A stretch of DNA of 64,000 bases from Spirochaetae bacterium HGW-Spirochaetae-2 (GTDB lineage: Bacteria > Spirochaetota > Spirochaetia > Sphaerochaetales > Sphaerochaetaceae): the NCBI GenBank assembly GCA_002839355.1, contig PGXW01000001.1:62001-126000 (forward strand), in the 5' to 3' direction. The notes beneath the pieces were generated by a model. It was not told the DNA's origin and made no database searches. It saw nothing but the letters and a program-made list of their open reading frames with translations. Shown here one piece after another: positions 1 to 64,000 of the stretch. The stretch's first letter is position 1; each line of letters starts with the position of its first letter. The position numbers and the translations under genes were made by a program.

Positions 1-1698
1 AGTTGCCCGTCCAATCGATCCGTCCCGCTTCACTTGCAGATTCAGGTTGCCTTCCAGCGTAGTTTCCGATACCAACAAGGCTCCGATAGACGGAGAAACT
101 GTGTCGATCAACGGCATGAGTGGGTACGGTGTGAATCCGTCGAGTCTAATAGACAAACGTGCTTGTTCGGATCCGAAGTCATAGTCGAAGGAGGATTGTA
201 CTCCCGGTGGGTAATCGAGCTGGGCCGACAATCGTTCTTCCTCGCGATTTACATACATGAGATTCCCTTCGAAATACCCGGGTATACCGGAGGTTTCCAT
301 GTTCCGGAAAACTCCTTGGGCCTGACGGATTCCAGTCGTCTCGGAGAATGCGATATCTCCAGATATTTCTGCCGTAACCTGCTCGAAATAATCGAGTGTG
401 GTTTCGGCACGCAATATGAAGCTTGATTCTGCGTTTGACTCCTCAAGTTCGCTATTTCGAATAATAAGGATATGGGCTTCTTCCAATTCGGCAGTGGAAA
501 TGTCTGTTAGACCAATGTCGAACAGCTCGGACACATAGGGGATATCGGTAATCCGGATACGTTGGGAGCCCAGACGAATAGAGCTGATGGTTCCAGATGA
601 GGAGGCGTCGAACAACGGTCGTGAGATACCCACCAGTTGTCTGTCTTCCGATGAAACGTACAGGTTCTCACCGGACGCGGCCGACAATTCGAACGAGCTC
701 GGATCCGATTGTGTGAAGATACCCGATACGGATGCAAGCGTTGCTTGCCATCCGTCATACACGGCTGCCAGTTGATGAAGATTCCCGGAGATCGTGGAGA
801 AAGTTCCCTCCAATAGTTCGCCCTGTGCCGAAATATTGCCGACAGAACCGAAAGTGTTGCCTGAATCACCGGTTGTGATCGAGAAGCCGGAGACATTGAG
901 TCCTGCAGTCCCTGTAAGTGCCAGCATCTCTTCCAAAGAATCTCCGATCAATGAAAAACCTATCGAATCCGCCGAAATCGTTGCTTGTTGTGATTCGATA
1001 TCAGCCGAGACCCCAAAGGAGTCGACACGGATTCCCACCGTACCGTCCCTCGTGGTTCCTATATCCACCGAAGTCGTACCGGATGCAAGGCTGACTGTCG
1101 GCAAGCTGACATCGAACCGGCCCACCTGAAGGTTTGCCTGGGTGAACGCACCATCTTGCACAACCACCACCCCGCCCAGCTGTTCGATACGCGCATGGGT
1201 CCCGCCGAATTCGAGACGAACATCGGAATCGAGGATTGTAAGGGAAATGGTGGGGTTCCAAAGGTTCGGTTGTTTTTCCGAATCCGACTCCATGGCGTTG
1301 TTGAAGAAGCTCTCAAACAAGGCAAGTGTGGATTCGTCGATATCGGTTTGCATGCGATCTATTTCGATAGGAATCCGTTTTGGATACAATCTCCGTGTCA
1401 TGAAGCGGTACGCCGGAACTTTCACGGTGATCGATTGTACTACGGCGAAACTGGTGCCAGTGGTATCGGACAATCTGGTATCGCGTAAAACAATATGCGA
1501 AAAAAGGGAAGTATCTACCGAGCCTATCGATATTTGCAGATTACCCTGTCCGGCGATCACCGCGAGCAGCTGTTGTGTCAACCGATCTCCGACTTGTGGG
1601 ACCAGCGAAAGATTTCCAAATGAAAACACCAGGACCAGCACAATACAGAGGAGGACCAAGCCGAAGATTATGTTTGAGATTGTCGTATGGTATTTCAT
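1..1698 (-). CDS. TamB/AsmA-like outer-membrane biogenesis protein, partial (amino-terminal 566 residues)
   Basis: The reading frame is open without a stop from the ATG at 1698 to the left edge, so the carboxy terminus is missing. The protein starts with a short cytoplasmic tip and one hydrophobic anchor (about residues 8-28, IIFGLVLLCIVLVLVFSF). A long, beta-rich, low-complexity periplasmic stretch follows, rich in Ser, Thr, Gly, Ile and alternating hydrophobic residues. This is the usual look of AsmA/TamB (DUF490) proteins, which bridge the inner and outer membrane and help insert outer-membrane proteins or move lipids. The diagnostic carboxy-terminal TamB domain lies outside the window, so the assignment rests on architecture. 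A stop codon precedes the ATG in frame; a GTG two codons upstream is an alternative start. It is divergent from tmk. Confidence 0.6.
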   Translation of the reverse strand, partial: MKYHTTISNIIFGLVLLCIVLVLVFSFGNLSLVPQVGDRLTQQLLAVIAGQGNLQISIGSVDTSLFSHIVLRDTRLSDTTGTSFAVVQSITVKVPAYRFMTRRLYPKRIPIEIDRMQTDIDESTLALFESFFNNAMESDSEKQPNLWNPTISLTILDSDVRLEFGGTHARIEQLGGVVVVQDGAFTQANLQVGRFDVSLPTVSLASGTTSVDIGTTRDGTVGIRVDSFGVSADIESQQATISADSIGFSLIGDSLEEMLALTGTAGLNVSGFSITTGDSGNTFGSVGNISAQGELLEGTFSTISGNLHQLAAVYDGWQATLASVSGIFTQSDPSSFELSAASGENLYVSSEDRQLVGISRPLFDASSSGTISSIRLGSQRIRITDIPYVSELFDIGLTDISTAELEEAHILIIRNSELEESNAESSFILRAETTLDYFEQVTAEISGDIAFSETTGIRQAQGVFRNMETSGIPGYFEGNLMYVNREEERLSAQLDYPPGVQSSFDYDFGSEQARLSIRLDGFTPYPLMPLIDTVSPSIGALLVSETTLEGNLNLQVKRDGSIGRAT

Positions 1699-1777
1699 AT
1701 GCACATCCGCATGTTAGACAGTATACTGGTATTCAGGGTGTTTACCTACCCTTTTTTAATTTCCCAGAAGGCACTTC

Positions 1778-1806
1778 TTGCCATTATTGGAACGTTTGGG
1801 TAGTAT
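1778..1806 (+). promoter_or_regulatory. sigma70-type promoter for tmk
   Basis: TTGCCA at 1778-1783 and TAGTAT at 1801-1806 are separated by exactly 17 bases. They lie 40 bases upstream of the tmk start, in the divergent gap between tmk and the TamB-like gene. Confidence 0.6.
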
Positions 1807-1845
1807 TGGGAAGCGTTTGAAGCGCCAATAGAGGAGAATTGCCCC

Positions 1846-2466
1846 ATGCAGCAGATACTTGATCGTTTTATCGTTCTGGAAGGCTTGGATGGAGCGGGGA
1901 CGACCACACAGATGAAAGCGGTGGCCGAAGCTTTCGATGAAGCCGGAGTCCATTGCCATGCGACGTTCGAACCGACATCCTCCCCTTTGGGAAACCTGGT
2001 CCGTAGTGTCCTGCGAAAGGAAGTAGCAACGACACCATTGGCCCTGGCCATGCTATTTTCTGCCGATAGGGAAGACCATTTGCATCATCCGATTACCGGA
2101 ATCGTAGAGAAGTTGACCCAGGGGACGATAGTGGTTTCCGACAGGTACCTCTTTTCTTCGCTCGCTTACCAATCGGTCGAATGCGGGTTTGAACGGGTCA
2201 GCATGCTCAATGACTTTCCTGTTCCGAGATTCATCGTCTATATAGACACACCGATCGAGGATTGCCTGGAACGGATCGACTCTCGGGACAATGGCAGGGA
2301 ATTGTTCGAGAAGCAGGAATTCCTGGCAAAAGTGAAGGACAATTATGAGCTGATCTTCGCAGATCTTCCCGAAGGTGTCGTATTCTTACGGGTCGATGGG
2401 AGAAAAAGCAAGGAAGAGATCACCTCTACGATACAGGCTGTGTTGAAGGAACATTCGCTCCTCTAA
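1846..2466 (+). CDS. tmk: thymidylate kinase (dTMP kinase)
   Basis: Phosphorylates dTMP to dTDP in the cytoplasm, the last specific step of dTTP synthesis. The 206 residues match the usual length. The P-loop region is GLDGAGTTTQ at residues 13-22, and the DRY motif followed by SSLAYQS (about residues 103-113) is typical of the family. The P-loop is unusual because position 19, normally Lys in GxxGxGK(S/T), is Thr. The rest of the fold looks intact, so I read this as a lineage variant and not a pseudogene. A strong ribosome site (GAGGAGAA, 1831-1838) sits 7 bases before the ATG. The gene is convergent with queA, with 29 bases between them. Confidence 0.92.
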   Translation: MQQILDRFIVLEGLDGAGTTTQMKAVAEAFDEAGVHCHATFEPTSSPLGNLVRSVLRKEVATTPLALAMLFSADREDHLHHPITGIVEKLTQGTIVVSDRYLFSSLAYQSVECGFERVSMLNDFPVPRFIVYIDTPIEDCLERIDSRDNGRELFEKQEFLAKVKDNYELIFADLPEGVVFLRVDGRKSKEEITSTIQAVLKEHSLL

Positions 2467-2495
2467 CTGTCGGCCTCTTTTCCGGTTGCCGCATA

Positions 2496-3530
2496 TCAAC
2501 GAATGAACATCGCATCCCCATAGCTGAAGAAACGGTAATTCTCCCGGACTGCGTGGGTATATGCACGAGTGATGTGTTCTTTGCCGGCAAATGTGGAGAC
2601 CAGGACCAATAGTGTCGATTCGGGAGTATGGAAGTTGGTGAGCAACTGGTCCACTACCTTGAACCGGTATGGTGGAAGAATGAACAAGCGGGTACTTCCG
2701 GGACCCGCAGGCAACGTTGCCGTGCCGATGTCGAATGCCGATTCCATGGTTCGTACGCTGGTCGTTCCGACAGCAACGATGCTCCTGCCCTCACGCTTGG
2801 CCTTCGTGACAGCTTCTGCGGTTCCAACTGGAATCTCGTACTGTTCCAGGTGCATCAAATGGTCTTCCAGATGCTCTGCCCGCACCGGGAGGAATGTACC
2901 CGGTCCCACGTGTAGGGTTACTGGACAAATCTCGACACCCTTGTTGCGAATCTGTTCGAGGATTTCGGGGGTGAAATGCAATCCGGCTGTAGGTGCCGCG
3001 ACCGAGCCGGCCCTATCCGCATACACGGTCTGGTACCTGGATTCGTCGCTGACAGCATCCGAACGTTTGATATAGGGGGGAAGCGGCACATGGCCGCACT
3101 CGGAAAAAAAGGTCTCGTCGATGGGTTGTTCGAATCGGACGAGTTTGCCATCTTCATGTTCCCCGACTATCGAGGCCTGCCACTGCCGTCCACCCGGACC
3201 GCTAAACACATAGTGCTTGCCTATGCGTTGTTTCCTGCTCTTTGTCACCATGGCAGTCCATGTATGGTCTGGCAATTCATGAAGAAAGAGGAATTCGACC
3301 CGAGCACCCGTCTCGCTTTCGGCGTAGACACGAGCTTTGCGTACCTTCGAATTGTTTACCACCAATACCGAACCGGGCTCGACAAAGGAGGGAAAATCAG
3401 TAATATGCGAATCTGAAAACTCACCTGTACTCCTATCGAGGACAAGCAACCTGCTCTCACCCCGTTTGTCGGAGGGAAATTGGGCTATCAAGTTTTCGGG
3501 GAGATCAAAAGAGAATTCCTTGGTTTTCAT
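2496..3530 (-). CDS. queA: S-adenosylmethionine:tRNA ribosyltransferase-isomerase QueA
   Basis: Transfers and isomerises the ribosyl part of SAM onto 7-aminomethyl-deazaguanine in tRNA to give epoxyqueuosine. The 344 residues are full family length. The amino terminus ([13 protein letters not shown], then R..SRLLVLDR) and the conserved blocks [13 protein letters not shown] (about 175-187) and [10 protein letters not shown] (about 299-308) are classic QueA. Its start overlaps the 3' end of ruvB by 26 bases, so it is probably co-transcribed with and translationally coupled to the ruv genes. It is the last gene of the lepB-hemW-yebC-ruvCAB-queA run. Confidence 0.95.
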
Positions 3531-4557
3531 CTGGTTTCCTATCGTATGGCATGTTCAGCAAGTCGTACGCCATGGATGTTGCCATGCGACCGCGGGGAGT
3601 ACGCTTCAGGTACCCCTTCTGAATAAGATATGGTTCATAAAAGTCTTCCAACGATTCGATCGCCTCACCTACGGAAATCGCAAGTGTTTCGGCACCTACC
3701 GGACCGCCATCGTAGAACTTGATGATGGTGCGGAGGATATTGCGGTCCTGTTCCTCAAGTCCTTGGCCATCGATCCCCAACCGTTCCATGCTGACACGCA
3801 CGATTTCGTCATTGATGGTACCGTTGCCCAACACGGAAGCGTAGTCCCGCAGTCTCCGCAGCAACCGGTTGGCAATCCGTGGTGTTCCACGGGAACTTTT
3901 GGCGAGCAGGCGGATAGCGGATTCTTCAATTGAAGTCTCGAGAATGCGTGCCGAACGCCTGATAATGGAGACAAGTTCCTCTTCCTGATAGAATTCGATA
4001 CGACAGGTGATGCCGAATCGCGAGTACAAGGGAGAAGAGACTTGTCCGGCTTTGGTCGTTGCACCGATAAGGGTGAATCTTGGTATAGGGATTCGGATGG
4101 TCCGTGCGGCCGGCCCTTGTCCGATCACCCAGTCGATTTCAAAGTCTTCCATCGCAATATACAGCATTTCTTCAAGTGCCGGTCTCATCCTATGGATTTC
4201 GTCGATGAAGAAGATGCTTCCCTCGGTGACGTTCGTAAGAATCCCAGCCAGGTCCTTTGGTTTTTCCAAGGCTGGAGCACTGGTCATGCGGATCTCGGCT
4301 CCCATTTCATTCGCAATGATGGAGGCCAAGGTGGTCTTCCCCAACCCGGGCGGTCCGATGAGGAATACATGGTCCAACGAATCTCCGCGTGATCTGGCTG
4401 CTTGGATGAAGACCGAAAGGTTTTCCTTGATCCGAACCTGGCCCTGGAAATCGGCTAAGGTCTTCGGACGCAATATGTTTTCCTGGGCATCCGCTTCGCT
4501 CTGGAACGTACTGGAGAGGAGTGAGGTCACTTGGATTTCTTCGTTTTCCACTATCAT
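3505..4557 (-). CDS. ruvB: Holliday junction branch migration ATPase RuvB
   Basis: Hexameric AAA+ motor that drives branch migration of Holliday junctions together with RuvA. The 350 residues include the entry motif [12 protein letters not shown], Walker [10 protein letters not shown] (about 68-76), Walker B FIDEIHR (about 117-123), the sensor stretch GATTKAG, and the arginine-finger/winged-helix tail RTPRGRMAT. Its ATG overlaps the ruvA stop in a 4-base ATGA junction (4554-4557). A 25-30 residue amino-terminal extension before the conserved core is short and of the sort common in this family. Confidence 0.96.
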
Positions 4558-5189
4558 CCCAGCCTTACGATGGCATTTCTAAAGAGGAATTCCTCCGACT
4601 CGTGCAAGCTTTTTCCCGCAATCAACTCGTGGTTCTCTTCCAGCAACTTGGTCAAGGTAGAAACTACCTGGCGCTTATCATAGCCCATATCCGCAAGGGC
4701 GACAACAAGGTCCTCGTAGCGCTTGTCCAAACCGCCTGTAGAATTGTCACTGGCACTCCTCTTTGGTATATCAAGGACCACGGTGTCACGCAATGCTAGC
4801 ACGATCTTCTGGGAGGTCTTCGGCCCTACTCCCGGAATTGTCGAAAGGAAGGTCATATCGTTGGTATCCAAAGCACGTATGAATGCCCGTACCTGCACCC
4901 CGCTGAGTATCTTCATGGCTTGCCGTGGACCGATTCCGTTCACCTTGATGAGTTCAAGGAAAAGCATCCGCTCCTCATCATCGGTGAATCCATACAACGT
5001 CATGCTGTCCTCACGATGTTGCAACCAGCTGAGCAACCTGACTTGGCGGCGGGCATCGGCATGGAGTTGTGAAAGCTTGCTCGCGGTTTGGGACGATACG
5101 ATCAATTCGTATTCGATTCCCCCTGCGGTTCGCAGTACCACTTCCTGGGCTCCCACATGGACGACCTCTCCAATCACAGCATGGATCAT
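4554..5189 (-). CDS. ruvA: Holliday junction DNA helicase subunit RuvA
   Basis: Junction-binding tetramer that loads RuvB. The chosen start at 5189 gives 211 residues beginning [12 protein letters not shown] and is preceded by AGGAGG 6 bases upstream; a longer frame to 5222 lacks the family pattern. The OB-fold domain is followed by the helix-hairpin-helix pair ([13 protein letters not shown] and [13 protein letters not shown]), then a carboxy-terminal RuvB-binding three-helix domain. It overlaps ruvC upstream and ruvB downstream by 4-base ATGA junctions, so the three subunits are translated in a coupled manner. Confidence 0.95.
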
Positions 5190-5668
5190 GACAACCTCCT
5201 GTCCTTGTTGTTCGCGAAGCAAATGGCTGCGGCCAAGGAGTCGGCAGCATGGTCGGGTGACGGAACCTTGTCCATCTTCAACAACAGGCGGACCATTTCC
5301 TGGACCTGGTGCTTCTCGGCCGTTCCATACCCGGTGACTGCAAGTTTGATTTGCAGTGGAGTGAACAGCCGCACCGGGACCTGCTGCACCGACAATTGCT
5401 GTATGATCGCTCCGATGACCTTCGCCACTCCGATCGCGGAACTGACATTCTTGGCAAAGAAGATGTCTTCCATGGAGACTGCTTGTACGCCATGCTCCTT
5501 TGCCAGTGCCCCGATGCCGTTTGCGATCATATGGATCCGCTCTTCGATAGGCTTTCCCGCCGGAGTCTTGACCACTCCGAAAGAAACAGGCCGGTACCGT
5601 TGGCCGATGATATCGACCACGCCCCAGCCTGTCTGCGCAATACCTGGATCCACGCCCAGTATCAACAT
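5186..5668 (-). CDS. ruvC: crossover junction endodeoxyribonuclease RuvC
   Basis: Resolves Holliday junctions by paired nicks. The start at 5668 gives 160 residues opening with MLILGVDPGIAQTGWG, whose Asp is the first catalytic acid. A second acidic block (SMEDIFFAKN) and the DHAADSLAAAI motif near the carboxy terminus supply the other catalytic residues. The ATG comes one base after the yebC stop, and the stop overlaps ruvA by ATGA. An upstream extension to 5746 would overlap yebC and has no family resemblance, so it is rejected. Confidence 0.94.
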   Translation of the reverse strand: MLILGVDPGIAQTGWGVVDIIGQRYRPVSFGVVKTPAGKPIEERIHMIANGIGALAKEHGVQAVSMEDIFFAKNVSSAIGVAKVIGAIIQQLSVQQVPVRLFTPLQIKLAVTGYGTAEKHQVQEMVRLLLKMDKVPSPDHAADSLAAAICFANNKDRRLS

Positions 5669-5669
5669 G

Positions 5670-6416
5670 TTACTCTTCTTCGTCGTTGAAGTCGTCAGGA
5701 ATATCCAAATTGGAGGAAACCTGCTGGACATCGTCCAGTTCTTCAAGGCGATCTATAATTTTCAAAACTTTTCGAATCTTATCGTCTTCGAGCGCAACTG
5801 TGGTATCTGCGATCTTGTTCACTTCAGCACTGCTTTCGGTAAACCCTGCCGCCTGCATACCCTCGAGGATACTTGCAAAATCGCTCGGATCGGTGATTAC
5901 TTCGATGACACCGCCGGATGAGCTGATATCCTCGGCTCCCAATTCCAACGCAGCTTCGAGAATCTGGTCTTCCGTATAGGTCTCTTCATCGTAGGTGATC
6001 ACGCCCTTGGTCTGGAACATGTAGGAAACACTTCCAGCAGTCCCTAACGATCCACCCAATTTGGTCAGTGTGCTACGAACATCGGCAGCGGTTCGGTTCT
6101 TGTTGTCGGTCAATGTATCGACAATCAAGGCTACTCCGCCTGGCGCATATCCTTCATAGGTCAACTCGTAATACGTCGAGCCTTCCATTTCTCCGGCACC
6201 CTTCTTGATGGCACGTTCGATGTTGTCTTTCGGCATATTGTCAGAACGGGCCTTCAGGATGGCTGTACGCAAACGGGCGTTGGATTCAGGATCACTCCCA
6301 CCCATTTTTGCCGCTACAGAAATTTCCTTTATCAGCTTCGTGAACACTTGCCCCCGCTTGGCATCTGCAATTCCCTTCTTGTGTTTGATAGTAGCCCATT
6401 TGCTATGGCCGGACAT
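5670..6416 (-). CDS. yebC: YebC/PmpR family regulator
   Basis: 248 residues with the invariant opening MSGHSKWATIKHKKG and the family body (KDNIERAIKKG, YEGYAPGGVALIVD, GSVSYMFQTKGV). YebC-family proteins were first described as transcription regulators, and some members are reported to help ribosomes through difficult peptides; the sequence does not say which applies here. The acidic tail (DDFNDEEE) is typical. The ribosome site AAGAGG is 6 bases before the ATG. An inverted repeat and a possible promoter lie in the 85-base gap upstream. Confidence 0.95.
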   Translation of the reverse strand: MSGHSKWATIKHKKGIADAKRGQVFTKLIKEISVAAKMGGSDPESNARLRTAILKARSDNMPKDNIERAIKKGAGEMEGSTYYELTYEGYAPGGVALIVDTLTDNKNRTAADVRSTLTKLGGSLGTAGSVSYMFQTKGVITYDEETYTEDQILEAALELGAEDISSSGGVIEVITDPSDFASILEGMQAAGFTESSAEVNKIADTTVALEDDKIRKVLKIIDRLEELDDVQQVSSNLDIPDDFNDEEE

Positions 6417-6449
6417 ATACTGAACCTCTTGTATTAAGCGTCTGAGATC

Positions 6450-6467
6450 GGTTGGTCTGAACCAACC
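6450..6467. promoter_or_regulatory. inverted repeat in the yebC leader (GGTTGGT-CTGA-ACCAACC)
   Basis: A perfect 7-base inverted repeat with a 4-base loop lies 34-51 bases upstream of the yebC start and downstream of its possible promoter. It could be an RNA hairpin in the leader or a protein operator. No T-run follows in either direction, so it does not look like a simple terminator. Confidence 0.45.
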
Positions 6468-6475
6468 AACGCGTT

Positions 6476-6505
6476 AGGGTATCATGTGCCATTTTTCACT
6501 GTCAA
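6476..6505 (-). promoter_or_regulatory. possible promoter for yebC-ruv-queA
   Basis: A perfect minus-strand TTGACA (6500-6505) overlaps the hemW stop codon. The best -10 candidates, ATACCC or TACCCT at 17-18 bases, are poor, so this is a candidate only. Confidence 0.35.
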
Positions 6506-7707
6506 GAGGGGGCATCTTCCAGTGTTTGGGACAAATGCAGGACTATACTGTCCAGGAGCATGAAACCGGCCCGTGTCAGGGCAAATCTTTCATTCGAATT
6601 CGTAAAAAGTCCTTGGCCATGTCTTGCCAGCAGTCCTATACGTTCCGAGAACAGTTCGTCGAACCGATGACCGTAGCGCTTTGACCATGCATCCTTTTCA
6701 ATACCATCGGACGTCCGCAAACCCATAAGCAGATGCTCGTTCATCGACTCGACAGGAGTCAGCGGGTAGATTCCATAGGTGGAGAAGGCTTTTTCCCGTG
6801 CATACCGGTGGACATCCGCTGCGCCGGTTGTCCGTACCGCCTGCCCCGCCGATACAACCGTCCCCGCGGCGGAAGGTCCTATGCCCACATATTCGTCCAA
6901 GCGCCAATAGCGTTCGTTATGCAAGCAGCGGGAGGCCTTTTCGGTTGAGAAGTTGGATATCTCATACTGGAAATACCCCTGTGTTGACAAATGGTCCCAG
7001 CAGGATTCCAGCATGTCGGCTTGCCGATCCTCATCCAACACCACAAGCCTACCGTCAGCCACCCGTCGGGCAAGTGGTGTGCTTTCTTCAATTGTCAGGT
7101 TGTAAAGCGAAATATGGTCGGGAACCACCAGATTGACCAATTCATCGATATCGGTACATGCGTCGGTAATTGTCTGGCCGGGAATACAGGTCATGAGATC
7201 GCAATTCAATCGAAATCCGTAGGTGTCCTGCAATTCCTTGGCACGTGCCAATCCTTTTTGGTTCTTGTGTCGATCAGTGTTCCTTCCCAAGGTTTTCAGA
7301 TGCCTGTCCTGCATGGATTGTATCCCCATGCTCAAGCGGTCGAGTCCCGCTTCGAATACCCGTGAATGGGATTCCTGCAGGGATTCCGGGTTCATTTCCA
7401 TGGAGAATTCTGTTGGTTTTCCAATAGAGGTGACAGCAGAGACAAGTTCCACAAGAAATGAAACCGGCAACATCCCGGGATTTCCGCCTCCGATAAAGAC
7501 CGTCTCGAATGGTGCCGATCTGGTGGTTGCCACCTCGGAGACCTCTTGGAGCAGTCGATCGAGGAACAGGTTGTCTATGCCGTTTGACGGGGGAACTTCG
7601 GAATAGAAGGCACAGTAGGAGCATTTCGCATGGCAAAAGGGAATATGTACATAGAGCGAACATGGACGGTCGGGTGGTACGAGCTCAAGAAATGTCGGTT
7701 GGATCAG
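6502..7707 (-). CDS. hemW: HemW-type radical SAM haem chaperone with a non-AUG start
   Basis: About 401 residues when read from the CTG at 7707. The radical SAM cluster motif CHAKCSYC follows LYVHIPF near residue 25, then GGGNPG for SAM binding and the HNERYW motif typical of the HemN/HemW family, with G-rich VGIGPSAAG after it. HemW inserts haem into haemoproteins; it is related to, but distinct from, coproporphyrinogen dehydrogenase. The frame has no ATG, GTG or TTG between the upstream stop at 7770 and a GTG at 7533, which lies beyond the catalytic cysteines. CTG at 7707 has a strong ribosome site (GGAGGAG, 7712-7718) and overlaps the lepB stop (CTGA). ATC at 7704 is the alternative. Confidence 0.88.
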   Translation of the reverse strand: MIQPTFLELVPPDRPCSLYVHIPFCHAKCSYCAFYSEVPPSNGIDNLFLDRLLQEVSEVATTRSAPFETVFIGGGNPGMLPVSFLVELVSAVTSIGKPTEFSMEMNPESLQESHSRVFEAGLDRLSMGIQSMQDRHLKTLGRNTDRHKNQKGLARAKELQDTYGFRLNCDLMTCIPGQTITDACTDIDELVNLVVPDHISLYNLTIEESTPLARRVADGRLVVLDEDRQADMLESCWDHLSTQGYFQYEISNFSTEKASRCLHNERYWRLDEYVGIGPSAAGTVVSAGQAVRTTGAADVHRYAREKAFSTYGIYPLTPVESMNEHLLMGLRTSDGIEKDAWSKRYGHRFDELFSERIGLLARHGQGLFTNSNERFALTRAGFMLLDSIVLHLSQTLEDAPS

Positions 7708-8702
7708 GACACTCCTCCCATTCTCGAAAGCGGCCAGAACCGGAAAACCACCCTGCCGATGACGGAATCATGGAGGACAGGACCGAAATACCTGCCATCC
7801 TGGGAATTGTCCCGGTTGTCACCTAGCGGCAAGACGTATCCGTGGGGAACATATATGCCCCGTTCGTAACGGGCATACTCGGCGCGTGCCGCCATATCCG
7901 AGGGGTCGATCTGATGTAAAGTTCTTGTCCGTGCGTGGTCCACTTGATAATAGTCGACCAAGCCTTTGTAATCCGAAACCTTTTGGTATGATTGAACCAC
8001 ATGCTGCGGAGCACTGGAACCCAATCCGGCATCCTGGTACCCCAACAACGTTCCGTATGCGTTGATTCCAGGATACAGAGAAGGTTCAATGCTTTGGTGG
8101 GGTGCGCTCGAATAGCCATGTGTTCCCCGGAATTCGGTTTCGTCTGTGAAGAACGATTGTCCTCCACCCGAAATCGATGCGCTGCCATCGTTGAAGCGAA
8201 CGGTTTCTCCACCCATGGCGGCAGAGCGTTTCACATACAACCGTTCGCGCATGTTTCCATCCTCATCGACATCGATATTCACCAGGGAGAAAGTCGCCAT
8301 ATAGATGATTTGTGAAAGGACATCGAATACAGGACCCTTCGAGTCGTATTCAGGGTTGTAAAATACGATTATCTCATCACGCAGTGGGGCCTTGGAATCG
8401 AAAATCTTCGGTCCGCCGGGATAGGTCTCGATTCCATAGGAGGTTTTGCTGACAAAAACCCTATCCTTGATAAGCAGGGTCTCCACCATAGAAGGAGAGG
8501 GGATCATATAGAGTTGGAAAATGTATTGGTTGATCAACAGCACAAATATGACAGCAAATACGATAGCATCGAGCCAACTGAACAGTTCTCCTTTGAAGGT
8601 GCGCTTTTGTGCGCGCAGTGCTTTTTCACGTGCAATCCGCTGCAGACGCATGGTCAATCGTTTTTCGGTGAACTGTTGGATCCATGTAAAATAATTCGCC
8701 AT
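7704..8702 (-). CDS. lepB: signal peptidase I
   Basis: Removes signal peptides from exported proteins at the inner membrane. 332 residues. One membrane segment (about 47-66, IVFAVIFVLLINQYIF) is followed by the catalytic Ser in MIPSPSMVETL and the catalytic Lys in the VKRSAAMGGE block. Box E follows as GDNRDNSQDGRYFGPV near the carboxy terminus. An insertion between these blocks makes it longer than the simplest bacterial enzymes. The stop overlaps the presumed hemW start. No ribosome site precedes the ATG; the predicted promoter would place the first base of the mRNA at or next to the ATG. Confidence 0.94.
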   Translation of the reverse strand: MANYFTWIQQFTEKRLTMRLQRIAREKALRAQKRTFKGELFSWLDAIVFAVIFVLLINQYIFQLYMIPSPSMVETLLIKDRVFVSKTSYGIETYPGGPKIFDSKAPLRDEIIVFYNPEYDSKGPVFDVLSQIIYMATFSLVNIDVDEDGNMRERLYVKRSAAMGGETVRFNDGSASISGGGQSFFTDETEFRGTHGYSSAPHQSIEPSLYPGINAYGTLLGYQDAGLGSSAPQHVVQSYQKVSDYKGLVDYYQVDHARTRTLHQIDPSDMAARAEYARYERGIYVPHGYVLPLGDNRDNSQDGRYFGPVLHDSVIGRVVFRFWPLSRMGGVS

Positions 8703-8708
8703 GGCGAC

Positions 8709-8737
8709 AAGCTATCACAAACGGATACCATTGACAA
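8709..8737 (-). promoter_or_regulatory. promoter for lepB, overlapping the divergent promoter
   Basis: Minus-strand TTGTCA (8732-8737), 17-base spacer, TAGCTT (8709-8714). The predicted start of transcription coincides with the lepB ATG at 8702. The -35 box shares five bases with the -35 box of the divergent promoter. Confidence 0.5.
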
Positions 8738-8759
8738 TAAGTGAAGCGACAGGTACTTT
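8731..8759 (+). promoter_or_regulatory. promoter for the PEGA/SUMF1 gene and smpB
   Basis: Perfect TTGACA (8731-8736), 17-base spacer, TACTTT (8754-8759). Transcription would start near 8766, which supports a translation start at 8788. Confidence 0.65.
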
Positions 8760-8787
8760 TCTAGGGATGAAAAAGCGCGGAGACGAC

Positions 8788-10242
8788 ATGCCTGTCGACA
8801 TAGATCCAGTACGGCTCAAACCTTTGCTCGGAATGCAACCGGGTGTATACCTTACCATCCTGTATGCGGTGGTACTGGTCGTTGTCGTGTTCCTGGTGGC
8901 ATTCCTGCCTGGAATCCTGCACAGCGGCAAACGGGTCACCTTCTCCAGTCCTGTGAACCCTTCGGTGGTGGTGGTGGACGGCCATTATATCGGTTCGACT
9001 CCTGTGACGGCTTTTATCGAACCTGGTACACATGAAGCGGTCTACATGTACGATGATCTGGCACGCGAGTCGGTGGAGTTCCAAGTCTCACATCCTGTGT
9101 TCCTGACCTGGTTGTTCCCACGTAGACAACATGTTGCCTCCAGTTCCTTTTTGGATACCGATTCTGCATTCAGAAACTATCTTGCGAGCATGTATGACCA
9201 GGTGGTCGTCTGGTCGGAGCCTTCGCTCGACGATCGTTACCATAGGCCTCCACTGTTCATGCAGGTAGCCGAGACTGCGGTGGCTTCCGATATCGCAGGG
9301 ATCCAAGACGATCTATTCCAGTTCTACTCCAGTGCCTTCGCTTTCATCACTTCGCAAAAGATGCTCTCCGATGCGTACGCTTCCCTGTCCCTTGTGAAAG
9401 AAAGGAATTTGCTATCCGATTCCCAAGTCGGTCGACTCGAGTCGACATTGGCGTCAGTCGGCAATCTCTTTTCCGAAACGGTATCGAATGAATCGATCGG
9501 GTTACCGGCCTATTCGGCAGACATCGGTTTCGATAGGACCAGCTTGTCGGTACCGGTACAGGGATTTCCAGCAATCACCGGATACTCGTTCGTTTCTGCG
9601 GAATTCATAAAAGGCGATGTCGTTCCAGCAAGCTACCCGTCGATCAATTCCATGGGAATCCATGCAACGGTTGAAGAATTTTCCCTTGGTGCATTGGAAG
9701 TAACCGAATACCAATGGGCACATTTCATTTCGAACAATCCCTATTGGGCGAAAGGCAATATCGATACCCTGATTGCCGATGGTATGGTGGATGCGAATTA
9801 TCTTGCGGGAATCTATCCGACAACCGCAGTCGTTTCCAACAGGCCGATCCGCAACATTTCCTGGTATGCGGCTCAAGCGTTCGCCGAATGGTTGGAAAAA
9901 GTTGTGAAAAAACCGGTATACTTGCCAACAGAAGCCCAATGGGAATTTGCCGCGGCCTCCGTGGCGGACAAGCCCTACCTCACCGGAACAATCGCATTGG
10001 CGGACAGCAACGGCCCCTCTGCGATGTTGGGGGGCTATTGGGAACTTGTCGCCGACTCGTATGTACCCCTGGGACGATTCTTGGGCAACGAAGGTATTTG
10101 GGATTCACCCCTATCGGGTGTCATAGTGAAAGGCGGCTCGTATCTGAACGATCCCGCGAAGATCGTGCGTACGACTGTCGGAGTATTGTCGCGAAACGAA
10201 TGTGCGGAAACCACCGGTTTCAGAATAGCATGGACCGATTAA
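8788..10242 (+). CDS. membrane-anchored PEGA plus SUMF1 (formylglycine-generating-like) domain protein
   Basis: 484 residues from the ATG at 8788, which has GGAG five bases upstream and lies downstream of the predicted transcription start; the frame itself extends back to 8701. One membrane segment lies at about residues 22-46 (LTILYAVVLVVVVFLVAFLPG). Next come a PEGA-type surface repeat (SVVVVDGHYIGSTPVTAFIEPGTH), a middle helical region, and a carboxy-terminal SUMF1/C-lectin-like domain (EVTEYQWAHFISN, RNISWYAAQAFAEWL, YLPTEAQWEFAA, GFRIAW). SUMF1 folds often occur in non-enzymatic cell-surface or regulatory proteins. No clear active-site Cys pair is visible, so sulfatase activation is unlikely. 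It lies 13 bases upstream of smpB. Confidence 0.82.
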   Translation: MPVDIDPVRLKPLLGMQPGVYLTILYAVVLVVVVFLVAFLPGILHSGKRVTFSSPVNPSVVVVDGHYIGSTPVTAFIEPGTHEAVYMYDDLARESVEFQVSHPVFLTWLFPRRQHVASSSFLDTDSAFRNYLASMYDQVVVWSEPSLDDRYHRPPLFMQVAETAVASDIAGIQDDLFQFYSSAFAFITSQKMLSDAYASLSLVKERNLLSDSQVGRLESTLASVGNLFSETVSNESIGLPAYSADIGFDRTSLSVPVQGFPAITGYSFVSAEFIKGDVVPASYPSINSMGIHATVEEFSLGALEVTEYQWAHFISNNPYWAKGNIDTLIADGMVDANYLAGIYPTTAVVSNRPIRNISWYAAQAFAEWLEKVVKKPVYLPTEAQWEFAAASVADKPYLTGTIALADSNGPSAMLGGYWELVADSYVPLGRFLGNEGIWDSPLSGVIVKGGSYLNDPAKIVRTTVGVLSRNECAETTGFRIAWTD

Positions 10243-10255
10243 CTAGGAATTATAC

Positions 10256-10720
10256 ATGGCAAAAGACCAGATAAAGATTTTACAGACCAACAAGAAGGCA
10301 TATTTCAATTACGAAGTGGTCGAGGATTTCGAATGCGGGGTTGCCCTGCAGGGAACCGAGGTCAAGTCGATACGCATGAGTCGATTCTCCTTCGGTGACA
10401 GCTACGTCAAAATCACCGCGAAAGGATTGGTCCTTGTTGCGATGCATATCTCCCAATACGCCCATGGAAGTATCAACAACCATGAGCCAGAGCGCGATCG
10501 TCGTCTGCTTGTCCATAAGCAAGAAATGAAGCGGATGAAACGGAAAGTGGACGAAAAGGGAATGACACTCGTTCCGACCCAGGTCTATCTGAAGGGAAAC
10601 CTTGTGAAGGTCCGCATCTCCCTCTGTCGAGGAAAGCAGGAACACGACAAGCGCAATACGATTAAGGATCGCGATATGAAACGGGACCTGCGGCGCGAAT
10701 TGAAAAACTTCAACCGCTGA
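10256..10720 (+). CDS. smpB: SsrA-binding protein SmpB
   Basis: 154 residues. Binds tmRNA and delivers it to stalled ribosomes (trans-translation). The body KILQTNKKAYFNYEV, GVALQGTEVKSIR and ISQYAHGSINNHEPERDRRLL is diagnostic, and the basic tail (KRDLRRELKNF) is the part that enters the decoding centre. It sits immediately upstream of the tmRNA gene, a common pairing, but tmRNA has its own promoter in the 60-base gap. Confidence 0.97.
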   Translation: MAKDQIKILQTNKKAYFNYEVVEDFECGVALQGTEVKSIRMSRFSFGDSYVKITAKGLVLVAMHISQYAHGSINNHEPERDRRLLVHKQEMKRMKRKVDEKGMTLVPTQVYLKGNLVKVRISLCRGKQEHDKRNTIKDRDMKRDLRRELKNFNR

Positions 10721-10733
10721 TCCTATCCACCAC

Positions 10734-10762
10734 TTGCCCTACAAGCAAAACTTCCGTATACT
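10734..10762 (+). promoter_or_regulatory. tmRNA promoter
   Basis: TTGCCC (10734-10739), 17-base spacer, TATACT (10757-10762), ending 18 bases before the mature 5' end of tmRNA. Confidence 0.6.
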
Positions 10763-10780
10763 TGTATCGACCCCTGAAAG

Positions 10781-11150
10781 GGGGGTGTATTGGTTTCGAC
10801 TGGCGTGAGGTCATGCCAATGGTTGCAAGCGGAGCGCCAACTCCTAAAACTAGCAAAACACAAAACTGCCAAGAAAGAAGACAATGTCTCTTACGACGCA
10901 GAATACGCTCTCGCTGCTTAGGTAGTAGGAACGTACAGGCTTCAAAGGTGCCGCTCTTAACCTCTGAGTGCTTGTAACAATAAGGGCTAACCCCAGGAAG
11001 TGCCGGTGGTCATGGGGGACAATACAGCTGGTGTAGGAATGGATACGTCGGCCGCTGGCCCGAACCATTTCGAAACTATGAACAGCGGCTAAGCTTGTAG
11101 AGGCCGTTGGGTGGCACGTTAGGACGGGGGTTCGACTCCCCCCACCTCCA
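10781..11150 (+). ncRNA. ssrA: transfer-messenger RNA (tmRNA)
   Basis: Rescues stalled ribosomes with SmpB by tagging incomplete proteins. The 5' end GGGGGUG (10781-10787) pairs with CACCUCC just before the 3' discriminator A, with one G-U pair. The T-arm reads GGGGG-TTCGACT-CCCCC. The conserved 5' stretch TTGGTTTCGAC is present, and the tag frame ends in ALAA-stop. The terminal CCA is not encoded after the discriminator at 11150, so it must be added after transcription. Pseudoknot-like GC-rich segments fill the rest. It lies downstream of smpB and is followed by a strong terminator. Confidence 0.95.
10868..10921 (+). other. tmRNA tag-peptide reading frame (AKKEDNVSYDAEYALAA-stop)
   Basis: Reading back from the TAG at 10919-10921, the frame gives a 17-residue tag ending in the protease-recognised YALAA. 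GCC at 10868 is the likeliest resume codon. An upstream GCA in the same frame would give a longer, less likely tag. Confidence 0.75.
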
Positions 11151-11165
11151 AAACACCCGTAAGAG

Positions 11166-11205
11166 ACCCGCCAATTACCTGATGAGGGTAAGCGGCGGGT
11201 TTTCT
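11166..11205 (+). terminator. rho-independent terminator after tmRNA
   Basis: ACCCGCC (11166-11172) pairs with GGCGGGT (11194-11200), followed by a T-rich run. It lies between tmRNA and the convergent outer-membrane protein gene. Confidence 0.8.
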
Positions 11206-11206
11206 G

Positions 11207-11980
11207 TCATGGTCTGAACGAGATGGATACTCCCGCACTCAAGGCCCTGCCGGAATGGTCGAATACGTCGATCAACCGCACATCGGCAGCAATCGTAGTC
11301 GATTGCATGAATTCAACCGGCAGCAATCGTGCACCGATATTCAGAAGACCACGATCCTCGGCTTCACCACCACTCGGACTCGAACTATACGAGACATTTC
11401 CAAAGTCAATCAGGAAATCAACCTTTCCCTTGAATACGTTCTCAAGCAAGGGCGCCTGGAAACCCATGCCGAAGTCAATGTTTGTGTTCATATCTTTCCT
11501 GAATGTATAGCCGATGAGAATGGTTGTCTTCGAAGGCCAATCTATGAATGTCGATGTGAAGGAACTCGCGATGTACGCTTGGGCTGCGAACTTAGTGGCA
11601 TCCCCCACTTCCAACGCTTGACCTACAATACCGAAGGCGACCGAAGTCGTCTCCTTCTCTACGAACCTCCATTTCGTGTTGAGCAACACATCCGCTTTCT
11701 CTGCGATATCGACGGCAAGACCTACCTCGAAATCCCTCCCAAAGCCGAATTGGATGAATGGAATATGGGCAAACCCATCGGGTAGTGCGAATATCGCAGA
11801 ATACCCGGTGGTGACGGAAGCATTCTCACCACTGGAAACAGGCTGGGCACTGGGAATGACGATATATCCGTTTACTCCTCCCAATGTGGCGTTCCCCTCC
11901 TCCATGGCTGCGAAAAGGCTGCCGGTGGACATGACGAGCAATACAAGTAGTGTCGCAATTATTCGTACGATTTGTTTCAT
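11207..11980 (-). CDS. predicted outer-membrane beta-barrel protein, unknown function
   Basis: 257 residues from the ATG at 11980, preceded by GAGAGG. The signal peptide runs over residues 1-25 (hydrophobic core IIATLLVLLVMSTGSLF, cleavage likely after FA). The mature part alternates polar and hydrophobic residues in Gly- and aromatic-rich strands and ends in VSISFRP, with a near-terminal Phe as barrels often have. The stretch NGYIVIPSAQPVSSG recalls the start of YjbH/exopolysaccharide-associated barrels, but the match is too weak to name. A single-gene unit with its own promoter is likely; it is convergent with tmRNA. Confidence 0.7.
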   Translation of the reverse strand: MKQIVRIIATLLVLLVMSTGSLFAAMEEGNATLGGVNGYIVIPSAQPVSSGENASVTTGYSAIFALPDGFAHIPFIQFGFGRDFEVGLAVDIAEKADVLLNTKWRFVEKETTSVAFGIVGQALEVGDATKFAAQAYIASSFTSTFIDWPSKTTILIGYTFRKDMNTNIDFGMGFQAPLLENVFKGKVDFLIDFGNVSYSSSPSGGEAEDRGLLNIGARLLPVEFMQSTTIAADVRLIDVFDHSGRALSAGVSISFRP

Positions 11981-12014
11981 GATTTTTCCTCTCCACTTTT
12001 CCCATTCATCTACG

Positions 12015-12043
12015 GATATACAGTAGCATTGTTCAATGTACAA
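12015..12043 (-). promoter_or_regulatory. promoter for the outer-membrane protein gene
   Basis: Minus-strand TTGTAC (12038-12043), 17-base spacer, TATATC (12015-12020), 35 bases before the chosen start. Confidence 0.45.
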
Positions 12044-12094
12044 AACAATTATCCATTCGAATAGGTTAATAGTTGCATATTACTAACATGTGGA

Positions 12095-12184
12095 AATGCT
12101 AATAATAACTTTGCTAATTGCTATATTGAATAATTATGAATATTCTGATATTACCATTATATAAGTTAGCCAATGCTAATAATA
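12095..12184 (+). repeat. direct repeat AATGCTAATAATA in the AT-rich rpsD upstream region
   Basis: The same 13 bases occur at 12095-12107 and 12172-12184, 77 bases apart, inside a strikingly AT-rich stretch (about 12040-12200) between the divergent outer-membrane protein gene and rpsD. It may be an operator or leader element. No clear single promoter can be chosen in this stretch; TTGAAT with TATTAC at 12126-12154 is one candidate. Confidence 0.4.
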
Positions 12185-12208
12185 TGTAATTTAAGGTGGT
12201 TATACACT

Positions 12209-12796
12209 ATGGCAATAGCACGAACACCAGTGTTCAAACGATGTTCCTATCTGGGCCTCGATCCTATCGTGTTGGGGTACACGCACAAGCCGAGTATACG
12301 TCGAAAGAAACCCTCCAGAAGGAAGGTCAGCGAGTATGGTTTGCAGTTGAAGGAAAAGCAGAAGGTCCGTTTCGTATATGGCGTCTTGGAAAAGCAATTC
12401 AAACTCACCTACCAGCGTGCAGAGAAGATGCAGGGGGTAACAGGAGCGAACCTGCTCATGTTGTTGGAGTCCCGATTCGACAATGTCGTCTACCGTCTAG
12501 GATTTGCCGTCACCCGGATACAGGCGAGACAACTGGTGAATCATGGGCATATCAAACTCAATGGAAAGCGTGTCGATATTCCTTCCGTCACACTCAAGAT
12601 CGGTGACGAGATCGAGCTGATGGACTCCATCAAACAAGTGGTCAAGTTGAGGAAACTTGCCAACAGCCGCGCCGTACCTTCCTGGTTGTCCTTCGATGGG
12701 GAGACTTTCACGGCGAAGGTCGTCTCTTCCCCTACCCGCAAAGATATAGATTTCGATGTGAAGGAATCGGCCATAGTCGAGTTGTATTCGAAATAG
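12209..12796 (+). CDS. rpsD: 30S ribosomal protein S4
   Basis: 195 residues from the ATG at 12209 (MAIARTPVFKRCSYLGLDP). The S4 RNA-binding domain is clear (LESRFDNVVYRLGFA, RQLVNHGHIKLNGKRVDIPS). S4 nucleates 16S rRNA assembly. It stands alone here and not in an alpha operon with rpsM, rpsK and rpoA, so it must be expressed from its own promoter. Only one Cys, at about residue 12, is seen near the amino terminus, so this looks like a zinc-free S4. AAGGTGG lies about 10 bases before the start. Confidence 0.95.
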   Translation: MAIARTPVFKRCSYLGLDPIVLGYTHKPSIRRKKPSRRKVSEYGLQLKEKQKVRFVYGVLEKQFKLTYQRAEKMQGVTGANLLMLLESRFDNVVYRLGFAVTRIQARQLVNHGHIKLNGKRVDIPSVTLKIGDEIELMDSIKQVVKLRKLANSRAVPSWLSFDGETFTAKVVSSPTRKDIDFDVKESAIVELYSK

Positions 12797-12870
12797 CAGC
12801 GTACCCTCTGTCCGATCTGCTCCGATCTCAGCCACAAGCGTATGCTGGTTCAGATCACTGGAATTCAAAC

Positions 12871-12899
12871 TTGACCGGTGTGGTATGGCACGGTACCAT
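12871..12899 (+). promoter_or_regulatory. promoter for yjbQ and the cupin gene
   Basis: TTGACC (12871-12876), 17-base spacer, TACCAT (12894-12899). Transcription is predicted to start at about 12905-12906, at the ATG itself. Confidence 0.55.
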
Positions 12900-12904
12900 G
12901 GACC

Positions 12905-13300
12905 ATGATAAAAAAATTCGATCTATCCACTCCTTCCGAAGGCTTCATATCCATAACTCGGGATATTGAGGCTTTCGTGGAGGACATGCGCATGGATTGT
13001 GGAATCTGCTTGGTCTATTCACCCCATACGACAGCGGGTATCACCATCAACGAAAACTCCGATCCCGATGTTATCCATGACCTGCTGCTGGGATTGGATA
13101 CCGCATTTCCGGAGGACAACCGCTATCTGCACGCCGAAGGCAATTCCACGGCACATCTGAAGGCTACCTCGATCGGTAGTAGTATCATGGTTCCTGTCGA
13201 ACATGGGAAGCTGGTCTTGGGTATTTGGCAGGATATCTATTTCTGTGAATTCGACGGTCCCCGCCAACGGAACTACTATTGCAAGCTTATGGCAGGTTGA
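12905..13300 (+). CDS. YjbQ/UPF0047 family protein (secondary thiamine-phosphate synthase type)
   Basis: 131 residues from the ATG at 12905. Family hallmarks are HTTAGITINEN (about 43-53), HLKATSIGSS, and WQDIYFCEFDGPRQR near the carboxy terminus. Members fold as small trimers with a His-rich pocket. E. coli YjbQ has weak thiamine-phosphate synthase activity in vitro, and the physiological role is unsettled. No ribosome site precedes the ATG, and the predicted transcription start coincides with it. A one-base gap separates it from the next gene. Confidence 0.85.
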   Translation: MIKKFDLSTPSEGFISITRDIEAFVEDMRMDCGICLVYSPHTTAGITINENSDPDVIHDLLLGLDTAFPEDNRYLHAEGNSTAHLKATSIGSSIMVPVEHGKLVLGIWQDIYFCEFDGPRQRNYYCKLMAG

Positions 13301-13301
13301 T

Positions 13302-13649
13302 ATGAAGATAACCCGGATTTGGGCTGACACCTCGGGAGAATCGCACTACTCGGATATGGAGATTCCGGTCATGGACAGCGGTCCGCTGGGATCGATGTCC
13401 GAACCGTTGCCTGTACGATCGATGATATTACGGGAAAATCCCTCGGGGTACGACTACGGATGGCATACGGCGCCGCGTGAACAATATATCGTAATGCTGG
13501 AAGGAAAAGTGGAGATTACGGTAAGCGATGGTGAAATGAGGACGTTTGGTCCAGGCGAAATAGTCCTGGTAGCGGATACCTCAGGAAAGGGGCATGCTTC
13601 ACGCAGTCCCGATGGCAAACCGAGAAAATCCTTGTTCTTGCCGGTATAG
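13302..13649 (+). CDS. cupin-fold protein
   Basis: 115 residues beginning one base after the yjbQ stop, hence co-translated. The single cupin domain is seen in the blocks WHTAPREQYIVMLEGKVEITVSDGE and FGPGEIVLVADTSGKGHAS. The His and Glu residues of the first block and the final His resemble metal ligands. Small cupins of this kind bind or isomerise small molecules; the substrate cannot be read from the sequence. Confidence 0.75.
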   Translation: MKITRIWADTSGESHYSDMEIPVMDSGPLGSMSEPLPVRSMILRENPSGYDYGWHTAPREQYIVMLEGKVEITVSDGEMRTFGPGEIVLVADTSGKGHASRSPDGKPRKSLFLPV

Positions 13650-13656
13650 AAGCATG

Positions 13657-13688
13657 CCGGCTCCGATGAACGATATCATCGGAACCGG
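13657..13688. terminator. strong hairpin between convergent genes, probable bidirectional terminator
   Basis: CCGG-c-TCCGATGA pairs with TCATCGGA-a-CCGG around a 6-base loop, in the 59-base gap between the cupin gene and the permease gene. No long T-run follows. Confidence 0.55.
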
Positions 13689-13708
13689 TGTATCCATACG
13701 ATACCGGT

Positions 13709-14962
13709 TTAACCCTCGTCCTTGGTAATATCCTTCGGACGTAGAATCAGATTCAACACAACACCGAAAATCGCTGCGAGGCCAAGTCCGGAAAGATTGA
13801 TGTTTCCAAACTGGAATGTCGCCCCGCCCAATCCCAAGACCAACATCGAAGCACTGATGATAAGTAGTTTCGGATTCGAAAGGTTCACCTTCGCATCGAC
13901 CATGTTCTTGATACCGATCGAGCTGATCATACCGAACAGGAGGATGGAAATCCCACCAATGACCGGTCCTGGAATGGTTCCGATCAAAGCGGTGAATTTG
14001 GGGATCAACGAAAGTACGATCGCAAATACAGCTGCGATACGCATGATCAGTGGGTTGTAAGCACCGGTGAGCGCCACGGCCCCGGTATTCTCCGAATAGG
14101 TGGTGTTGGCAGGTCCACCGATCAAGGCGGAGAAGCTTGTCGCCAATCCATCTCCAATCAACGTCCGGTGAATACCCGGATCCTTGATGAAGTCTTTTCC
14201 GACAACATTCCCTATCGCCAGGACATCACCGAAGTGTTCCACCATGGTGACGATTGCTATCGGTACCATGATCGTGATCGCTCCTACGGAGAATTTCGGC
14301 AAGGTGAACTTCGGTATTCCGATCCAAGCAGCGTTGCCCACTGCAGTGAAATCGATGATACCGATTATGATGGATAGGACATATCCGGCGACCAATGCAA
14401 GCAGAACCGGTAGGTTCGATGCGAATTTCCATCCGAATTTCGGAAATCCGATTTTCACGAAAATACCGACAGCAAACGTAAACAGCGCGACGAGCCAACA
14501 TCCGTTGGTGCCGATTGCCTGTGCGATGCCCGGGGAGTTGGTCCCATTGGCATTCTGTATGGCAACCGGAGCGAGTATCAACCCGATCATGATGATCATT
14601 GGACCGGTGACATGCGGGGGAAGGATCTTATGCAAGTTCTCATATTTCACGAACTTGAATATGATCGCCACGATGATATAGAGAAATCCCGCCACTACGA
14701 TACCGCCGAGCGCATAGGGCAAGCCTTCGCTCGCTCCAACCGCAACCAAGCCAGGTATGAAGGCAAAGGAACTTCCCAAGAACACGGGGACCTTGAATTT
14801 GGTGATCACATGGAACAGCAAGGTTCCGACACCTGCCGCAAACAATGTAACACCAATGTCCAGCCCAGTTAGGATTGGGACCAATACGGTAGCACCGAAC
14901 ATGACGAACGTATGCTGCAGTCCCAATACGACGGTTTTTCCGTCCAAGTCTTTCCTTGTCAC
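13709..14962 (-). CDS. NCS2 family nucleobase permease, uracil-type signature
   Basis: 417 residues from the GTG at 14962, chosen because GAGGAGG precedes it by five bases and the conserved start (GLQHTFVMFGATVLVP) follows. About 12-14 membrane segments are expected for this nucleobase:cation symporter family. The substrate-site acids are visible: Glu in TMVEHFGD (equivalent to UraA Glu241) and Glu in GPANTTYSENTGAVALTG (equivalent to UraA Glu290). Xanthine-specific members usually carry Gln at the second position, so uracil or a related ring is more likely than xanthine. It is the last gene of the catabolic cluster, 118 bases after the molybdenum subunit gene. Confidence 0.85.
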   Translation of the reverse strand: MTRKDLDGKTVVLGLQHTFVMFGATVLVPILTGLDIGVTLFAAGVGTLLFHVITKFKVPVFLGSSFAFIPGLVAVGASEGLPYALGGIVVAGFLYIIVAIIFKFVKYENLHKILPPHVTGPMIIMIGLILAPVAIQNANGTNSPGIAQAIGTNGCWLVALFTFAVGIFVKIGFPKFGWKFASNLPVLLALVAGYVLSIIIGIIDFTAVGNAAWIGIPKFTLPKFSVGAITIMVPIAIVTMVEHFGDVLAIGNVVGKDFIKDPGIHRTLIGDGLATSFSALIGGPANTTYSENTGAVALTGAYNPLIMRIAAVFAIVLSLIPKFTALIGTIPGPVIGGISILLFGMISSIGIKNMVDAKVNLSNPKLLIISASMLVLGLGGATFQFGNINLSGLGLAAIFGVVLNLILRPKDITKDEG

Positions 14963-15080
14963 ACTAACCTCCTCTTTTCGTTTCCACGAATAGTCGGGGT
15001 CCGGGTCGCCTTCTCTCTTGATGGTTCCCGATACCCAAATGGTAATCCAACTCTTTCGATTGTCTTCTCCTTTCCTCCTT

Positions 15081-17537
15081 TTATGGTGAGATAGCCGAAT
15101 CGGGCGTATGGATGCGTGCTGCGGGATCCGAACGACACGAACCTGCGGGGGTCTTGGTAATCCAATTGTCGATCGGATGATTATCGTGCATCGCCCTCCA
15201 TACATCCTCGAAACGAATAGGCATATGGGCCAGATCGGCATCCACTGCCGATTGTATCGCATTTCCAAGAGCCGGGGCTACTGAAATCATCGGATGCTCA
15301 GCCACACCGCGTGCTCCATAGGGACCGTCGATCTGGGAATTCTCGACTACAATCGTCTCTATTTCCATCGGCAGATCCCTTGCGGTCGGAATCTTGTTGT
15401 CGGTGAACGAGGGATTGAGCAGATGTCCGGCATCGTCGTAAATATATCCTTCGCACGTTGCTGTTCCCAGTCCCTGAATCATGCCTCCGACGATTTGTCC
15501 ACGAAGCAACGCAGGATTGACGACTTTTCCGACATCGAATGCCGAGGCGACTTTCCGTACCACATATTCTCCCGTGACCGGATCCACTTCACAAATGATT
15601 CCGTGGGCACCGAAAGTCCAATCCAAAGCCGGTTTTCCCTGTCCGGTCTGTTTGTCCAAATTGGAAAGCCCTTGGGCAATATAACTGCCGACTCCTATCA
15701 ACGGGCCACCGATTCCCTTGCCATCGGGATATGCATATCCGATGGCGATGCTTTTCCAAGGGATGCAGTTCTCGGTGTCATGCCTGACATAGACATTCTC
15801 ACCGTCATGGGCCAAATCTTCCACACACGCTTTCAGAACGTGGGAAGCAACCGCATATCCTTTTCGAAGCAAGTCCTCGCAAGCAAGGATACAGGCGTTG
15901 CCGGACATGATGAGCCCTTTCGACGCTACGGTCTGCCAATCGTACGGGTCGCTCTCGGTGTCCTTATCCACCATGACATGAACGTTTGCGATGTCAAACC
16001 CGAGTCGCTCGGCCACAATTTGTGCCAAAGCTGTGGTAGACCCCTGCCCTATCTCGGTCAAACCGATATTCACGGTGACCGAACCATCGCTATTCATCTT
16101 GATGACAGCAGCGGTAGCGGTATTCGAAGGCATGGCCGGTGCCTTTTGCAGCAATGCGATACCTTTTCCAATCTTCCGGCCACTCGCCAGTTCCCGTTTC
16201 TTTTCAGCCGCAGTCAACTTCCCATACCCGATGGAGCGGGCCACTGCTTCCATGCAAGCAACGACATCACCCGTATGGCTGGTGATCTTTTCTCCGGTGA
16301 GTGTAATGGAGCCAGGGTGCAATGCGTTCCTTCTTCTGAATTCGAGTGGATCCATCCCGATGGTTCTCGCAACCAGTTCCATATGCCGTTCGATACCCCA
16401 GTGGAACTCGACATGACCGAATCCCCTGTATGCGGTGCCGTACGGCTTGTTCGTGTACACGGTATAGGCATCTACCCATGCATTCGGAATCTCGTATGGG
16501 CCCGAGGCACTGTATCCCGAGGCACGGGTCACGTTGACCGCATAATCGGCATACGCTCCCGCATCCCAGAACATTTCCATTTTTTGGGCGATGATCTTAC
16601 CATCTTGCGCTACTCCGGTCTTGATGCGATACGTCAAGGCACTCCTGCAGGGGAGCAAGCTGAATTCCTCTTCACGACTCGCCTGCAATTTCACCGGCAA
16701 CCCACCAGCCTGCTTGGAGAGACAAGCGACCAACGGCTCCAAATGGATCCCGGCTTTTCCACCAAATCCTCCACCTACAGCGGGAACGACAACCCTGACA
16801 TTCCCCAATGGGAGGGCAAAGGTGTGGCAGAACAAATTTCGGACGGTAAATGGGGATTGTGCGCTGGACCAGATGGTGACCTTGTCCCTCGCACCCCATC
16901 GGACGATGGCGACGTGCGTTTCCATCGGCACATGCTGGACACTAGGATTGTCGTATTCACGTTCCACCACATAAGCCGCTTCGTTGAAGCCCGCCTCGAC
17001 ATCACCCTTTCTCAATTTCGTCCAATTGGCGATATTCGTCTTGGGAACGGGAGTGAATGCGGCTTCGATGAATTCATAGGAACCCAAATCGGGATGGACA
17101 AGCACCGCATCGGCCTTCAAGGCATCCATATGGTTCAAAACCGGTTGCATCACTTCATATTCGACATTGATGAGATCGACAGCCTTGCGTGCTATTTCCA
17201 GGGAGGTGGCGGCCACGGCAGCGACCGCTTCCCCGTAATGGCGGACCTCACCTTTTGCCAGGATGTTCTTGTCTACGATATACAAGCCGATACGATAATC
17301 GAGATCGTCGCCTGTAAGCACTGCCCTGACCCCTGCCAATGCCTTCGCTTTCGATGTATCGACCTTGACTATCCTTGCCCGTGCATGGGGACTCTTCTTG
17401 ACTTGGGCATACAACATTCCCGGCAGTACCATATCGCTCACATAGGTAGCCGTACCGGTCAACTTCTCGCCCGTATCCTTTCGCAACACACTCTTTCCGA
17501 CATAGGCGAGTGTACTTGGATCATTGTTCTCATACAT
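15081..17537 (-). CDS. xanthine dehydrogenase-family molybdopterin-binding subunit
   Basis: 818 residues from the ATG at 17537, with AAGGAGG 9 bases upstream. Hydroxylates an N-heterocycle or aldehyde at the Mo-cytosine/pterin centre and passes electrons to the iron-sulfur and FAD subunits encoded upstream. Visible motifs are the amino-terminal DxxxKLTGTATYVSD block, VGGGFGGK, AYRGFGHVEFHW, and GARGVAEHP, whose Glu matches the catalytic Glu of the family (usually GVGEP). The exact substrate cannot be told. It overlaps the [2Fe-2S] gene by 8 bases. The carboxy-terminal 30 residues extend beyond the conserved core. No stop-disrupting changes are seen. Confidence 0.9.
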   Translation of the reverse strand: MYENNDPSTLAYVGKSVLRKDTGEKLTGTATYVSDMVLPGMLYAQVKKSPHARARIVKVDTSKAKALAGVRAVLTGDDLDYRIGLYIVDKNILAKGEVRHYGEAVAAVAATSLEIARKAVDLINVEYEVMQPVLNHMDALKADAVLVHPDLGSYEFIEAAFTPVPKTNIANWTKLRKGDVEAGFNEAAYVVEREYDNPSVQHVPMETHVAIVRWGARDKVTIWSSAQSPFTVRNLFCHTFALPLGNVRVVVPAVGGGFGGKAGIHLEPLVACLSKQAGGLPVKLQASREEEFSLLPCRSALTYRIKTGVAQDGKIIAQKMEMFWDAGAYADYAVNVTRASGYSASGPYEIPNAWVDAYTVYTNKPYGTAYRGFGHVEFHWGIERHMELVARTIGMDPLEFRRRNALHPGSITLTGEKITSHTGDVVACMEAVARSIGYGKLTAAEKKRELASGRKIGKGIALLQKAPAMPSNTATAAVIKMNSDGSVTVNIGLTEIGQGSTTALAQIVAERLGFDIANVHVMVDKDTESDPYDWQTVASKGLIMSGNACILACEDLLRKGYAVASHVLKACVEDLAHDGENVYVRHDTENCIPWKSIAIGYAYPDGKGIGGPLIGVGSYIAQGLSNLDKQTGQGKPALDWTFGAHGIICEVDPVTGEYVVRKVASAFDVGKVVNPALLRGQIVGGMIQGLGTATCEGYIYDDAGHLLNPSFTDNKIPTARDLPMEIETIVVENSQIDGPYGARGVAEHPMISVAPALGNAIQSAVDADLAHMPIRFEDVWRAMHDNHPIDNWITKTPAGSCRSDPAARIHTPDSAISP

Positions 17538-18015
17538 GGAGCAATTCCTCCTTCGCTGTGTACCCACCTGTCACATCCAGGACAGCTTCGATAATCTGCT
17601 CATATCCGGTACATCTGCAGAAGTTCCCCTCCAACCCTTCCTGTATCTGGTCGACGGTGGGATGCGGCGTGTGGTGGATCAACTCGCGGGCACTCATGAT
17701 CATGCCGGCTGTACAAAAACCGCATTGGACCGCATGGTGACGGTCGAAGGCCTCCTGCAATGTGCTCAACATGCCTCCGGATGATTCGCCTTCGATCGTC
17801 TCGATCGTCCCCTCATTCGCCTCGACCGCCAATACCATGCAAGAATTGACCGTCTTGCCATTGAAGAAAACGGTACACGCTCCACATTCTCCGGCACCAC
17901 AACCTTCCTTGGTTCCGGTGAGTCCCAAGTCTTCCCGCAAAAATCGCAACAAGGTCCTGTTTTCCGCGACATCCCGCTCATAGGCAATGCCATTAACCGT
18001 TACATTGATCCTCAT
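17530..18015 (-). CDS. xanthine dehydrogenase-family [2Fe-2S] subunit
   Basis: 161 residues from the ATG at 18015. The first cluster uses the plant-type ferredoxin motif CGAGECGACTV plus a downstream Cys (NSCMVL). The second uses CGFCTAGM and CRCTGY. Both clusters are therefore complete. It carries electrons from the molybdenum subunit to the FAD subunit. Its ATG overlaps the stop of the FAD-subunit gene (ATGA, 18012-18015) and its end overlaps the molybdenum-subunit start, giving translational coupling of all three subunits. Confidence 0.93.
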   Translation of the reverse strand: MRINVTVNGIAYERDVAENRTLLRFLREDLGLTGTKEGCGAGECGACTVFFNGKTVNSCMVLAVEANEGTIETIEGESSGGMLSTLQEAFDRHHAVQCGFCTAGMIMSARELIHHTPHPTVDQIQEGLEGNFCRCTGYEQIIEAVLDVTGGYTAKEELLHV

Positions 18016-18830
18016 GCCCGCACCTCCACTAGAAGTCTCCTGGTGAACTCGGATACCATGAAACGCCGGTATTCCTTGGTACACCGGACATCGCTGATAG
18101 GACTGATCAAGGCATCCACAACAGCAATGGCATCGGAAACGGAAATATCCAAGGGCAAATTGCCGGTAGCAACCGGAGTCGGTGCAGCTGAACTGACACC
18201 GATTCGCATACCGTCGCCGACTTGGGCCACGGCAACGCCGATGATTCCCAGATCATGCCCTTGTATCCTTTTCAATTTCCGATACTTCCCCTTCGCTCCC
18301 TTGCTCTGGATCGGTATGGTAATGCCTATAACCATTTCGTCAGGATTCAGGACCGTACGCTTGACACCGGTGAAGAACTGACGTACCGGAACGGTCCGAT
18401 ACGCCTTGGAAGAGGCAATCTCTATGCTCGCATCGAGACACAACAACGCTGGGGCCATGTCGGAACAGGGTGATGCATTGACGATGTTTCCCACGACCGT
18501 CGCCCGGTTCCGTACTTGATAGGAGGCCAAGTCATGTGCACAGGTCTGCAACAACTGATAGGAAGAGGCAATATCGGTATTCTTCAAAATATCATTGATG
18601 GTGACCGCCCAACCGATTCTCAAGCCTTTGGTGTTGTCTGACATGATCGCATGTGCCTCTGGAATCCTCTTGACGTCAACCACAGTATTCGGTTTTACCA
18701 ATCCATTGCGAATATTCACCAACAAGTCGGTGCCGCCAGCCAGTAGTTTGGCACCTGGTCCGGCTGTCTCCAGAAGCGCCAACAAGTCGGTAAGTTCGGT
18801 AGGTGCCGTATACGAGAATCGATGAATCAT
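18012..18830 (-). CDS. xanthine dehydrogenase-family FAD-binding subunit
   Basis: 272 residues. The FAD-binding PCMH motif LAGGTDLLVNIRNG (about 35-48) and the second flavin loop VGNIVNASPCSDMAPALL are present, followed by the CO-dehydrogenase-flavoprotein-type carboxy-terminal domain. Accepts electrons from the [2Fe-2S] subunit and passes them to NAD+ or another acceptor. It starts 12 bases after the DUF2877 gene, behind a GGGGG ribosome site. Confidence 0.92.
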   Translation of the reverse strand: MIHRFSYTAPTELTDLLALLETAGPGAKLLAGGTDLLVNIRNGLVKPNTVVDVKRIPEAHAIMSDNTKGLRIGWAVTINDILKNTDIASSYQLLQTCAHDLASYQVRNRATVVGNIVNASPCSDMAPALLCLDASIEIASSKAYRTVPVRQFFTGVKRTVLNPDEMVIGITIPIQSKGAKGKYRKLKRIQGHDLGIIGVAVAQVGDGMRIGVSSAAPTPVATGNLPLDISVSDAIAVVDALISPISDVRCTKEYRRFMVSEFTRRLLVEVRA

Positions 18831-18842
18831 GATACCCCCTTT

Positions 18843-19781
18843 TTACGCGACATCCATGCGATGGTGGGAAAACCCATAGACCATCCCGAATGCCGCATCT
18901 AAACCTGAACTGTGTCCGATCTCCGATACTGCTGCCAGTGCCCCGAGGTAATCCGTATCGTCAGATCCGGTCGATGCCCATGCGCGGGCCAGTAAGAGAA
19001 GACTGTCCGAGAACAATCCTTCACAAGCGAGGAGCAGGAACATGCGCGAGATAGCAGTTGTGATCCGATTGTCGTCGACCAGCATCGTTTTGATTTCTGC
19101 AACGAGATACTTGTGGAAATGGTTCTGCGCTGATTCCTTGCCTATATGCATGTGCCAGGAGAGGATCAGTCCACAGAGAAAATCGTCTCCGGCTGGTGTG
19201 GAACCGGGACCGAAACCCACCAACGATCGTATCGTTTCGATCGAATCGGGGACAGTTTGTCGTTTGATGCTTGTTGAAAGGTTAGCCAATGTTTGGTGGA
19301 ACCGTTGAAAGAAGGATTGCCCGACGGGTGCGATTCCGACTTGTTGGAAAATTTGTATGACAGTCTCGTGTTTTTTTTGCATGGAATCCAACAATTCCAT
19401 TCGTCTTCGAATGACTGTCGTAGGTACCATGGAGGCTCCGGGAGCTCTCTCTTGCGTGGGGTGGACCCGAGTCGCTCCCAGGAAGGAGACCCATAATCCG
19501 CAATTGAAGAAAAGCCCTTCCTCACGGACCGTTGCGGTAGAACCCGGATACACGCGAGCCGACACTGTTGTATCGAAGCGAATGCCGTTGTCTATCAGCA
19601 CCGCAGCCGGATGGCAAGCCAGCTTTTTCGTGACAATCGAATAGAGCGTTCCATTGGTATCCTGTAGATTGATGGTTGTTGCATATACCGAATGGACAAT
19701 CAACATATCCGGTGAAAGCGGGAAGCGGGACCCGATTCTTTCAGCTGTTCCCAAGCAGGTACTAGACCATCCGGTGTGCAT
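18843..19781 (-). CDS. DUF2877 protein, AllH-like subunit of oxamate/related carbamoyltransferase
   Basis: 312 residues. The signature GFGPGSTPAGDDFLCGLI (about 192-209) is the DUF2877 hallmark. The E. coli member YlbF (AllH) works with FdrA (AllF) and YlbE (AllG) as an oxamate carbamoyltransferase, which releases carbamoyl phosphate from oxalurate in allantoin breakdown. The AllF-AllG homologue is the first gene of this same operon, so a complex is likely; the substrate here may differ. AAGGAGG lies 9 bases before the ATG, within the end of the gntR gene, which it overlaps by 20 bases. Confidence 0.82.
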   Translation of the reverse strand: MHTGWSSTCLGTAERIGSRFPLSPDMLIVHSVYATTINLQDTNGTLYSIVTKKLACHPAAVLIDNGIRFDTTVSARVYPGSTATVREEGLFFNCGLWVSFLGATRVHPTQERAPGASMVPTTVIRRRMELLDSMQKKHETVIQIFQQVGIAPVGQSFFQRFHQTLANLSTSIKRQTVPDSIETIRSLVGFGPGSTPAGDDFLCGLILSWHMHIGKESAQNHFHKYLVAEIKTMLVDDNRITTAISRMFLLLACEGLFSDSLLLLARAWASTGSDDTDYLGALAAVSEIGHSSGLDAAFGMVYGFSHHRMDVA

Positions 19782-20430
19782 GGAACAATGCCTCCTTGAT
19801 GGCCGAATCTACTTTTTCCTTTCCCCACATGATATTGCGGGTAAGGACTTCCGAAGCTTTCTCACAATCCCGCTGCCGCAGGGCAAAGAGCAGTTCGAGG
19901 TGGTCAGCGCAGGTGATTCGCAAACGTTCCTGGTCCGTTATATCCGATAGGCGAACAAAGTGGATCCGCTGGTCTATCTCATGGAGAAGTTGCTTGATCA
20001 CTTTATTCCCCCCCGCATCGGCCAAGGCTTCATGGAACTGTTCGTCGGCTTGTGCGGATTGCGCTGCGATAACGGGCAGTGTCTCGAGAATGGATTCCCA
20101 TTGTATCCGCAACGATTCCAGTACGGTATCATCAATACCGTTTAGGCAGATATTCCTGATTACAGCCAACTCCAATACCAAGCGGGTATCGTACAGCTCG
20201 TTGATTTCCTGGATATCGATCTTGCGGACCGAATATCCCTTGTGTTGCTCTTTGGATATGAGTTTTTCCGAGGCGAGGCTATTGAGCGCCTCGCGCACCG
20301 GAGATCTGCTCACGCCGAATTCCAAGCAGATCTCCTCTTCCGTCAACCGGTGGCCAGGGGGATACGACCAGGTGATGATTCTGGTGGTCAGGGTATTGTA
20401 GATGTCAGAACTACGAGTCTTGGCACTCAT
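19762..20430 (-). CDS. GntR family transcriptional regulator, FCD subfamily
   Basis: 222 residues. The winged helix-turn-helix is at about 10-75 (YPPGHRLTEEEICLEFGVSR then SPVREALNSLASEKL). The helical FCD effector domain follows, with metal/ligand-type residues in ELYDTRLVLE and the HEALADAGGN stretch. FCD regulators usually repress catabolic operons and release DNA when bound to a small acid. Being inside the operon, it probably autoregulates. The perfect TTGTATACAA palindrome in the promoter at 26882-26909 is the obvious candidate operator. Confidence 0.9.
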   Translation of the reverse strand: MSAKTRSSDIYNTLTTRIITWSYPPGHRLTEEEICLEFGVSRSPVREALNSLASEKLISKEQHKGYSVRKIDIQEINELYDTRLVLELAVIRNICLNGIDDTVLESLRIQWESILETLPVIAAQSAQADEQFHEALADAGGNKVIKQLLHEIDQRIHFVRLSDITDQERLRITCADHLELLFALRQRDCEKASEVLTRNIMWGKEKVDSAIKEALFHAHRMV

Positions 20431-20453
20431 GTCGCATCCCCTCCAACGTTCCT

Positions 20454-20840
20454 TCAGTCCTGCTTGAACACGAACACATGCACCGGCTTTCCGGGTCGTT
20501 CGTCCGATTCCTCGACAGTCGCCACCAGACGCATACCTGTTGCAGGCTTTTCCACTTCCAATCTGCCGGAGGCACGCAATCCGTTCTCGAATTGGACAAT
20601 GCCAAAAAGCAAGAACTTCCTGTTGTATCCTTCAGGCAGATTCCACAAACGGGTCCAAGCCAACAATTCGCACGGCCCTTCGAGATCGAATGTCTCCCAA
20701 TGCTTGTCGGTCACCGGATCCCTTCGGGAGTGGCATTCTTTGCAGATCATAGGCGCCGGATAATATACAGTACCACATTTTTCGCATTTGTAGGCTTTGA
20801 TTTTAGGTTCTTTGAAATCGTACATACTGAAATCAATCAT
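20454..20840 (-). CDS. DUF35 zinc-ribbon/OB-fold protein, partner of the adjacent thiolase-like protein
   Basis: 128 residues. The amino-terminal zinc ribbon has CEKCG and CKECH separated by ten residues (about 19-38). An OB-fold with the usual FGIVQFENGLRASGRLE core follows. DUF35 proteins bind thiolase-superfamily enzymes, either as scaffolds channelling acyl-CoA (archaeal acetoacetyl-CoA thiolase/HMG-CoA synthase) or as half of an aldolase (ChsH2 with Ltp2). It lies 11 bases downstream of the thiolase-like gene, which supports such a complex. Confidence 0.87.
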   Translation of the reverse strand: MIDFSMYDFKEPKIKAYKCEKCGTVYYPAPMICKECHSRRDPVTDKHWETFDLEGPCELLAWTRLWNLPEGYNRKFLLFGIVQFENGLRASGRLEVEKPATGMRLVATVEESDERPGKPVHVFVFKQD

Positions 20841-20851
20841 ACCGGTACCCC

Positions 20852-22048
20852 CTAATCCTTTGCGAAGATCATCGCGACGACATTGTTGCCGAATCCCCCG
20901 AAATTAACCGCCATACCATACTTCGGATCGGTCACCTGTCTGCCTAGTTCGGCCTCGCCCCGCAATTGGCGAACCAGTTCCACCGCCTGCGAAGTTCCTG
21001 TAGCACCGACAGGATGACCCTTCGACTTCAATCCGCCCGAGGTATTGATCGGCAACCTGCCGTCTATCGCGGTCTCACCCTTTCGTACAGCCAGAAAACT
21101 TTTGCCCCGTTCGAAAAATCCCACTTCCTCGCTGATAGCCAGTTCCAAGATCGAGAAGGCATCGTGGAGCTCCGCGAACGAAATGTCTTTCGGTGACAGG
21201 CCAGCCATGGCATAGGCCTTCTCGGCGGCGATACGCACGGCTTCGAGCTTCAAGGGGTCCTTCCTGTTGTGTACACAATGGGTATCGGTGGCGCTGGCGA
21301 TACCGGCGATCCTCACCGGTTTCTTGGAGAACAGCTTCGCCTTGGGGGAATCCATGTTGACCAACAGCAGCGCGGCCGCCCCATCGCTGACCGGGCACGT
21401 CGAATACATGCGCAACGGTTCGGCCACATAGGTGTTCACCACATTGGCCTCAGGACCGTCGGCGATTGCCTCGATTGTGCATTCGGCCTGTATGTGGGCA
21501 TATTTGTTCTTTGCTCCGTTGGCATGGTTCTTCACTGCCAGCAACGCCAGATCCCTCTCGGTAAGCCCGTACTTCTCCATGTACATGCGAGTGAACATGC
21601 CCCCGAAACCAGGGAGTGTCAGGCCCATGTCGTATTCGGCTTCCGGATGCAACATGGTTGCGACATACTCTGTTCCGGTCCAGCCTGTCACCTTACGCAT
21701 GACTTCCCCACCGATTACAAGAACAATATCGGCCATGCCGGAAGCGACCGCCATGTACCCAATCTTAATGGCACTGGCCCCGGAGGCGGGTCCGTTCTCG
21801 ACCAGTTCAGCCGGAACCGGTTCCATATCCATCTTGCTGATCACCGACGAGGCGACCGCGCTCTGATGGCAAAACAATCCCGAGGCCATGTTTCCGACTA
21901 TGACCTGGTCGATTTCTTTTCTCCTTTCGAGAAATCCGGCATCTTTCAGGGCATCCGTGGCGGCGTATGCCATGACATCCCCAAGATCATATTGTGAAAG
22001 GTTACCGAATTTCGTATGACCTATTCCGACAACACCTACTCTAGACAT
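20852..22048 (-). CDS. thiolase-superfamily protein without the nucleophilic Cys
   Basis: 398 residues with the SCP2-thiolase layout: amino-terminal RVGVVGIGHTKFG, AELHDAFSILE with its His, the GHPVGATG motif, and the closing NFGGFGNN. Where thiolases have the acyl-accepting Cys (usually CASG), this protein has Pro87 (NGPASGASA), so ordinary thiolysis through an acyl-Cys is unlikely. With its DUF35 neighbour it resembles the Ltp2-ChsH2 type of CoA-linked retro-aldolase; condensation or pure structural roles are alternatives. It begins three bases after the GNAT-like gene, with AGAGG upstream. Confidence 0.83.
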   Translation of the reverse strand: MSRVGVVGIGHTKFGNLSQYDLGDVMAYAATDALKDAGFLERRKEIDQVIVGNMASGLFCHQSAVASSVISKMDMEPVPAELVENGPASGASAIKIGYMAVASGMADIVLVIGGEVMRKVTGWTGTEYVATMLHPEAEYDMGLTLPGFGGMFTRMYMEKYGLTERDLALLAVKNHANGAKNKYAHIQAECTIEAIADGPEANVVNTYVAEPLRMYSTCPVSDGAAALLLVNMDSPKAKLFSKKPVRIAGIASATDTHCVHNRKDPLKLEAVRIAAEKAYAMAGLSPKDISFAELHDAFSILELAISEEVGFFERGKSFLAVRKGETAIDGRLPINTSGGLKSKGHPVGATGTSQAVELVRQLRGEAELGRQVTDPKYGMAVNFGGFGNNVVAMIFAKD

Positions 22049-22051
22049 GGC

Positions 22052-22738
22052 TTACCTCTTGAATCCCGGAATCTGCGGATACTCTCGTGGCATGACCAGT
22101 TTTGCCGATGCCTTGAGGTCTGTATCCGAAACCGGTCTGGTACCCGTACACTTCACATCCCTGACAGCCTCCCACAACGATCGGGTGAGGACGTACGTGG
22201 GGACTCCCCCCAACTCGTGTCGGACTTCCGGGAATTGTGAAGAGCGGTCCTCGAGTTCGTATTCGATCATCCATCGCTTGAATCCGTTCGGACTCTCGGC
22301 GACGATATACACTTCCTCCTCACCGAGGATATCGAGGTGATGCTCCATCTTGGCCGCAAACAGTTGGGCTCCGACCCGAAGTCCCCGTTTGATTGTCAAT
22401 GTATGCAGGCTCATACCCAACTTCGGTGTGACATGCCTACTGGTCACGATACCGGCGATCTCGCCGTCTATCGCACCGACGAGTACGAATTCATTCGCCA
22501 CGCGACGGCGGTACCAACCGAGGATTTCCCCATACATGCGAACCGCGACTATGTCGTAGAAGTCCGCGGGAACCCCGATCAGAGGATAGATCGTTCCGAG
22601 CAATGCTCCGACTTCCTCGCGTTTCGCTTCGCGTACTACCATCTTCTCACCAGATGCCAATGTGATTACTTTCGGTGGATACGGCTTCAGTGGAATCTCA
22701 GGTGGTCTGAGTTTTTGTTCCATTGCATCTATAGCCAT
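22052..22738 (-). CDS. GNAT-like (acyl-CoA N-acyltransferase fold) protein
   Basis: 228 residues from the ATG at 22738, with AAAGGAG 6 bases upstream. The central part reads like a GNAT fold: an amino-terminal strand MVVREAKREEV, a strand-turn FVLVGAIDGEIAGIVTSR, and a helix start after GLRVGAQLFAAKMEHHL in place of the usual R/QxxGxG/A acetyl-CoA loop. The match is structural in flavour and not strong. No known catabolic gene family can be named. It is tightly placed between the cyclase-family gene and the thiolase-like gene. Confidence 0.55.
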   Translation of the reverse strand: MAIDAMEQKLRPPEIPLKPYPPKVITLASGEKMVVREAKREEVGALLGTIYPLIGVPADFYDIVAVRMYGEILGWYRRRVANEFVLVGAIDGEIAGIVTSRHVTPKLGMSLHTLTIKRGLRVGAQLFAAKMEHHLDILGEEEVYIVAESPNGFKRWMIEYELEDRSSQFPEVRHELGGVPTYVLTRSLWEAVRDVKCTGTRPVSDTDLKASAKLVMPREYPQIPGFKR

Positions 22739-22815
22739 ACACTGCTCCTTTGATGACCCTCCGGGGTCGTTCCTCTTCCGTAGGATTCACGGACACCAGG
22801 GTCCGCTACCTCCGG

Positions 22816-23685
22816 CTATTTGCGTGCTTCCTCATGAAGCCAGGCATTCCGCGCACCAGCGACATCACCGAATTTGGTCAATTCGGCTTTTGCCTTCTTT
22901 GCCATGAGCTGTTCGTACCTGTCGTCCTCGACATGTGCCACAATCCGGGCAATCGAGGATTCCCCATCGACAAACCGCCAGGGATAGCAACCTATCACGG
23001 CACGTTGGTTCAACAGCAGGTCGATATCGCCTCCCACACATTCGGCATGGATGATTCCATGGTCGAACATCTCTATGTGCATGAGCTGGTACTTGTCGTC
23101 GCTGAAAAACTCTTCCAACGATTTGCCGTACTTCTTGTGGAAGTGCGCATCGCATTCCTTCGCCTGGCGAGGCATCCATTCACGGATCTTCGTATTCATC
23201 GGATGGTCCGCGCTGCCGCAATCCACCCCGATCCATCTGAGCTTCTTCCGTTTCGCCCATTCCGCGAACTCCCTGTCCGGTCCCGGATGTTGGATCATGT
23301 ACTTCACTTCATTGCCTGTAGGCTGGTCCCATCCGTAATGGTGGAACCCGGTATGGATCAACAGGATATCTCCTTCCCGTACCTCGACCCGATCCTCGAC
23401 CATCTTGGATGTATACACATCGTAGTCTGCGCAGACGTCGGACAAATCCACTATGGCTCCGTCATGGACAAGGAAATCCATATCCAGTTGGGCAATGTCT
23501 TTCCCGGGTGTGTAGAAATGGATTTCTCCATCCAAGTGCGTACCGACATGGTTCGAATGTGTCACCACTTGTCCATTCGCTCCATTCGGAGCAAGACGTT
23601 TGAAATATTGCACCTGCAATGGAATGTATGTGGGCCATGGTGGAGTGCCGATTCCCAATGGGATTGTCAAATCGATTACCTTCAT
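22816..23685 (-). CDS. cyclase-family (PF04199-type) metal-dependent hydrolase
   Basis: 289 residues from the ATG at 23685, which has GAGGAGG upstream; the longer frame to 23778 lacks family sequence. The metal-binding motif of the family (HxGTHxDxxxH) is present as HVGTHLDGEIHF (about 46-57), and the start VIDLTIPLGIGTPPWP is typical. Relatives include kynurenine formamidase, isatin hydrolase and other Mn/Zn-dependent enzymes that open cyclic or formyl amides. The gene order suggests it opens the ring produced by the molybdenum hydroxylase. It lies 58 bases after the fused FdrA-YlbE gene. Confidence 0.83.
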   Translation of the reverse strand: MKVIDLTIPLGIGTPPWPTYIPLQVQYFKRLAPNGANGQVVTHSNHVGTHLDGEIHFYTPGKDIAQLDMDFLVHDGAIVDLSDVCADYDVYTSKMVEDRVEVREGDILLIHTGFHHYGWDQPTGNEVKYMIQHPGPDREFAEWAKRKKLRWIGVDCGSADHPMNTKIREWMPRQAKECDAHFHKKYGKSLEEFFSDDKYQLMHIEMFDHGIIHAECVGGDIDLLLNQRAVIGCYPWRFVDGESSIARIVAHVEDDRYEQLMAKKAKAELTKFGDVAGARNAWLHEEARK

Positions 23686-23743
23686 CCGTTCCTCCTCTTG
23701 TATTTCGTATCCATGGATTTCCTGTCCACGGACCGTTTGGAAT

Positions 23744-26700
23744 TTAAACAAACTCCTTGGCGCAGGCCAAGACCGCATCGCGGAAACAATTCTCAGGTGG
23801 CTTCACCAATCCGGCTCCCACCATACCTACCCCGGGATCCTTATGGGCGATTCCGGTATTGATCACCGGCAACACCCCCGATTCGACAACCAACCGGACA
23901 TCGATCCCGGTCGGGGTACCGCGGAAATCCAATGCCGGAATCCGGTATTCGTTGTGTTCGGCCAGGGTGATTCCATACATGCGTTTCGTGAATGTGATCG
24001 CATCGGCCGGAGACCCTCCCACGAATTTGACGATCGCAGGAGCCGCGGCCATGGCGAATCCACCGATTCCCGAGGTCTCGGTGATGACCGAATCCCCGAT
24101 ATCCGGAGCACTGTCCTCGGCACAGAAGCCGGGAAGATACAATCCGTCGACCATTCCCGCCGGTCCGGTGAACCAACGGTCGGGCAATCCGGAGATCCTG
24201 ATACCGAAATCGGTACCGTTGCGGGCCATGGTCGTGATCATGGTGCTCCCCGGTACTCCCGTGGCAGGATCCAGTACACATTTCGCCGAGGGCATCGACA
24301 GGTTCAAGAAGAAATGGTCGTTCGCATGCATGAAGGAGAGCACGCGGGAAATGGCTTGTGGTTCTTCTCCCAGCATCACCAGATGCGGTGCCAATTCCCG
24401 TATCATGAGCGAGGTCCCGGCCCTGTTGCGATTGTGTCCTTCGTCCCCCATCTGCAACGCTTGCACGATGATTCCCCGCATATCGATCGGACCATGACGC
24501 CCGATGGCCTTGTGCAGTATCGGTGCGAGCTCGTTTGCCATCCAATGCAGTCGGTCCAGCACTTCCTCGGAATAGGCCCCATACCTCAGGACTTTCCCCA
24601 ATCCCTCGTTCAAGGTGGCGAACGCATGGTTGCCGTACGTTTCATTCTGAATGATCCATACCGGCATGCTCGCGGTCATGATCCCGGCCATAGGTCCGAC
24701 CGAGGCATGGTGGTGGCAAGGTTCGAAGTCAATGGTTCCCGAGGCCGCAAGTTCTTCAGCGTCCTGCGGATTGTCCGCCCTGCCTTCATACATGAGTGCT
24801 CCGATAACCGCACCACGCATCGGACCGCACATGCGTTCCCAGGTAACCGGAGGGCCGGCATGGAGCACAAGGTTGTCGTGCATGCCGGGAACCACATCCC
24901 GGGCGATCCCGATTCCCTTGAGTATCGGCTTTCCCTTCAACAAACGCCCAACAGCTTCGGTATTCGCAGCGTCAATATCGAACTTGGTGGATTCGGAAAG
25001 GGCATCCAATGCTTCGATCACTTCGATATCTCCTCCGGCAGGTGGTCGCCATTCGAGATGGACAGACCGAGCACCGCAGGCTTCCAGGTTCCGGGAGAAG
25101 GATTCCAGCCCGAGATTCAAGGCTATGGGACCGTTCGTAAAAAGAGATACGACCTGCGAGGTATCGGGAACCGATACCTTTGTGTCTTTCGGCATGACGT
25201 TGTGTATCGGCTTGTGCGCGACAGGTTTCACCGACTGGTTTTCCGGCATGGTCCACCTATGCTTCTTGACCAGCAGCCGAAGTGCCAGCATGGTCGCCTG
25301 GTGGTTCGACGGCATGACGACAACACCGGCATCCTCGAGGATTTTCCGTTGCCGGTCGTAGCTTTGCGGATCTTGTGCGGTACCGGTAACCGAGGCGATA
25401 ACCGAAAGGTACCCTCCCCGTTTCCGAGCAGCCTCCTTGGCCTTGACCAACGAAGGCACCATCGCTCCAGCGGGATTGTCGTGCGATCCGTAACCGAGTA
25501 CACAATCGACCAGCATGACCGCAATGGTTTCATCCGCAATCTCGGCTTCGATGCGTTCGGTGCGTGTGCTCGGATCTATCATAGGGTGTGGACGACCTAC
25601 CGTGAACACGTCGTCTCCCAAGTCGACTATGGTGTGTGCCACAGATGTGTGTGGATCCTTGGGGACAAAGGTCGGATCGGTATGATTGTTCGACCAGAGG
25701 CCTCCTGTCGGACCATGCAGCGCCAACCAGGCCTCATCGGCCAACGTCCCGCCGGTATAGTAGCCGCGGATATACAGTTGTCCACTTTGCATCCCTTCCA
25801 GTTCCCGGGAAACCAGTGCATCGACTGTTTCATGGTCCACATCGAACGGCCACCTGTCGTGATACTCCCGTGGCGGGACCGGACTACCGGCCAATGTGGC
25901 GGCGATCCTGGCCGTCTCCTCCAAGTCATGTGCCCATTGGATATTCGGCCCCAAGGAAAAATCGCCTTCATGTGCGCCGATAAAATGAACTACCGCGGGC
26001 TTGCCGGTGTTTCGCAGGGTTTCCAATACATCGTCCACCACTTCCTTGGCTGGAGGTTTGGAAACGATCGCGATCACCGAGGTTCCTTCGTCGGCACCCA
26101 TCGCGGCAATTCCCATCCGCATGGTCAATCCACCGACCGCAGGATTTTTCAAATCACGTCCTCCGGTACCGATCGCATGGCTTACCCCGGCACCAAAGCG
26201 GTCGAGCAGACACGCGACCTCTTGCAATCCCGTTCCCGAGGCGGCTACGATGCCAACGCCACCCGTTTGGACAACATTGGCGAAACAAAGCGGTTTGCCT
26301 GCGATCATAGCCGTTCCACAATCGGGCCCCATCATGAGCAGCCCCTTGTCCCATGCGAGTCTTTTCAACGCGATCTCATCTTCCAGGGAAACGTTGTCCG
26401 AGAACAACATGACATGGAGATTGTGCCGCAAGGCTTTCTTCGCCTCGGATGCGGCGTAGATTCCGGGCAAGGAGATGATTGCGATATTGCTTTCCCCATT
26501 GGCCTTGCACGCGTTGCCGATAGTCTTGGGCTGTATGGCGGTCTCACCCGAAGATTCCGGATGATGCTTGTTCTCGAGCAGGGTGAACGCGAAGGATTCG
26601 ATTTCATCCAGATCCTTTTCATTCGGGCAGTCGATGGCGACGAGAAGATCGGTAGGTCCGGCAACAGATATTTCGTTTTTCGGGAACCCCTGGTCGATAA

Positions 26701-26836
26701 GGAGCTGGACATTCATGGGAGTGCCCATGGCGACGGTCGCTGTCTCGACCTCGGCTCTGGCCTGTAAATCCTTGCTCATGAGCATGAGGAACACAGAGTC
26801 GACATACACATCCTTCCGTACCACCACCCTTTTCAT
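23744..26836 (-). CDS. fused FdrA-YlbE (AllF-AllG) carbamoyltransferase protein
   Basis: 1030 residues in one uninterrupted frame. Residues 1-600 match FdrA: MGTPMN near residue 40, FSDNVSLEDEI, KGLLMMGPDCGTAMIAG, GIVAASGTGLQEV, and DLGDDVFTVGRPHPMIDP, which is a succinyl-CoA-synthetase-like layout. Residues from about 610 match YlbE (DUF1116): VLHAGPPVTWERMCGPMRGA, PCHHHASVGPMAGI, NEGLGKVLRYGAY, VINTGIAHKDPGVGMVGAG. In E. coli these are separate genes, and with the DUF2877 protein AllH they make carbamoyl phosphate from oxalurate. The fusion fixes a 1:1 ratio. GGAGG precedes the ATG by 9 bases. It is the first gene of the cluster, downstream of a strong promoter. Confidence 0.92.
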   Translation of the reverse strand: MKRVVVRKDVYVDSVFLMLMSKDLQARAEVETATVAMGTPMNVQLLIDQGFPKNEISVAGPTDLLVAIDCPNEKDLDEIESFAFTLLENKHHPESSGETAIQPKTIGNACKANGESNIAIISLPGIYAASEAKKALRHNLHVMLFSDNVSLEDEIALKRLAWDKGLLMMGPDCGTAMIAGKPLCFANVVQTGGVGIVAASGTGLQEVACLLDRFGAGVSHAIGTGGRDLKNPAVGGLTMRMGIAAMGADEGTSVIAIVSKPPAKEVVDDVLETLRNTGKPAVVHFIGAHEGDFSLGPNIQWAHDLEETARIAATLAGSPVPPREYHDRWPFDVDHETVDALVSRELEGMQSGQLYIRGYYTGGTLADEAWLALHGPTGGLWSNNHTDPTFVPKDPHTSVAHTIVDLGDDVFTVGRPHPMIDPSTRTERIEAEIADETIAVMLVDCVLGYGSHDNPAGAMVPSLVKAKEAARKRGGYLSVIASVTGTAQDPQSYDRQRKILEDAGVVVMPSNHQATMLALRLLVKKHRWTMPENQSVKPVAHKPIHNVMPKDTKVSVPDTSQVVSLFTNGPIALNLGLESFSRNLEACGARSVHLEWRPPAGGDIEVIEALDALSESTKFDIDAANTEAVGRLLKGKPILKGIGIARDVVPGMHDNLVLHAGPPVTWERMCGPMRGAVIGALMYEGRADNPQDAEELAASGTIDFEPCHHHASVGPMAGIMTASMPVWIIQNETYGNHAFATLNEGLGKVLRYGAYSEEVLDRLHWMANELAPILHKAIGRHGPIDMRGIIVQALQMGDEGHNRNRAGTSLMIRELAPHLVMLGEEPQAISRVLSFMHANDHFFLNLSMPSAKCVLDPATGVPGSTMITTMARNGTDFGIRISGLPDRWFTGPAGMVDGLYLPGFCAEDSAPDIGDSVITETSGIGGFAMAAAPAIVKFVGGSPADAITFTKRMYGITLAEHNEYRIPALDFRGTPTGIDVRLVVESGVLPVINTGIAHKDPGVGMVGAGLVKPPENCFRDAVLACAKEFV

Positions 26837-26881
26837 GCTGGATTGCCTCCGAATAATTGGTATGTTCGTTACTACACATTA

Positions 26882-26909
26882 TTATATACACTATTGTATA
26901 CAAATCAAG
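26882..26909 (-). promoter_or_regulatory. promoter of the catabolic cluster
   Basis: Minus-strand TTGATT (26904-26909), 16-base spacer and a perfect TATAAT (26882-26887), 46 bases before the fused gene. The operator-like palindrome lies in its spacer. Confidence 0.65.
26895..26904. promoter_or_regulatory. perfect palindrome TTGTATACAA, candidate GntR/FCD operator
   Basis: Ten-base perfect palindrome between the -35 and -10 boxes, touching the -35. FCD-type GntR regulators commonly bind short GTAnTAC- or TTGTATACAA-like palindromes. A protein bound here would block RNA polymerase. The gntR gene of the same operon is the natural candidate. Confidence 0.6.
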
Positions 26910-27025
26910 GAAAATAATTGTGTCTTTACAATTACCTGAAGAAGTCTTACATGCCGTGTGGTGATACAGATTGGAAATACCTGTTCAATAACGGAAAATT
27001 CGTTCGTTACCGATAGAAATGGTGA

Positions 27026-27054
27026 TTGACATATTTTCCATGGTTGAATACTAT
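27026..27054 (+). promoter_or_regulatory. promoter for the SPFH gene
   Basis: Perfect TTGACA (27026-27031), 17-base spacer, TACTAT (27049-27054). It lies 36 bases before the start. The rest of the 254-base gap upstream is AT-rich and holds only this promoter and the divergent cluster promoter. Confidence 0.65.
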
Positions 27055-27090
27055 CTAATTGATATCATATTGATAGCAAGGAGAAGTTTT

Positions 27091-28122
27091 ATGGAAAATT
27101 CGCAATTGGGTAAGGGCGCCCGATTCCAGTTGGAAGAGCATCAGGCACCTAGTATGAATGGCATGGCCGTACTGCTCGTCAACATCCTGTTGATCCTGGT
27201 GGCTGTTGCCCTGTTCATCCTTTCCATCACCCCTGTCGGATATGGTTTGGGGAGTGCGACAAGGATAGTTTTCATGGTGGTCGGTATCGCCTACTCCTGT
27301 ATACTCGGTCCGGTATTGTTCATCGGCCTGAAAGTGTTGAAGCCGAACGAGGCGTTGGTGCTGACGTTGTTCGGACGGTATTACGGTACGTTGCGTGGTG
27401 AAGGATTCTACTATGTGAACCCGTTTGTCACCGCTGTGAACCCATCGTCGAAACCCGACCAGAACGCGATTGCCGCACAAGAGAAATCGGCGGCCATGGC
27501 AAAATACGGTTCGGTGAACATTACGATTCCAAACAAGAAGATGTCCCTGAAGGCCATGACACTCAACAATGAGAAGCAGAAGGTAAACGATGCGTTGGGC
27601 AATCCCATCATCATAGGGATCGTTGTGATTTGGAAAGTGGTGAATACCGCGAAAGCGGCATTCAATGTCGACAATTATGTCGAATACCTTTCGATACAAT
27701 GCGATAGCGCGTTGCGCAATATCGTGCGATTGTTTCCCTACGATGCGAGCGATGCGGAAGGTGAGAAATCCTTGCGCGGCAGCAGCCAGGAAGTCGCCGA
27801 CCGCTTGAAAGCCGAGATCCAGGGCAAGGCCGATATAGCTGGAATCGAAATCCTTGAGGCTCGCATCACCCACCTCTCCTATGCTCCCGAGATTGCCGCC
27901 GCCATGTTGCAACGTCAACAGGCCTCCGCGATCATCGCCGCCAGACAGATGATAGTAGAGGGTGCTGTGGGTATGGTCGAGATGGCATTGGCCCAGTTGA
28001 GTGCGAACAATGTGGTGAACCTCGACGAGGAACGCAAGGCCGCTATGGTTAGCAATCTGTTGGTCGTGCTCTGTGGCAACAGGGATGCGCAACCGATTGT
28101 AAATAGTGGCTCGATATATTAG
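27091..28122 (+). CDS. SPFH/Band 7 domain membrane protein
   Basis: 343 residues from the ATG at 27091, with AAGGAGAAG upstream. Two hydrophobic segments at about 25-47 and 54-78 anchor the protein. An SPFH domain follows (KPNEALVLTLFGRYYGTLRGEGFYYVNPF, then IWKVVNTAKAAFNVDNYVEYL and ILEARITHLSYAPEIA). A coiled, Ala-rich helical tail rich in Gln follows (AAAMLQRQQASAIIAARQ). SPFH proteins oligomerise into membrane scaffolds that organise lipids or proteases. It lies 15 bases upstream of a small ribbon-helix-helix gene. Confidence 0.88.
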   Translation: MENSQLGKGARFQLEEHQAPSMNGMAVLLVNILLILVAVALFILSITPVGYGLGSATRIVFMVVGIAYSCILGPVLFIGLKVLKPNEALVLTLFGRYYGTLRGEGFYYVNPFVTAVNPSSKPDQNAIAAQEKSAAMAKYGSVNITIPNKKMSLKAMTLNNEKQKVNDALGNPIIIGIVVIWKVVNTAKAAFNVDNYVEYLSIQCDSALRNIVRLFPYDASDAEGEKSLRGSSQEVADRLKAEIQGKADIAGIEILEARITHLSYAPEIAAAMLQRQQASAIIAARQMIVEGAVGMVEMALAQLSANNVVNLDEERKAAMVSNLLVVLCGNRDAQPIVNSGSIY

Positions 28123-28137
28123 ATTGAATACATATTG

Positions 28138-28320
28138 ATGGAACAAAAAGACAAAGACAAAAAACAGATTCTCCTCAGGCTCTCCAGTTCCCTTTGGGAG
28201 GAGTTGGCCTCATGGGCACAAGACGATTTCAGGTCGATAAATGGACAGATCGAGTTCCTATTGACCGAGTCGGTGCGCCAACGCAGGAAAAAGGATCTCC
28301 CGAATACCGACGAAACCTAG
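28138..28320 (+). CDS. small Arc-like ribbon-helix-helix DNA-binding protein
   Basis: 60 residues. The pattern KKQILLRLSSSLWEELASWAQDDFRSINGQIEFLL fits Arc/MetJ: a beta strand with alternating residues, then two helices, the second beginning with the S-x-N-x-x-I-E-x-L pattern. The ends are charged. Such proteins often follow SPFH genes and may regulate them. Only 15 bases separate it from the SPFH stop, and the ribosome site is weak, so translational coupling is likely. It does not sit next to a toxin gene, so a toxin-antitoxin role is not supported. Confidence 0.75.
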   Translation: MEQKDKDKKQILLRLSSSLWEELASWAQDDFRSINGQIEFLLTESVRQRRKKDLPNTDET

Positions 28321-28342
28321 GGTCGCACAAGACTCCGAAGAG

Positions 28343-28372
28343 TGCCGTGGCAGCAATGTCACGGCATTTCTA
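28343..28372 (+). terminator. rho-independent terminator after the SPFH-Arc pair
   Basis: TGCCGTG (28343-28349) pairs with CACGGCA (28360-28366) around a 10-base loop, followed by TTTCT. Confidence 0.7.
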
Positions 28373-28458
28373 TCATGTATAGAATTTTTACAAAATTACT
28401 AAATTACTAATTTACAAAAACAACATATCCTGATAGGTTGATCATCAGGAGAGTAGAT

Positions 28459-28950
28459 ATGGATATTCCAACGACATTGAAACACAAACCGGTGGTGGTT
28501 GTGGAAAATTATGAGCAGATAGATGGGCGAAGTGCCTATGATTCGGATGCCAAGGGCTTGTCACTGGGTCTCGCACAGTGGAACGACCGAGGGTCGGTCG
28601 AGATATCGGCCAAGGTGTGGCGCCATACGGGCGAGAAATGGTCACGTCAGTCGGAAGAGTTGCCGTTGCACCGTGTGCTCGATCTCGCGATCCTGATAGC
28701 ACGGACAAAGGAATATTTTTCCGAAGCCTACCGCTTTGAGAAATTGTACGATCCTCAGGACACGCGAATCGATAGGATCGGATTGCAAGGTGATGCCATG
28801 TCGGTCGATATCGCAACGGGAAACGAGATGCTTGGCAAGGATATCCGACTGTTCGCCAATGAACTGTCGAAGAACGATGAATTGATCAGCGAACGGTTGC
28901 AAACGCTTGTCACCATCTTGGAGCGCATGGGGTACCACTCGGTCATGTGA
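28459..28950 (+). CDS. DUF6530-like conserved protein of unknown function
   Basis: 163 residues from the ATG at 28459, with AGGAGAG six bases upstream. The amino-terminal half is strongly patterned (LKHKPVVVVENYEQIDGR, DAKGLSLGLAQWNDRG, EISAKVWRHTGEKWSRQSEELPLHR), which I recall as DUF6530. The rest is helical, and no catalytic motif is apparent. It lies in AT-rich surroundings, separated from the SPFH pair by a terminator, and its last 8 bases overlap the end of the convergent cobB. Confidence 0.65.
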   Translation: MDIPTTLKHKPVVVVENYEQIDGRSAYDSDAKGLSLGLAQWNDRGSVEISAKVWRHTGEKWSRQSEELPLHRVLDLAILIARTKEYFSEAYRFEKLYDPQDTRIDRIGLQGDAMSVDIATGNEMLGKDIRLFANELSKNDELISERLQTLVTILERMGYHSVM

Positions 28951-29695
28951 CCGGGTGGAGCCAGCGGTCCAATTCCGTAAAGGTCTCCTGCAAGTCGTAC
29001 AGCCGTATCTTGGCATACTTGTCCAAGGGAGTTTCCTGGGAGTTCACGATTACCAAACGACCGCCATGATAGTATGTCGCCATCGGCAGGGATGCCGCCG
29101 GCTGTACGGTCAGGCTGCTGCCAAGTACCAGGACCAGGTCCGCATTCGCCATGTCGCGGTAGGCTTGGTCCAACAGTGTCGGTTCAAGTTGCTCGCCATA
29201 GAAGATGATGTCGGGTTTCATCACTCCACCACATACAAGACAGCGTGGGATACCCCCCTCTTGGACTATCGAGGCGACTTCGGCATAGGAAGCAGATCCA
29301 CCGCATGCCGTACAATGATGGGATTGTGGGCTACCGTGGATTTCCCACACCTTTCCGGTACCTGCCTTCTGATGCAGCATATCAATATTCTGCGTATAGA
29401 CATCTGTTATCATTCCACGCTGCTCCATGTTTGAAAGCACCGTGTGCACTATAGAGGGTTGGTATTGGTCCAGGCAGTACAGGAATTCCCGTGCCCACCC
29501 GTAGAACAATGACGGATCGGTTTGGAATGTGTCGAGCGACAGCAGGTCCTCAACGTACATGCCATGCCATTGGGAGGTGTAGAATCCACCCGTACCCCTG
29601 AAATCCCTGATACCGCTCAACGTGGAGACGCCGGCACCTGTGAACGCCACGGTGCGCTTGGAGCCTTGCAGCAATTGTTTGAGCATATCTATCAT
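28943..29695 (-). CDS. cobB: NAD-dependent protein deacylase (sirtuin)
   Basis: 250 residues from the ATG at 29695, chosen for the GGAGG five bases upstream; upstream starts at 29713 are possible. Sirtuin motifs are complete: GAGVSTLSGIRDFRG for NAD, TQNIDMLH, the catalytic His in EIHGS, and the zinc site CTACG plus CLVCG. GSSLTVQPAASLP follows in the Rossmann part. Removes acyl groups from lysines using NAD+. The start lies just past the end of miaB, so it is probably co-transcribed with folD and miaB. Confidence 0.93.
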   Translation of the reverse strand: MIDMLKQLLQGSKRTVAFTGAGVSTLSGIRDFRGTGGFYTSQWHGMYVEDLLSLDTFQTDPSLFYGWAREFLYCLDQYQPSIVHTVLSNMEQRGMITDVYTQNIDMLHQKAGTGKVWEIHGSPQSHHCTACGGSASYAEVASIVQEGGIPRCLVCGGVMKPDIIFYGEQLEPTLLDQAYRDMANADLVLVLGSSLTVQPAASLPMATYYHGGRLVIVNSQETPLDKYAKIRLYDLQETFTELDRWLHPVT

Positions 29696-29712
29696 GGACT
29701 CCTCCATCCCCA

Positions 29713-31023
29713 TCAATGCTGGGTCGCTGTAAAGGTGCTCCCGACCATTCCCGTCAATTCGACGTCCACGAAGTCCCCGACCCGAACCGGGGAAATCGGC
29801 TGGAACACAACCATCTCGTCATGTTCGGACCGTGACAGGTATTCGTGTTCGTTGCGTTTGGATATCTGTTCCACCAATACCTCGACCGTTCCGGTACACC
29901 GCGCGACCTTTTCCTCGTGCGAGATCGAGCGCTGGAGATTGATCAATTCTTGCAACCGTGCCATTCGGACCTCCGATGACAATTGGTCGGGCATCGAGAC
30001 CGCTTTCGTCCCTTCACGGGGATTGAAGTAGTACATGAAGGCTTCGAGGAACCGCACCTCCCGCATCAACGATAGGGTCTGGTGGAAATCATCTTCCGTC
30101 TCTCCCGGGAAACCCACCATGACGTCGGTGGTGAAGGTGATGCCGTCAACCGCCTCGCGCAGGTTTCCGATAAGCTGCAGATAGGTTTCTCGGGTATACT
30201 TGCGATTCATAAGCTGCAGGATACGTGTCGATCCACTTTGGGCGGGCACATGCAGGTGCTTTGCCACTGCTTTTTCCTGTGCTATAACCGCTATCAGTTC
30301 CTTGGAGAAATCCTTGGGATGCGGGCTTTCGAATCGGATCCATCGGATCGACGACACCTGACTGGCTATATCCGACAACAGGTCGGGGAACCGCATGTGC
30401 TTTCCGTTCCATGTATAGTCGTAGGAGTTGACATTCTGTCCGAGCAGTGTGATTTCACGTACTCCGGCATCCTCCAGCCGATGGATTTCATCGTACACCG
30501 ATTGCGGTTCCCGGGAAACCTCCCGGCCCCGCACGTACGGGACGATGCAATAGGCGCAGAAGTTGTCGCACCCGTTCATGATGGGGACGTACGACTTTAC
30601 ATCCCCATCCTTGTAGTAGCTCTGGGTGAACGAATAGGCGGCATCGCGTTCGTCACTGCCACCGGTGAGCAATGCGGCGATCCGTTGCTTGTCGTTTGTT
30701 CCCATGACATGGTCGACAGCCGGGGCATCCTTCAGGAACTCGTCGCCGAGCCGTTCCGCCATGCAACCGGTGACCACTAGGGTCATGGGATGCGATTGCT
30801 TGAGATGCTGGAAGAATCCGATCCTTCCCCATATCCTGTTCTCTGCGGTCTTCCTGACACTGCAGGTATTGAGTATCGCACAATCAGCATCTTCAGCACG
30901 CAGGGCTGCTTGCATTCCGGCAGCTTGCAATGCGACTTCCAGCGCGTTCGACTCGGCCGTATTCATCTGGCATCCATAGGTCTCCAACCAATAGCGGCTG
31001 TGGGTCTTCAAAGTATCTGACAA
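29713..31023 (-). CDS. miaB: tRNA-2-methylthio-N6-dimethylallyladenosine synthase MiaB
   Basis: Radical SAM methylthiotransferase acting on i6A37 of tRNA. Three cysteines of the first cluster are visible (YGCQMN, the LNTCSVRK Cys, and VVTGCMAERL). The radical SAM motif is CDNFCAYCIVPYVRGRE, followed by GQNVNSY and a carboxy-terminal TRAM domain (VRVGDFVDVELTG). The start is taken as the TTG at 31023 because GAAGGAG lies eight bases upstream, right after the folD stop; longer starts to 31059 would overlap folD. That gives 436 residues. Confidence 0.94.
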   Translation of the reverse strand: MSDTLKTHSRYWLETYGCQMNTAESNALEVALQAAGMQAALRAEDADCAILNTCSVRKTAENRIWGRIGFFQHLKQSHPMTLVVTGCMAERLGDEFLKDAPAVDHVMGTNDKQRIAALLTGGSDERDAAYSFTQSYYKDGDVKSYVPIMNGCDNFCAYCIVPYVRGREVSREPQSVYDEIHRLEDAGVREITLLGQNVNSYDYTWNGKHMRFPDLLSDIASQVSSIRWIRFESPHPKDFSKELIAVIAQEKAVAKHLHVPAQSGSTRILQLMNRKYTRETYLQLIGNLREAVDGITFTTDVMVGFPGETEDDFHQTLSLMREVRFLEAFMYYFNPREGTKAVSMPDQLSSEVRMARLQELINLQRSISHEEKVARCTGTVEVLVEQISKRNEHEYLSRSEHDEMVVFQPISPVRVGDFVDVELTGMVGSTFTATQH

Positions 31024-31036
31024 GGGGCAATCTCCT

Positions 31037-31906
31037 TCAAACATGCATTTTTGCGGCAATCAGGGTATTTTCCATCAACATGGCTATGGTCATGGGGCCG
31101 ATACCACCGGGTACCGGCGTTATCGCAGAGCTCAGTGGGGCAACCGCATCGTAATCGACATCTCCCACCAGGCGATATCCCCGTTTCCGGGAGGCATCCT
31201 CTACCCTGTTGATGCCGACGTCGATCACCACTGCGCCTTCCTTGACCATGTCGGCGGTGATCGCGAGAGGTTTCCCGATCGCTGCCACGAGGATGTCCGC
31301 TTTCCTGGTATGTTCGCCCACGTCGGCGGTGCGGCTATGGCATATGGTGACGGTGGCGTCCCGTCCCTTCTGCATGAGAAGCGCTGCCATGGGTTTCCCC
31401 ACGATATTGCTCCTGCCGACAACGACCACTTCCTTTCCTGAGGTTTCGATCTGGTAGTGGTCGAGGATCCGCATGACGCCTGCGGGGGTACATGCCACGA
31501 ACGAAGGGTCGCCCAACAGCAATCGTCCGATATTGATCGGGTGCAATCCGTCCACATCCTTATCGTCACGGATCGTGTTGGTGATGCGCTTCTCACTCAG
31601 GTGTGCGGGAAGCGGCAATTGGACCAGTATGCCATCGACCAAGGGATCGGCGTTCAGTTGCTCGACCAGTTGGACTATATGATCCTCGGTCGTGTCGGCC
31701 GGAAGGCGATAGTCGCGGTGGTCGAATCCCATCTCTTCGCAGGCCTTGCCCTTGCTGGCAACGTAGGTTGTGCTTGCCGGATCGTCTCCAACCAAGACAA
31801 CTGCCAAACAGGGAATGTGGCCGGTCTCTTGTTTGAAGCGGGTACATTCCTGCTGTACTTCAGAACGGACTTTCGTTGCTACTTCCTTTCCTGACAATAC
31901 CAACAT
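31037..31906 (-). CDS. folD: bifunctional methylenetetrahydrofolate dehydrogenase/cyclohydrolase FolD
   Basis: 289 residues from the ATG at 31906, with AAGGAGAG upstream. Interconverts methylene-, methenyl- and formyl-tetrahydrofolate for purine and formyl-Met-tRNA synthesis. The folate-site motif YVASKGKACEEMGFDH carries the catalytic Lys, followed by VDGILVQLPLPAHL, the NADP site VVVGRSNIVGKPMA, and the closing PVPGGIGPMTIAMLMENT. First gene of a folD-miaB-cobB run. Confidence 0.96.
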   Translation of the reverse strand: MLVLSGKEVATKVRSEVQQECTRFKQETGHIPCLAVVLVGDDPASTTYVASKGKACEEMGFDHRDYRLPADTTEDHIVQLVEQLNADPLVDGILVQLPLPAHLSEKRITNTIRDDKDVDGLHPINIGRLLLGDPSFVACTPAGVMRILDHYQIETSGKEVVVVGRSNIVGKPMAALLMQKGRDATVTICHSRTADVGEHTRKADILVAAIGKPLAITADMVKEGAVVIDVGINRVEDASRKRGYRLVGDVDYDAVAPLSSAITPVPGGIGPMTIAMLMENTLIAAKMHV

Positions 31907-32048
31907 GGGCTCTCCTTGCATGCATACGGTGCATCGCCTTATCAGGTTATACCAAAAATCATCGGGAGTGTGTACAGGTTTTCAAAAGTGTCCAGATACA
32001 GTATGATAGGAAGACATCTTGTCTATTATCCTAGGAGAAGGAATTGTG

Positions 32049-32684
32049 ATGAAAAAAGTTCTGATTGTTTTGCTCCTATGTGCAGCTATACCTATGATGC
32101 TTTTTGCGGAAGACGAAACACCGGCTAAGGTTCGGGAATATGAGATGGGTAATCAAATGTTCACGTTCCGCGCTGGTCCGGTTATTCCTGCATTTTTCTT
32201 CAGGCCGTTCCTCTCCTCCTCCGATGGAGAAAAATTCTTGGTTTTCCCCGATGCCATGCACATGAAGGTCGGTGGATACGGTTCCATCCGATACCAGGGG
32301 TTCCTGAACAGTACCATGGCACTTGGTGGTGAACTGGGATATCTTTTCGCCTACGACAGGGGAGACGAATTGTTCACGTCGGTTCCTTTCCAAGCGAAGC
32401 TCACCTATATCCCACTGCAGGGAACGATAGAGATTCCCTTGAGTGTCGGTCTTGGGTTCGCATACAATTCGTACAGCGGCGGTGAGGCTCCAAGCTTCCT
32501 CAGCCTGTTGGCAACCGTTGAAGCCGGAGTCAGTTGGTACTTTAGGGACGATTGGGGTATAACATTGGGGACCGGGTTGCAGCTGATACCCGAGATATAT
32601 GGAAACAACCACCCCTACAGCGATCATACGACCCTTGCGGCCTTCATGCCGATCACCCTTTCGGTCACCTACCGCAACAACTAG
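32049..32684 (+). CDS. predicted outer-membrane beta-barrel protein
   Basis: 211 residues from the ATG at 32049, with TAGGAGAAGG upstream. The signal peptide has a basic start (KK) and a core VLIVLLLCAAIPMMLF, with cleavage likely after FA. The mature part shows about eight amphipathic strands, aromatic and Gly-rich, ending ITLSVTYRNN, with aromatics near the carboxy terminus as in barrels. Small barrels of this type are common in Treponema and Sphaerochaeta. It lies 9 bases upstream of a lipoprotein gene, so the two are co-expressed. A weak promoter candidate (TATGAT near 32001) lies upstream. Confidence 0.72.
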   Translation: MKKVLIVLLLCAAIPMMLFAEDETPAKVREYEMGNQMFTFRAGPVIPAFFFRPFLSSSDGEKFLVFPDAMHMKVGGYGSIRYQGFLNSTMALGGELGYLFAYDRGDELFTSVPFQAKLTYIPLQGTIEIPLSVGLGFAYNSYSGGEAPSFLSLLATVEAGVSWYFRDDWGITLGTGLQLIPEIYGNNHPYSDHTTLAAFMPITLSVTYRNN

Positions 32685-32693
32685 GAGCATGAA

Positions 32694-33740
32694 ATGAAAC
32701 GAAAATTCAAACATATGGCTATTCCCGTTCTGCTCGTTCTGGCAACACTATTCATAGTCGGTTGCAACACCGAGAATGAAGGCATATTCATGCGGATCAG
32801 CGAATCCGTCGTGAAGGTGGATGTTGGCTCCATAAACCTGATTGCAAAGGTCTCGGGAAACATCTACTCCTATGCAAGCAAAGCCGGGTTGCAGGTGTAC
32901 GATCCAGCCACCAAGAATTGGGAATCGATTCCCAGTGCTGGTGTGAGGCACTATACCTTCGATGGGACAAATATCGTATATGCCACGGAAGCGACATTCC
33001 CAAATAACAATACCCTCTACACGTACGATATTGATACAAAAGTACACACTACTTGGGCAGCTGGACATGCCGTGAAGGCAATGAGTCCAAAATTCAATCT
33101 CATGCTGTTGAGTGTTGCTGCTGACAGTTTTTCCGTTTATTCTGCAGCCGGAACAGCGATCGGAGCATCAAAAGCTGATTTTGCCAGCGAATTCGTCGAC
33201 GACTTCCCGCCAAACCTGGTTGCCTTTGATGGTTCTTCGTTCTTGGTAAGTGGCAACTCGGCAAGCGACACAACAAAATACTCGCACTATTATGTATCTG
33301 GAGGGCTTCCAGATGCCATGACCTCGTCCGATGCCACGTTCTATGACAATCCGTTGGTTGCGATTGGAACCGATACAACAGCTATTGTAGCGATAGATGC
33401 AACCGGAAAGGTATGGAAAACAGCAGGATTATTATCAGAATTTACTTCCACTACTTCGATCACAGGTTTTCCAGATAGGAATCCCAAGAATCTCCCCTAT
33501 CCGGTGTTTTACCACGGCAGTTCACTGTACCTGCAGAATGGAGACAATGATTTCTATGCTGTGAACGTAACGAATGGAGCTGTCAGCGAGGTCACTTCGA
33601 ATTTTGCCGGTACCTTCTCCAATATCAAGATCAAGAGTTATCTGGTAGATCCAATAGATACGGATTTGGTATATGCTGGAACCATGGAGAATGGCATCTT
33701 TACCATCAACATGGGAGACGGTACCGCTTCAGGTATCTGA
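32694..33740 (+). CDS. predicted lipoprotein with beta-propeller-like repeats
   Basis: 348 residues. The signal peptide has the lipobox IVGC, with the Cys at about residue 24, so the protein is lipid-modified and exported. The mature part repeats blocks of the type 'Y-D-hydrophobic...DGTNIVYA', 'LYTYDIDTK', 'FDGSSFLVSG', 'ALDATGKVWK' and 'DNDFYAVNVTNGAVSEV', about 40-50 residues apart, like a beta-propeller or WD/PQQ-like fold. It is rich in Thr, Ser and Asn and visibly more AT-rich than its neighbours. Function is unknown. Pairing with an outer-membrane barrel suggests a surface role. A terminator follows. Confidence 0.72.
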   Translation: MKRKFKHMAIPVLLVLATLFIVGCNTENEGIFMRISESVVKVDVGSINLIAKVSGNIYSYASKAGLQVYDPATKNWESIPSAGVRHYTFDGTNIVYATEATFPNNNTLYTYDIDTKVHTTWAAGHAVKAMSPKFNLMLLSVAADSFSVYSAAGTAIGASKADFASEFVDDFPPNLVAFDGSSFLVSGNSASDTTKYSHYYVSGGLPDAMTSSDATFYDNPLVAIGTDTTAIVAIDATGKVWKTAGLLSEFTSTTSITGFPDRNPKNLPYPVFYHGSSLYLQNGDNDFYAVNVTNGAVSEVTSNFAGTFSNIKIKSYLVDPIDTDLVYAGTMENGIFTINMGDGTASGI

Positions 33741-33763
33741 TACAAGTTTTTCAACCTACAGAG

Positions 33764-33792
33764 AAAGCGGCCGATGTGGCCGCTTCCTTTCT
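33764..33792 (+). terminator. rho-independent terminator after the lipoprotein gene
   Basis: AAGCGGCC (33765-33772) pairs perfectly with GGCCGCTT (33778-33785) around a 5-base loop, with a pyrimidine-rich tail CCTTTCT. It may also serve the convergent phosphoribosyltransferase gene. Confidence 0.75.
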
Positions 33793-33823
33793 ATTCCCGT
33801 CTAATTGTAAAATCCGCTGAAGT

Positions 33824-34438
33824 TCAATCGCACCGAACATCGTGGAGGATTTTCCTGACCTCGGTATCCGTATACTGGTGGTCGATCTCCTCACTGGTCA
33901 AACCGATGAACTCATGGTTCATGTAGTGGATCCACGTCTCGTCCTCAATCGAGTCGAGCACATGCTTGCGGCAAAAGTAGTCGGGCTGGATTGGTAACCG
34001 GGGGATATCCTTGTAGTTGGGGATCTTGTAATCGAATACGGCAACTTTGATATCGCTACGGGGGATTCCCTTCGACAACATGACATTCACCAAAGCGTTG
34101 ACAGTCTTGCCGGTGTCGAAGATATCATCGACAATCAAGATCTTGTCACCGGTGCGCAAATGTTCGGGAGAGTATGTCCATCCGTCGATACGGACTTCCG
34201 ATTCCAACTTCATATTCTCATACGAACGCGCTACGACAGCGGCGTAGAACACCGGCCGATCGCCCGCCTGCTTACGGATGAGCTTGTAATATTCGCTGAA
34301 GACATTGCCCATGTAGGCGCCGCCACGCAGCGACACATAGATGATATCGGGAACAAACCCATCCACCGCATGCATATGGTGAACAAGTTTCAGTGCAGAA
34401 TCACGCAACATCTCAGGACTGATGAATTCCTTTTTCAT
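33824..34438 (-). CDS. phosphoribosyltransferase family protein (purine-type)
   Basis: 204 residues. The PRPP-binding loop ILIVDDIFDTGKT (about 105-117) is classic for type I phosphoribosyltransferases, and DIIYVSLRGGAYMG supplies the first loop. The carboxy-terminal hood has aromatic residues typical of xanthine or hypoxanthine-guanine salvage enzymes. The exact base cannot be determined. It converts a free base plus PRPP to a nucleotide. It lies 16 bases downstream of map in a housekeeping operon (flavodoxin-like, parvulin, nusB, map, this gene). Confidence 0.82.
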   Translation of the reverse strand: MKKEFISPEMLRDSALKLVHHMHAVDGFVPDIIYVSLRGGAYMGNVFSEYYKLIRKQAGDRPVFYAAVVARSYENMKLESEVRIDGWTYSPEHLRTGDKILIVDDIFDTGKTVNALVNVMLSKGIPRSDIKVAVFDYKIPNYKDIPRLPIQPDYFCRKHVLDSIEDETWIHYMNHEFIGLTSEEIDHQYTDTEVRKILHDVRCD

Positions 34439-34454
34439 ACCCCACCCTTCCGAT

Positions 34455-35213
34455 TCATTCGGATACAGTCAATATCTTCACACCATCTTCGGTGATCGCA
34501 ATAGTATGTTCGAAATGAGCGGAAGGTTTCCCGTCCGCGGTAATCACGGTCCATCCGTCGTCCAGGTTCCGGATATTCTTTGTTCCCAGGTTGATCATCG
34601 GTTCGATCGCCAACACCATTCCGACTCGAAGTCGAGGATTCGGTGACATGGCACTGACATAGTTCGGCACCTGTGGTTCCTCATGCAATGCAAGTCCTAC
34701 ACCGTGGCCGCAATAGTCGCGAACCACACCGAATCCATTGGCATCGGCCAATTTGAAAATCGGAGCTGAAATATCATGCACCCTGGCATTCGTCCGGCTC
34801 GCACCCTCTATGCCCAGCTCGAGGCACTTCTTGGTTATCCGCACCAACCGTTCATTGTCCGCGGTGGAGGATCCCCCTGCTATGAAGGTTCTCGCAGCAT
34901 CGCTATAGTATCCATTCAGATCGATACCAAGATCGATACTGACGAGATCTCCCGGCAGAATCTTGCGTTTGCCCGGAATACCATGGATCACTTCCTCGTT
35001 CACAGAGATACATGCCGATGCGGGAAACCCCATATAGTTGAGAAAGGCAGGTCGCCCCTTATGCTTGGTGATAAAGGAATAACAGAAGGAGTCTATCTCC
35101 TTTGTTGTCATGCCGGGCTCGATGAACGTTTCCAAGGAATCATGTAGCCGAGCCAATAGCCGGCAAGATTCCTCAATTCCTTTGATCTGGTCAGGCGTTT
35201 TGAGCGTTATCAT
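34455..35213 (-). CDS. map: type I methionine aminopeptidase
   Basis: 252 residues from the ATG at 35213, with AAGGAA four bases before it; the frame extends to 35246 but lacks family sequence. Removes the amino-terminal Met from new proteins. The five metal ligands are in place: Asp in SIDLGIDLNGYYSDAAR (two Asp), His in GHGVGLALHEEP, Glu in LAIEPMI, and Glu in AHFEHTIAITE. It overlaps nusB by 23 bases. Confidence 0.95.
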   Translation of the reverse strand: MITLKTPDQIKGIEESCRLLARLHDSLETFIEPGMTTKEIDSFCYSFITKHKGRPAFLNYMGFPASACISVNEEVIHGIPGKRKILPGDLVSIDLGIDLNGYYSDAARTFIAGGSSTADNERLVRITKKCLELGIEGASRTNARVHDISAPIFKLADANGFGVVRDYCGHGVGLALHEEPQVPNYVSAMSPNPRLRVGMVLAIEPMINLGTKNIRNLDDGWTVITADGKPSAHFEHTIAITEDGVKILTVSE

Positions 35214-35631
35214 CGATTTCCTTCCGCATGGAATCCAAGATTCCATTGATAAATTTGTAGTTGACCTCCCGGCTGTATTCTTGTGAGAGTCGTACAGCTT
35301 CAGTAATAACTACGTTGCTATGGATTTCACGGACATAGAGCAATGAGAACACGCTGATTCGCAATATGTTGCGATCGATACAGTCGATCTTGTCCAATGG
35401 CCGATTTATCGAGAAGCGGGATATCCAACCATCGATTTCTTCCAGGTGGTCGAACGTGCCTGCCAAGAGGAAACGGGCAAACAATACCGTTTCCGGGTCC
35501 AATTGCTCGCGTTCTTCATCGGACAACGTGGGAAAATCCACAGGACCCATGCCAGGAACCAATTCACCGTTGAAATCGAGAGCATAGAGAGTAGAAAGGG
35601 CCAATTCCCTTCCCATATGGCGACTCTTCAA
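35191..35631 (-). CDS. nusB: transcription antitermination factor NusB
   Basis: 146 residues. NusB and S10 bind boxA in rRNA transcripts to prevent early termination. Family motifs are RELALSTLYALDFN, INRPLDKIDCIDRNILRISVFSLLY and the helix VVITEAVRLSQEYS followed by FINGILDSM. The start overlaps the stop of the upstream parvulin gene by ATGA (35628-35631). The end overlaps map. Confidence 0.93.
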   Translation of the reverse strand: MKSRHMGRELALSTLYALDFNGELVPGMGPVDFPTLSDEEREQLDPETVLFARFLLAGTFDHLEEIDGWISRFSINRPLDKIDCIDRNILRISVFSLLYVREIHSNVVITEAVRLSQEYSREVNYKFINGILDSMRKEIDDNAQNA

Positions 35632-36686
35632 TTGGATTGCTCCTCTGAGATCAGTATATTGATCATGGCCTCGCCGCGCAACTGTTGCACCAGCTGGTCG
35701 ATTGCCCTCAGATACGCCACCTGCTGGTTCCTTGTGGTCAAAGTCTGCTTGATATATTGTCTGACCGTAGTCTTCGATTCAGGGTTGATCGGATCCTCGA
35801 TGGTAAGCAATTTGGGATCGGTATGCGTGGTGACTTTCACGATATGGTATCCACCCGTGGATTCGAGCACTCCCGAGGGCTTGCCAAGAGGCAATGCGAA
35901 CACCGCATCGAAGAACTGGGCACCCAAGTAGGCACGCATCTGTTCGTCATCGAAAGCCAACCAGCCGATATCTCCACCCTTTCCAACCGAATCGGCATCC
36001 TTGGAATACCTGGGAACAAGTTCCTCAAATGTGTAGGTATTGTAACGAAGCCAACGGGCAAGCTGGTCCATCTGCTTCTTGACCTCTGCCTTGTCGGTAT
36101 CGGAGAAAGGCATGAATATGTGGCTCAACCTGACCAACTCGGGATTCATGAACGCAGAACGGTTTGTCCTGAAGAATTCGTTGATCTGTTCCACTGTCGG
36201 TTCGGGATACGACTGCAGCACAGCCGACATCTTGCCCCGCACATACAGGTCCACCAGAGCGGATTCCCGGATGCTCTTGCGGAAGTCAGCCAAGCTGATC
36301 CCGTAGTTGTTGCGGATGACCGTTTCGAACTGCGCGTCGGTTATGGCCCTGCCGATCTGCTGTTCCACATAGGCCTTCTGCTGGCGGAGCATCTGGTCGA
36401 CCTGGACTTCGGTGATGGTAAAACCATCACGTTCGGCACCCTGCAACACCAGTTCGTCGTTCACCATGACTTCAAGGACATCCATCCTCTTGACAATTTC
36501 CTTGGAACCAGAGGCCGCCGCTTCAGCCTGGTAGGCCTTCACACGTTGATCGAGGCTTTCCACAGTTATGACTGTGTTGCGGATAAGATTCACAGTAGCC
36601 GCTGGTTGGGAAATGATATTTGCAGACAAACCCATGAGAGGGAGTACTGCGAGTATGAATACAAATAGCATGCGATGCTTTCTCAT
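35628..36686 (-). CDS. periplasmic peptidyl-prolyl isomerase, SurA/PrsA-like parvulin
   Basis: 352 residues with a signal peptide (core MLFVFILAVLPLMGLSA). An amino-terminal helical chaperone part (VLEVMVNDELVLQGAERDGFTI) is followed by one parvulin domain (RLSHIFMPFSDTDKAEV, RYSKDADSVGKGGDIGWL, FDAVFALPLGKPSGVLESTGGYHIVKV). Assists folding of exported and outer-membrane proteins, in keeping with the TamB- and LptD-like genes in the window. It overlaps nusB by 4 bases. The ribosome site is AGGAG. Confidence 0.87.
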   Translation of the reverse strand: MRKHRMLFVFILAVLPLMGLSANIISQPAATVNLIRNTVITVESLDQRVKAYQAEAAASGSKEIVKRMDVLEVMVNDELVLQGAERDGFTITEVQVDQMLRQQKAYVEQQIGRAITDAQFETVIRNNYGISLADFRKSIRESALVDLYVRGKMSAVLQSYPEPTVEQINEFFRTNRSAFMNPELVRLSHIFMPFSDTDKAEVKKQMDQLARWLRYNTYTFEELVPRYSKDADSVGKGGDIGWLAFDDEQMRAYLGAQFFDAVFALPLGKPSGVLESTGGYHIVKVTTHTDPKLLTIEDPINPESKTTVRQYIKQTLTTRNQQVAYLRAIDQLVQQLRGEAMINILISEEQSN

Positions 36687-36704
36687 GGAAGTTACACTCC
36701 TAAA

Positions 36705-37118
36705 TTACGAAATGACCAAACGCTTACCGACTTCTTTCGCGTAAGCCCGATTGGGTAGAATATCTGAAAAAGTGAGGTACAGGCCTTGGCTTTCCATGAC
36801 TTTCATGAGGGATTGCAACGTCTTGCCCTGGCGTAGACCTTTTTTGCTGACGAACGCGAACGAACGTTTTCCCGACACTGAACCGCCCTGCTTGAGGAAA
36901 GCTTCGGATTTCGATGAAATCTTGCCACCAAGAAAATTTATGGCACTGGTACCGAGGACCAGGTAATCGAAGTACGAGACGATCTTGCCCGATTCGCGGA
37001 CCATGTCAACAAGCTCAACATCATGCCCCTGCAGTTGGATACCATCGGCAAGTCCCGAAGCAATATCCTTACATACCGTGGTAGATACTGCATCCTCATA
37101 CAACACGCAAACTCTCAT
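36705..37118 (-). CDS. flavodoxin-like protein
   Basis: 137 residues. The start MRVCVLYEDAVSTTVCKDIASGL replaces the usual TxTxxT FMN phosphate loop with a weaker version (EDAVSTT). YLVLGTSAINFLGGKISSKSEAFL corresponds to the second FMN loop, and KRSFAFVSKKGLRQGKTLQSL to the third. It may bind FMN or may be a degenerate family member. Its start follows AAAGGA, and it heads the parvulin-nusB-map-phosphoribosyltransferase run. Confidence 0.65.
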   Translation of the reverse strand: MRVCVLYEDAVSTTVCKDIASGLADGIQLQGHDVELVDMVRESGKIVSYFDYLVLGTSAINFLGGKISSKSEAFLKQGGSVSGKRSFAFVSKKGLRQGKTLQSLMKVMESQGLYLTFSDILPNRAYAKEVGKRLVIS

Positions 37119-37141
37119 ACACGTCCTTTGTGAAACGGCAA

Positions 37142-37298
37142 CGACCGCAGAGTAAACATGCGGTCGACACCTAAAACACTACAAATGAAAGGTATCGACA
37201 CCCCAGGAGGCATTGCCTCCCTTAACGCCCCAAGGGGCGAAGTCTCTCACCTCACGTTTCCTGCACTCGCTCGGGAGAGGAATCAGCTAGCTGCTTCC
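37142..37298. other. structured intergenic stretch with four inverted repeats
   Basis: The 221-base gap between secG and the flavodoxin-like gene holds no gene I can support. It contains CGACCGCA/TGCGGTCG (37142-37166), GGAGGCA/TGCCTCC (37206-37220), CGCCCC/GGGGCG (37226-37239) and GGAATCAGCTAGCTGCTTCC (37279-37298, one mismatch). None is followed by a clear T-run. A small RNA, a repeat element or a set of weak terminators are all possible. Confidence 0.45.
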
Positions 37299-37339
37299 TT
37301 TCCGCTCGCTCCGTTTGGAAATCAATTCACCGGTGAAAT

Positions 37340-37657
37340 TTATTCAGCGGAGGTAGTATTCCACCAATCGCCGGATTGCTGGACCTGTTCGACCTGAACA
37401 GAATCAAGCAAGGAATCGGTGGAAGGAGATTTGTTGATGACTGCGAGCAGGATAGCAAGCACCAGAAACGATGCTCCAAGAATCGCAGTAACCTTGTTCA
37501 AGACCTTTCCGGTTTGGGAACCGAAGGTCGAATCACTCCCGCCACCAAAAATTCCACCAAGTCCTGTCCCACCTTCGGTCTGGATGGAGACGATGAAGAT
37601 GAGCAACAGACTTGCGATAATGAAGAGAATCAGTAGAATAATGCCGATAACACCCAT
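37340..37657 (-). CDS. secG: preprotein translocase subunit SecG
   Basis: 105 residues. Two membrane helices (about 4-26 and 56-74) flank the typical short Gly-rich cytoplasmic loop with QTEGGTGLGGIFGGGS and STFGSQTGKVLNKVT. SecG assists SecYE in protein export. It lies 14 bases after tpiA, the usual location at the end of a gap-pgk-tpiA operon. The carboxy tail of about 25 polar residues is longer than in E. coli. Confidence 0.93.
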   Translation of the reverse strand: MGVIGIILLILFIIASLLLIFIVSIQTEGGTGLGGIFGGGSDSTFGSQTGKVLNKVTAILGASFLVLAILLAVINKSPSTDSLLDSVQVEQVQQSGDWWNTTSAE

Positions 37658-37671
37658 TGTGAACTCCAGTT

Positions 37672-38424
37672 TTATACGTTGTACCGCACAATCGGGGCGA
37701 ATTGCTCCACTGAAAGGGAAGCTCCACCCACAAGTGCGCCATCGATATGCTCCATAGCCATGAGGTCTTTCACATTCGATGGTTTCACTGAACCACCATA
37801 CTGTATTATCAACGATTCTGCAACACTTTTGCCATAGAGTTTATCAATCTCGGATCTAATGAACGCGTGTGCCGAATTGGCATCGTCAGGCGTTGCGGTC
37901 TTTCCGGTACCGATAGCCCAGACCGGTTCATAGGCAACAATGATCCTAGCCATCGATTGGGCCGAGATATCGCGCAAACCTTCGACGACCTGACGCTTCA
38001 GGACTTCCTCGAGTTTTCCCGCTTCCCGTTCCTCCAAGGTCTCGCCGACACAGAGGATCACGTCCAGATCCTGTTCAAGCGCCAGTTTCACCTTCCTGTT
38101 GATAAAGGCATCGGTCTCACCATACAGGGCCCTGCGTTCCGAATGGCCTAGGATGACAATCGAGACACCGGTTTCCTTGAGCATGGGTGCGGATACTTCG
38201 CCGGTATATGCACCGGAGAGTTGGTCCGACATGTTCTGGGCACCGACTTCGATGACAGAACCGTCTACAGCCTCGACAACCGAAGCGATAGTTACGAATG
38301 GCGGAGCAACGACAACACGGACAGTCGCATCCTTCACCGCTTCAGCCAAGGCTTTTGCGAATGCGGCACCCTCGGAAGGTGTCATGTTCATTTTCCAGTT
38401 TCCAGCAATACATACGTTTCTCAT
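37672..38424 (-). CDS. tpiA: triosephosphate isomerase
   Basis: 250 residues, full length. Interconverts dihydroxyacetone phosphate and glyceraldehyde 3-phosphate. The catalytic residues are visible: Lys in AGNWKMN, His in ILGHSERR, and Glu in VAYEPVWAIGTGKTA. The phosphate-binding loops QYGGSVKPSN and DGALVGGASL follow. It abuts the pgk stop with no spacer. Confidence 0.97.
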   Translation of the reverse strand: MRNVCIAGNWKMNMTPSEGAAFAKALAEAVKDATVRVVVAPPFVTIASVVEAVDGSVIEVGAQNMSDQLSGAYTGEVSAPMLKETGVSIVILGHSERRALYGETDAFINRKVKLALEQDLDVILCVGETLEEREAGKLEEVLKRQVVEGLRDISAQSMARIIVAYEPVWAIGTGKTATPDDANSAHAFIRSEIDKLYGKSVAESLIIQYGGSVKPSNVKDLMAMEHIDGALVGGASLSVEQFAPIVRYNV

Positions 38425-39606
38425 CTATTTCTCCAAAGCCTTGATACCAGGCAATTCACGTCCCTCGAGGAACTCCAACGATGCTCCACCCCCGGTCGAC
38501 ACATGGTCGATCCGATCGGCAAAGCCAAACTTGTTGACTGCGGCTACGGAATCACCACCACCGACAACGGTTGTTCCCGTGCACTCGGCAACCATCTTGG
38601 CAACAGCCTTGGTTCCTGCGGCGAATGCATCGAACTCGAAAACACCCATCGGACCATTCCAGACGATGGATTTCGCCCCTTTCAGTTCCTTATCGACCAA
38701 TGCAAGCGTTTTAGGACCGACATCCATACCGATCAGTCCTTCCGGAATATCGACAGAGTCGACCGATACGACTTGGGCCTGTTCATTGAATTCGGCTGCA
38801 CAGACATGGTCCACCGGAAGGATTACCCGTACACCCTTTTCCTGTGCCTTCGCCAAGAAAGACTTCGCGACATCCAGGTATTCGGCTTCAAGCAAGGATT
38901 TTCCTATGGCGTGACCCTGTACCTTGAGGAATGTATAAGCCATGCCGCCGGCGATAACGATTGCGTCGCAGGTCCGTGCCAACGACTCGAGCACACTGAT
39001 CTTGGAGGAGACTTTCGAACCTCCGATTATTGCGACGAATGGCTTGTCGGGATTCTCCAACAATGGGGCGAAAAACTTCACTTCCTTCTCGATCAGGAAT
39101 CCTGCGACCGCAGGAAGGAAATGTGCGACCCCCTCGGTGGAGGCGTGGGCGCGGTGGGCGGTACCGAAGGCATCGTTCACATAGATATCGCCATAACTTG
39201 CGAGTTCCTTGGAAAAACCTGCGTCATTGGCTTCCTCTTCCTTATAGAAGCGGACATTCTCAAGTAGGAGCACCTCTCCTGCCTTCAGGTCGGCGACTTC
39301 CTTCTTGACCGCATCACCAATCACATCCGAGGCGACCTTGACCTTGCGACCAAGCAATTCCTCGAAACGTTTGGCGACCGGAGCCATACTGAACGCAGGA
39401 TCCTTCTTGCCCTTGGGACGTCCGAAGTGGGACATGACCACCAGCGAGGTACCCTTCTGATCCAAGATATAGCGGACAGTAGGCAATGCGCTCTCGATCC
39501 TTGTATCGTCGGTGACCTCACCATCTTTCAAAGGAACGTTGAAATCGACACGAATAAGCACCCGCTTACCCTGCAGGTCAACATCTTTCACGGTTTGTAA
39601 TTTCAT
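38425..39606 (-). CDS. pgk: phosphoglycerate kinase
   Basis: 393 residues from the ATG at 39606; of two adjacent ATGs this one has the better spacing (five bases) from AGGAG. Transfers phosphate from 1,3-bisphosphoglycerate to ADP. Motifs are [52 protein letters not shown] and the closing [15 protein letters not shown] with [13 protein letters not shown]. Central gene of the gap-pgk-tpiA-secG operon. Confidence 0.97.
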
Positions 39607-39676
39607 CATGACTCCTCATGTACGCCTGATGCGCACCGGAAGGCGCGCATCAGACAGCAATTCGTAGGAACAGTGG

Positions 39677-40681
39677 TTACGCCATCAATTTCTTGGCGAG
39701 GTCGACAACACGATTGGAATAGCCCATCTCGTTGTCGTACCATGACATTACCTTGAAGAATTTCGGTCCCATCTTCATGGTGAGTTCAGCATCGAAAATC
39801 GAGGAGTGCGAGTTGCCACGGACATCCGCGGAAACGATCGGATCCTCGGTGTACTCCAGAATGCCCTTGAGCGGACCTTCCGCGGCAGCTTTCATAGCCG
39901 CGTTCAATTCCTCGACACTGCAATCCTTCTCAAGAAGGACCGTCAAGTCGACAATGGAACCGGTTGGAGTGGGAACACGCATCGCACCACCATTGAGCTT
40001 GCCCTTCAGTGAGGGAATTACTTCCGATACAGCACGGGCGGCACCTGTTGTGGTGGGAATAATGGACAAGGCGGCCGATCTGGCCCGGCGCAAGTCGCCA
40101 TGGGGCTGATCAAGGATAACCTGGTCATTGGTGTAGGCATGCACGGTGGTCATGAGACCACGTTCGATTCCGAACGTATCGTTGAGGACCTTGGCTACAG
40201 GAGCAAGGCAGTTGGTGGTACAGGATGCGTTCGAATAGGCAAGCAGGCTCAAGTCGATTTCGTCGTCGTTCACACCACAAACAATCGTCTGGTCGATCTT
40301 GTCTTTTGCGGGAACAGTGAGGATAACCTTCTTCGCGCCGGCTTTGATATGGTCCTTGTAACCACCCTTCGGACCTTCGGCAACAGAGAATACACCGGTC
40401 GATTCGATCGCGATGTCCACTCCGAGTTCTTTCCAGGGAAGTTCAGCAGGATTACGGACTGCGTAGATCTTGATTTCCTTGCCATCGACAACAATAGCGT
40501 CTTCCTTGGCAACGACGCTCTTGGGGTAGACACCGTACGTTGAGTCGTACTTGAGCAAATGTGCCAGTGTCTTTGGATTTGTCAGATCATTGATCCCGAC
40601 AATCTCGATGTCTTTGTCTTCGAAAGCGATCTTGAAAACATTGCGTCCGATGCGCCCGAAGCCATTGATTGCGATTTTCAT
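39677..40681 (-). CDS. gap: glyceraldehyde-3-phosphate dehydrogenase, type I
   Basis: 334 residues from the ATG at 40681, with GGAGGGG upstream. The start MKIAINGFGRIGRNVFK is the NAD-binding fold, the catalytic Cys lies in SNASCTTNCLAP, and KVMSWYDNEMGYSNRVVDL closes the enzyme. Oxidises glyceraldehyde 3-phosphate with NAD+ and phosphate. First gene of the glycolytic operon, 70 bases upstream of pgk, with its own promoter lying immediately after corC. Confidence 0.97.
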   Translation of the reverse strand: MKIAINGFGRIGRNVFKIAFEDKDIEIVGINDLTNPKTLAHLLKYDSTYGVYPKSVVAKEDAIVVDGKEIKIYAVRNPAELPWKELGVDIAIESTGVFSVAEGPKGGYKDHIKAGAKKVILTVPAKDKIDQTIVCGVNDDEIDLSLLAYSNASCTTNCLAPVAKVLNDTFGIERGLMTTVHAYTNDQVILDQPHGDLRRARSAALSIIPTTTGAARAVSEVIPSLKGKLNGGAMRVPTPTGSIVDLTVLLEKDCSVEELNAAMKAAAEGPLKGILEYTEDPIVSADVRGNSHSSIFDAELTMKMGPKFFKVMSWYDNEMGYSNRVVDLAKKLMA

Positions 40682-40721
40682 TTTTATTAACCCCTCCATA
40701 TGTAGGTATGTATCGATATTA

Positions 40722-40750
40722 ATATAACGGTAATAGGCACTTTGCGTCAA
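40722..40750 (-). promoter_or_regulatory. promoter for gap-pgk-tpiA-secG
   Basis: Minus-strand TTGACG (40745-40750), 17-base spacer, TTATAT (40722-40727), 40 bases before the gap start, just beyond the corC stop. Confidence 0.6.
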
Positions 40751-40754
40751 CGAA

Positions 40755-41531
40755 TCAGCCTCTTTTCGACATAATTTTCACTCTATTGATCTTGTGCCCC
40801 TCAATTTCCTGTACTACGAAATCCATATCCTGGTATGTGACTTTTTCCTGATTCATTGGAATACGCCCGAATTGCTCGAACACGAATCCTCCGAGAGTCT
40901 CGAAATCATCCTCGGGAAGCGAGAGGCCGAGCCGTTCGTTGACTTCATCGATCGCCGCACGGGCATCGCAAAGATAGATACCCTGCCCCATCTCGATGAT
41001 ATCGTCGTCCTCATCGTCATCGAACTCGTCTTGGATGTCCCCGACAATCACTTCGAGAATATCCTCCATACTGACTATACCGGAGACACCACCATATTCG
41101 TCAATGGCTATGGCAATATGGACACGGCGTTTCTTGAATTCCCGCAACAGTTCATCCAACCGCTTGGTCTCCGGAACGAAATAGGGCTTTCGCATGCAAC
41201 GCTTCACGTCGAATACGCCAGAGTCCACCTGCTGGAGGATAATGTCCTTCACATACAGTATTCCCACCACATTGTCTATGGTTTCGGTATAGACCGGATA
41301 CCGGGAGAATCCCTGTTCCGCGATAAGCGCCTTCAGCTCATCCAACGTAACCGTATCAGATACGAACTCGACATCGATCCTGGGAACCATGACCTCTTTC
41401 ACTGTGGTCTCGGCAAGTTCCTCGATTCCCTCGATCATGTTTTTCCGCTCCTCCACAACTTCCGTACTGTGCTGCGGAGGTTGCGGGTCGTTTCCCGACA
41501 ACCAATTCTTCAGTCTTTCACCAAACCTCAC
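40755..41531 (-). CDS. CorC/HlyC-type CBS-domain protein
   Basis: 258 residues. Two CBS domains (VKEVMVPRIDVEFVSD through VGILYVKD; MRKPYFVPETKRLDELL through YGGVSGIVSMEDILEVIVGDI) are followed by an acidic linker (DEFDDDEDDD) and a transporter-associated CorC/HlyC domain. It lacks the membrane DUF21 part, so it is the soluble type linked to magnesium or cobalt handling. The start overlaps the ybeY stop by ATGA. Last gene of the phoH-pgpH-ybeY-corC run. Confidence 0.9.
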   Translation of the reverse strand: MRFGERLKNWLSGNDPQPPQHSTEVVEERKNMIEGIEELAETTVKEVMVPRIDVEFVSDTVTLDELKALIAEQGFSRYPVYTETIDNVVGILYVKDIILQQVDSGVFDVKRCMRKPYFVPETKRLDELLREFKKRRVHIAIAIDEYGGVSGIVSMEDILEVIVGDIQDEFDDDEDDDIIEMGQGIYLCDARAAIDEVNERLGLSLPEDDFETLGGFVFEQFGRIPMNQEKVTYQDMDFVVQEIEGHKINRVKIMSKRG

Positions 41532-42001
41532 GCGATAGACTCCTTTTCGACAATTTTCAACAATTCTTCCTGCTTCATCAGCATGGGTTCATCCATATCG
41601 TTGGTAGCATGGTCCCACCCGACCAGGTGCAACACGCCGTGCACCAGCAATCTGGCAAGCTCTTGGGACGGAGCGACTGAGAAAAATTCGCAGTTTTTCT
41701 CCATATCGTCAAGAGAAATGATGATATCACCCAACAGTTCGGGAGAATCCCCGTCCGTAGGAAAATCGAACCCGTCGTTCCCGTCCGATTGGACAAAGGA
41801 CAGGATATCCGTGCTCTCGTCCTTGTCCCGGTACGAGGCATTGAGATCACGCATGGCCCGTTCGGAAACGAAGGAACACGACAGTTCACAGGAATCCTTG
41901 CCAACGAGGTCCAACACCTTCATCAGTACCGCTTCGACAGTATCCTGGGGTGCCCTCGCCATCATTTCGTCCGATTCGTATGAAATGTCGATTCCTATCA
42001 T
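41528..42001 (-). CDS. ybeY: rRNA maturation endoribonuclease YbeY
   Basis: 157 residues. The zinc-binding motif HGVLHLVGWDH (about 120-130) is the family hallmark, preceded by DILSFVQ and LLGDIIISLDD. Involved in 16S rRNA 3' processing and ribosome quality control. ATGA overlaps join it to the pgpH stop and the corC start. The phoH-pgpH-ybeY-corC order is widely conserved. Confidence 0.95.
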   Translation of the reverse strand: MIGIDISYESDEMMARAPQDTVEAVLMKVLDLVGKDSCELSCSFVSERAMRDLNASYRDKDESTDILSFVQSDGNDGFDFPTDGDSPELLGDIIISLDDMEKNCEFFSVAPSQELARLLVHGVLHLVGWDHATNDMDEPMLMKQEELLKIVEKESIA

Positions 42002-44217
42002 GTGTTCTCCTCTTTCTCAGCATCCGGATATTCGATCCGGGTATGGAATCTTCCCGTCAATATCTGTACAAACACTTTCGTGATCGTATCCAAGTCGGTC
42101 ATCGACAAACGCGACGATGACAATTGTTTCCGTTCAATTTTTGCCATGATGATCTGGTTCACCAACTTGTCATATTTTTGGGCGGAGGGTTTCTTGATTG
42201 TCCGCGATGCCGCCTCTACACTATCGGCGAGCATGACTATCGCAGCTTCGGGAGTCTGCGGAATCTGGTTGTGGTATGCATAGTCCTGACGCTTCACTTC
42301 CGAAGCAGTGCTATCGGCTGCCGCGGCAACCTGTGCTTCCTTCAGGAAAATAGCAATGATATCGTTCCCATGATGCTGGCTGATGATATCCAACACCTCT
42401 TGGGGAAGACGGGCCTCCCGCCCTTTTTCCACACCGATCTTCACATGGCTCTTTATGATCGCGACCGATAGGCTGGCCTTCAGGTCGTCGTGTTTGTTGT
42501 CACCATTTTGATTCTCGATAAAATACTCGGGATGTTCCTGCTTTCCTATATCATGGTACAACCCTGCCACACGAGCCAACAACGGGTCGGCTCCGATCTC
42601 CTTCGCCGCCGAATAGGCCATTTCGGCAACGATCATCGAGTGGTTGTAGGTTCCGACGGCAGTCTGTGACAACCGGACGAGAGCCGGTGAATCGCTGAAC
42701 GCCAATTCCCGCAATCTGAACGAGGTAGGTATATTGAAACCGAGTTCTATGATCGGAAGGAACAATGTGACAAGAATATAGGTTGCCGAGATATTCGCGG
42801 ATACGGCACTGATGGAAGCCAAGACATGGCTAAACCCATAACCGTTTATCAAATTGTTGAACAGCACGAAGAATGAAGCTGCCACGATTCCGAAAAACCA
42901 CTGGAAGACCATGTCTATGCGACGCGATGCATACCTGATGAAGTAGATTCCACAAAAGGAGACCGCTATGATGAAGAATACCGTGGTTTCAGTCGAGGAA
43001 GGCAACAAAACCGCGTAGGATCCAAGCAAGACCGCGGCGATCATGCCTGCCCGTTTCCGGTTCGTCACCAATGCGAACGTGATGGGAAGGGTGAAAACCG
43101 GAAGGAACGGATCCAAGGAGACAAAGCCCCTGCCGGCAACTTGCAGCAGGACTATATAGGTGATGATTTGTGTGAACAGGACTCCGAGCAGGAACAACAG
43201 GATGAACTGGAATTTCCGTTTTGTGTATACGAAGACCATATACAGCGAATACAGCGCACTGGCAGTGGTGATGAGAACAAAAAATATCCTGCCTATCAAC
43301 TGAGTGGGGGTATATTTGGCAGAGGCCATCCTCATAGCCTGCAAGGTCTTGATATCTTGGTTGGTTATGACAAAATCAGTCTTGAGGATGTATTGCCCCT
43401 TCTCGACCCGCACCATGGAAGGAACAACATCCCGCGAAGCATGTTCCCGGGCGATGGCTGTCTCAACCGGGGAATAGTAGACATTCGGCCGGATTATGGT
43501 GGAAAGGATATCGAATGCCAGTGATTGGATATCTCCATGCAACAGATACCGAAGGGAACGGAGATCGTAATTCACCATCGAGGTGATGGTGCCCTGGTGC
43601 TGCAACCCTTGCATTGCCAGGACTCTTGCCGATGATTCCAATTGGTCTCCAACGACATTGAACACCAGAACCTGTTCGTAGCCCTCATCCTGCCTTTCCA
43701 TCAGTTCGTCCCGGTCGAAAATCCCCATGGTTATATAGCGCGTCATGGTCTCGACCAAGAACCCGTACAAGGTTTTCCGGGTATCGGCCGGGAGGGACCG
43801 GATGGATTCCAAGATGGATCGGGTATCCTGGAATCCACTATCTTCAATCAGTCGCATTGAATCGGAGTCGTCAACGAACAGTGCATCGACCATGGCAAGC
43901 ATTTTTCTCGATTCAATCATGGAAATGTGAAAATGGGGCAAGATCGACTTGGCAGCGAGCACCTGTTGTCTCCGTGTTTCCCCCTCGTCGATATAATGGA
44001 AGGTTTCCTTCGCGCGCACATCGTTCTCGGCCAAGGATCCCACCGTATAACGGGTGCGGACATCCTCTGTGATCAACTGGGTATCGTTCGCCAACAAGAT
44101 GGGCAGGAGGATCGCACCCGCGGATATGAGGACGCACAGGATCGGGATAGACAGCCTGATCCACAACGGGTTCTCCTTGAACTTGTCAGGAACGGTATGC
44201 ATCTTTTTCATACGCAT
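41998..44217 (-). CDS. PgpH-type 7TM-HD phosphodiesterase (cyclic-di-AMP)
   Basis: 739 residues from the ATG at 44217, which has AAAGGA six bases upstream. One amino-terminal membrane helix (about 20-43) precedes a long extracytoplasmic region to about residue 310, then seven membrane helices (about 315-500) and a cytoplasmic HD domain. The HD metal ligands are seen as NHSMIVAEM, GLYHDIGK and SQHHGNDII. Family members hydrolyse cyclic-di-AMP to pApA. It overlaps phoH by 32 bases. Confidence 0.9.
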   Translation of the reverse strand: MRMKKMHTVPDKFKENPLWIRLSIPILCVLISAGAILLPILLANDTQLITEDVRTRYTVGSLAENDVRAKETFHYIDEGETRRQQVLAAKSILPHFHISMIESRKMLAMVDALFVDDSDSMRLIEDSGFQDTRSILESIRSLPADTRKTLYGFLVETMTRYITMGIFDRDELMERQDEGYEQVLVFNVVGDQLESSARVLAMQGLQHQGTITSMVNYDLRSLRYLLHGDIQSLAFDILSTIIRPNVYYSPVETAIAREHASRDVVPSMVRVEKGQYILKTDFVITNQDIKTLQAMRMASAKYTPTQLIGRIFFVLITTASALYSLYMVFVYTKRKFQFILLFLLGVLFTQIITYIVLLQVAGRGFVSLDPFLPVFTLPITFALVTNRKRAGMIAAVLLGSYAVLLPSSTETTVFFIIAVSFCGIYFIRYASRRIDMVFQWFFGIVAASFFVLFNNLINGYGFSHVLASISAVSANISATYILVTLFLPIIELGFNIPTSFRLRELAFSDSPALVRLSQTAVGTYNHSMIVAEMAYSAAKEIGADPLLARVAGLYHDIGKQEHPEYFIENQNGDNKHDDLKASLSVAIIKSHVKIGVEKGREARLPQEVLDIISQHHGNDIIAIFLKEAQVAAAADSTASEVKRQDYAYHNQIPQTPEAAIVMLADSVEAASRTIKKPSAQKYDKLVNQIIMAKIERKQLSSSRLSMTDLDTITKVFVQILTGRFHTRIEYPDAEKEENT

Positions 44218-45166
44218 CAATTATCCTTTGGACCATCCTGCTTCTCACGACATCCGAGGAATCGAATTCGACAAACCCGATCCCCGGTACATCATGAAGT
44301 ATCGCCGATGCATGCACAAGCCCGCTTTTCCTGCTTCGTGGCAAATCGACCTGCGTGACATCCCCGGTGATAACCGCGGTCGAGTTCTCACTCAAACGGG
44401 TAAGGAACATCTTCATTTGCTCTGTGGTGGTGTTTTGCGCCTCATCGAGTATGACACACGCATTGTTGAGCGACCGTCCCCTCATATATGCCAAGGGAGC
44501 AGTCTCGACCGCACCGTTGTCCTCCAACCGCTTGATGATCGCGGGAGGCAGCAAATATTCCATGGCATCGTAAAGCGGCCTGAGGTACGGACCAATCTTT
44601 TGTGTCAGGTCCCCGGGCAAGAATCCGAGGCTTTCCCCGGCTTCTACCACGGGTCTGGTCAAGATGATCTTCTGTTTGCGACCACCGAGCACTTCACCCA
44701 AGGCGTGGGCAATGGCGAGAAACGTCTTTCCGGTACCCGCCGGCCCGATACTGAACACGAGTTGCCGTTCACGCATCAAGTGGATAAACGTACGTTGCCT
44801 AGAGCTCTTCGGGTAGACGATTTTTCCACCTACCGATATGAAGCTGTTTTGCTCGTCCTGCAAATCCTTGGCAATGTCGGCTTCGGTCCGGACCTTACCC
44901 ACCTGCAGGGCTTGATATTCCATGAATATCTCGGGTTCGGTGATATCCTCACGCTGTTCGGCCAATCGTTTCAAGCGGATCATGAGATTCGTGAATACCG
45001 CATCTCCCGAACCTTCCCGGTCGGGAACGTCCCGATACGTAATGCTATTTCCATGGACAAACAACTCGCCATTGAGCAACAACTCAATGTACGGGATATT
45101 CCTGTCGTTCACTCCACAAACACGTTGCATCTGTAACGATTGCTCAAATACGATGGTGCTACTCAT
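44186..45166 (-). CDS. PhoH-family ATPase
   Basis: 326 residues. An amino-terminal KH-like segment (YIELLLNGELFVHGNSITY) is followed by the ATPase core with Walker A IGPAGTGKTFLAIA, RPVVEAGESLGFLPGD, and Walker B VILDEAQNTTTEQMKMFLTR, then GDVTQVDLP. Thought to act in RNA metabolism beside YbeY. It heads the phoH-pgpH-ybeY-corC unit and starts 21 bases after the lptD-like gene. Confidence 0.94.
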   Translation of the reverse strand: MSSTIVFEQSLQMQRVCGVNDRNIPYIELLLNGELFVHGNSITYRDVPDREGSGDAVFTNLMIRLKRLAEQREDITEPEIFMEYQALQVGKVRTEADIAKDLQDEQNSFISVGGKIVYPKSSRQRTFIHLMRERQLVFSIGPAGTGKTFLAIAHALGEVLGGRKQKIILTRPVVEAGESLGFLPGDLTQKIGPYLRPLYDAMEYLLPPAIIKRLEDNGAVETAPLAYMRGRSLNNACVILDEAQNTTTEQMKMFLTRLSENSTAVITGDVTQVDLPRSRKSGLVHASAILHDVPGIGFVEFDSSDVVRSRMVQRIIDAYEKDAYRS

Positions 45167-45187
45167 CCTTCTCCCACGATGCAGTCG

Positions 45188-48100
45188 TCAGTGCCCGACA
45201 TCGAACTGTCTGTCGACTTTAATTTCAGGAATAGCTTTCCATTGGAGGAATACTGTGAACACAGGATTCCAACGCCATTCCAAATCCGATAATACTACGC
45301 TTCCCTCATATTTACAATGGAGGTCCCAATCTGCCATGTGATGGATGACCGAAAGTTCGACAGCTTCCATTGTAAACTGTGTATTGGAGCGTCCATCACC
45401 AGAAAAATCGAAGGAACGTAGCAAATCCTGCCACATATCATCAAAATCCGAGTATCGATGGAAGCCCTTGTTCACAGTTGTCAAGGCAAAATCGACGGTC
45501 AGGAATTCTGCGATCGAAAACTCCAGGTTGATCTTGAAAGAAAAGTTCGAGGCGGAAGCATCCCAAAAGGAATGCCTATAGGCACTCGTGATATCGAGGC
45601 CGAGCGATATCCTATTCTTCCACCACCTTCTCTCGAAGGCGTCTATGGTGACATCCGCATCCAACAGATTGAACACGGGATCGGTCAGTTCCCCACTCCC
45701 CTGCACACTGATCGAAGCCCAAGGAATGGCTGCCGACAATTGGAATTGGTCAAAGGCTTTGTCCTCGAAGGAGTAATCTGCCTTCTCCCCGATGGTAAGG
45801 TATGCATCGAATACGGTGAATGAAAATGTATTGGACAGCCGCAACGGAGTAAGGAATCCCGAGGTTGCACGAGCGACATCGCCTTGGTATGTGGCTGTGG
45901 ATGAGAACTCGAATCGCCCCTTGTCGAGATAGGCCGCGGAAAGGATCGCATCCTCACCGACGAAATCACCCGAATCGTCTTCAGCCATCCTATAGGATGC
46001 GGAAGCGGAAAACTTACCGACCGCAAAAGCGAATTTCGGCTGCAGACCGAAAGGAAGTGGATCAAGGGTAGCTGTGATCGAAGGAGTGTACACGTATCTT
46101 CCCTTGTAATAGGATTGCTGCCAGGCCAATTGGTGCCGGCTCACCGAATCGGCACTCCAATCGCCCCACCCGCCTGTTTCGGTCTCGGGTAGGAGTTCCT
46201 TTTTTGTAATCGTCTGGTTGTACAACCGGGTAGTCAACCCATAGGAAATACCAAGCAAGGGAAAGGAGGCATCTGTTGTCGAGGTGAATGAAACCTGGCG
46301 GGTAGCCAGTGCATCGGATTCGTTTATGGTAAGCATGGGGTCGATCTTCTGTGTGAGCCTGACAACCGAAGGAGCCAGGGCTGCTTGCAATGTGATAGTT
46401 CCGGCAGTCCGGGCATACCGGGACGTATCTGTCGTCACCGAATCCGCCAATTGCTGAATTTCCGTGAAGGTCTGGCGAACGGTATACCCCAGGCTGATGG
46501 ATGAGGCATTGATCTTTTGGACTGTCCTGGTGGCTGGCGACGGGACCGTATACGGTTTCTCTATTCCATATTCCTCAAGCTGTATCGCAGGATCAAGAGG
46601 TTCCGACACAGGAATGGCGGTTTGCCTCGTCTTCGGATCCTGGGTAAATTTGAACAACGTACCGGTTGCCGATGCGATGAAATCGGGCAAGGTCAGATGT
46701 GTGACCGTGTATCCGGGACCATCCGCACTTGTCTGGGCTTTCCATGTGATCTTTGAAGACAACCGTTCGATTTTCAGCGATTCGATGTATGGTTGCAGAA
46801 TCTTCACCGGTATGCTGGCCGTACTGGTCAATACCCAATCGTAAGTGGTTATATCCGACCGATAGGTGGTGGGAATGGAGACATCGCCTCCGAATGCACC
46901 CAAGGAGAACGACGTGAGCCTGTTCGCATAATCGCGCATCGCACGTGGATCGCTATACATGGGGACCGACAGGGAAACATCGACAGCTTTCGTGTCGATC
47001 ATGAATTTTCCATCGAATGCGTACCTGATCGGCGGTATTTCGTATACGCTGCTCAACGTCGATCCCAATTCTCCTGGAAATGCGATCCCTCCGAATGCAG
47101 AGAGGACATACTGCTTGTTGGCAAAATTGTTGGTGGTGTCGATCCCCAGGAACACTCCCCTATACTGGTAGGCATCGACCAACACCGAAAGGTAGGAAGA
47201 GCTTGCCTGTGCCCATTTCTCCGTGTCGCCCAGCGTACGATCCGATGTGGAATTTGCATAGACCCATCCGTCACGTACCTGCAGGTCACCGGAGGAACCG
47301 GTCAACAAGGCGGTGAAACTCGACTGTTCGGCTTGCACGATCTTCGGATACCGTCCGTAGAGTTCGGTACTGGAGGAGAAGAAGAACCCCCGTTCCGAGT
47401 CGAATCCGAACGAAGGGTTGAATACGAAGGTTCTGCCAGGATAGTAGAAGAACGGAACCCATAGGAGGGGCACCCGTCCCAAGGACATCTTCGCATTGGT
47501 CACGAACAGGTCCCCACCATCGACCACATACATGGACGATGCTGCGATGCTGAAGTAGGCTTGCTCACGGTTGGTGGTTATGAATCCATCTGAAAAGGCA
47601 ATGGTACGCGGCTCACCGGAAAAATATACCTTGGAACCGGTGGCATAGAACTCCACCGCATCCCCCTCGCTATTCTCTCGCGTCATGCCGGTACCGCCAT
47701 CGCTGAGCAGCAGGCTTCCCTCCTTCCAACGTATGGTTACTATCTCACCTTCCAACCGGTCCTCGTCCGTCGAGCCTATGCTCTGGAACGAGACCGAACC
47801 CAAGGCTGTGACCAACTCGCCCTCCAAGTCGATGACCATTCTTTGGGCCGAGATGTCTGTGGTGTCCCGTGTCCCCTCAGGAGTAAAAGAAAGGGCTGTA
47901 TTGCCATCAAGGAGTATGTAGCGGGCACCCGATCCCTGTAGATAGATGCGGTCGGCAGAGACAATCCGGACGGTCTGTTTTCCATTCTGATCCTGTACCA
48001 GGGGTTTTTCACCGGACGGAACCAAATCGTAGTAGGCATACAACCGGTCGCGTATCTGCTCCAGTGTTCCCTTGTCGGAAATCCCTAGGAATCGTGCACG

Positions 48101-48289
48101 GGACTGAAGCTCCAAGAGATTCGCGCTATCGAGTTCAGCGGATAGCAACACATAGCGTACGGCTGCGGATCCGTTGCCCAGTCCTATCGCATCCTGTCCA
48201 TCGGTAGCCGCCGATAGCAAAACAACCGGGAGGATAAGCATGAGGATGATGGCACGGTGAACGGCATGTATCGGCCTATGCTTTTTCAT
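45188..48289 (-). CDS. LptD/OstA-like outer-membrane protein
   Basis: 1033 residues with a signal peptide (core [15 protein letters not shown]). A SAP-like helical stretch ([26 protein letters not shown]) comes first, then an OstA/LptA-like beta-jellyroll ([15 protein letters not shown] through [17 protein letters not shown]). A large barrel follows that begins at [29 protein letters not shown], the conserved LptD entry. In LPS-making bacteria LptD inserts LPS into the outer membrane. Many spirochaetes lack classical LPS yet keep such a protein, so its cargo here is open. It overlaps the uvrA end by 14 bases. Confidence 0.82.
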
Positions 48290-51110
48290 ATAGCGACTTC
48301 GCTACATAATACCCTGTGTATGAATGCTTGCATAGGGAAACCTCTTCGGGCGTACCGACAGCCACCACTTGGCCTCCAGCGTCACCACCTTCCGGTCCGA
48401 GATCGATGATATGGTCCGCCGATTTGATGATATCCAGATTGTGTTCGATCAATACGATGGTATTTCCCTGGTCCACAAGGCGGTCGAGGACTTCCATCAG
48501 CTTCTTCACATCCGCGAAATGCAGGCCTGTTGTGGGTTCATCCAAAACATACAACGTCTTTCCTGTTCCTCGCTTTGCAAGTTCCAGGCTCAACTTGACG
48601 CGTTGGGCTTCACCACCGCTGAGTGTGAGCGCCGATTGTCCCAGTTTGATATATCCGAGCCCGACAGATTCCAATGTCTCCACCTTGCGACGAATCGACG
48701 GTACGGGAGCAAAGAACTCGGCTGCTTCGCTGATGGTCATGTTGAGGACATCGTGGATATTCTTGCCCTTGTAGTGGACCGCCAAGGTTTCCGTGTTGAA
48801 ACGCTTGCCTTTGCAAACATCGCAGGTCACATAGACGTCCGGAAGGAAGTGCATCTCGATCTTGAGCGTTCCGTCGCCCTGGCAATGTTCGCACCGGCCA
48901 CCGGAAACGTTGAAGGAAAACCGACCCGGCTTGTAACCGCGGGCTTTCGATTCGGGAAGGGATGCAAACAGTTCACGGATGGGAGTGAATGCACCGACAT
49001 AGGTTGCCGGATTGGATCGTGGGGTTCGTCCGATCGCACTTTGGTCGATATTTATGACCTTGTCGATATGTTCACTGCCAAGTATCTGACGGTATCCGTC
49101 AAAATGTTCGCTCTGTTTGTTCAAGACCCGCTTCAAGGCCGGCAACAACACTTCATTGAGCAATGTCGATTTTCCCGAACCCGACACACCCGTTATTACG
49201 ATCATCTTTCCCAAGGGGAGCTCCACATCGATACCCTTCAGGTTGTTCTTCTTGGCACCTATGATCACCAGGGATTCTCCGGAGCCTGTCCGTCTCTTCT
49301 CGGGAATCGGCATATGCAGTTTCCCGGACAAGTATTGTCCGGTGATACTTGCAGGATTCCTCTCGATTTCCTCAGGTGTCCCCTGTGCGGTAATCTCGCC
49401 TCCATGGATTCCGGCGCCCGGACCAAGATCGATCACATAATCGGCTTCACGGATTGTAGCTTCGTCATGTTCGACCACAATGACAGTATTGCCGATGTCA
49501 CGCAAGGTCTTCAGAGTATCGATCAACCGCTGGTTGTCCCGCTGATGCAATCCGATTGACGGTTCGTCCAGCACATAGATCACTCCACTGAGGGCGGACC
49601 CGATTTGTGTCGCAAGACGAATCCGTTGGGCCTCCCCTCCGCTCAGCGAACCGGAAGGGCGGTCCAAGGTCAAATAGTCGAGTCCGACATTCACCAGAAA
49701 CGACAACCTTGCCTGGATTTCCTTCAGAATCTGCTTGGAAATCTCCTTCTGCGTATCGTTGAGCTGTAGCTCCTGGTAAAATTTCACCGATTCCTTGATA
49801 GACATCGAGGTGACCTGAACGATATTCATACCACCGACAAGTACAGAGAATGCTTCCGACCTGAGCCGGTGACCATGGCACACCTCGCAGGTACGGCTCG
49901 TCATGAACGAGTCCATCCACAACCGGATCTGCATGGAATTGGTTTCGAAGTAGCGTCTTTTCAAATCGGGTATGATGCCGGCGAATGGTTTTTCCATGGT
50001 GTAATAACCATGGTTCTTTTCATTCTTGTATTTGATCGGCAACCGCTCCTGTGTACCATAGAGAATGATAGCGATAACCTCATCGGACAATTCTCCGAAA
50101 GGCGTATCCAATGTAAATCCGTACCGCTCGGCCAACGCCTCGAGTGGTGCACGCGACCATACGGCATCGGGATTCTGGCTGGCGATCGCGCCTTGGTTGA
50201 AGGAACGCTTCCTATCGGGAATAATCTTGTCGGGGTCGAATTCGGTCTTTGTTCCCAAGCCATGGCAGGAAGGACACGCACCGAACGGGTTGTTGAAACT
50301 GAACAGGCGTGGCTCCAATTCCGGTATACTTATCCCGCAGTGGGCACAACTGTTGTGTTCGCTGAAAGTCTCGACCGTTTCGTTACCGTTGGCATCCAAT
50401 ACCAGGATACTTACCAAGCCACCGGTCATTTCAATCCCCATTTCTATGGAATCGGCCAAACGGCTTCGGCCATCGGGACGCAACACCACACGATCGACAA
50501 TGACTTCTATGGTATGCTTCACCTGTTTGTCAAGGACAATGGCGGTATCAAGATCCTGTATTTCCCCATCCACCCGTACCCGGACATATCCGCCCTTTTT
50601 CGCATCCTCGAACACCTTCTTGTGTTCACCTTTTCTTCCCAATATCACCGGGGCGAGGACCATCAAGCGGCTTTCCTGTGGATACCGGTAGACCGTATCG
50701 AGAATCTGGTCGATCGATTGTTCGGTGATCTCGCGACCACATTCCGGGCAGTACGGTTGGCCGATCCTGGCCCAAAGCAACCGGTAATAGTCGTAGATTT
50801 CGGTAATGGTTCCAACAATGGACCGCGGGTTGTTATGTGTGGTCTTCTGTTCGATCGCTATGGCTGGAGATAGGCCTTCGATGTAATCGACATCCGGCTT
50901 CTCCATCCGTCCGAGGAATTGCCTCGCATAGGCGGACAGGGATTCGACATAGCGCCGTTGCCCTTCGGCGAAAATGGTGTCGAAGGCCAACGAGGATTTC
51001 CCGGATCCACTGATCCCACTTATGACTATGAGCTTATCCTTCTCGAGATCGAGATCGATATTCTTCAGGTTGTGGACTCGGGCCCCCCTGATTATCAAGT
51101 TATTGTGCAT
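48276..51110 (-). CDS. uvrA: excinuclease ABC subunit UvrA
   Basis: 944 residues from the ATG at 51110, with GAGGAG upstream. Damage-recognition ATPase of nucleotide excision repair. Two ABC modules are visible: Walker [15 protein letters not shown] and [13 protein letters not shown], with signatures [16 protein letters not shown] and [16 protein letters not shown]. Cys pairs CPECG, CAHCG/CPSCHG and [16 protein letters not shown] form zinc modules. It overlaps ispG by 11 bases and lptD by 14. Confidence 0.97.
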
Positions 51111-52170
51111 GGGAAAGCTCCTCAAGTCGGGCGAACAATACGTCCTCGGCCGAATCGGCAGTCACCTCACGCACCAGAATGCCCTTCTCGTACAAATACA
51201 CCCTGTTCCCTATTCCCGTTATGGCAATATCGGCATGTGCAGCTTCACCTGGACCGTTCACCTGGCATCCCATGATGGCGACAGTCAACGGTGCGTCGAT
51301 CTGCATCAACCGGTGCTGTATCCTTTTCAGGAAAGCCTGTGAATCGAACGAAGCCCTTCCACAGCGGGGACAGGACACCACACGGATCCCGTTGGTCTCC
51401 AATCCCACAGTCCTCATGATTTCCCTCGCGGCGGCGATCTCGTGTTCGCGATCGTCCGTAATCGAAATCCGCATGGTATCACCGATGCCATCGGCCAAAA
51501 GTCGCCCGAGAACCCAAGTGCTTCTCGCCACGGCACTGATTACACCGCCGGCTTCTGTCACACCCAGGTGCAATGGATAATCCATAAGCGACGCGATCGC
51601 CCTATAGGCACGATAGGTGACTTCAACATCCGTATCCTTGAGGGAGATGACAGTATTGGTGAAATTCCATGATTCGAACCACTGCAGGTATTCCAATGCG
51701 GTATCAACCATCCCGACCGCGTGGTCCCCGTCGCGAAGCTTCAGTGGCAAGGACCCACCGTTGAGTCCGATCCTGATCGCCGCTCCCCGGTCGGCTGCTG
51801 CGCGCACCACTTCCTCAACTTTCCATTTGGCTCCGATATTTCCCGGATTTATCCGTATCTTATTCGCTCCGCACTCCAATGCCTCCATTGCCAGTTTCCA
51901 GTCGAAATGTATATCGGCGACTACCGGCATGGGAGATTCCGCGCAAATCCGAGTGAAGATTTCCTTGTCATCGGAGGTAGGGTACGAGAAGCGGATAATC
52001 GAACACCCCATGGTGGCATAGGTCCGCAACGCGGTGAGCAACCTCTCGAATCCTTGTGCATCGGTTTTCGACGGCATCGGTTCCGACCACATGGTTTGAA
52101 TCGCGATCGGATGATTGCTACCCAATCCCACAGTACCTACATGGATATCTTTTGTTATTCTTCTGTTCAT
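51100..52170 (-). CDS. ispG: 4-hydroxy-3-methylbut-2-enyl diphosphate synthase IspG
   Basis: 356 residues. [4Fe-4S] enzyme of the MEP pathway to isoprenoids. Cluster cysteines are in SCPRCGR and [11 protein letters not shown]. The TIM-barrel part has [27 protein letters not shown] and [14 protein letters not shown]. The start follows AAAGGCG. First gene of ispG-uvrA-lptD, directly after the V-ATPase operon terminator, so it should have its own promoter in the roughly 40-base gap; none is convincing. Confidence 0.95.
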
Positions 52171-52214
52171 TGATGCGCCTTTCTACTGAACATCAGTTTA
52201 CACGATTCATGAAA

Positions 52215-52253
52215 AAAGGAAAAGACGAAACAAGCCCCCCGAACGGGAGGCTT
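52215..52253 (-). terminator. rho-independent terminator of the V-ATPase operon
   Basis: On the minus strand AAGCCTCCCG pairs with CGGGGGGCTT around a tight loop, followed by GTTTCGTCTTTTCC and more T's. It lies 22 bases after the atpK stop. Confidence 0.75.
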
Positions 52254-52275
52254 GCGAAATATGGAGCTGGACCGG

Positions 52276-52710
52276 TTATTGCAGAAGCAACAACAGGAAC
52301 ACCAGCGTGAAAAGGGCTACTGTTTCGATAATACCAATTACGATGAAGTAGTTGGCGGTTCCTTTCCCTGTCTCTGCCAATGCATCCGAAGCTGCGGCAG
52401 CCGCCCTTCCCTGCATCCATGCCGAGAGGCCGATCGCCATTCCACCAAACACTCCGGCACCAAGCAACATCATCGCGTCTTGCCCGGCGGCTGCTGCGGC
52501 GCTGATGAAGTTCATCAACAAAAATCCATAAATGGTCTGTGTAAGTGGTGCGCCTGAGAATGCTACCATAATGAATGGGGCCGGCTTGCCGTTCGCATAG
52601 CATTTTTTCCACCCGCCCACGGCAGCCAAAGAAGCCGCGCCAGTTCCAAGTGCGGAACCCAATGCCGAAATTCCGAGAGCAGCAGCCATTCCGATCATAC
52701 CAATATTCAT
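52276..52710 (-). CDS. atpK: V-type ATPase subunit K (membrane rotor, two-hairpin proteolipid)
   Basis: 144 residues with four membrane helices. Only the second hairpin carries the ion-binding Glu (Glu129 in GIIETVALF). The first has TQTIYGF (Thr57, Gln58, Tyr61), and the third helix has Gln100 in MQGRAAAA. These line up with Thr64, Gln65, Tyr68, Gln110 and Glu139 of the sodium-pumping Enterococcus hirae NtpK. A sodium-coupled rotor is therefore likely. Last gene of the operon, 24 bases after atpI. Confidence 0.93.
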   Translation of the reverse strand: MNIGMIGMAAALGISALGSALGTGAASLAAVGGWKKCYANGKPAPFIMVAFSGAPLTQTIYGFLLMNFISAAAAAGQDAMMLLGAGVFGGMAIGLSAWMQGRAAAAASDALAETGKGTANYFIVIGIIETVALFTLVFLLLLLQ

Positions 52711-52734
52711 ACCAAGCTCCTTGTCGTTGTCTTT

Positions 52735-54609
52735 CTACAACGTCTGTGATGAAGTTTCAACCGTTTCCCTAAACGGATCGTACGTGAACCCAGTCCACTC
52801 CATTCCAAGTTGACCGGAAAATTCCAAGAGATTGAGGCGCACACCGTGCACAACGACCGACAGCAACGCCATGATCAGATTGAGACCATGGCCAACCACC
52901 AGAATCAGGATTCCGGCAGGCAACGCATACCCTTCAAGCAGACCCGAGGCCATGCTGTTGAAGCTTTGGGCAATTGCAAGGGAGGCCATGCCGACAGCGA
53001 ACAGCCTGATATAGCTGATGATGTTGGAAAAGGCACTGATCGAGTTGAGGAACGTGGTGAACAACCCCGCCGCCCCGCCGGCAAGTCCCTTGCCAAACGG
53101 GATACCGGGACCTTGGGCACCGAACAGTACGACCAGGACAAAACCTACACCGACTACGGTACCGACCATGGTGACATCGACCTGAGCGCTTATGACAAGC
53201 ATGAGCACCAGGAAGTAGAGGGCATCGATCATGAGCAACCAACCGATATCGGCGACAGCACTGAGATCCTTCTTCCCGATTTTCCTGTGGATATTCATTG
53301 CACAAGCAAGGCTGAGCTGCAATGTTCCGACAATGAAACAGAATTGCATGACGGTATTTTGCGCCGTAGTCGCATCCAATCCGAACAGTTCGGGATAGTT
53401 GGATATCTGTGGAATCACTAGGGTCTGCAGGAAAGGTACTGCTTCCAATATTGCTTTGCTTCCAAACCAGGTTCCGGTCACTGCTCCCCAAACGATACTG
53501 GCAATGCTCAGCACATACAGCAGTATGACGGCATTGTTCGCTTTCCGCATCTTCCGATGTATGAGTAGTCCGGCGATCAGGAATATGACTCCGTAAGCTC
53601 CATCGCCGACTATCATGGCAAAGAACAGGGAGAAGAACATGAGGAACCACATACTGATATCGTATTCACGGTAGCCGGGAACGGTACCCAGGATATCGAA
53701 GACAGGACCGATGATCGAAACCCAACGGCTGTTCTTCACCTGCGTGGGAGGATTGTCCTCCTCCTTCGGATCATCGAGCACATAACCCCACCGGTGACTG
53801 GATGCCAATTCCTTGAATGTTTCAACCGAAGTCGCCGGCAAATACCCGCTGAGCCACGCCACGGTATCGTCCTCGCCCATAGAAGCGCTCACAGTCTCGA
53901 AACGTATGGACTGTTCGAGCATCCCCAACCGTTTCCGGTAGGTCGGAATATAGGGTATATGCTCCAACAGTTCAGAGGCTATCGAACCCAACCGTTGCGA
54001 ATCTGAGACAATCGATTGTTCGAGATATGAGAGGGACTTGGGTGGAAGATCCATCCGTTGGGCAATGACCGTATCGGGTAGCTGAGAACCTATGGTTGCC
54101 ATCAGTGCTGTCTTTCCGGTATCTGAAAGTCGAATGTAGTCGATGTCGGATCCGATCTTTGCGATCTCCTTCCTACCCATCCTATATATCGTCAAAGCGA
54201 TATCGTTATCCTGCAGTTCCTCGAAGTCCTCGACGGAAAAATCACCCCACTCCTTGAGCCGGTCCCGTTCAAGGATCGTCTTTTGCCTATGGTCCTCGAG
54301 TTCCTTCTGCTGGTCAAGCAACCACAACACGCGGGCATGGATGTCCGAGAAATCCTGGTCGTCTACAATTGCAGGCTCCTGGACACGATTGGTTTTCCTG
54401 GCCTTCTTGGATTGGGCAGCCTGAATCTCCTGGAGTTTTGCCATGACACGTTCCATGACGGCCTTTGTTTTCTCCAGTTCCTCCAAGGATTCGTTCTTGA
54501 CCTGTACTTCATCGACGTGGACAATTCCAGCTTTTCGCAACGCTTTCAACGCCATACGTTTTTCATAGGCCAAGACAATGAGGGAAACCTTTTTCATCGG
54601 TACAATCAT
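52735..54609 (-). CDS. atpI: V-type ATPase subunit I (stator/ion channel subunit)
   Basis: 624 residues. An amino-terminal cytoplasmic half with coiled coil (about 20-130, e.g. SLEELEKTKAVMERVMAKL) is followed from about residue 330 by seven to eight membrane helices (MWFLMFFSLFFAMIVGDGAYGVIFLIAGLL onward), with the conserved SYIRLFAVGMA block that carries the essential Arg. Provides the ion half-channels next to subunit K. The ATG overlaps the atpD stop by 4 bases. Confidence 0.93.
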   Translation of the reverse strand: MIVPMKKVSLIVLAYEKRMALKALRKAGIVHVDEVQVKNESLEELEKTKAVMERVMAKLQEIQAAQSKKARKTNRVQEPAIVDDQDFSDIHARVLWLLDQQKELEDHRQKTILERDRLKEWGDFSVEDFEELQDNDIALTIYRMGRKEIAKIGSDIDYIRLSDTGKTALMATIGSQLPDTVIAQRMDLPPKSLSYLEQSIVSDSQRLGSIASELLEHIPYIPTYRKRLGMLEQSIRFETVSASMGEDDTVAWLSGYLPATSVETFKELASSHRWGYVLDDPKEEDNPPTQVKNSRWVSIIGPVFDILGTVPGYREYDISMWFLMFFSLFFAMIVGDGAYGVIFLIAGLLIHRKMRKANNAVILLYVLSIASIVWGAVTGTWFGSKAILEAVPFLQTLVIPQISNYPELFGLDATTAQNTVMQFCFIVGTLQLSLACAMNIHRKIGKKDLSAVADIGWLLMIDALYFLVLMLVISAQVDVTMVGTVVGVGFVLVVLFGAQGPGIPFGKGLAGGAAGLFTTFLNSISAFSNIISYIRLFAVGMASLAIAQSFNSMASGLLEGYALPAGILILVVGHGLNLIMALLSVVVHGVRLNLLEFSGQLGMEWTGFTYDPFRETVETSSQTL

Positions 54610-55238
54610 GCCACTCCCTCCCCGGACGCTTTCACCAAGAGTTTCTTCTTGGCTATCTTGCCTCGTACGACAGCCGCTGTCTGCTGGTCACCCAAATAAA
54701 TCCCGATCTTCCGGATATTTTCCTTGGTTTCAGGAATCTTGACCTTTTCAAACAGATTCACACGTTGGCTGGTGACCCGCAATTCGCGACCCAACAACTC
54801 GATCTGTTTTTCCAATGTGGCGATCATGGCATCATACCGCGCTATTTCGCGCAATGATTCGACACCTCTGTCGACCCAAAGGGGATACTTGTCGACATCG
54901 TAAGCGATTGGCTGGAAGGTGAGTTCCTTGAACACAGGAATCGGTACTCCTGCGATATTCCCCTTCGCCTTGACCACCTTGTCAACCACAACCACATGGT
55001 CCAGTCGCAAAGCGGTTTCGAAGGACAGGTTCTCATGGAATACCGCGACCCACGATTGCAAGTGGGCGACCAATTCCTTCTGCAACGAACGAAGATGGCG
55101 CGCTTCATGCTCAATCTGCCGAATAACCATCTGCAACTGTTGCTTCTTCAGTTGCAAGGTAGGCAAATAGCGTTGGAATTGCTTGAGTTGATCCTTCTGC
55201 TTCTTCTGTTCATTCTTCGTCAATTTGACGGCAGCCAT
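54606..55238 (-). CDS. atpD: V-type ATPase subunit D (central stalk)
   Basis: 210 residues, mostly two long helices at the ends (KLTKNEQKKQKDQLKQFQRYLPTLQLKKQQLQ; LLGRELRVTSQRVNLFEKVKIPETKENIRKI). Forms the rotor shaft between the catalytic head and the membrane ring. The highly charged tail ends in AKKKLLVKASGEGVA. It lies 10 bases after atpB and overlaps atpI by ATGA. Confidence 0.93.
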   Translation of the reverse strand: MAAVKLTKNEQKKQKDQLKQFQRYLPTLQLKKQQLQMVIRQIEHEARHLRSLQKELVAHLQSWVAVFHENLSFETALRLDHVVVVDKVVKAKGNIAGVPIPVFKELTFQPIAYDVDKYPLWVDRGVESLREIARYDAMIATLEKQIELLGRELRVTSQRVNLFEKVKIPETKENIRKIGIYLGDQQTAAVVRGKIAKKKLLVKASGEGVA

Positions 55239-55248
55239 GTCCTACTCC

Positions 55249-56550
55249 TTACGAAGCCGATTTCGGCCAGTGCTTGAGCACCAACTCCGAACGGATTCCC
55301 GTTTCCTTCGGCTCGAAACACTCGGCCAGGATTTCCCACCCGAGATCAAGAGCTTCCTCCAACGGAATGTTGACAGACAGGTCCATCAACTTCGTTTCAA
55401 ACAAATCGCCGTACTGCAACAACTTGTCATCCCACTCTGACATCTGGAATCCCATGGATTTCTTTTCTTGGGACTCCTTATACGAAGCATAGAGTTTGAT
55501 CATGCCATCCATCAATGCACGATGGTCGTCCCGTGTATCCTTATTTACCTGTTGCTTCAGGCGGGACAAGGATCCGAATGGTTCGATACGGCTATTCTTC
55601 AAATAGTACTGGCCTTCCGTGATATATCCGGTATTGTCCGGGACCGGGTGCGTCACATCGTCACCGGGCATGGTCGTAACCGCGAGGATCGTCAACGAAC
55701 CGGCGCCTTCGAAATCGACTGCCTTCTCATACCGGGCGGCCAGGGAACTGTACAGGTCTCCAGGGTATCCCCGGTTGGAGGGAACCTGCTCCATGGTGAT
55801 CGCTATTTCCTTCATCGCATCGGCAAAGTTGGTCATGTCTGTGAGCAGTACCAGAACCTTCTTGCCATCGAGCGCGAATTTCTCGGCTACTGCCAGGGAG
55901 ATGTCGGGTACCAGCAGGCATTCGACTGTCGGATCGCTTGCGGTATGCACGAAGAAGATCGTCCGGCTCATGGCTCCACTTTTCTCAAGTGTCTCCTTGA
56001 AATAGAGGTAGTCGTCGTATTTGAGTCCCATACCCCCGAGGATGATAAGGTCGACCTCGGCCTGCATGGCAATCCGTGCCAATACCTCGTTGTAGGGTTC
56101 TCCCGATACCGAGAAGATCGGCAACTTCTGCGATTCCACCAAGGTATTGAATACATCGATCATGGGGATACCGGTTCTGATCATATTCCGTGGAATGATA
56201 CGTTTGGCTGGGTTGACTGCAGGTCCACCGATCTCTATGAGATTCTCGGTCAATTCGGGACCGTTGTCGCGTGGAATCCCCGAACCGTTGAAGATTCTTC
56301 CCAACAAGTCTTCCGAGTACGAGATTCGCATGGGATAGCCGAGAAACCGTACATGGTCACCCGTGGAGATACCCCTCGCACCTGCGAATACCTGTAAAGA
56401 AACTGTCTCACCCTCGAGTTTGATAACGTTCGCCAGAGATTCTCCGTGCGAGGAAGTCACAATCGCGAGGTCACTGTTGCGCACCCCTTCGGCTTTAACC
56501 GATATGACGTTTCCTGCAATCGACTCAATTTTCGTATATACCTTTTGCAT
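55249..56550 (-). CDS. atpB: V-type ATPase subunit B (regulatory)
   Basis: 433 residues from the ATG at 56550, with AGGTGG upstream. Non-catalytic nucleotide-binding subunit of the head. It lacks a proper P-loop, as expected: [21 protein letters not shown] sits in its place. The family blocks [32 protein letters not shown] and [20 protein letters not shown] are present. Lies 10 bases after atpA. Confidence 0.95.
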
Positions 56551-56560
56551 ATCGCACCAC

Positions 56561-58327
56561 CTACTTAACTTGGAGAATCTTGGCTGCCCGGCGTTCATAG
56601 CCGACAAACCGTTGGGCGACCAATTCTTCGATTTCCCTCAAATACATTTCGAACCGTTCATCGTCCCGTGCCGTGTTGTTCCAGTCGATGAATTTCTGCC
56701 TGATCTCGTTGATAAAGGCACGGGCTGCCTTCTTGTCCTCGAGCTGCAAAACGGAACCCAAGACTTTGAACAATACATCGAACACCAATTCCTGCCGTTC
56801 GATAGGGGCGGCGAAATCGACGGGGTCGAATGAGTTCTGCTGAAGATACACACTGTCGATCAATTCACTCTTGAGGTAAACGACATAATCGTCGAGACTA
56901 GTCCCTTCCTCACCGACAACTTTCATCATCTGGCTGACTTCATTGCCCCCGAACAGGATATTCCTCGCATAGGCTACCTTGCCGGCATCGATCACACTCG
57001 CATATTTCGACCAGCTTTCCAGCGGATGCACCGCCGGATATTTCCGGGCATCCGAACGCTCGCGGGAGAGACCGTGGAATGCACCCACCACTTTCAACGT
57101 GGCTTGTGTGACCGGTTCCTCGAAGTTACCGCCGGCGGGACTTACGGTACCGCCGATAGTGACCGAGCCCTTGCTGCCGTCGCTCAACTTCACGATTCCC
57201 GCGCGTTCGTAGAAACTCGCGATAACAGATTCCAGGTAGGCGGGGAAAGCCTCTTCACCGGGAATCTCCTCAAGCCTACCGGACATTTCACGCATCGCCT
57301 GGGCCCAACGGCTGGTAGAGTCGGCCAACAGAAGGATATGCAATCCCATCTGGCGGTAGTACTCCGCAATGGTAACCGCGGTATAGACGGAAGCCTCACG
57401 TGCGGCAACCGGCATGGAACTGGTATTGCAGATTATGATTGTCCGTTCCATCAAGGTCTTTCCGGTCCTCGGATCGATCAATTCCGGGAATTCCTTCAAG
57501 GTTTCGACAACTTCACCGGCACGTTCACCGCATGCTGCGATAATAACGATATCTATGTCCGCATTCCTACTTGTCATGTGCTGCAGAACGGTTTTTCCGG
57601 CTCCGAAAGGACCGGGGATACAGTAGGTTCCACCCTTCGCGACCGGAAGGAACGTATCGATGATACGCACTTGCGTAACGAGTGGTTCTGTCGGACGCAA
57701 CCGTTCGACATAATTGGTGATCGGACGTTTGATCGGCCATGTGAATACCATGGAAACACTTTTCTTGTTTCCCTTCGGATCTTTCAGGACAGCTATCTCC
57801 TCACGAACGCCGTAGGTTCCGGCCGGTCGTATGGAATCGACCGTCCAGGCGACATTGGCAAAATCGAACGGAACCATGATCCGGTGTGTGAAGATTCCTT
57901 CTGGAACCGTACCTATCGTCTGGGCAGGGAACAGGGTGTCCCCTACTTTCGCCACAGGGGTGAAATCCCATGATTTGTCCGGAATCGGCTGCAAATACAC
58001 ACCACGTTGCAAGAAGAAGCCACACTGCTGGGCCAATTCGGGCAACGGGTTCTGCAATCCGTCATAGATCTGGGTAAGCAAACCGGGACCAAGTTCAACG
58101 CTGAGCATCAATCCGGTGAATTCAACCTTCTCCCCGACACTGATTCCCGCGGTCATCTCGAACACCTGCAACGAGGCGATTTTTCCAGAAATCCGAATGA
58201 CTTCCGATTTCAACCTCTGCTCTCCAAGCAGGATATAACCTACTTCGTTCTGAGAGACATCACCGTCGAACTGAACCGTCACCATATTTCCATTTACGCC
58301 GGTGACTCGTCCGCTATTTCTTGCCAT
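56561..58327 (-). CDS. atpA: V-type ATPase subunit A (catalytic)
   Basis: 588 residues. Catalytic subunit with Walker [13 protein letters not shown] (about 233-244), the bulge region unique to V-type A subunits, and the catalytic Glu region [19 protein letters not shown], followed by [32 protein letters not shown]. It hydrolyses or makes ATP, driving or driven by ion flow. Fifteen bases separate it from the DUF2764 gene upstream. Confidence 0.97.
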
Positions 58328-58342
58328 AACACCACACTCCGT

Positions 58343-58888
58343 TTATATGCTCTTGATAATCGACTGCAAATTGGAGAACAACCGCTTGAATTCAGCGTTT
58401 CCCTCCATAGGGGTGAACAAAGCCTTTCGTTCCAATATGCCAAGGTGCACCGCATAGGTAAGCAATGTATCCACATCGAATACGTGGGATTGCGACAACT
58501 CCTCGGCCTTGCGCCAATAGAGACGCATGAGGACCAATTCGGCTTCGAGAGGATTTTCCGCCTGCATCGCCGTACGGACAGTTTCCACTATATGATAATC
58601 CTGTACGATAGGACTCTTATTCCCTTCATGGCCGCCTTCGATGTTCGCGACCCGTTGCCCGTGCAGGGTATCCCGCACTTGCCCGAGGAAATCCCGCCAT
58701 CGCGCCAGCCAATTGTTATTGTCGCCGACCGTCCCGATATCTCCCGATATGAGGGTTTCAACCATTTCCATGTCATGTGCTCCCAACGATTGCCGGCACG
58801 TGTCCAAGAATTGGGCACTCGTCATTGGCGGCGTCATTTCGAAACGGAGCATTGGCAGAGATGCTGTCAGATAATAATATGACGCCAC
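58343..58888 (-). CDS. DUF2764 family protein of V-ATPase operons
   Basis: 181 residues from the GTG at 58888, chosen because GAGGAG precedes it by six bases; longer frames overlap atpE. The protein opens with VASYYYLTASLPMLRFE and is all-helical afterwards, ending FKRLFSNLQSIIKSI. Such genes lie between the E and A subunits in spirochaetes, chlamydiae and Bacteroidetes. By position it may stand in for a missing C/F-type stalk subunit, since no subunit C or F gene is present; this is inference. Confidence 0.82.
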   Translation of the reverse strand: MASYYYLTASLPMLRFEMTPPMTSAQFLDTCRQSLGAHDMEMVETLISGDIGTVGDNNNWLARWRDFLGQVRDTLHGQRVANIEGGHEGNKSPIVQDYHIVETVRTAMQAENPLEAELVLMRLYWRKAEELSQSHVFDVDTLLTYAVHLGILERKALFTPMEGNAEFKRLFSNLQSIIKSI

Positions 58889-58898
58889 GTTGATCTCC

Positions 58899-59510
58899 TC
58901 ACCGGGCGTCTGGAGCCGAAAGAAGCATTTCCTGAATCGATGTATTGAGGAAAGGAGCCAGCATCCTGGTGGTTTCTTCGGCACTGAAATCATAATAACT
59001 GGAGCCGTCCTTGGAAGCCAGCCGGAATCCGACAGCCACCGAGGGAACAGGGCGAATTTCCAAACCTGCTTTCAGTTCAGCGGCAAGTTCACTGCGGAGG
59101 GAATCGGACAACTTGGCAAAATCGGATGTTCCCAACTCGACTGCGGATTCTCCAGGTTTGGCCATGCCACTTCGGATTACCTGGACAATAAGCTTAACCA
59201 GTTCGTCGCCGGCCAACGTGCTTGAAACAGCCTTTTCAAGAAGACGATCGAAATGGGAATTGATGCTTTTCTTCAATGAAAGGACTACATCCCGACCGGC
59301 CTGCTCAATGGCGGCTTTACCGCTCTGTTGCATGACAGACACTTCTTTTTTCGCATCCTCGACCATTCTCGCCGCTTCCTTGGCACCATTTCGCACCAAC
59401 TCGTCGGCCTTCTCTTTTGCCTCGGAAACAATCTGTGCGGCCTTCTTCTCGGCCTCGGCTATTCCGTCACGTTTGATAGAATCCACCAAATCCTGAATTT
59501 GCAGTTCCAT
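58899..59510 (-). CDS. atpE: V-type ATPase subunit E (peripheral stalk)
   Basis: 203 residues from the ATG at 59510, with AAGGTGGG upstream. The amino-terminal half is a long charged coiled coil (about 5-85, rich in A, E, K, with AEAEKKAAQIVSEAKEKADEL), and the carboxy-terminal half is a globular domain (GFRLASKDGSSYYDFSAEE). Subunit E connects the head to subunit I. First gene of the operon. Confidence 0.9.
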   Translation of the reverse strand: MELQIQDLVDSIKRDGIAEAEKKAAQIVSEAKEKADELVRNGAKEAARMVEDAKKEVSVMQQSGKAAIEQAGRDVVLSLKKSINSHFDRLLEKAVSSTLAGDELVKLIVQVIRSGMAKPGESAVELGTSDFAKLSDSLRSELAAELKAGLEIRPVPSVAVGFRLASKDGSSYYDFSAEETTRMLAPFLNTSIQEMLLSAPDAR

Positions 59511-59539
59511 GCGCAATCCCACCTTGTTAATATGGAGAC

Positions 59540-59568
59540 ACTATATACGCTCATGCTGAAAATGACAA
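59540..59568 (-). promoter_or_regulatory. promoter of the V-ATPase operon
   Basis: Minus-strand TTGTCA (59563-59568), 17-base spacer, TATAGT (59540-59545), 29 bases before the atpE start. Confidence 0.65.
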
Positions 59569-59605
59569 CCTAGAAGGGAGAAATCAAAAGGCCTTTTTCG
59601 ATATA

Positions 59606-60283
59606 TCAGTATCGATTGAACAACCTCTGATCGAGTGTTATCATCTTCTTTTCACACATCAAAAGGCCTTCCTGCTGCATTCTTGCAAGTTCTCGCGAGA
59701 TTGATGTCCGTTGTACGCCGATAATGTGAGCCAAGTGTGTTTTTGTGACGGGAAGCAGTATGGATACCGTATGTTGGCGGGTAGATTCCGCTTTCAGGTA
59801 CGCCACAAGCCTTTGCCGAAGTGAACGATGCATGATGCTGGTGAGTTTTTCATTCACCAGCAACGTATTGTCACTTGCCGCCTTGAGGAAGAACCGCAGG
59901 AATTCAGGGTATGTCGTGCAGAAATGGAAGACGGTCCCGGTATCGATACGGACAATCCGACACTCTCCAGGACTGACTATCGTGTGGGGGTATAGGGGTT
60001 TGGAGGAGAACACGATATTTCCCCCGACAATGCAATTCCTCTCGAAGGATGCCACTGAAAACATATTCCCCTCCTCATCCATCTGCTGGACTGCCAATAT
60101 TCCATGCGCGACAATATCAACCGCGTCGCACGGATCCTCCTCAAGGTGGACGAGTTCATTCCGGTGAAGGGAGTAGCAGCGCAAGGTCCGTCTGGCAATA
60201 CTGAGCCCTATCGCCTCGTCCGGAAGGTTGGACAACAGGGGAATCTCCCGTATAGTCGGGATATCAAATACAATCGGCCTCAT
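59606..60283 (-). CDS. Crp/Fnr family transcriptional regulator
   Basis: 225 residues. The amino-terminal cyclic-nucleotide-type beta-roll (RNELVHLEEDPCDAVDIVAHGIL, FERNCIVGGNIVF) is followed by a dimer helix and a carboxy-terminal helix-turn-helix (VTKTHLAHIIGVQRTSISRELARMQQEGLL). The Cys-rich amino terminus of true FNR is absent, so oxygen sensing through a [4Fe-4S] cluster is unlikely; haem, NO or other small ligands are possible. It is divergent from a ferredoxin/flavodiiron pair that it may control. Confidence 0.88.
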   Translation of the reverse strand: MRPIVFDIPTIREIPLLSNLPDEAIGLSIARRTLRCYSLHRNELVHLEEDPCDAVDIVAHGILAVQQMDEEGNMFSVASFERNCIVGGNIVFSSKPLYPHTIVSPGECRIVRIDTGTVFHFCTTYPEFLRFFLKAASDNTLLVNEKLTSIMHRSLRQRLVAYLKAESTRQHTVSILLPVTKTHLAHIIGVQRTSISRELARMQQEGLLMCEKKMITLDQRLFNRY

Positions 60284-60364
60284 GTTTCCTCCATTATGTT
60301 ACCAATGCTACACATTTCTATCCAAATAGTCGGTATGATGGTGCATATTGTCAAGGAGTCGAAT

Positions 60365-61015
60365 GTGAACAATACAAAAAGAACGGTAATCTATACACTC
60401 TCACGCCTGATATTCCTGGCCCTGTTCATCTTCCTTGTTGTTACGGGGCAGTTCCAACTATGGCTCATCGTGTACATCGGTGGGGTTTTGGTCTCTCCTA
60501 TCCTGGGGCGTGTCTATTGTGGATATGTCTGCCCCATGAACACCGTCATGCGACCGGTCGAGAAGTTGTCCCGGAAACTGGGGGTACAGCGCCAACGCCT
60601 TCCACGGTGGCTGGAGAATCCCAACCTCCGTTACATCATGTTGGTTGCAACGGTTTCCACAATGGTTTTGGGCAGGAAAGTCCTGGGCAAGGAGATGCCG
60701 ATACTCCTCATCCTGTTCGTACTCTCGGTTGTGCTTACCTTCTTCGTGAAAGCTTCCATATGGCACAACAGCCTCTGTCCCTATAGTCTGTTGCTCGGCT
60801 TCGGTGGAAGATTCGCCCGCCATTCACGTACTGTCGAGAATGCTTCGTGTGCTCGCACAAACCGTTGTGTGAAAGTCTGTCCGGTAGGGGCGGTCACCTT
60901 GACGGGAGCCGAAGGGAAAGCGACAATCGATACCGCGAGATGTCTTCAGTGTGAGGATTGTACCGACGCCTGTCCCAGATCGGCGATTTCATACTCGAAA
61001 ACAACAAAACTGTAG
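60365..61015 (+). CDS. membrane-bound 4Fe-4S ferredoxin-type protein (NapH/CcoG-like)
   Basis: 216 residues from the GTG at 60365, which has AAGGAG six bases upstream. Four hydrophobic helices (about 7-25, 28-46, 84-101, 106-122) carry the NapH-like motif GRVYCGYVCPMN and a second CP pair (LCPYSLLLGFGG). Two ferredoxin-type cluster sites follow at the carboxy end (CARTNRCVKVCPVGAV and CLQCEDCTDACPRSAI). It probably moves electrons across or along the membrane. Thirty bases upstream of the flavodiiron protein gene, so it may supply that enzyme. Confidence 0.87.
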   Translation: MNNTKRTVIYTLSRLIFLALFIFLVVTGQFQLWLIVYIGGVLVSPILGRVYCGYVCPMNTVMRPVEKLSRKLGVQRQRLPRWLENPNLRYIMLVATVSTMVLGRKVLGKEMPILLILFVLSVVLTFFVKASIWHNSLCPYSLLLGFGGRFARHSRTVENASCARTNRCVKVCPVGAVTLTGAEGKATIDTARCLQCEDCTDACPRSAISYSKTTKL

Positions 61016-61044
61016 TATAATGCAACCGATGGAGGACATGTACC

Positions 61045-62232
61045 ATGCATAAGAAGATCAGGAACAATGTATATTGGGTCGGACAAATCGATACCGAACT
61101 TCGCCAATTCCACGGAAGCGACTACTCGACACACAAAGGGTCCAGCTACAACTCCTACCTGGTGAAAGAGGAGAAGACTATTCTGATCGATACGGTATGG
61201 AAGCCCTATGCCGATATCTTTGTGAAGAATCTGGCTGGGGAAGTCGATTTGAACTCCATCGATGCCATCGTGGTGAACCACGGTGAGGTCGACCACAGCG
61301 GATCCCTTCCAAGGCTCATGGAGCTGATTCCCGATGTCCCCATCTACTGTACCGCGAAAGCAGTCGATTCGCTTACCGGACAATACCACCAGAAATGGAA
61401 TTTCCACACCGTGAAGACCGGCGACTCCCTGGATATCGGCAACGGAAAGAAGCTGGTGTTTGTCGAGATGACCATGTTGCACTGGCCCGATAGCATGGCT
61501 ACATACATGACCGGCGACAATATCCTGTTCAGCAACGACGCTTTCGGCCAGCATTATGCCACCAGCACGTTGTTCAACGACCTGGCAGACCAATGTGTAT
61601 TGGAATATGAAGCCCTGAAGTATTTTGCGAATATCCTCACGCCGTTCAATGCTTTCCTCAAACGCAAGCTGGCCGAGATCATAGCATTGAATTTGCCGAT
61701 CGATATCATCGCCACCAGCCATGGAGTCGTCTGGCGCGACAATCCCATGCAAATCGTAGAAAAGTATGCCGCCTGGTGCGACGACTATCAGGAGAACCAG
61801 GTTACGATCTTCTACGACACCATGTGGGATGGAACGAGGACGTTGGCCGACAATATCGCCGCTGGAATTGTTGAGGCCGATCCGACGGTCACGGTGAAAG
61901 TCTACAATCTGGCCAAAACCGATAAGAACGATGTCATGACCGAAGTATTCAAGTCCAAGCTGATCGTTGCCGGATCACCCACAGTTGTCAACGACATGCT
62001 GGGCAGTGTCGCCGGTTTCCTCCATTTTTTGAAGGAATTGAAGATGAAAGGAAAAAAGGCGGCGACATTCGGTTGTTACGGGTGGACCGGGGAAGCTCCG
62101 AAGAAAATGGCCGAATACTTGGAGAAAGCAGGATTCTCCCTGGTTGACGAGCCGTTGCGGAACAATTGGAATCCCGACGGCGATGCCTGCGAGTCGGCAC
62201 GGGAGTTCGGTAGGCGTTTGGCCAAGGCGTAA
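61045..62232 (+). CDS. A-type flavodiiron protein (FprA-like O2/NO reductase)
   Basis: 395 residues. The metallo-beta-lactamase-like domain has the di-iron ligands in NHGEVDHSG (His, Glu, Asp), MLHWPDSM, FSNDAFGQH and TSHGVVWRDNP. The carboxy-terminal flavodoxin domain binds FMN (IFYDTMWDGTRTLADNI; GSPTVVNDM; FGCYGWTGEAPK). It detoxifies O2 to water or NO to N2O in anaerobes. No fused rubredoxin is present, so electrons come from a separate donor. GGAGG lies 9 bases before the ATG. Confidence 0.94.
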   Translation: MHKKIRNNVYWVGQIDTELRQFHGSDYSTHKGSSYNSYLVKEEKTILIDTVWKPYADIFVKNLAGEVDLNSIDAIVVNHGEVDHSGSLPRLMELIPDVPIYCTAKAVDSLTGQYHQKWNFHTVKTGDSLDIGNGKKLVFVEMTMLHWPDSMATYMTGDNILFSNDAFGQHYATSTLFNDLADQCVLEYEALKYFANILTPFNAFLKRKLAEIIALNLPIDIIATSHGVVWRDNPMQIVEKYAAWCDDYQENQVTIFYDTMWDGTRTLADNIAAGIVEADPTVTVKVYNLAKTDKNDVMTEVFKSKLIVAGSPTVVNDMLGSVAGFLHFLKELKMKGKKAATFGCYGWTGEAPKKMAEYLEKAGFSLVDEPLRNNWNPDGDACESAREFGRRLAKA

Positions 62233-62241
62233 GCTGCAGTC

Positions 62242-63030
62242 TCAGCCCTTTTGTTTTTGTTTGTCTGCGGCGATCAGGTTGCGTATTCCTTGAATAACGA
62301 CCTCGATCGCCGTTTCCGTATCATGTAGAATCGGGTTTTCCATACCCAGCTTCTCCCGTTCCTGGTTTCCCACCACAAGGAACTCGCTGCCACAACGGAC
62401 CCCAAGATAGCTGGCAACGACGAACAAAGCCGCAGACTCCATCTCGCTGGCCAAGGTGCCCAAGCGTTTCCATGCCTCCCACTTCTGCTCAAGTTCGTAG
62501 GAAACGGGTTTGGTGGAGGGTTCGTGTTGTCCATAGAAGGAATCCTTGCATTGCACCACGCCGATATGGTGGCGCTTGCCAAGTTGGGAAGCTGCCAACG
62601 CCAACGCGTTCACAATCTCAAAGTCGGCAACCGCGGGGAACTCTATCGGAGCATATTCCCGACTGGTACCCTCGTTTCGGATAGCTCCTGTCGCAATCAC
62701 AACATCGCCTCCCATCACCGGCAACGCAATCCCACCGCAGGTACCCATGCGGATAAACGTATCGGCACCACATTGGTACAGTTCCTCCATGGCGATCGAT
62801 GCCGACGGTCCACCGATACCCGTACTGGTGACACTGACCTTCTCCCCATCCAGATATCCCGTATAGGTAACATATTCCCGGCTATCGGCTATGAACTGGG
62901 GATTGTCGAAATACCGGGCGATCTTCTCGCACCTTTTCGGATCCCCGGGCAGAATCACGTATCGTCCGACATCACCCTGCTGTATGTGCAAATGGTATTG
63001 GACACCGGTTCCATGCATGTAATCTGTCAT
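62242..63030 (-). CDS. udp: uridine phosphorylase
   Basis: 262 residues from the ATG at 63030, with AAGGAG seven bases upstream. Splits uridine with phosphate to uracil and ribose 1-phosphate. Conserved blocks are [19 protein letters not shown] (phosphate site), [32 protein letters not shown] and the substrate-site [18 protein letters not shown]. Convergent with the flavodiiron gene, with 9 bases between stops. Uracil produced could be salvaged or enter other pathways. Confidence 0.94.
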
Positions 63031-63102
63031 TTTCGTGCTCCTTTCCAGCCAATCACGGGATACGGGTCTCAAGACTACCATCGACTCCAGCGGTCTGTAA
63101 AG

Positions 63103-64000
63103 CTAAAACTCGACGTAGGTCTTCCCATACCCACCATCCTCAGGCCGGGCGAAATAATAGTTGGTCACCTGGGAAACTGTCCTGAGGTATTCGTGGATTC
63201 CTCTGGCGAGAATGCCATCCCCCATGCCATGGATAATCGAGAAACTGCCTACAGAATGGACCAAAGCCCCCTCGATCTGCATCACCACCACCTCGATCGC
63301 CTGGTCCAGGGTCATACCACGCACGTCTATTGTCGGACGTGGTGCCACAGAACGGGACTCGTACGAAATCGAGACTTTCTTCCTATCTTTTGTCACCTTG
63401 GAGGAAACCGGACGCAAATCCTTTTCATGCAAGGGGAACTTCATCGGTCCGATCGCAACTATCCATTTCCCGTTCTTCTCTTTCCTGACGATTCGACCTT
63501 CACGTTTGTGCGGTCCCGCGATGACATCCATACCGATCGAATACGTGATATTCTCCGAATCCCCTCGTGTTGTCTCCGCTTCGACAGCTTGTGCGACTTC
63601 ATGTGCCTTCCGCTCGCTATCTGCCTGCTGCCTTTCCATGGAAGCGATGAAATCCTTTACCCTCAGTGTCTTTTCCCTGGTGATTTCCCCTTCACGCAAT
63701 TCGGCGACCAGATTCTCGAGTTCGCTCCGCTTTTCCGAGATGAACCGCGATAGGTCTCCGATCTGCTCTTTCCTGAGCAGTTGCTCCTGTTGCTTCAGCT
63801 TGAGCTGCTGCAAATCCAAATGCCGCACCTGTTCCTGTATTTTTTTCGCCCTGGCGTCCAATGCCGCCTCACGGGCCTCCGCTTCCCGTCTCTTTTCCTC
63901 CAAGCCACGGATAATGGTCGAAATCTCAACCAGTTCAGAACCTATATACTTGGTTGCATGTTCCAAAACTATTTCCGGAAGATGCATGCGCCGGGCTGTG
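63103..64000 (-). CDS. mutS2: endonuclease MutS2, partial (carboxy-terminal part)
   Basis: The frame is open to the right edge (reading ARRMHLPEIVLEHA), which matches the end of the MutS2 ATPase domain. A long coiled coil rich in Arg, Glu and Gln follows, then a KOW-like stretch (GMDVIAGPHKREGRIVRKEKNGKWIVAIGPMKF) and the Smr domain (TIDVRGMTLDQAIEVV, IIHGMGDGILARGIHEYL) typical of MutS2. MutS2 acts on recombination intermediates and collided ribosomes. The amino-terminal MutS core and Walker motifs are outside the window. Confidence 0.9.
   Translation of the reverse strand, partial: TARRMHLPEIVLEHATKYIGSELVEISTIIRGLEEKRREAEAREAALDARAKKIQEQVRHLDLQQLKLKQQEQLLRKEQIGDLSRFISEKRSELENLVAELREGEITREKTLRVKDFIASMERQQADSERKAHEVAQAVEAETTRGDSENITYSIGMDVIAGPHKREGRIVRKEKNGKWIVAIGPMKFPLHEKDLRPVSSKVTKDRKKVSISYESRSVAPRPTIDVRGMTLDQAIEVVVMQIEGALVHSVGSFSIIHGMGDGILARGIHEYLRTVSQVTNYYFARPEDGGYGKTYVEF

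Follow-up and report, generated by a model that had tools for sequence, protein, structure and literature searches.

A thiolase-fold protein with proline at the nucleophile position, proposed as a malonyl-CoA decarboxylase in a putative anaerobic uracil pathway

The Pro-thiolase of Spirochaetae bacterium HGW-Spirochaetae-2, a 398-amino acid thiolase-fold protein with proline in place of the nucleophilic cysteine, is proposed to act as a malonyl-CoA decarboxylase within a module that would take malonamate to acetyl-CoA in an anaerobic uracil pathway, a reading to which we assign a probability of roughly 0.6. Its gene lies at 20852..22048 on the minus strand of the window, the whole 64,000-nucleotide stretch that was analysed (GCA_002839355.1 PGXW01000001.1:62001-126000). 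The evidence consists of sequence, conservation, synteny and the replacement of modules in related genomes, from which we infer all of the reactions.

The translation of the Pro-thiolase open reading frame (22048..20852) contains VENGPASGASAIK and matches both Thiolase_N (PF00108) and Thiolase_C_1 (PF22691) above cut-off; family models label proteins like it acetyl-CoA acetyltransferase or "thiolase domain-containing". The initial annotation had placed a proline codon at the position of the acyl-accepting cysteine, and this holds: codon 87 (21788..21790, minus strand) is CCC, and in HMMER alignments Pro87 falls exactly on the nucleophile of the Cys thiolases 7yvy (IEAACASG) and 6esq (VEAACASG). 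ST0096 (4yzo) aligns with serine at this position, so loss of the cysteine is known elsewhere too among DUF35-type thiolases. Also as first described, the histidine of HDAF (residues 295-298) and the GHPVGATG loop (residues 344-351) are kept. Ala297 was considered as a clade-specific loss of the SCP2 acid/base cysteine, an idea dropped because the thiolase 7yvy likewise has HDAF.

A profile built from ten orthologues recovered 80 loci from genome contigs, spanning Spirochaetes, Clostridia, Verrucomicrobia, Chloroflexi and others. Proline is found at the aligned site in all 80 (54–99% identity), as well as in every site-spanning orthologue of the window's class, which rules out a sequencing error or pseudogene. 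Since the residue is common to all of the orthologous loci, Pro87 is a fixed character of an ancient clade. This clade is also discrete; the Cys-bearing homologue in the window's class (L023/L038) is 36% identical to the Pro-thiolase, and the nearest solved Cys thiolases are approximately 37–40% identical over the model. N85-G86-P87-A88-S89-G90, His295 (HDAF) and His345 (GHP loop) are invariant in an alignment of 17 sequences (54–78% identity to the window protein). The initial annotation had suggested an alignment to look for another cysteine at the nucleophile position, and none is present among these 17. The sole invariant cysteine, Cys218, lies on a different loop (CPVSDGA), ruling out a catalytic cysteine that has shifted nearby; it is a possible proton donor. 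The equivalent residue is serine in 7yvy and 6esq and threonine in 4yzo. The AF2 model of the Pro-thiolase is closest to 6esq/7yvy, with a Z score of 54.9 and 2.1 Å over 382 residues against 6esq (archaeal acetoacetyl-CoA thiolase), compared with Z scores of 45.1 for Ltp2 and 45.2 for Sal.

Downstream of the Pro-thiolase, after a gap of 11 bp, begins a 128-amino acid DUF35 zinc-ribbon/OB-fold protein (20454..20840, minus strand) that matches zf-ChsH2 (PF12172) at 34.9 bits (cut-off 23.2). Its nearest PDB chain is the DUF35 protein of 6esq, and Cys19, Cys22, Cys33 and Cys36 are invariant. This neighbour had been correctly recognized in the initial annotation, which mentioned neither the minus-strand orientation of the two genes nor the third gene that belongs to the unit. 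Directly upstream of the Pro-thiolase is a 228-amino acid protein (22738..22052, minus strand) without a match in Pfam, NCBIfam or PDB profiles, whose GNAT fold is predicted from its AF2 model (pLDDT 90.5, pTM 0.88) and its place in the trio by synteny. The model aligns with 8gxj (Z 14.1, 3.1 Å over 168 residues) and with CoA-bound 1yre (Z 14.0), and the protein has a CoA-pyrophosphate loop, RGLRVG, in which R121 and G123 are invariant. With few exceptions among the 80 loci, GNAT, Pro-thiolase and DUF35 genes are adjacent and collinear; no GNAT was detected in L117 and L099, and the further exceptions are loci on truncated contigs. Judged by this gene order, the unit is a trio rather than a pair. 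The 6esq complex (archaeal acetoacetyl-CoA thiolase/DUF35/HMG-CoA synthase) similarly joins a DUF35 partner and a third CoA enzyme to the thiolase, but its nucleophile is cysteine where the trio has proline, and its third partner is HMG-CoA synthase instead of GNAT.

The trio sits within a single minus-strand cluster running from 26836 to 13709. It opens with a fused AllF(FdrA)-AllG of 1030 amino acids (23744..26836), carbamoyltransferase subunits matching PRK06091 (FdrA, 557 bits, cut-off 433) and PF06545 (AllG, 330.6 bits), followed by a PF04199 "cyclase" metal-dependent hydrolase (22816..23685; 106.8 bits) whose nearest PDB entry is kynurenine formamidase. After GNAT, Pro-thiolase and DUF35 come a GntR/FCD regulator identified by profile match (19762..20430) and the carbamoyltransferase subunit AllH (18843..19781; PF11392, 83.2 bits). 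All three AllFGH subunit profiles are thus above cut-off in the window. AllF and AllG are separate genes in clostridia and one fused protein here. Next are the subunits of an XDH-type molybdenum hydroxylase: an FAD subunit (18012..18830), assigned from position and sequence, with homologues that in most loci adjoin the genes for the FeS and Mo subunits; a 2Fe-2S subunit (17530..18084), assigned from its Cys motifs and as a conserved neighbour; and a molybdopterin subunit (15081..17567) with MoCoBD_1/2 above cut-off and relatives among XDH and 4-HBCR. The cluster closes with an NCS2 permease (13709..15082), for which the best equivalog is the uracil permease PRK10720 (362.9 bits, below cut-off), versus 224.6 bits for xanthine permease. 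Near the permease, a small cupin-like protein is encoded against the operon (13203-13649, plus strand), with homologues in 8 related loci.

Elsewhere, the usual company of the trio is an AllF/G/H homologue, a PF04199 hydrolase, an XDH-type Mo hydroxylase, a uracil permease and often a carbamate kinase, the last being present in 15 trio loci. Clostridium magnum (L091) and C. ragsdalei (L097) have the same set with the addition of a PucR-type regulator, a carbamate kinase (above cut-off) and a 3-hydroxyacyl-CoA dehydrogenase. The genome of the window encodes a carbamate kinase elsewhere (above cut-off), as the proposed pathway requires. Among 297 genomes of the window's class, 20 have the Pro-thiolase, 61 have AllG and 19 have both; AllG therefore accompanies 19/20 genomes with the Pro-thiolase versus 42/277 without it (Fisher p 1e-13, relatedness ignored). 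AllG was found elsewhere in 9 of 12 genomes whose trio locus was without it, and in a single one of 14 control genomes, namely E. coli. Moorella stamsii has the Mo hydroxylase, PF04199 cyclase and trio, with AllG absent. Its loci (L098/L133) contain family I CoA-transferase subunits, a BKACE (DUF849) protein and a Cys-bearing thiolase instead of AllG; these were set aside as a clue, being confined to that species.

We propose that uracil would be imported by the permease, converted to barbiturate by the Mo hydroxylase and, following ring opening by the PF04199 hydrolase, to ureidomalonate. The barbiturate and ureidomalonate steps are putative assignments made by analogy only. PF04199 includes a cyclic amidohydrolase, isatin hydrolase (PMC6117287), which is consistent with ring opening by the hydrolase of the window. 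E. coli AllFGH converts oxalurate, an acyl-urea, to oxamate and carbamoyl phosphate (PMC11326118). Ureidomalonate, the product of barbiturate ring opening, is likewise an acyl-urea, and by analogy the same phosphorolysis would give carbamoyl phosphate and malonamate. Carbamate kinase would then obtain ATP from the carbamoyl phosphate, and the trio would take malonamate to acetyl-CoA. The E. coli oxamate carbamoyltransferase thus shares AllF, AllG and AllH homologues, carbamate kinase and acyl-urea phosphorolysis with this scheme (PMC11326118), but acts on oxalurate, whereas the window version has AllF and AllG fused and ureidomalonate as its proposed substrate.

Several neighbouring genes point to uracil as the starting compound. 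The permease of C. magnum is a uracil permease above cut-off (642.7 versus 477 bits), as is that of the L214 cluster (651.4 bits). L139 (11478-16363), an AllFGH/PF04199 cluster from a genome that carries the trio elsewhere (L082), has a uridine phosphorylase above cut-off (292.9 versus 280.3 bits), a cytosine-deaminase homologue (421 versus a cut-off of 438) and an aldehyde:ferredoxin-oxidoreductase-type protein; homologues of all three genes are found in the trio-bearing L083. No XDH-type Mo hydroxylase was seen in the L139/L083 cluster, where a different enzyme may oxidise uracil. An ORF of L213 was at one point labelled a cytosine deaminase, but NCBIfam did not confirm the label, which was dropped. 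In three Moorella-related loci (L215, L216 and L217), AllFGH is beside a cyanuric acid amidohydrolase (above cut-off), mostly with carbamate kinase too, which suggests a cyanuric acid pathway yielding carbamoyl phosphate; cyanuric acid hydrolase likewise opens a trioxo ring. There is a small chance, if the largest among the alternatives considered, that a purine or some other N-heterocycle is what the cluster degrades, in which case the trio would act on something other than malonyl-CoA. The XDH-family Mo subunit, the cyanuric acid neighbours of AllFGH and the role of AllFGH in allantoin breakdown (PMC11326118) would fit such a cluster. A purine pathway was indeed our first choice, but the matches to uracil permease, uridine phosphorylase and malonamidase led us to abandon it.

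The malonamidase results come from relatives that do without the trio, and it is because of the genes replacing it there that malonamate to acetyl-CoA is its most likely conversion. Twenty genomes of the window's class have, immediately after FdrA, AllG and the cyclase, a CoA-transferase family III gene in place of the trio. An amidase-signature gene (PF01425) is also present in 14 of the 20, these being the contigs that reach far enough. The best PDB match of this amidase is malonamidase E2 (1ock), at 188 bits, with the next distinct enzyme at 143; malonamidase E2 hydrolyzes malonamate to malonate. The replacement CoA-transferase is nearest to CoA:oxalate CoA-transferase. Several clusters with the CoA-transferase in this slot are flanked by genes for an MmdA-type carboxyltransferase, biotin carrier and Na+-pump beta subunit, among them L165, L167, L173, L179 and L193, which have the MmdA-type decarboxylase and/or Na+-pump beta genes alongside. 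L176 and L183 instead carry the MmdA, biotin carrier and beta subunit genes within the operon itself, where they separate the Mo subunit from FdrA, and neither amidase nor CoA-transferase was seen in these two operons. The MmdA-like proteins score 751–776 bits, below the TIGR01117 cut-off of 998.8, and the beta subunit is above the TIGR01109 cut-off. Na+-pumping biotin-dependent decarboxylase genes occur within or next to the AllFG-cyclase operons of L176, L183, L148 and L165, from other genomes of the class, apparently an energy-conserving version of the proposed pathway.

CaiB, MmdA, biotin carrier and beta subunit were found in none of the 80 trio loci (flanks up to 10 kb), and neither the trio-type GNAT nor the distant GNAT described next occurs together with the CaiB slot in any of the 61 AllG genomes (25 versus 20 genomes; p 1e-6, relatedness ignored). 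Families f34 and f41 each contain both modules, so the replacement is not purely a lineage split. A distant GNAT (36–39% identity), sharing 26 invariant residues with that of the trio, adjoins MmdA in L150, L152, L153 and L155, and is encoded elsewhere in the genome in G246, G262 and G299, which are of the same type as the L176/L183 operons. Three modules can therefore be distinguished: GNAT, Pro-thiolase and DUF35, as in the window (A); amidase, CoA-transferase and Mmd (B); and GNAT and Mmd (C). In operons that are otherwise equal, Pro-thiolase/DUF35 occupies the slot of the malonyl-/methylmalonyl-CoA decarboxylase module. The simplest reading of this gene content is that GNAT would replace amidase plus CoA-transferase, and Pro-thiolase/DUF35 the decarboxylase. 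The reaction proposed for the trio decarboxylase is the same as that of the Na+-pumping (methyl)malonyl-CoA decarboxylase MmdABCD, which holds the same pathway position in relatives but uses unrelated biotin/membrane machinery and stores the energy as a Na+ gradient. A nitrilase-superfamily C-N hydrolase, possibly another malonamate amidase, adjoins the trio in Verrucomicrobia/Lentisphaerae-type MAGs (L052, L053, L054, L055 and L062), and a 46% homologue of it is encoded in the trio-less AllFGH cluster L214.

The favoured division of labour is that GNAT would convert malonamate and CoA to malonyl-CoA and NH3, and that the Pro-thiolase, held with DUF35, would decarboxylate the malonyl-CoA. In SCP2-type thiolases the acyl group is borne by the nucleophilic cysteine, whose backbone NH contributes to the second oxyanion hole; the histidines of HDxF and GHP hold the thioester carbonyl as the enolate forms. 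Pro87 would take away both the nucleophile and this backbone NH, and the retained His295/His345 pair would leave enolate chemistry on the CoA ester alone. Such enolate-stabilising machinery suits malonyl-CoA decarboxylation, for which no base is needed, better than acyl transfer. Decarboxylating KS-Q domains have glutamine in place of the cysteine. Another precedent is the trypanosome SLP (5AB6/5AB7), also a thiolase fold without the nucleophile: the Cys-less TbSLP binds malonyl-CoA (structure 5AB7) and slowly decarboxylates it (kcat 0.005 s-1), an activity not shared by the aldolase Sal (PMC12329534). SLP is eukaryotic, with a YDCF motif and no DUF35; the bacterial Pro-thiolase has HDAF and a DUF35 partner.

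The initial annotation had favoured an aldolase or lyase step on a CoA ester over thiolysis, with Ltp2-ChsH2 as precedent. The likely reaction is indeed a lyase step on a CoA ester, thiolysis being argued against by loss of the nucleophile throughout the clade, and the likeness of the DUF35 pairing to Ltp2-ChsH2 stands. Retro-aldol cleavage is not supported. The steroid aldolases Ltp2-ChsH2 (6ok1) and Sal-Shy (9myr) have the same fold without the nucleophilic cysteine and the same type of partner, and a 3-hydroxyacyl-CoA dehydrogenase-like gene is the last of the operon in four loci, all clostridial (L091 [18052-19005], L092, L093 and L097), and was found in these only. Cleavage of a 3-hydroxyacyl-CoA by Pro-thiolase/DUF35 is nevertheless improbable: DUF35-linked aldolases rely on a tyrosine base, in YDHF (Ltp2) or YDCY (Sal) (PMC12329534), which is an invariant histidine in the HDAF of the Pro-thiolase. 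The structures are also more distant (Z 45) than 6esq, no hydratase to supply a 3-hydroxyacyl-CoA accompanies the Pro-thiolase gene in the clusters, and the replacement modules are malonate enzymes.

The roles within the trio could also be reversed, GNAT being the decarboxylase and Pro-thiolase/DUF35 transferring the amide or acyl group in a CoA-dependent step. A GNAT-like fold, as predicted for the partner, is also that of malonyl-CoA decarboxylases. We consider this reversal no likelier than an aldolase, since a second decarboxylase would be superfluous next to the biotin-dependent decarboxylases that the distant GNAT adjoins, and since a thiolase fold lacking nucleophile and oxyanion-hole NH is poorly suited to acyl transfer. 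Less probable still is a Claisen-type enzyme, in which the acyl acceptor is another residue such as Cys218, or acetoacetyl-CoA arises by non-covalent condensation. The invariance of Cys218 at a site that is serine or threonine in the solved structures, and the same clostridial dehydrogenase, would be in keeping with it, but Cys218 is on a different loop from the nucleophile site and acetoacetyl-CoA would have no consistent partner in most loci. A non-catalytic scaffold or allosteric subunit for GNAT, although compatible with a lost nucleophile and with DUF35 complexes being known scaffolds, is very improbable because HDAF, GHPxGATG and NFGGFGNN are invariant across 54–99% identity, unlike a decayed active site.

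For malonyl-CoA decarboxylation by the Pro-thiolase, our preferred reading, the least secure step is amide-to-thioester conversion by GNAT, which by our own estimate is uphill, so that the decarboxylation would be needed to draw it forward. Substrate channelling has been proposed for the archaeal thiolase/HMG-CoA synthase complex, and channelling via a DUF35 complex would help the GNAT step. That the trio converts malonamate directly, without ATP, to acetyl-CoA, CO2 and NH3, with GNAT passing malonyl-CoA to the thiolase-fold decarboxylase, is accordingly a more tentative proposal, which we hold to be somewhat short of an even chance. Some observations count against the main reading. Besides the trio, L081 and L084 encode a malonamidase-like amidase, so that GNAT would seem redundant there; malonamidase E2 is the second-best match of the L084 amidase, and in L084 the trio also has a homologue of MdcA, the malonate decarboxylase alpha subunit, as a neighbour (755 bits, cut-off 789). 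These genes strengthen the link to malonate and weaken the amide role of GNAT. In G333 the Pro-thiolase occurs together with the GNAT-MmdA module, M. stamsii lacks AllG, the window's own genome encodes an MmdA homologue (53%) elsewhere, and the dehydrogenase of the four clostridial operons fits no proposed step.

The Rhodococcus-type oxidative uracil pathway, consisting of uracil dehydrogenase, barbiturase and ureidomalonase, ends in malonate and urea. Its route from uracil via barbiturate to ureidomalonate is also the one proposed for the window operon, which by contrast has a PF04199 hydrolase instead of barbiturase and would yield carbamoyl phosphate (ATP) and acetyl-CoA. The Pro-thiolase adds to the known Cys-less, DUF35-linked thiolase-fold enzymes, and no paper linking these genes, nor any description of the pathway, was found in the open-access literature searched.

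If the proposal is correct, the acetyl-CoA acetyltransferase and "thiolase domain-containing" labels would be wrong for the whole clade, and a natural thiolase fold would have become a decarboxylase through a Cys to Pro change, a physiological counterpart both of the KS-Q domains that decarboxylate and of the activity of trypanosome SLP on malonyl-CoA. GNAT would be operating from amide to thioester. Cultivable clostridia and Sphaerochaeta would possess a complete pathway for anaerobic, oxidative pyrimidine breakdown with two energy-conserving products, carbamoyl phosphate and acetyl-CoA, and the trio would complete an unrecognised fermentative uracil pathway spread over several phyla.

Follow-up and report, generated by a model that had tools for sequence, protein, structure and literature searches.

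What does an enzyme of the AllFGH kind do where its genes stand apart from any allantoin pathway? The question is raised by a fused allF-allG gene on the minus strand of the window, i.e., the whole 64,000-nucleotide stretch analysed here. The reaction of AllFGH was not identified until 2024, and the names given in databases (acyl-CoA synthetase, DUF) still mislead. The neighbouring genes suggest that here the enzyme ends an unrecognised breakdown of uracil-like bases, and not the allantoin pathway.

The initial annotation described a single 1030-residue frame holding a complete FdrA followed by a complete YlbE, and the open reading frame check, Pfam and NCBIfam all bear this out. The frame (23744-26836) is open throughout with no internal stop, and begins with an ATG at 26836 that is preceded by GGAGG. 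The plus strand of the same interval is also open, as a long shadow frame. The parts of the fusion are the following:

25259..26836, minus strand: AllF (FdrA) part, fusion residues 1-526 (PRK06091, Ligase_CoA, SCS-alpha fold match)
25157..25258, minus strand: linker, fusion residues 527-560 (AlphaFold pLDDT 40-46, blocks 531-550)
25001..25156, minus strand: segment S, fusion residues about 561-612 (NLGLESF...WRPPAGGD; profile matches)
23744..25000, minus strand: AllG (YlbE/DUF1116) part, residues 613-1030 plus stop (Pfam AllG, 3clq_A)

Residues 3-613 match NCBIfam FdrA (PRK06091; 557 bits, cut-off 433), Pfam Ligase_CoA covers residues 359-518, and Pfam AllG/DUF1116 (PF06545) covers residues 702-916 at 331 bits (330.6; cut-off 27). 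Ligase_CoA and AllG are the only Pfam families found in the fusion at E <= 0.001, with no ATP-grasp family among them. Solved structures matched by the fusion include 3dmy (E. coli FdrA, E = 2e-91) and 3clq (AllG type, E = 3e-133), and no structure of a complete AllFGH complex is among its PDB matches. The AlphaFold model of the fusion chain has a pTM of 0.83; its AllG part superposes on 3clq_A (Z 62.6, rmsd 1.5, 415 residues) and its AllF part, in which the CoA-binding alpha-type fold is present, on succinyl-CoA synthetase (SCS) alpha 2nu8_A (Z 19.6, rmsd 2.5, 213 aligned). A match of the whole model to 3dmy (Z 37.8) was dropped for domain placement, its rmsd being 19.5. Conserved residues of the window AllF and AllG are common to E. 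coli AllF/AllG and YahF/YahG. The start of AllG, previously put at about residue 610, can be refined: a linker that is disordered in the AlphaFold model (residues 534-552) is followed by segment S, and AllG proper comes after it.

Scanning for internal starts between residues 520 and 660 returned several ATG, GTG and TTG codons. GTG 606 is the single one among them with an upstream GGAGG, about ten bases away. A start there would yield an AllG lacking S, of the same length as E. coli YlbE. This GGAGG belongs to the conserved PAGG codons, and we think that its pairing with GTG 606 as a start for a separate AllG is probably chance.

No frameshift or stop was found between the two halves, and relatives carry the fusion intact (frame-checked at L036-L039, L043, L055, L117, L118, L122 (= L045), L126 and L181). 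Because these relatives come from other assemblies, an assembly, frameshift or sequencing artefact can be ruled out. The fused operon at L036 is that of Sphaerochaeta halotolerans. In one close relative (L042/L116 with L044), a contig break falls inside the fused gene. A survey of other genomes, proposed with the initial annotation, thus found intact fusions to recur. On the AllG tree the fusion state needs six changes, at least five of them forced, from which we infer that fusion arose several times independently; one of these fusions, the sister of E. coli YlbE, belongs to a cluster of the allantoin type. Long open frames that run across AllG at L015, L016, L124, L131, L086, L099 and L111, and in the Bacillota genomes G488 and G402, were rejected as fusions because AllF lies in a different frame.

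Segment S, about 50 residues lying between the AllF and AllG halves, changes place among relatives. Its profile matches the tail of E. coli FdrA (504-551) and the head of YahG (2-50); it is found at the head of most AllG relatives, and in 17 of 120 split AllF/AllG pairs it is a free-standing small gene (stand-alone ORFs, 17 loci), encoding a small protein perhaps missed by database annotation. This mobile segment is a new observation, and it likely marks the AllF-AllG subunit interface. Contact between the two subunits at equal copy number, as first suggested from the fusion alone, is now argued by the recurrence of the fusion, the mobility of S and the pTM of the model together.

Downstream of the fusion, the operon continues as follows:

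22816..23685, minus strand: cyclase-family (PF04199) predicted metal-dependent amide hydrolase (Pfam)
22052..22738, minus strand: GNAT-fold protein (AlphaFold pLDDT 90.3)
20852..22048, minus strand: thiolase-fold protein (Pfam; VENGPASG-type motif)
20454..20840, minus strand: zinc-ribbon protein (ChsH2/DUF35 type), partner of the thiolase-fold protein (Pfam zf-ChsH2)
19762..20430, minus strand: GntR/FCD regulator (Pfam)
18843..19781, minus strand: AllH (DUF2877), third subunit of the AllFGH-type complex (Pfam AllH, PF11392, 83.2 bits, cut-off 25)
18012..18830, minus strand: FAD subunit of a molybdenum hydroxylase (Pfam FAD_binding_5)
17530..18084, minus strand: [2Fe-2S] subunit of the molybdenum hydroxylase, start provisional (Pfam Fer2_2, Fer2)
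15081..17567, minus strand: molybdopterin subunit of the molybdenum hydroxylase, start provisional (NCBIfam, PDB relatives)
13709..15022, minus strand: NCS2 permease, UraA/RutG (uracil) side, start provisional (tree, TTYSEN motif)

The DUF2877 gene does share the operon of the fusion, as had been noted, but five genes separate the two. Homologues of AllF, AllG and AllH, all over curated cut-offs, are thus encoded within one operon. The three-part enzyme proposed earlier is not a new inference, since E. coli AllF, AllG and AllH together have been published as oxamic transcarbamylase and the complex purified (PMC11326118, in the portion available). Equating the window copy with the E. coli enzyme found no support: in a quick tree its AllG falls in a clade other than that of YlbE, which pairs with L181 (SH-aLRT 100), and among the operon genes there is no allantoin gene (no allB-E) and no carbamate kinase. 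The position of AllG outside the E. coli branch, in a setting of cyclase, molybdenum hydroxylase and uracil-type permease, is a new observation. Judging by sequence, the fusion probably supplies AllF, S and AllG as the core of a three-subunit, AllFGH-like carbamoyltransferase, to which the operon's AllH would add the last subunit. In open-licence PMC literature we found no description of the fusion, segment S or the operon.

The remaining products give further clues to function. In the cyclase, H77, H81, D83 and H87 are kept in 96 of 96 sequences; its start (ATG 23685) was picked by relatives and a preceding AGGAGG, the longest frame beginning at 23778. The GNAT-fold protein matched no Pfam family, and its model fits the best GNAT structure with Z 14.6 (rmsd 3.2, 168 aligned). 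GNAT-like decarboxylases exist; we make no claim of a malonyl-CoA decarboxylase, however, because the fold search returned ordinary GNAT acyltransferases. In the thiolase-fold protein, Pro replaces the nucleophilic Cys (27/27 sequences) that the PDB thiolases 7yvy and 6esq have there, and the zinc-ribbon protein keeps its four Cys in 29 of 29. The molybdopterin subunit is below every xanthine dehydrogenase (XDH) equivalog cut-off in NCBIfam (XdhA model 496.7 vs. 780); XDH and 4-hydroxybenzoyl-CoA reductase give its best models, none over cut-off, and the latter enzyme is also among its PDB neighbours, with others. The permease (longest frame from 15268) is on the UraA/RutG side of its tree (branch 100/100) with Glu in the TM10 motif TTYSENTGAVALTG, and its best NCBIfam model is uracil permease (363 bits, under the equivalog cut-off of 477). 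Gln or Glu at this motif position alters the nucleobase choice of such permeases, according to the part of PMC5972032 available.

A neighbourhood of AllH, cyclase, molybdenum hydroxylase and uracil-type permease recurs in many phyla without allantoin genes. Among loci of at least 10 kb, 70 of 89 have the cyclase, and these 70 include 56 with XdhA and 22 with an NCS2 permease; within the stretch covered, no NCS2 permease was recognised in 63 of the 89. In the permease tree 23 of 26 group with UraA/RutG and two (L048, L097), whose loci have no cyclase, with XanQ/UacT, L123 being unplaced. Across the 70 cyclase loci, CoA-transferase (11) and thiolase-like (25) genes are mutually exclusive (P = 0.005, kinship ignored). 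Ten of 111 loci have a carbamate kinase gene inside the cluster, five of them with cyclase; genome-wide the kinase is over cut-off in 24 of 32 AllG-positive genomes vs. 122 of all 392 (kinship ignored), and no full-length copy was found in three of the 32 (G194, G354, G061). PreA is over cut-off in three of the 32, all spirochaetes, two of which carry arrays with reductive pyrimidine genes. The gene order on one G245 contig is amidase, AllFG fusion, cyclase, methylmalonate-semialdehyde dehydrogenase, carbamoylase, PreT, PreA, dihydropyrimidinase, aminotransferase, NCS1, GntR, AllH, XdhB, XdhC, XdhA; in G256, dihydropyrimidinase, PreA, PreT and carbamoylase share a contig with AllH, XdhBCA, AllF, AllG and cyclase.

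What was observed comprises the fusion and its recurrence, a conserved set of genes, the uracil-type clade of the permeases and these two arrays; for the pathway built on them, we infer every reaction, substrate and the order of steps. We give just short of an even chance to the operon serving oxidative pyrimidine catabolism. Also in favour of this are the superfamily identity of the three subunits, the grouping of AllG away from YlbE, the frequency of carbamate kinase in AllG-positive genomes and the mutual exclusion of CoA-transferase and thiolase-like genes. Uracil would be imported by the UraA-type permease and oxidised by the molybdenum hydroxylase to barbiturate, whose ring the cyclase-family hydrolase would open to ureidomalonate, which follows oxalurate in the homologous series. 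AllFG with AllH, most likely phosphorolytic (N-acylurea acid + phosphate to acid amide + carbamoyl phosphate), would convert ureidomalonate to malonamate and carbamoyl phosphate, from which a carbamate kinase encoded elsewhere in the genome could make ATP. The GNAT/thiolase-like/zinc-ribbon trio may convert the acid left over into its CoA ester, a task that a class III CoA-transferase and an amidase would take over in other genomes. Against this pathway, the matches of the molybdopterin subunit include no known uracil-oxidising relative, the trio has no clear role in the scheme, and the window genome's carbamate kinase is outside the operon, on another contig. The 63 loci with no recognised NCS2 permease and the three AllG-positive genomes in which no full-length carbamate kinase was found count against it as well. 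Known barbiturases, as far as the available part of PMC3758960 describes them, are of the AtzD family and not PF04199; AtzD-family (PF09663) matches were found in none of the 32 genomes, although the controls also matched nowhere. The module need not be the window genome's only uracil route, because that genome has a separate PreA gene adjoining a UraA-like permease and a dihydropyrimidinase just under cut-off.

Other substrates have to be weighed against ureidomalonate. A strict oxamic transcarbamylase, with the hydroxylase and cyclase making oxalurate from a hydantoin-type ring (e.g., via parabanate) for cleavage to oxamate and carbamoyl phosphate, would agree with the activity of the one tested member of the three-subunit superfamily; induction of the enzyme by parabanic acid, as the title of a 1965 paper has it, and an alternative CoA-transferase that scores best against CoA:oxalate CoA-transferase (389 bits, below the cut-off of 522) point the same way. 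We nevertheless consider it unlikely given the uracil clade of the permease, the PreT/PreA/dihydropyrimidinase company in two lineages, the lack of allB-E in the operon and the place of AllG outside the YlbE branch. Oxalyl-CoA decarboxylase is over cut-off in 0 of 32 AllG-positive genomes, which also speaks against it, and an oxalate route via that enzyme was discarded. Breakdown of another N-heterocycle (purine, nicotinate-like, or a plant or algal base), with the complex taking the resulting ureide, would suit the NCBIfam scores of the molybdopterin subunit and the xanthine-side permeases adjoining the yah-type loci L048 and L097; it is rather unlikely, as those loci lack the cyclase and cyclase-type permeases are on the uracil side.

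The arrays in G245 and G256 could instead mean that the substrate cleaved with phosphate is N-carbamoyl-beta-alanine or N-carbamoyl-beta-aminoisobutyrate, from the ordinary reductive pyrimidine pathway. A carbamoylase for this reaction is already present in each array, however, PreA reaches at least 200 bits in only 3 of 111 loci, and the steadiest partners, cyclase and molybdenum hydroxylase, would be left without a role; we regard this as quite improbable. Least probable is that the database name of AllF is correct, making it a genuine acyl-CoA synthetase, and that the fusion converts an acid into a CoA ester: the SCS-alpha-like fold and the CoA-type neighbours (thiolase-like, GNAT, CoA-transferase) would fit, but the fusion has no ATP-grasp family among its Pfam matches and the purified E. 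coli AllF-AllG-AllH is a transcarbamylase (available part of PMC11326118).

The oxidative pyrimidine reading can be carried beyond the window, to AllFGH-type complexes at large. With odds somewhat short of even, these would have four parts and would mostly end an anaerobic oxidative uracil/thymine route. The fourth part, S, would lie at the F-G contact, whether it belongs to F, to G or to a fusion, or is encoded by a small gene of its own. In most surveyed lineages the complex would then serve that route and not allantoin breakdown. A molybdenum hydroxylase and a barbiturase of the cyclase type would produce the ureidomalonate, and its cleavage would conserve energy in the form of carbamoyl phosphate. 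If true, one conserved operon would explain how pyrimidine bases of dead biomass serve many environmental anaerobes as a source of ATP and nitrogen, and would offer a genetic handle on the oxidative pyrimidine route. To our knowledge, genes of this route are known only in aerobes.

The Rhodococcus oxidative pathway consists of uracil/thymine dehydrogenase, barbiturase and ureidomalonase. Its intermediates barbiturate and ureidomalonate are those proposed for the window operon, but it uses an AtzD-family barbiturase and a hydrolase where we propose a PF04199 hydrolase and a phosphorolytic carbamoyltransferase. Nitrifier allFGHK clusters resemble the window in having allFGH without upstream allantoin genes; they are tied to biuret/triuret genes, and the available part of that account mentions no fusion, cyclase or molybdenum hydroxylase (PMC12625717). 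E. coli YahE-YahF-YahG with YahI represents the same three families and has S on the YahG head, in keeping with its place beside G in the window, but with the carbamate kinase gene yahI nearby, no cyclase or molybdenum hydroxylase, and an AllG branch separate from the window's. With E. coli AllF-AllG-AllH (FdrA, YlbE, YlbF; PMC11326118, as far as available) the window shares all three subunits, conserved residues and AllH in the operon. Allantoin genes and carbamate kinase adjoin allFGH in E. coli, whereas the window operon lacks both, and cyclase, molybdenum hydroxylase and uracil-type permease replace the allantoin genes and AllK. In the window, AllF and AllG are fused, AllG belongs to another branch, and S is joined to G, while in E. 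coli it is joined to F.

The initial annotation noted that the genes for AllF (FdrA) and AllG (YlbE, DUF1116) are fused here, and this was confirmed: a single frame of 1030 codons carries FdrA at residues 3–613 (NCBIfam, 557 bits vs. a cut-off of 433), with Pfam placing Ligase_CoA at residues 359–518 and AllG at 702–916. It is the only AllG copy in its genome. The operon is arranged as follows:

26836 (ATG) to 23744 (stop), minus strand: AllF-AllG fusion, GGAGG before the ATG
First four genes downstream, minus strand: cyclase-family hydrolase, GNAT-fold protein, thiolase-like protein, zinc-ribbon protein
Next genes, minus strand: GntR regulator, AllH (DUF2877 subunit), three molybdenum-hydroxylase subunits, NCS2 permease

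A purine-rich Shine-Dalgarno sequence precedes most operon starts; the start codons given for XdhC, XdhA and NCS2 lack one and probably lie too far upstream. A Band 7/SPFH gene (27019–28122) is divergent from the fused gene.

Pairs were scored as fused when both cores lay inside one stop-to-stop frame, as found in the window, Sphaerochaeta (loci L036–L039), Acidobacteria (L043), Anaerolinea (L055), Bacillota (L181), and loci L117, L118, L122 (the same as L045) and L126; in one close relative the fused gene is split across two contigs (L042/L116 and L044). AllG is present in 32 of 392 genomes of the spirochaete phylum, including, on our reading of the frames, six with a fusion (one being the contig-cut case), 22 with split genes, one (G194) with an apparent broken fusion, and three (G025, G051 and G054) that are ambiguous. 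AllG was found in 60 of 398 Bacillota genomes; among the frames listed three exceed 800 aa, of which only that of G710 (L181) is a true fusion. A DNA scan found intact fusions in seven of the best 80 of 197 confirmed loci, and pieces of the contig-cut fusion in two. The survey of spirochaetes and Firmicutes suggested with the annotation shows intact single frames recurring in several assemblies. The G194 operon (L121/L185) is decaying: AllF and AllG occupy different frames, the end of F being read in the frame of G; XdhA is broken into three pieces, and no frame was found for the GNAT-fold or the thiolase-like protein.

On a quick IQ-TREE phylogeny of 138 AllG cores, it takes six changes to explain the 13 rows labelled fused, at least five of them forced by starred branches. 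Every one of 500 label shuffles needed more changes; fusions are therefore clustered, yet of more than one origin. The Sphaerochaeta fusions form one group, with L122, L043, L055 and L181 separate. The AllG of L181 and E. coli YlbE are sisters, and the neighbours of the L181 fusion include AllC, carbamate kinase and AllH; the fusion has therefore occurred in an allantoin-type cluster too. Two further L181 neighbours we take, by eye from sequence, to be a PucR-like regulator and a class V aminotransferase. The AllG of L114, on a metagenome-derived contig labelled Klebsiella pneumoniae, is sister to that of a Lake Baikal betaproteobacterial MAG, and the label is probably wrong.

Because fusion recurred, there is good evidence that the AllF and AllG chains are in contact at a fixed ratio. 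The single-chain AlphaFold model of the window fusion (alignment with 42 other rows; mean pLDDT 89.7) has a pTM of 0.83, where by our arithmetic about 0.5 would be expected were the halves unfixed, so definite F-G packing is predicted. The only disordered stretch of any length is 534–552. Fold comparisons gave 3clq_A for the G half (Z 62.6) and SCS alpha for the F half (Z 19.6); a match of the fusion model to 3dmy was unusable (rmsd 19.5). Both lines favour the stoichiometric, touching subunits first proposed; that interpretation overall was partly right. By itself, the fusion departs modestly from a known enzyme; what merits bench work is a roaming segment and a conserved uracil-linked module.

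The segment, S (fusion residues about 561–612), lies between the flexible linker and the G half, and was the unexpected part of the analysis. Its profile, whose seed includes both proteins, matches the C-terminus of E. coli FdrA (residues 504–551, 67 bits) and the N-terminus of YahG (residues 2–50, 76 bits), with no match in E. coli YlbE or YahF. Among 120 split pairs, which hold duplicate genomes (at least L151/L187, L152/L080 and L156/L184), G alone carries S in 100, F alone in three (L049, L182, L183), and neither does in the remaining 17. All of these 17 encode it as a small frame of its own, which follows F in L133 and lies between the F and G genes in the other 16:

Stand-alone S genes: L040, L041, L056, L079, L082, L133, L151, L157, L163, L165–L168, L170–L172, L187

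These frames span about 56–65 aa from candidate starts, several with a ribosome-binding site. Substitutions between close pairs sit at third codon positions (5, 1 and 33 by position for L166/L167), as in a real gene. None of seven frames scanned reached any Pfam family; all seven match the tail of the NCBIfam FdrA model (positions 503–555) at 24–54 bits. Parsimony gives 16 changes in S location on the AllG tree, with rows untested for S set to "on G"; its position is mobile across relatives.

We examined 111 AllG/AllF loci, a sample biased toward relatives of the window. The cyclase occurs in 70 of the 89 that are at least 10 kb, accompanied by XdhA (56), AllH (51), the thiolase-like protein (25), a class III CoA-transferase (11) and carbamate kinase (5). 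The thiolase-like protein and CoA-transferase never share a cyclase locus (0 of 70; P = 0.005, uncorrected for kinship), which suggests alternative solutions to the same step. The former (20852–22048 in the window) lacks the nucleophilic Cys, with Pro there in 27 of 27 sequences including relatives; the usual neighbours of this conserved subfamily are a zinc-ribbon partner and a GNAT-fold protein. Cyclase metal-ligand positions H77, H81, D83 and H87 are kept in 96 of 96 sequences. The window's molybdenum subunit reached no NCBIfam xanthine-dehydrogenase cut-off; GGGFGGKA or GGAFGGKA occurs in 57 of 59 matches to this subunit (the other two are pieces, and a few loci are listed twice). In xanthine dehydrogenases, Glu follows the Lys of this motif. 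Directly before the fused operon of L118, from a genome of the window's family, positions 2147–7083 encode a NuoF/GltD-like protein and a group A6, NADH-dependent [FeFe] hydrogenase that exceeds its cut-off, possibly an electron sink for the molybdenum hydroxylase.

Allantoin-type matches of at least 150 bits occur at four of the 111 loci (L098, L101, L122, L181), those of L122 being a dihydropyrimidinase and a carbamoylase. In two lineages, G245 (L122, L147) and G256 (L188, L123), the module shares one array with reductive pyrimidine genes, PreA and dihydropyrimidinase both exceeding cut-offs; these are two of the three AllG-positive genomes, among 32, with PreA over cut-off. In the window's own genome, a single PreA gene neighbours a UraA-like NCS2 permease (L189, C63), apart from the operon; that genome also has a dihydropyrimidinase near cut-off, and a carbamate kinase elsewhere. 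Carbamate kinase is present over its cut-off in 24 of 32 AllG-positive genomes vs. 122 of 392 overall, a link confounded by kinship. Of 26 permeases at these loci, 23, including the window's, have Glu in the signature motif and are set with UraA/RutG by a branch of 100/100 support; those of L048 and L097 (yah-type loci without cyclase) group with XanQ/UacT and carry Gln, and that of L123 is a long unplaced branch. Permeases of L182–L184, outside the tree, have Glu at the same position. This residue is described as governing nucleobase choice (PMC5972032).

The permease clade and shared arrays, together with ureidomalonate being the next homologue of oxalurate, suggest that the module acts on pyrimidines, through putative chemistry. 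Barbiturate ring opening is reported to yield ureidomalonate, named 3-oxo-3-ureidopropionate (PMC3758960). The published activity of the E. coli complex is that of oxamic transcarbamylase (PMC11326118), with the reaction oxalurate + phosphate <-> oxamate + carbamoyl phosphate. Unlike E. coli AllFGH in both tree position and gene neighbourhood, the window complex may use ureidomalonate from barbiturate ring opening in place of oxalurate.
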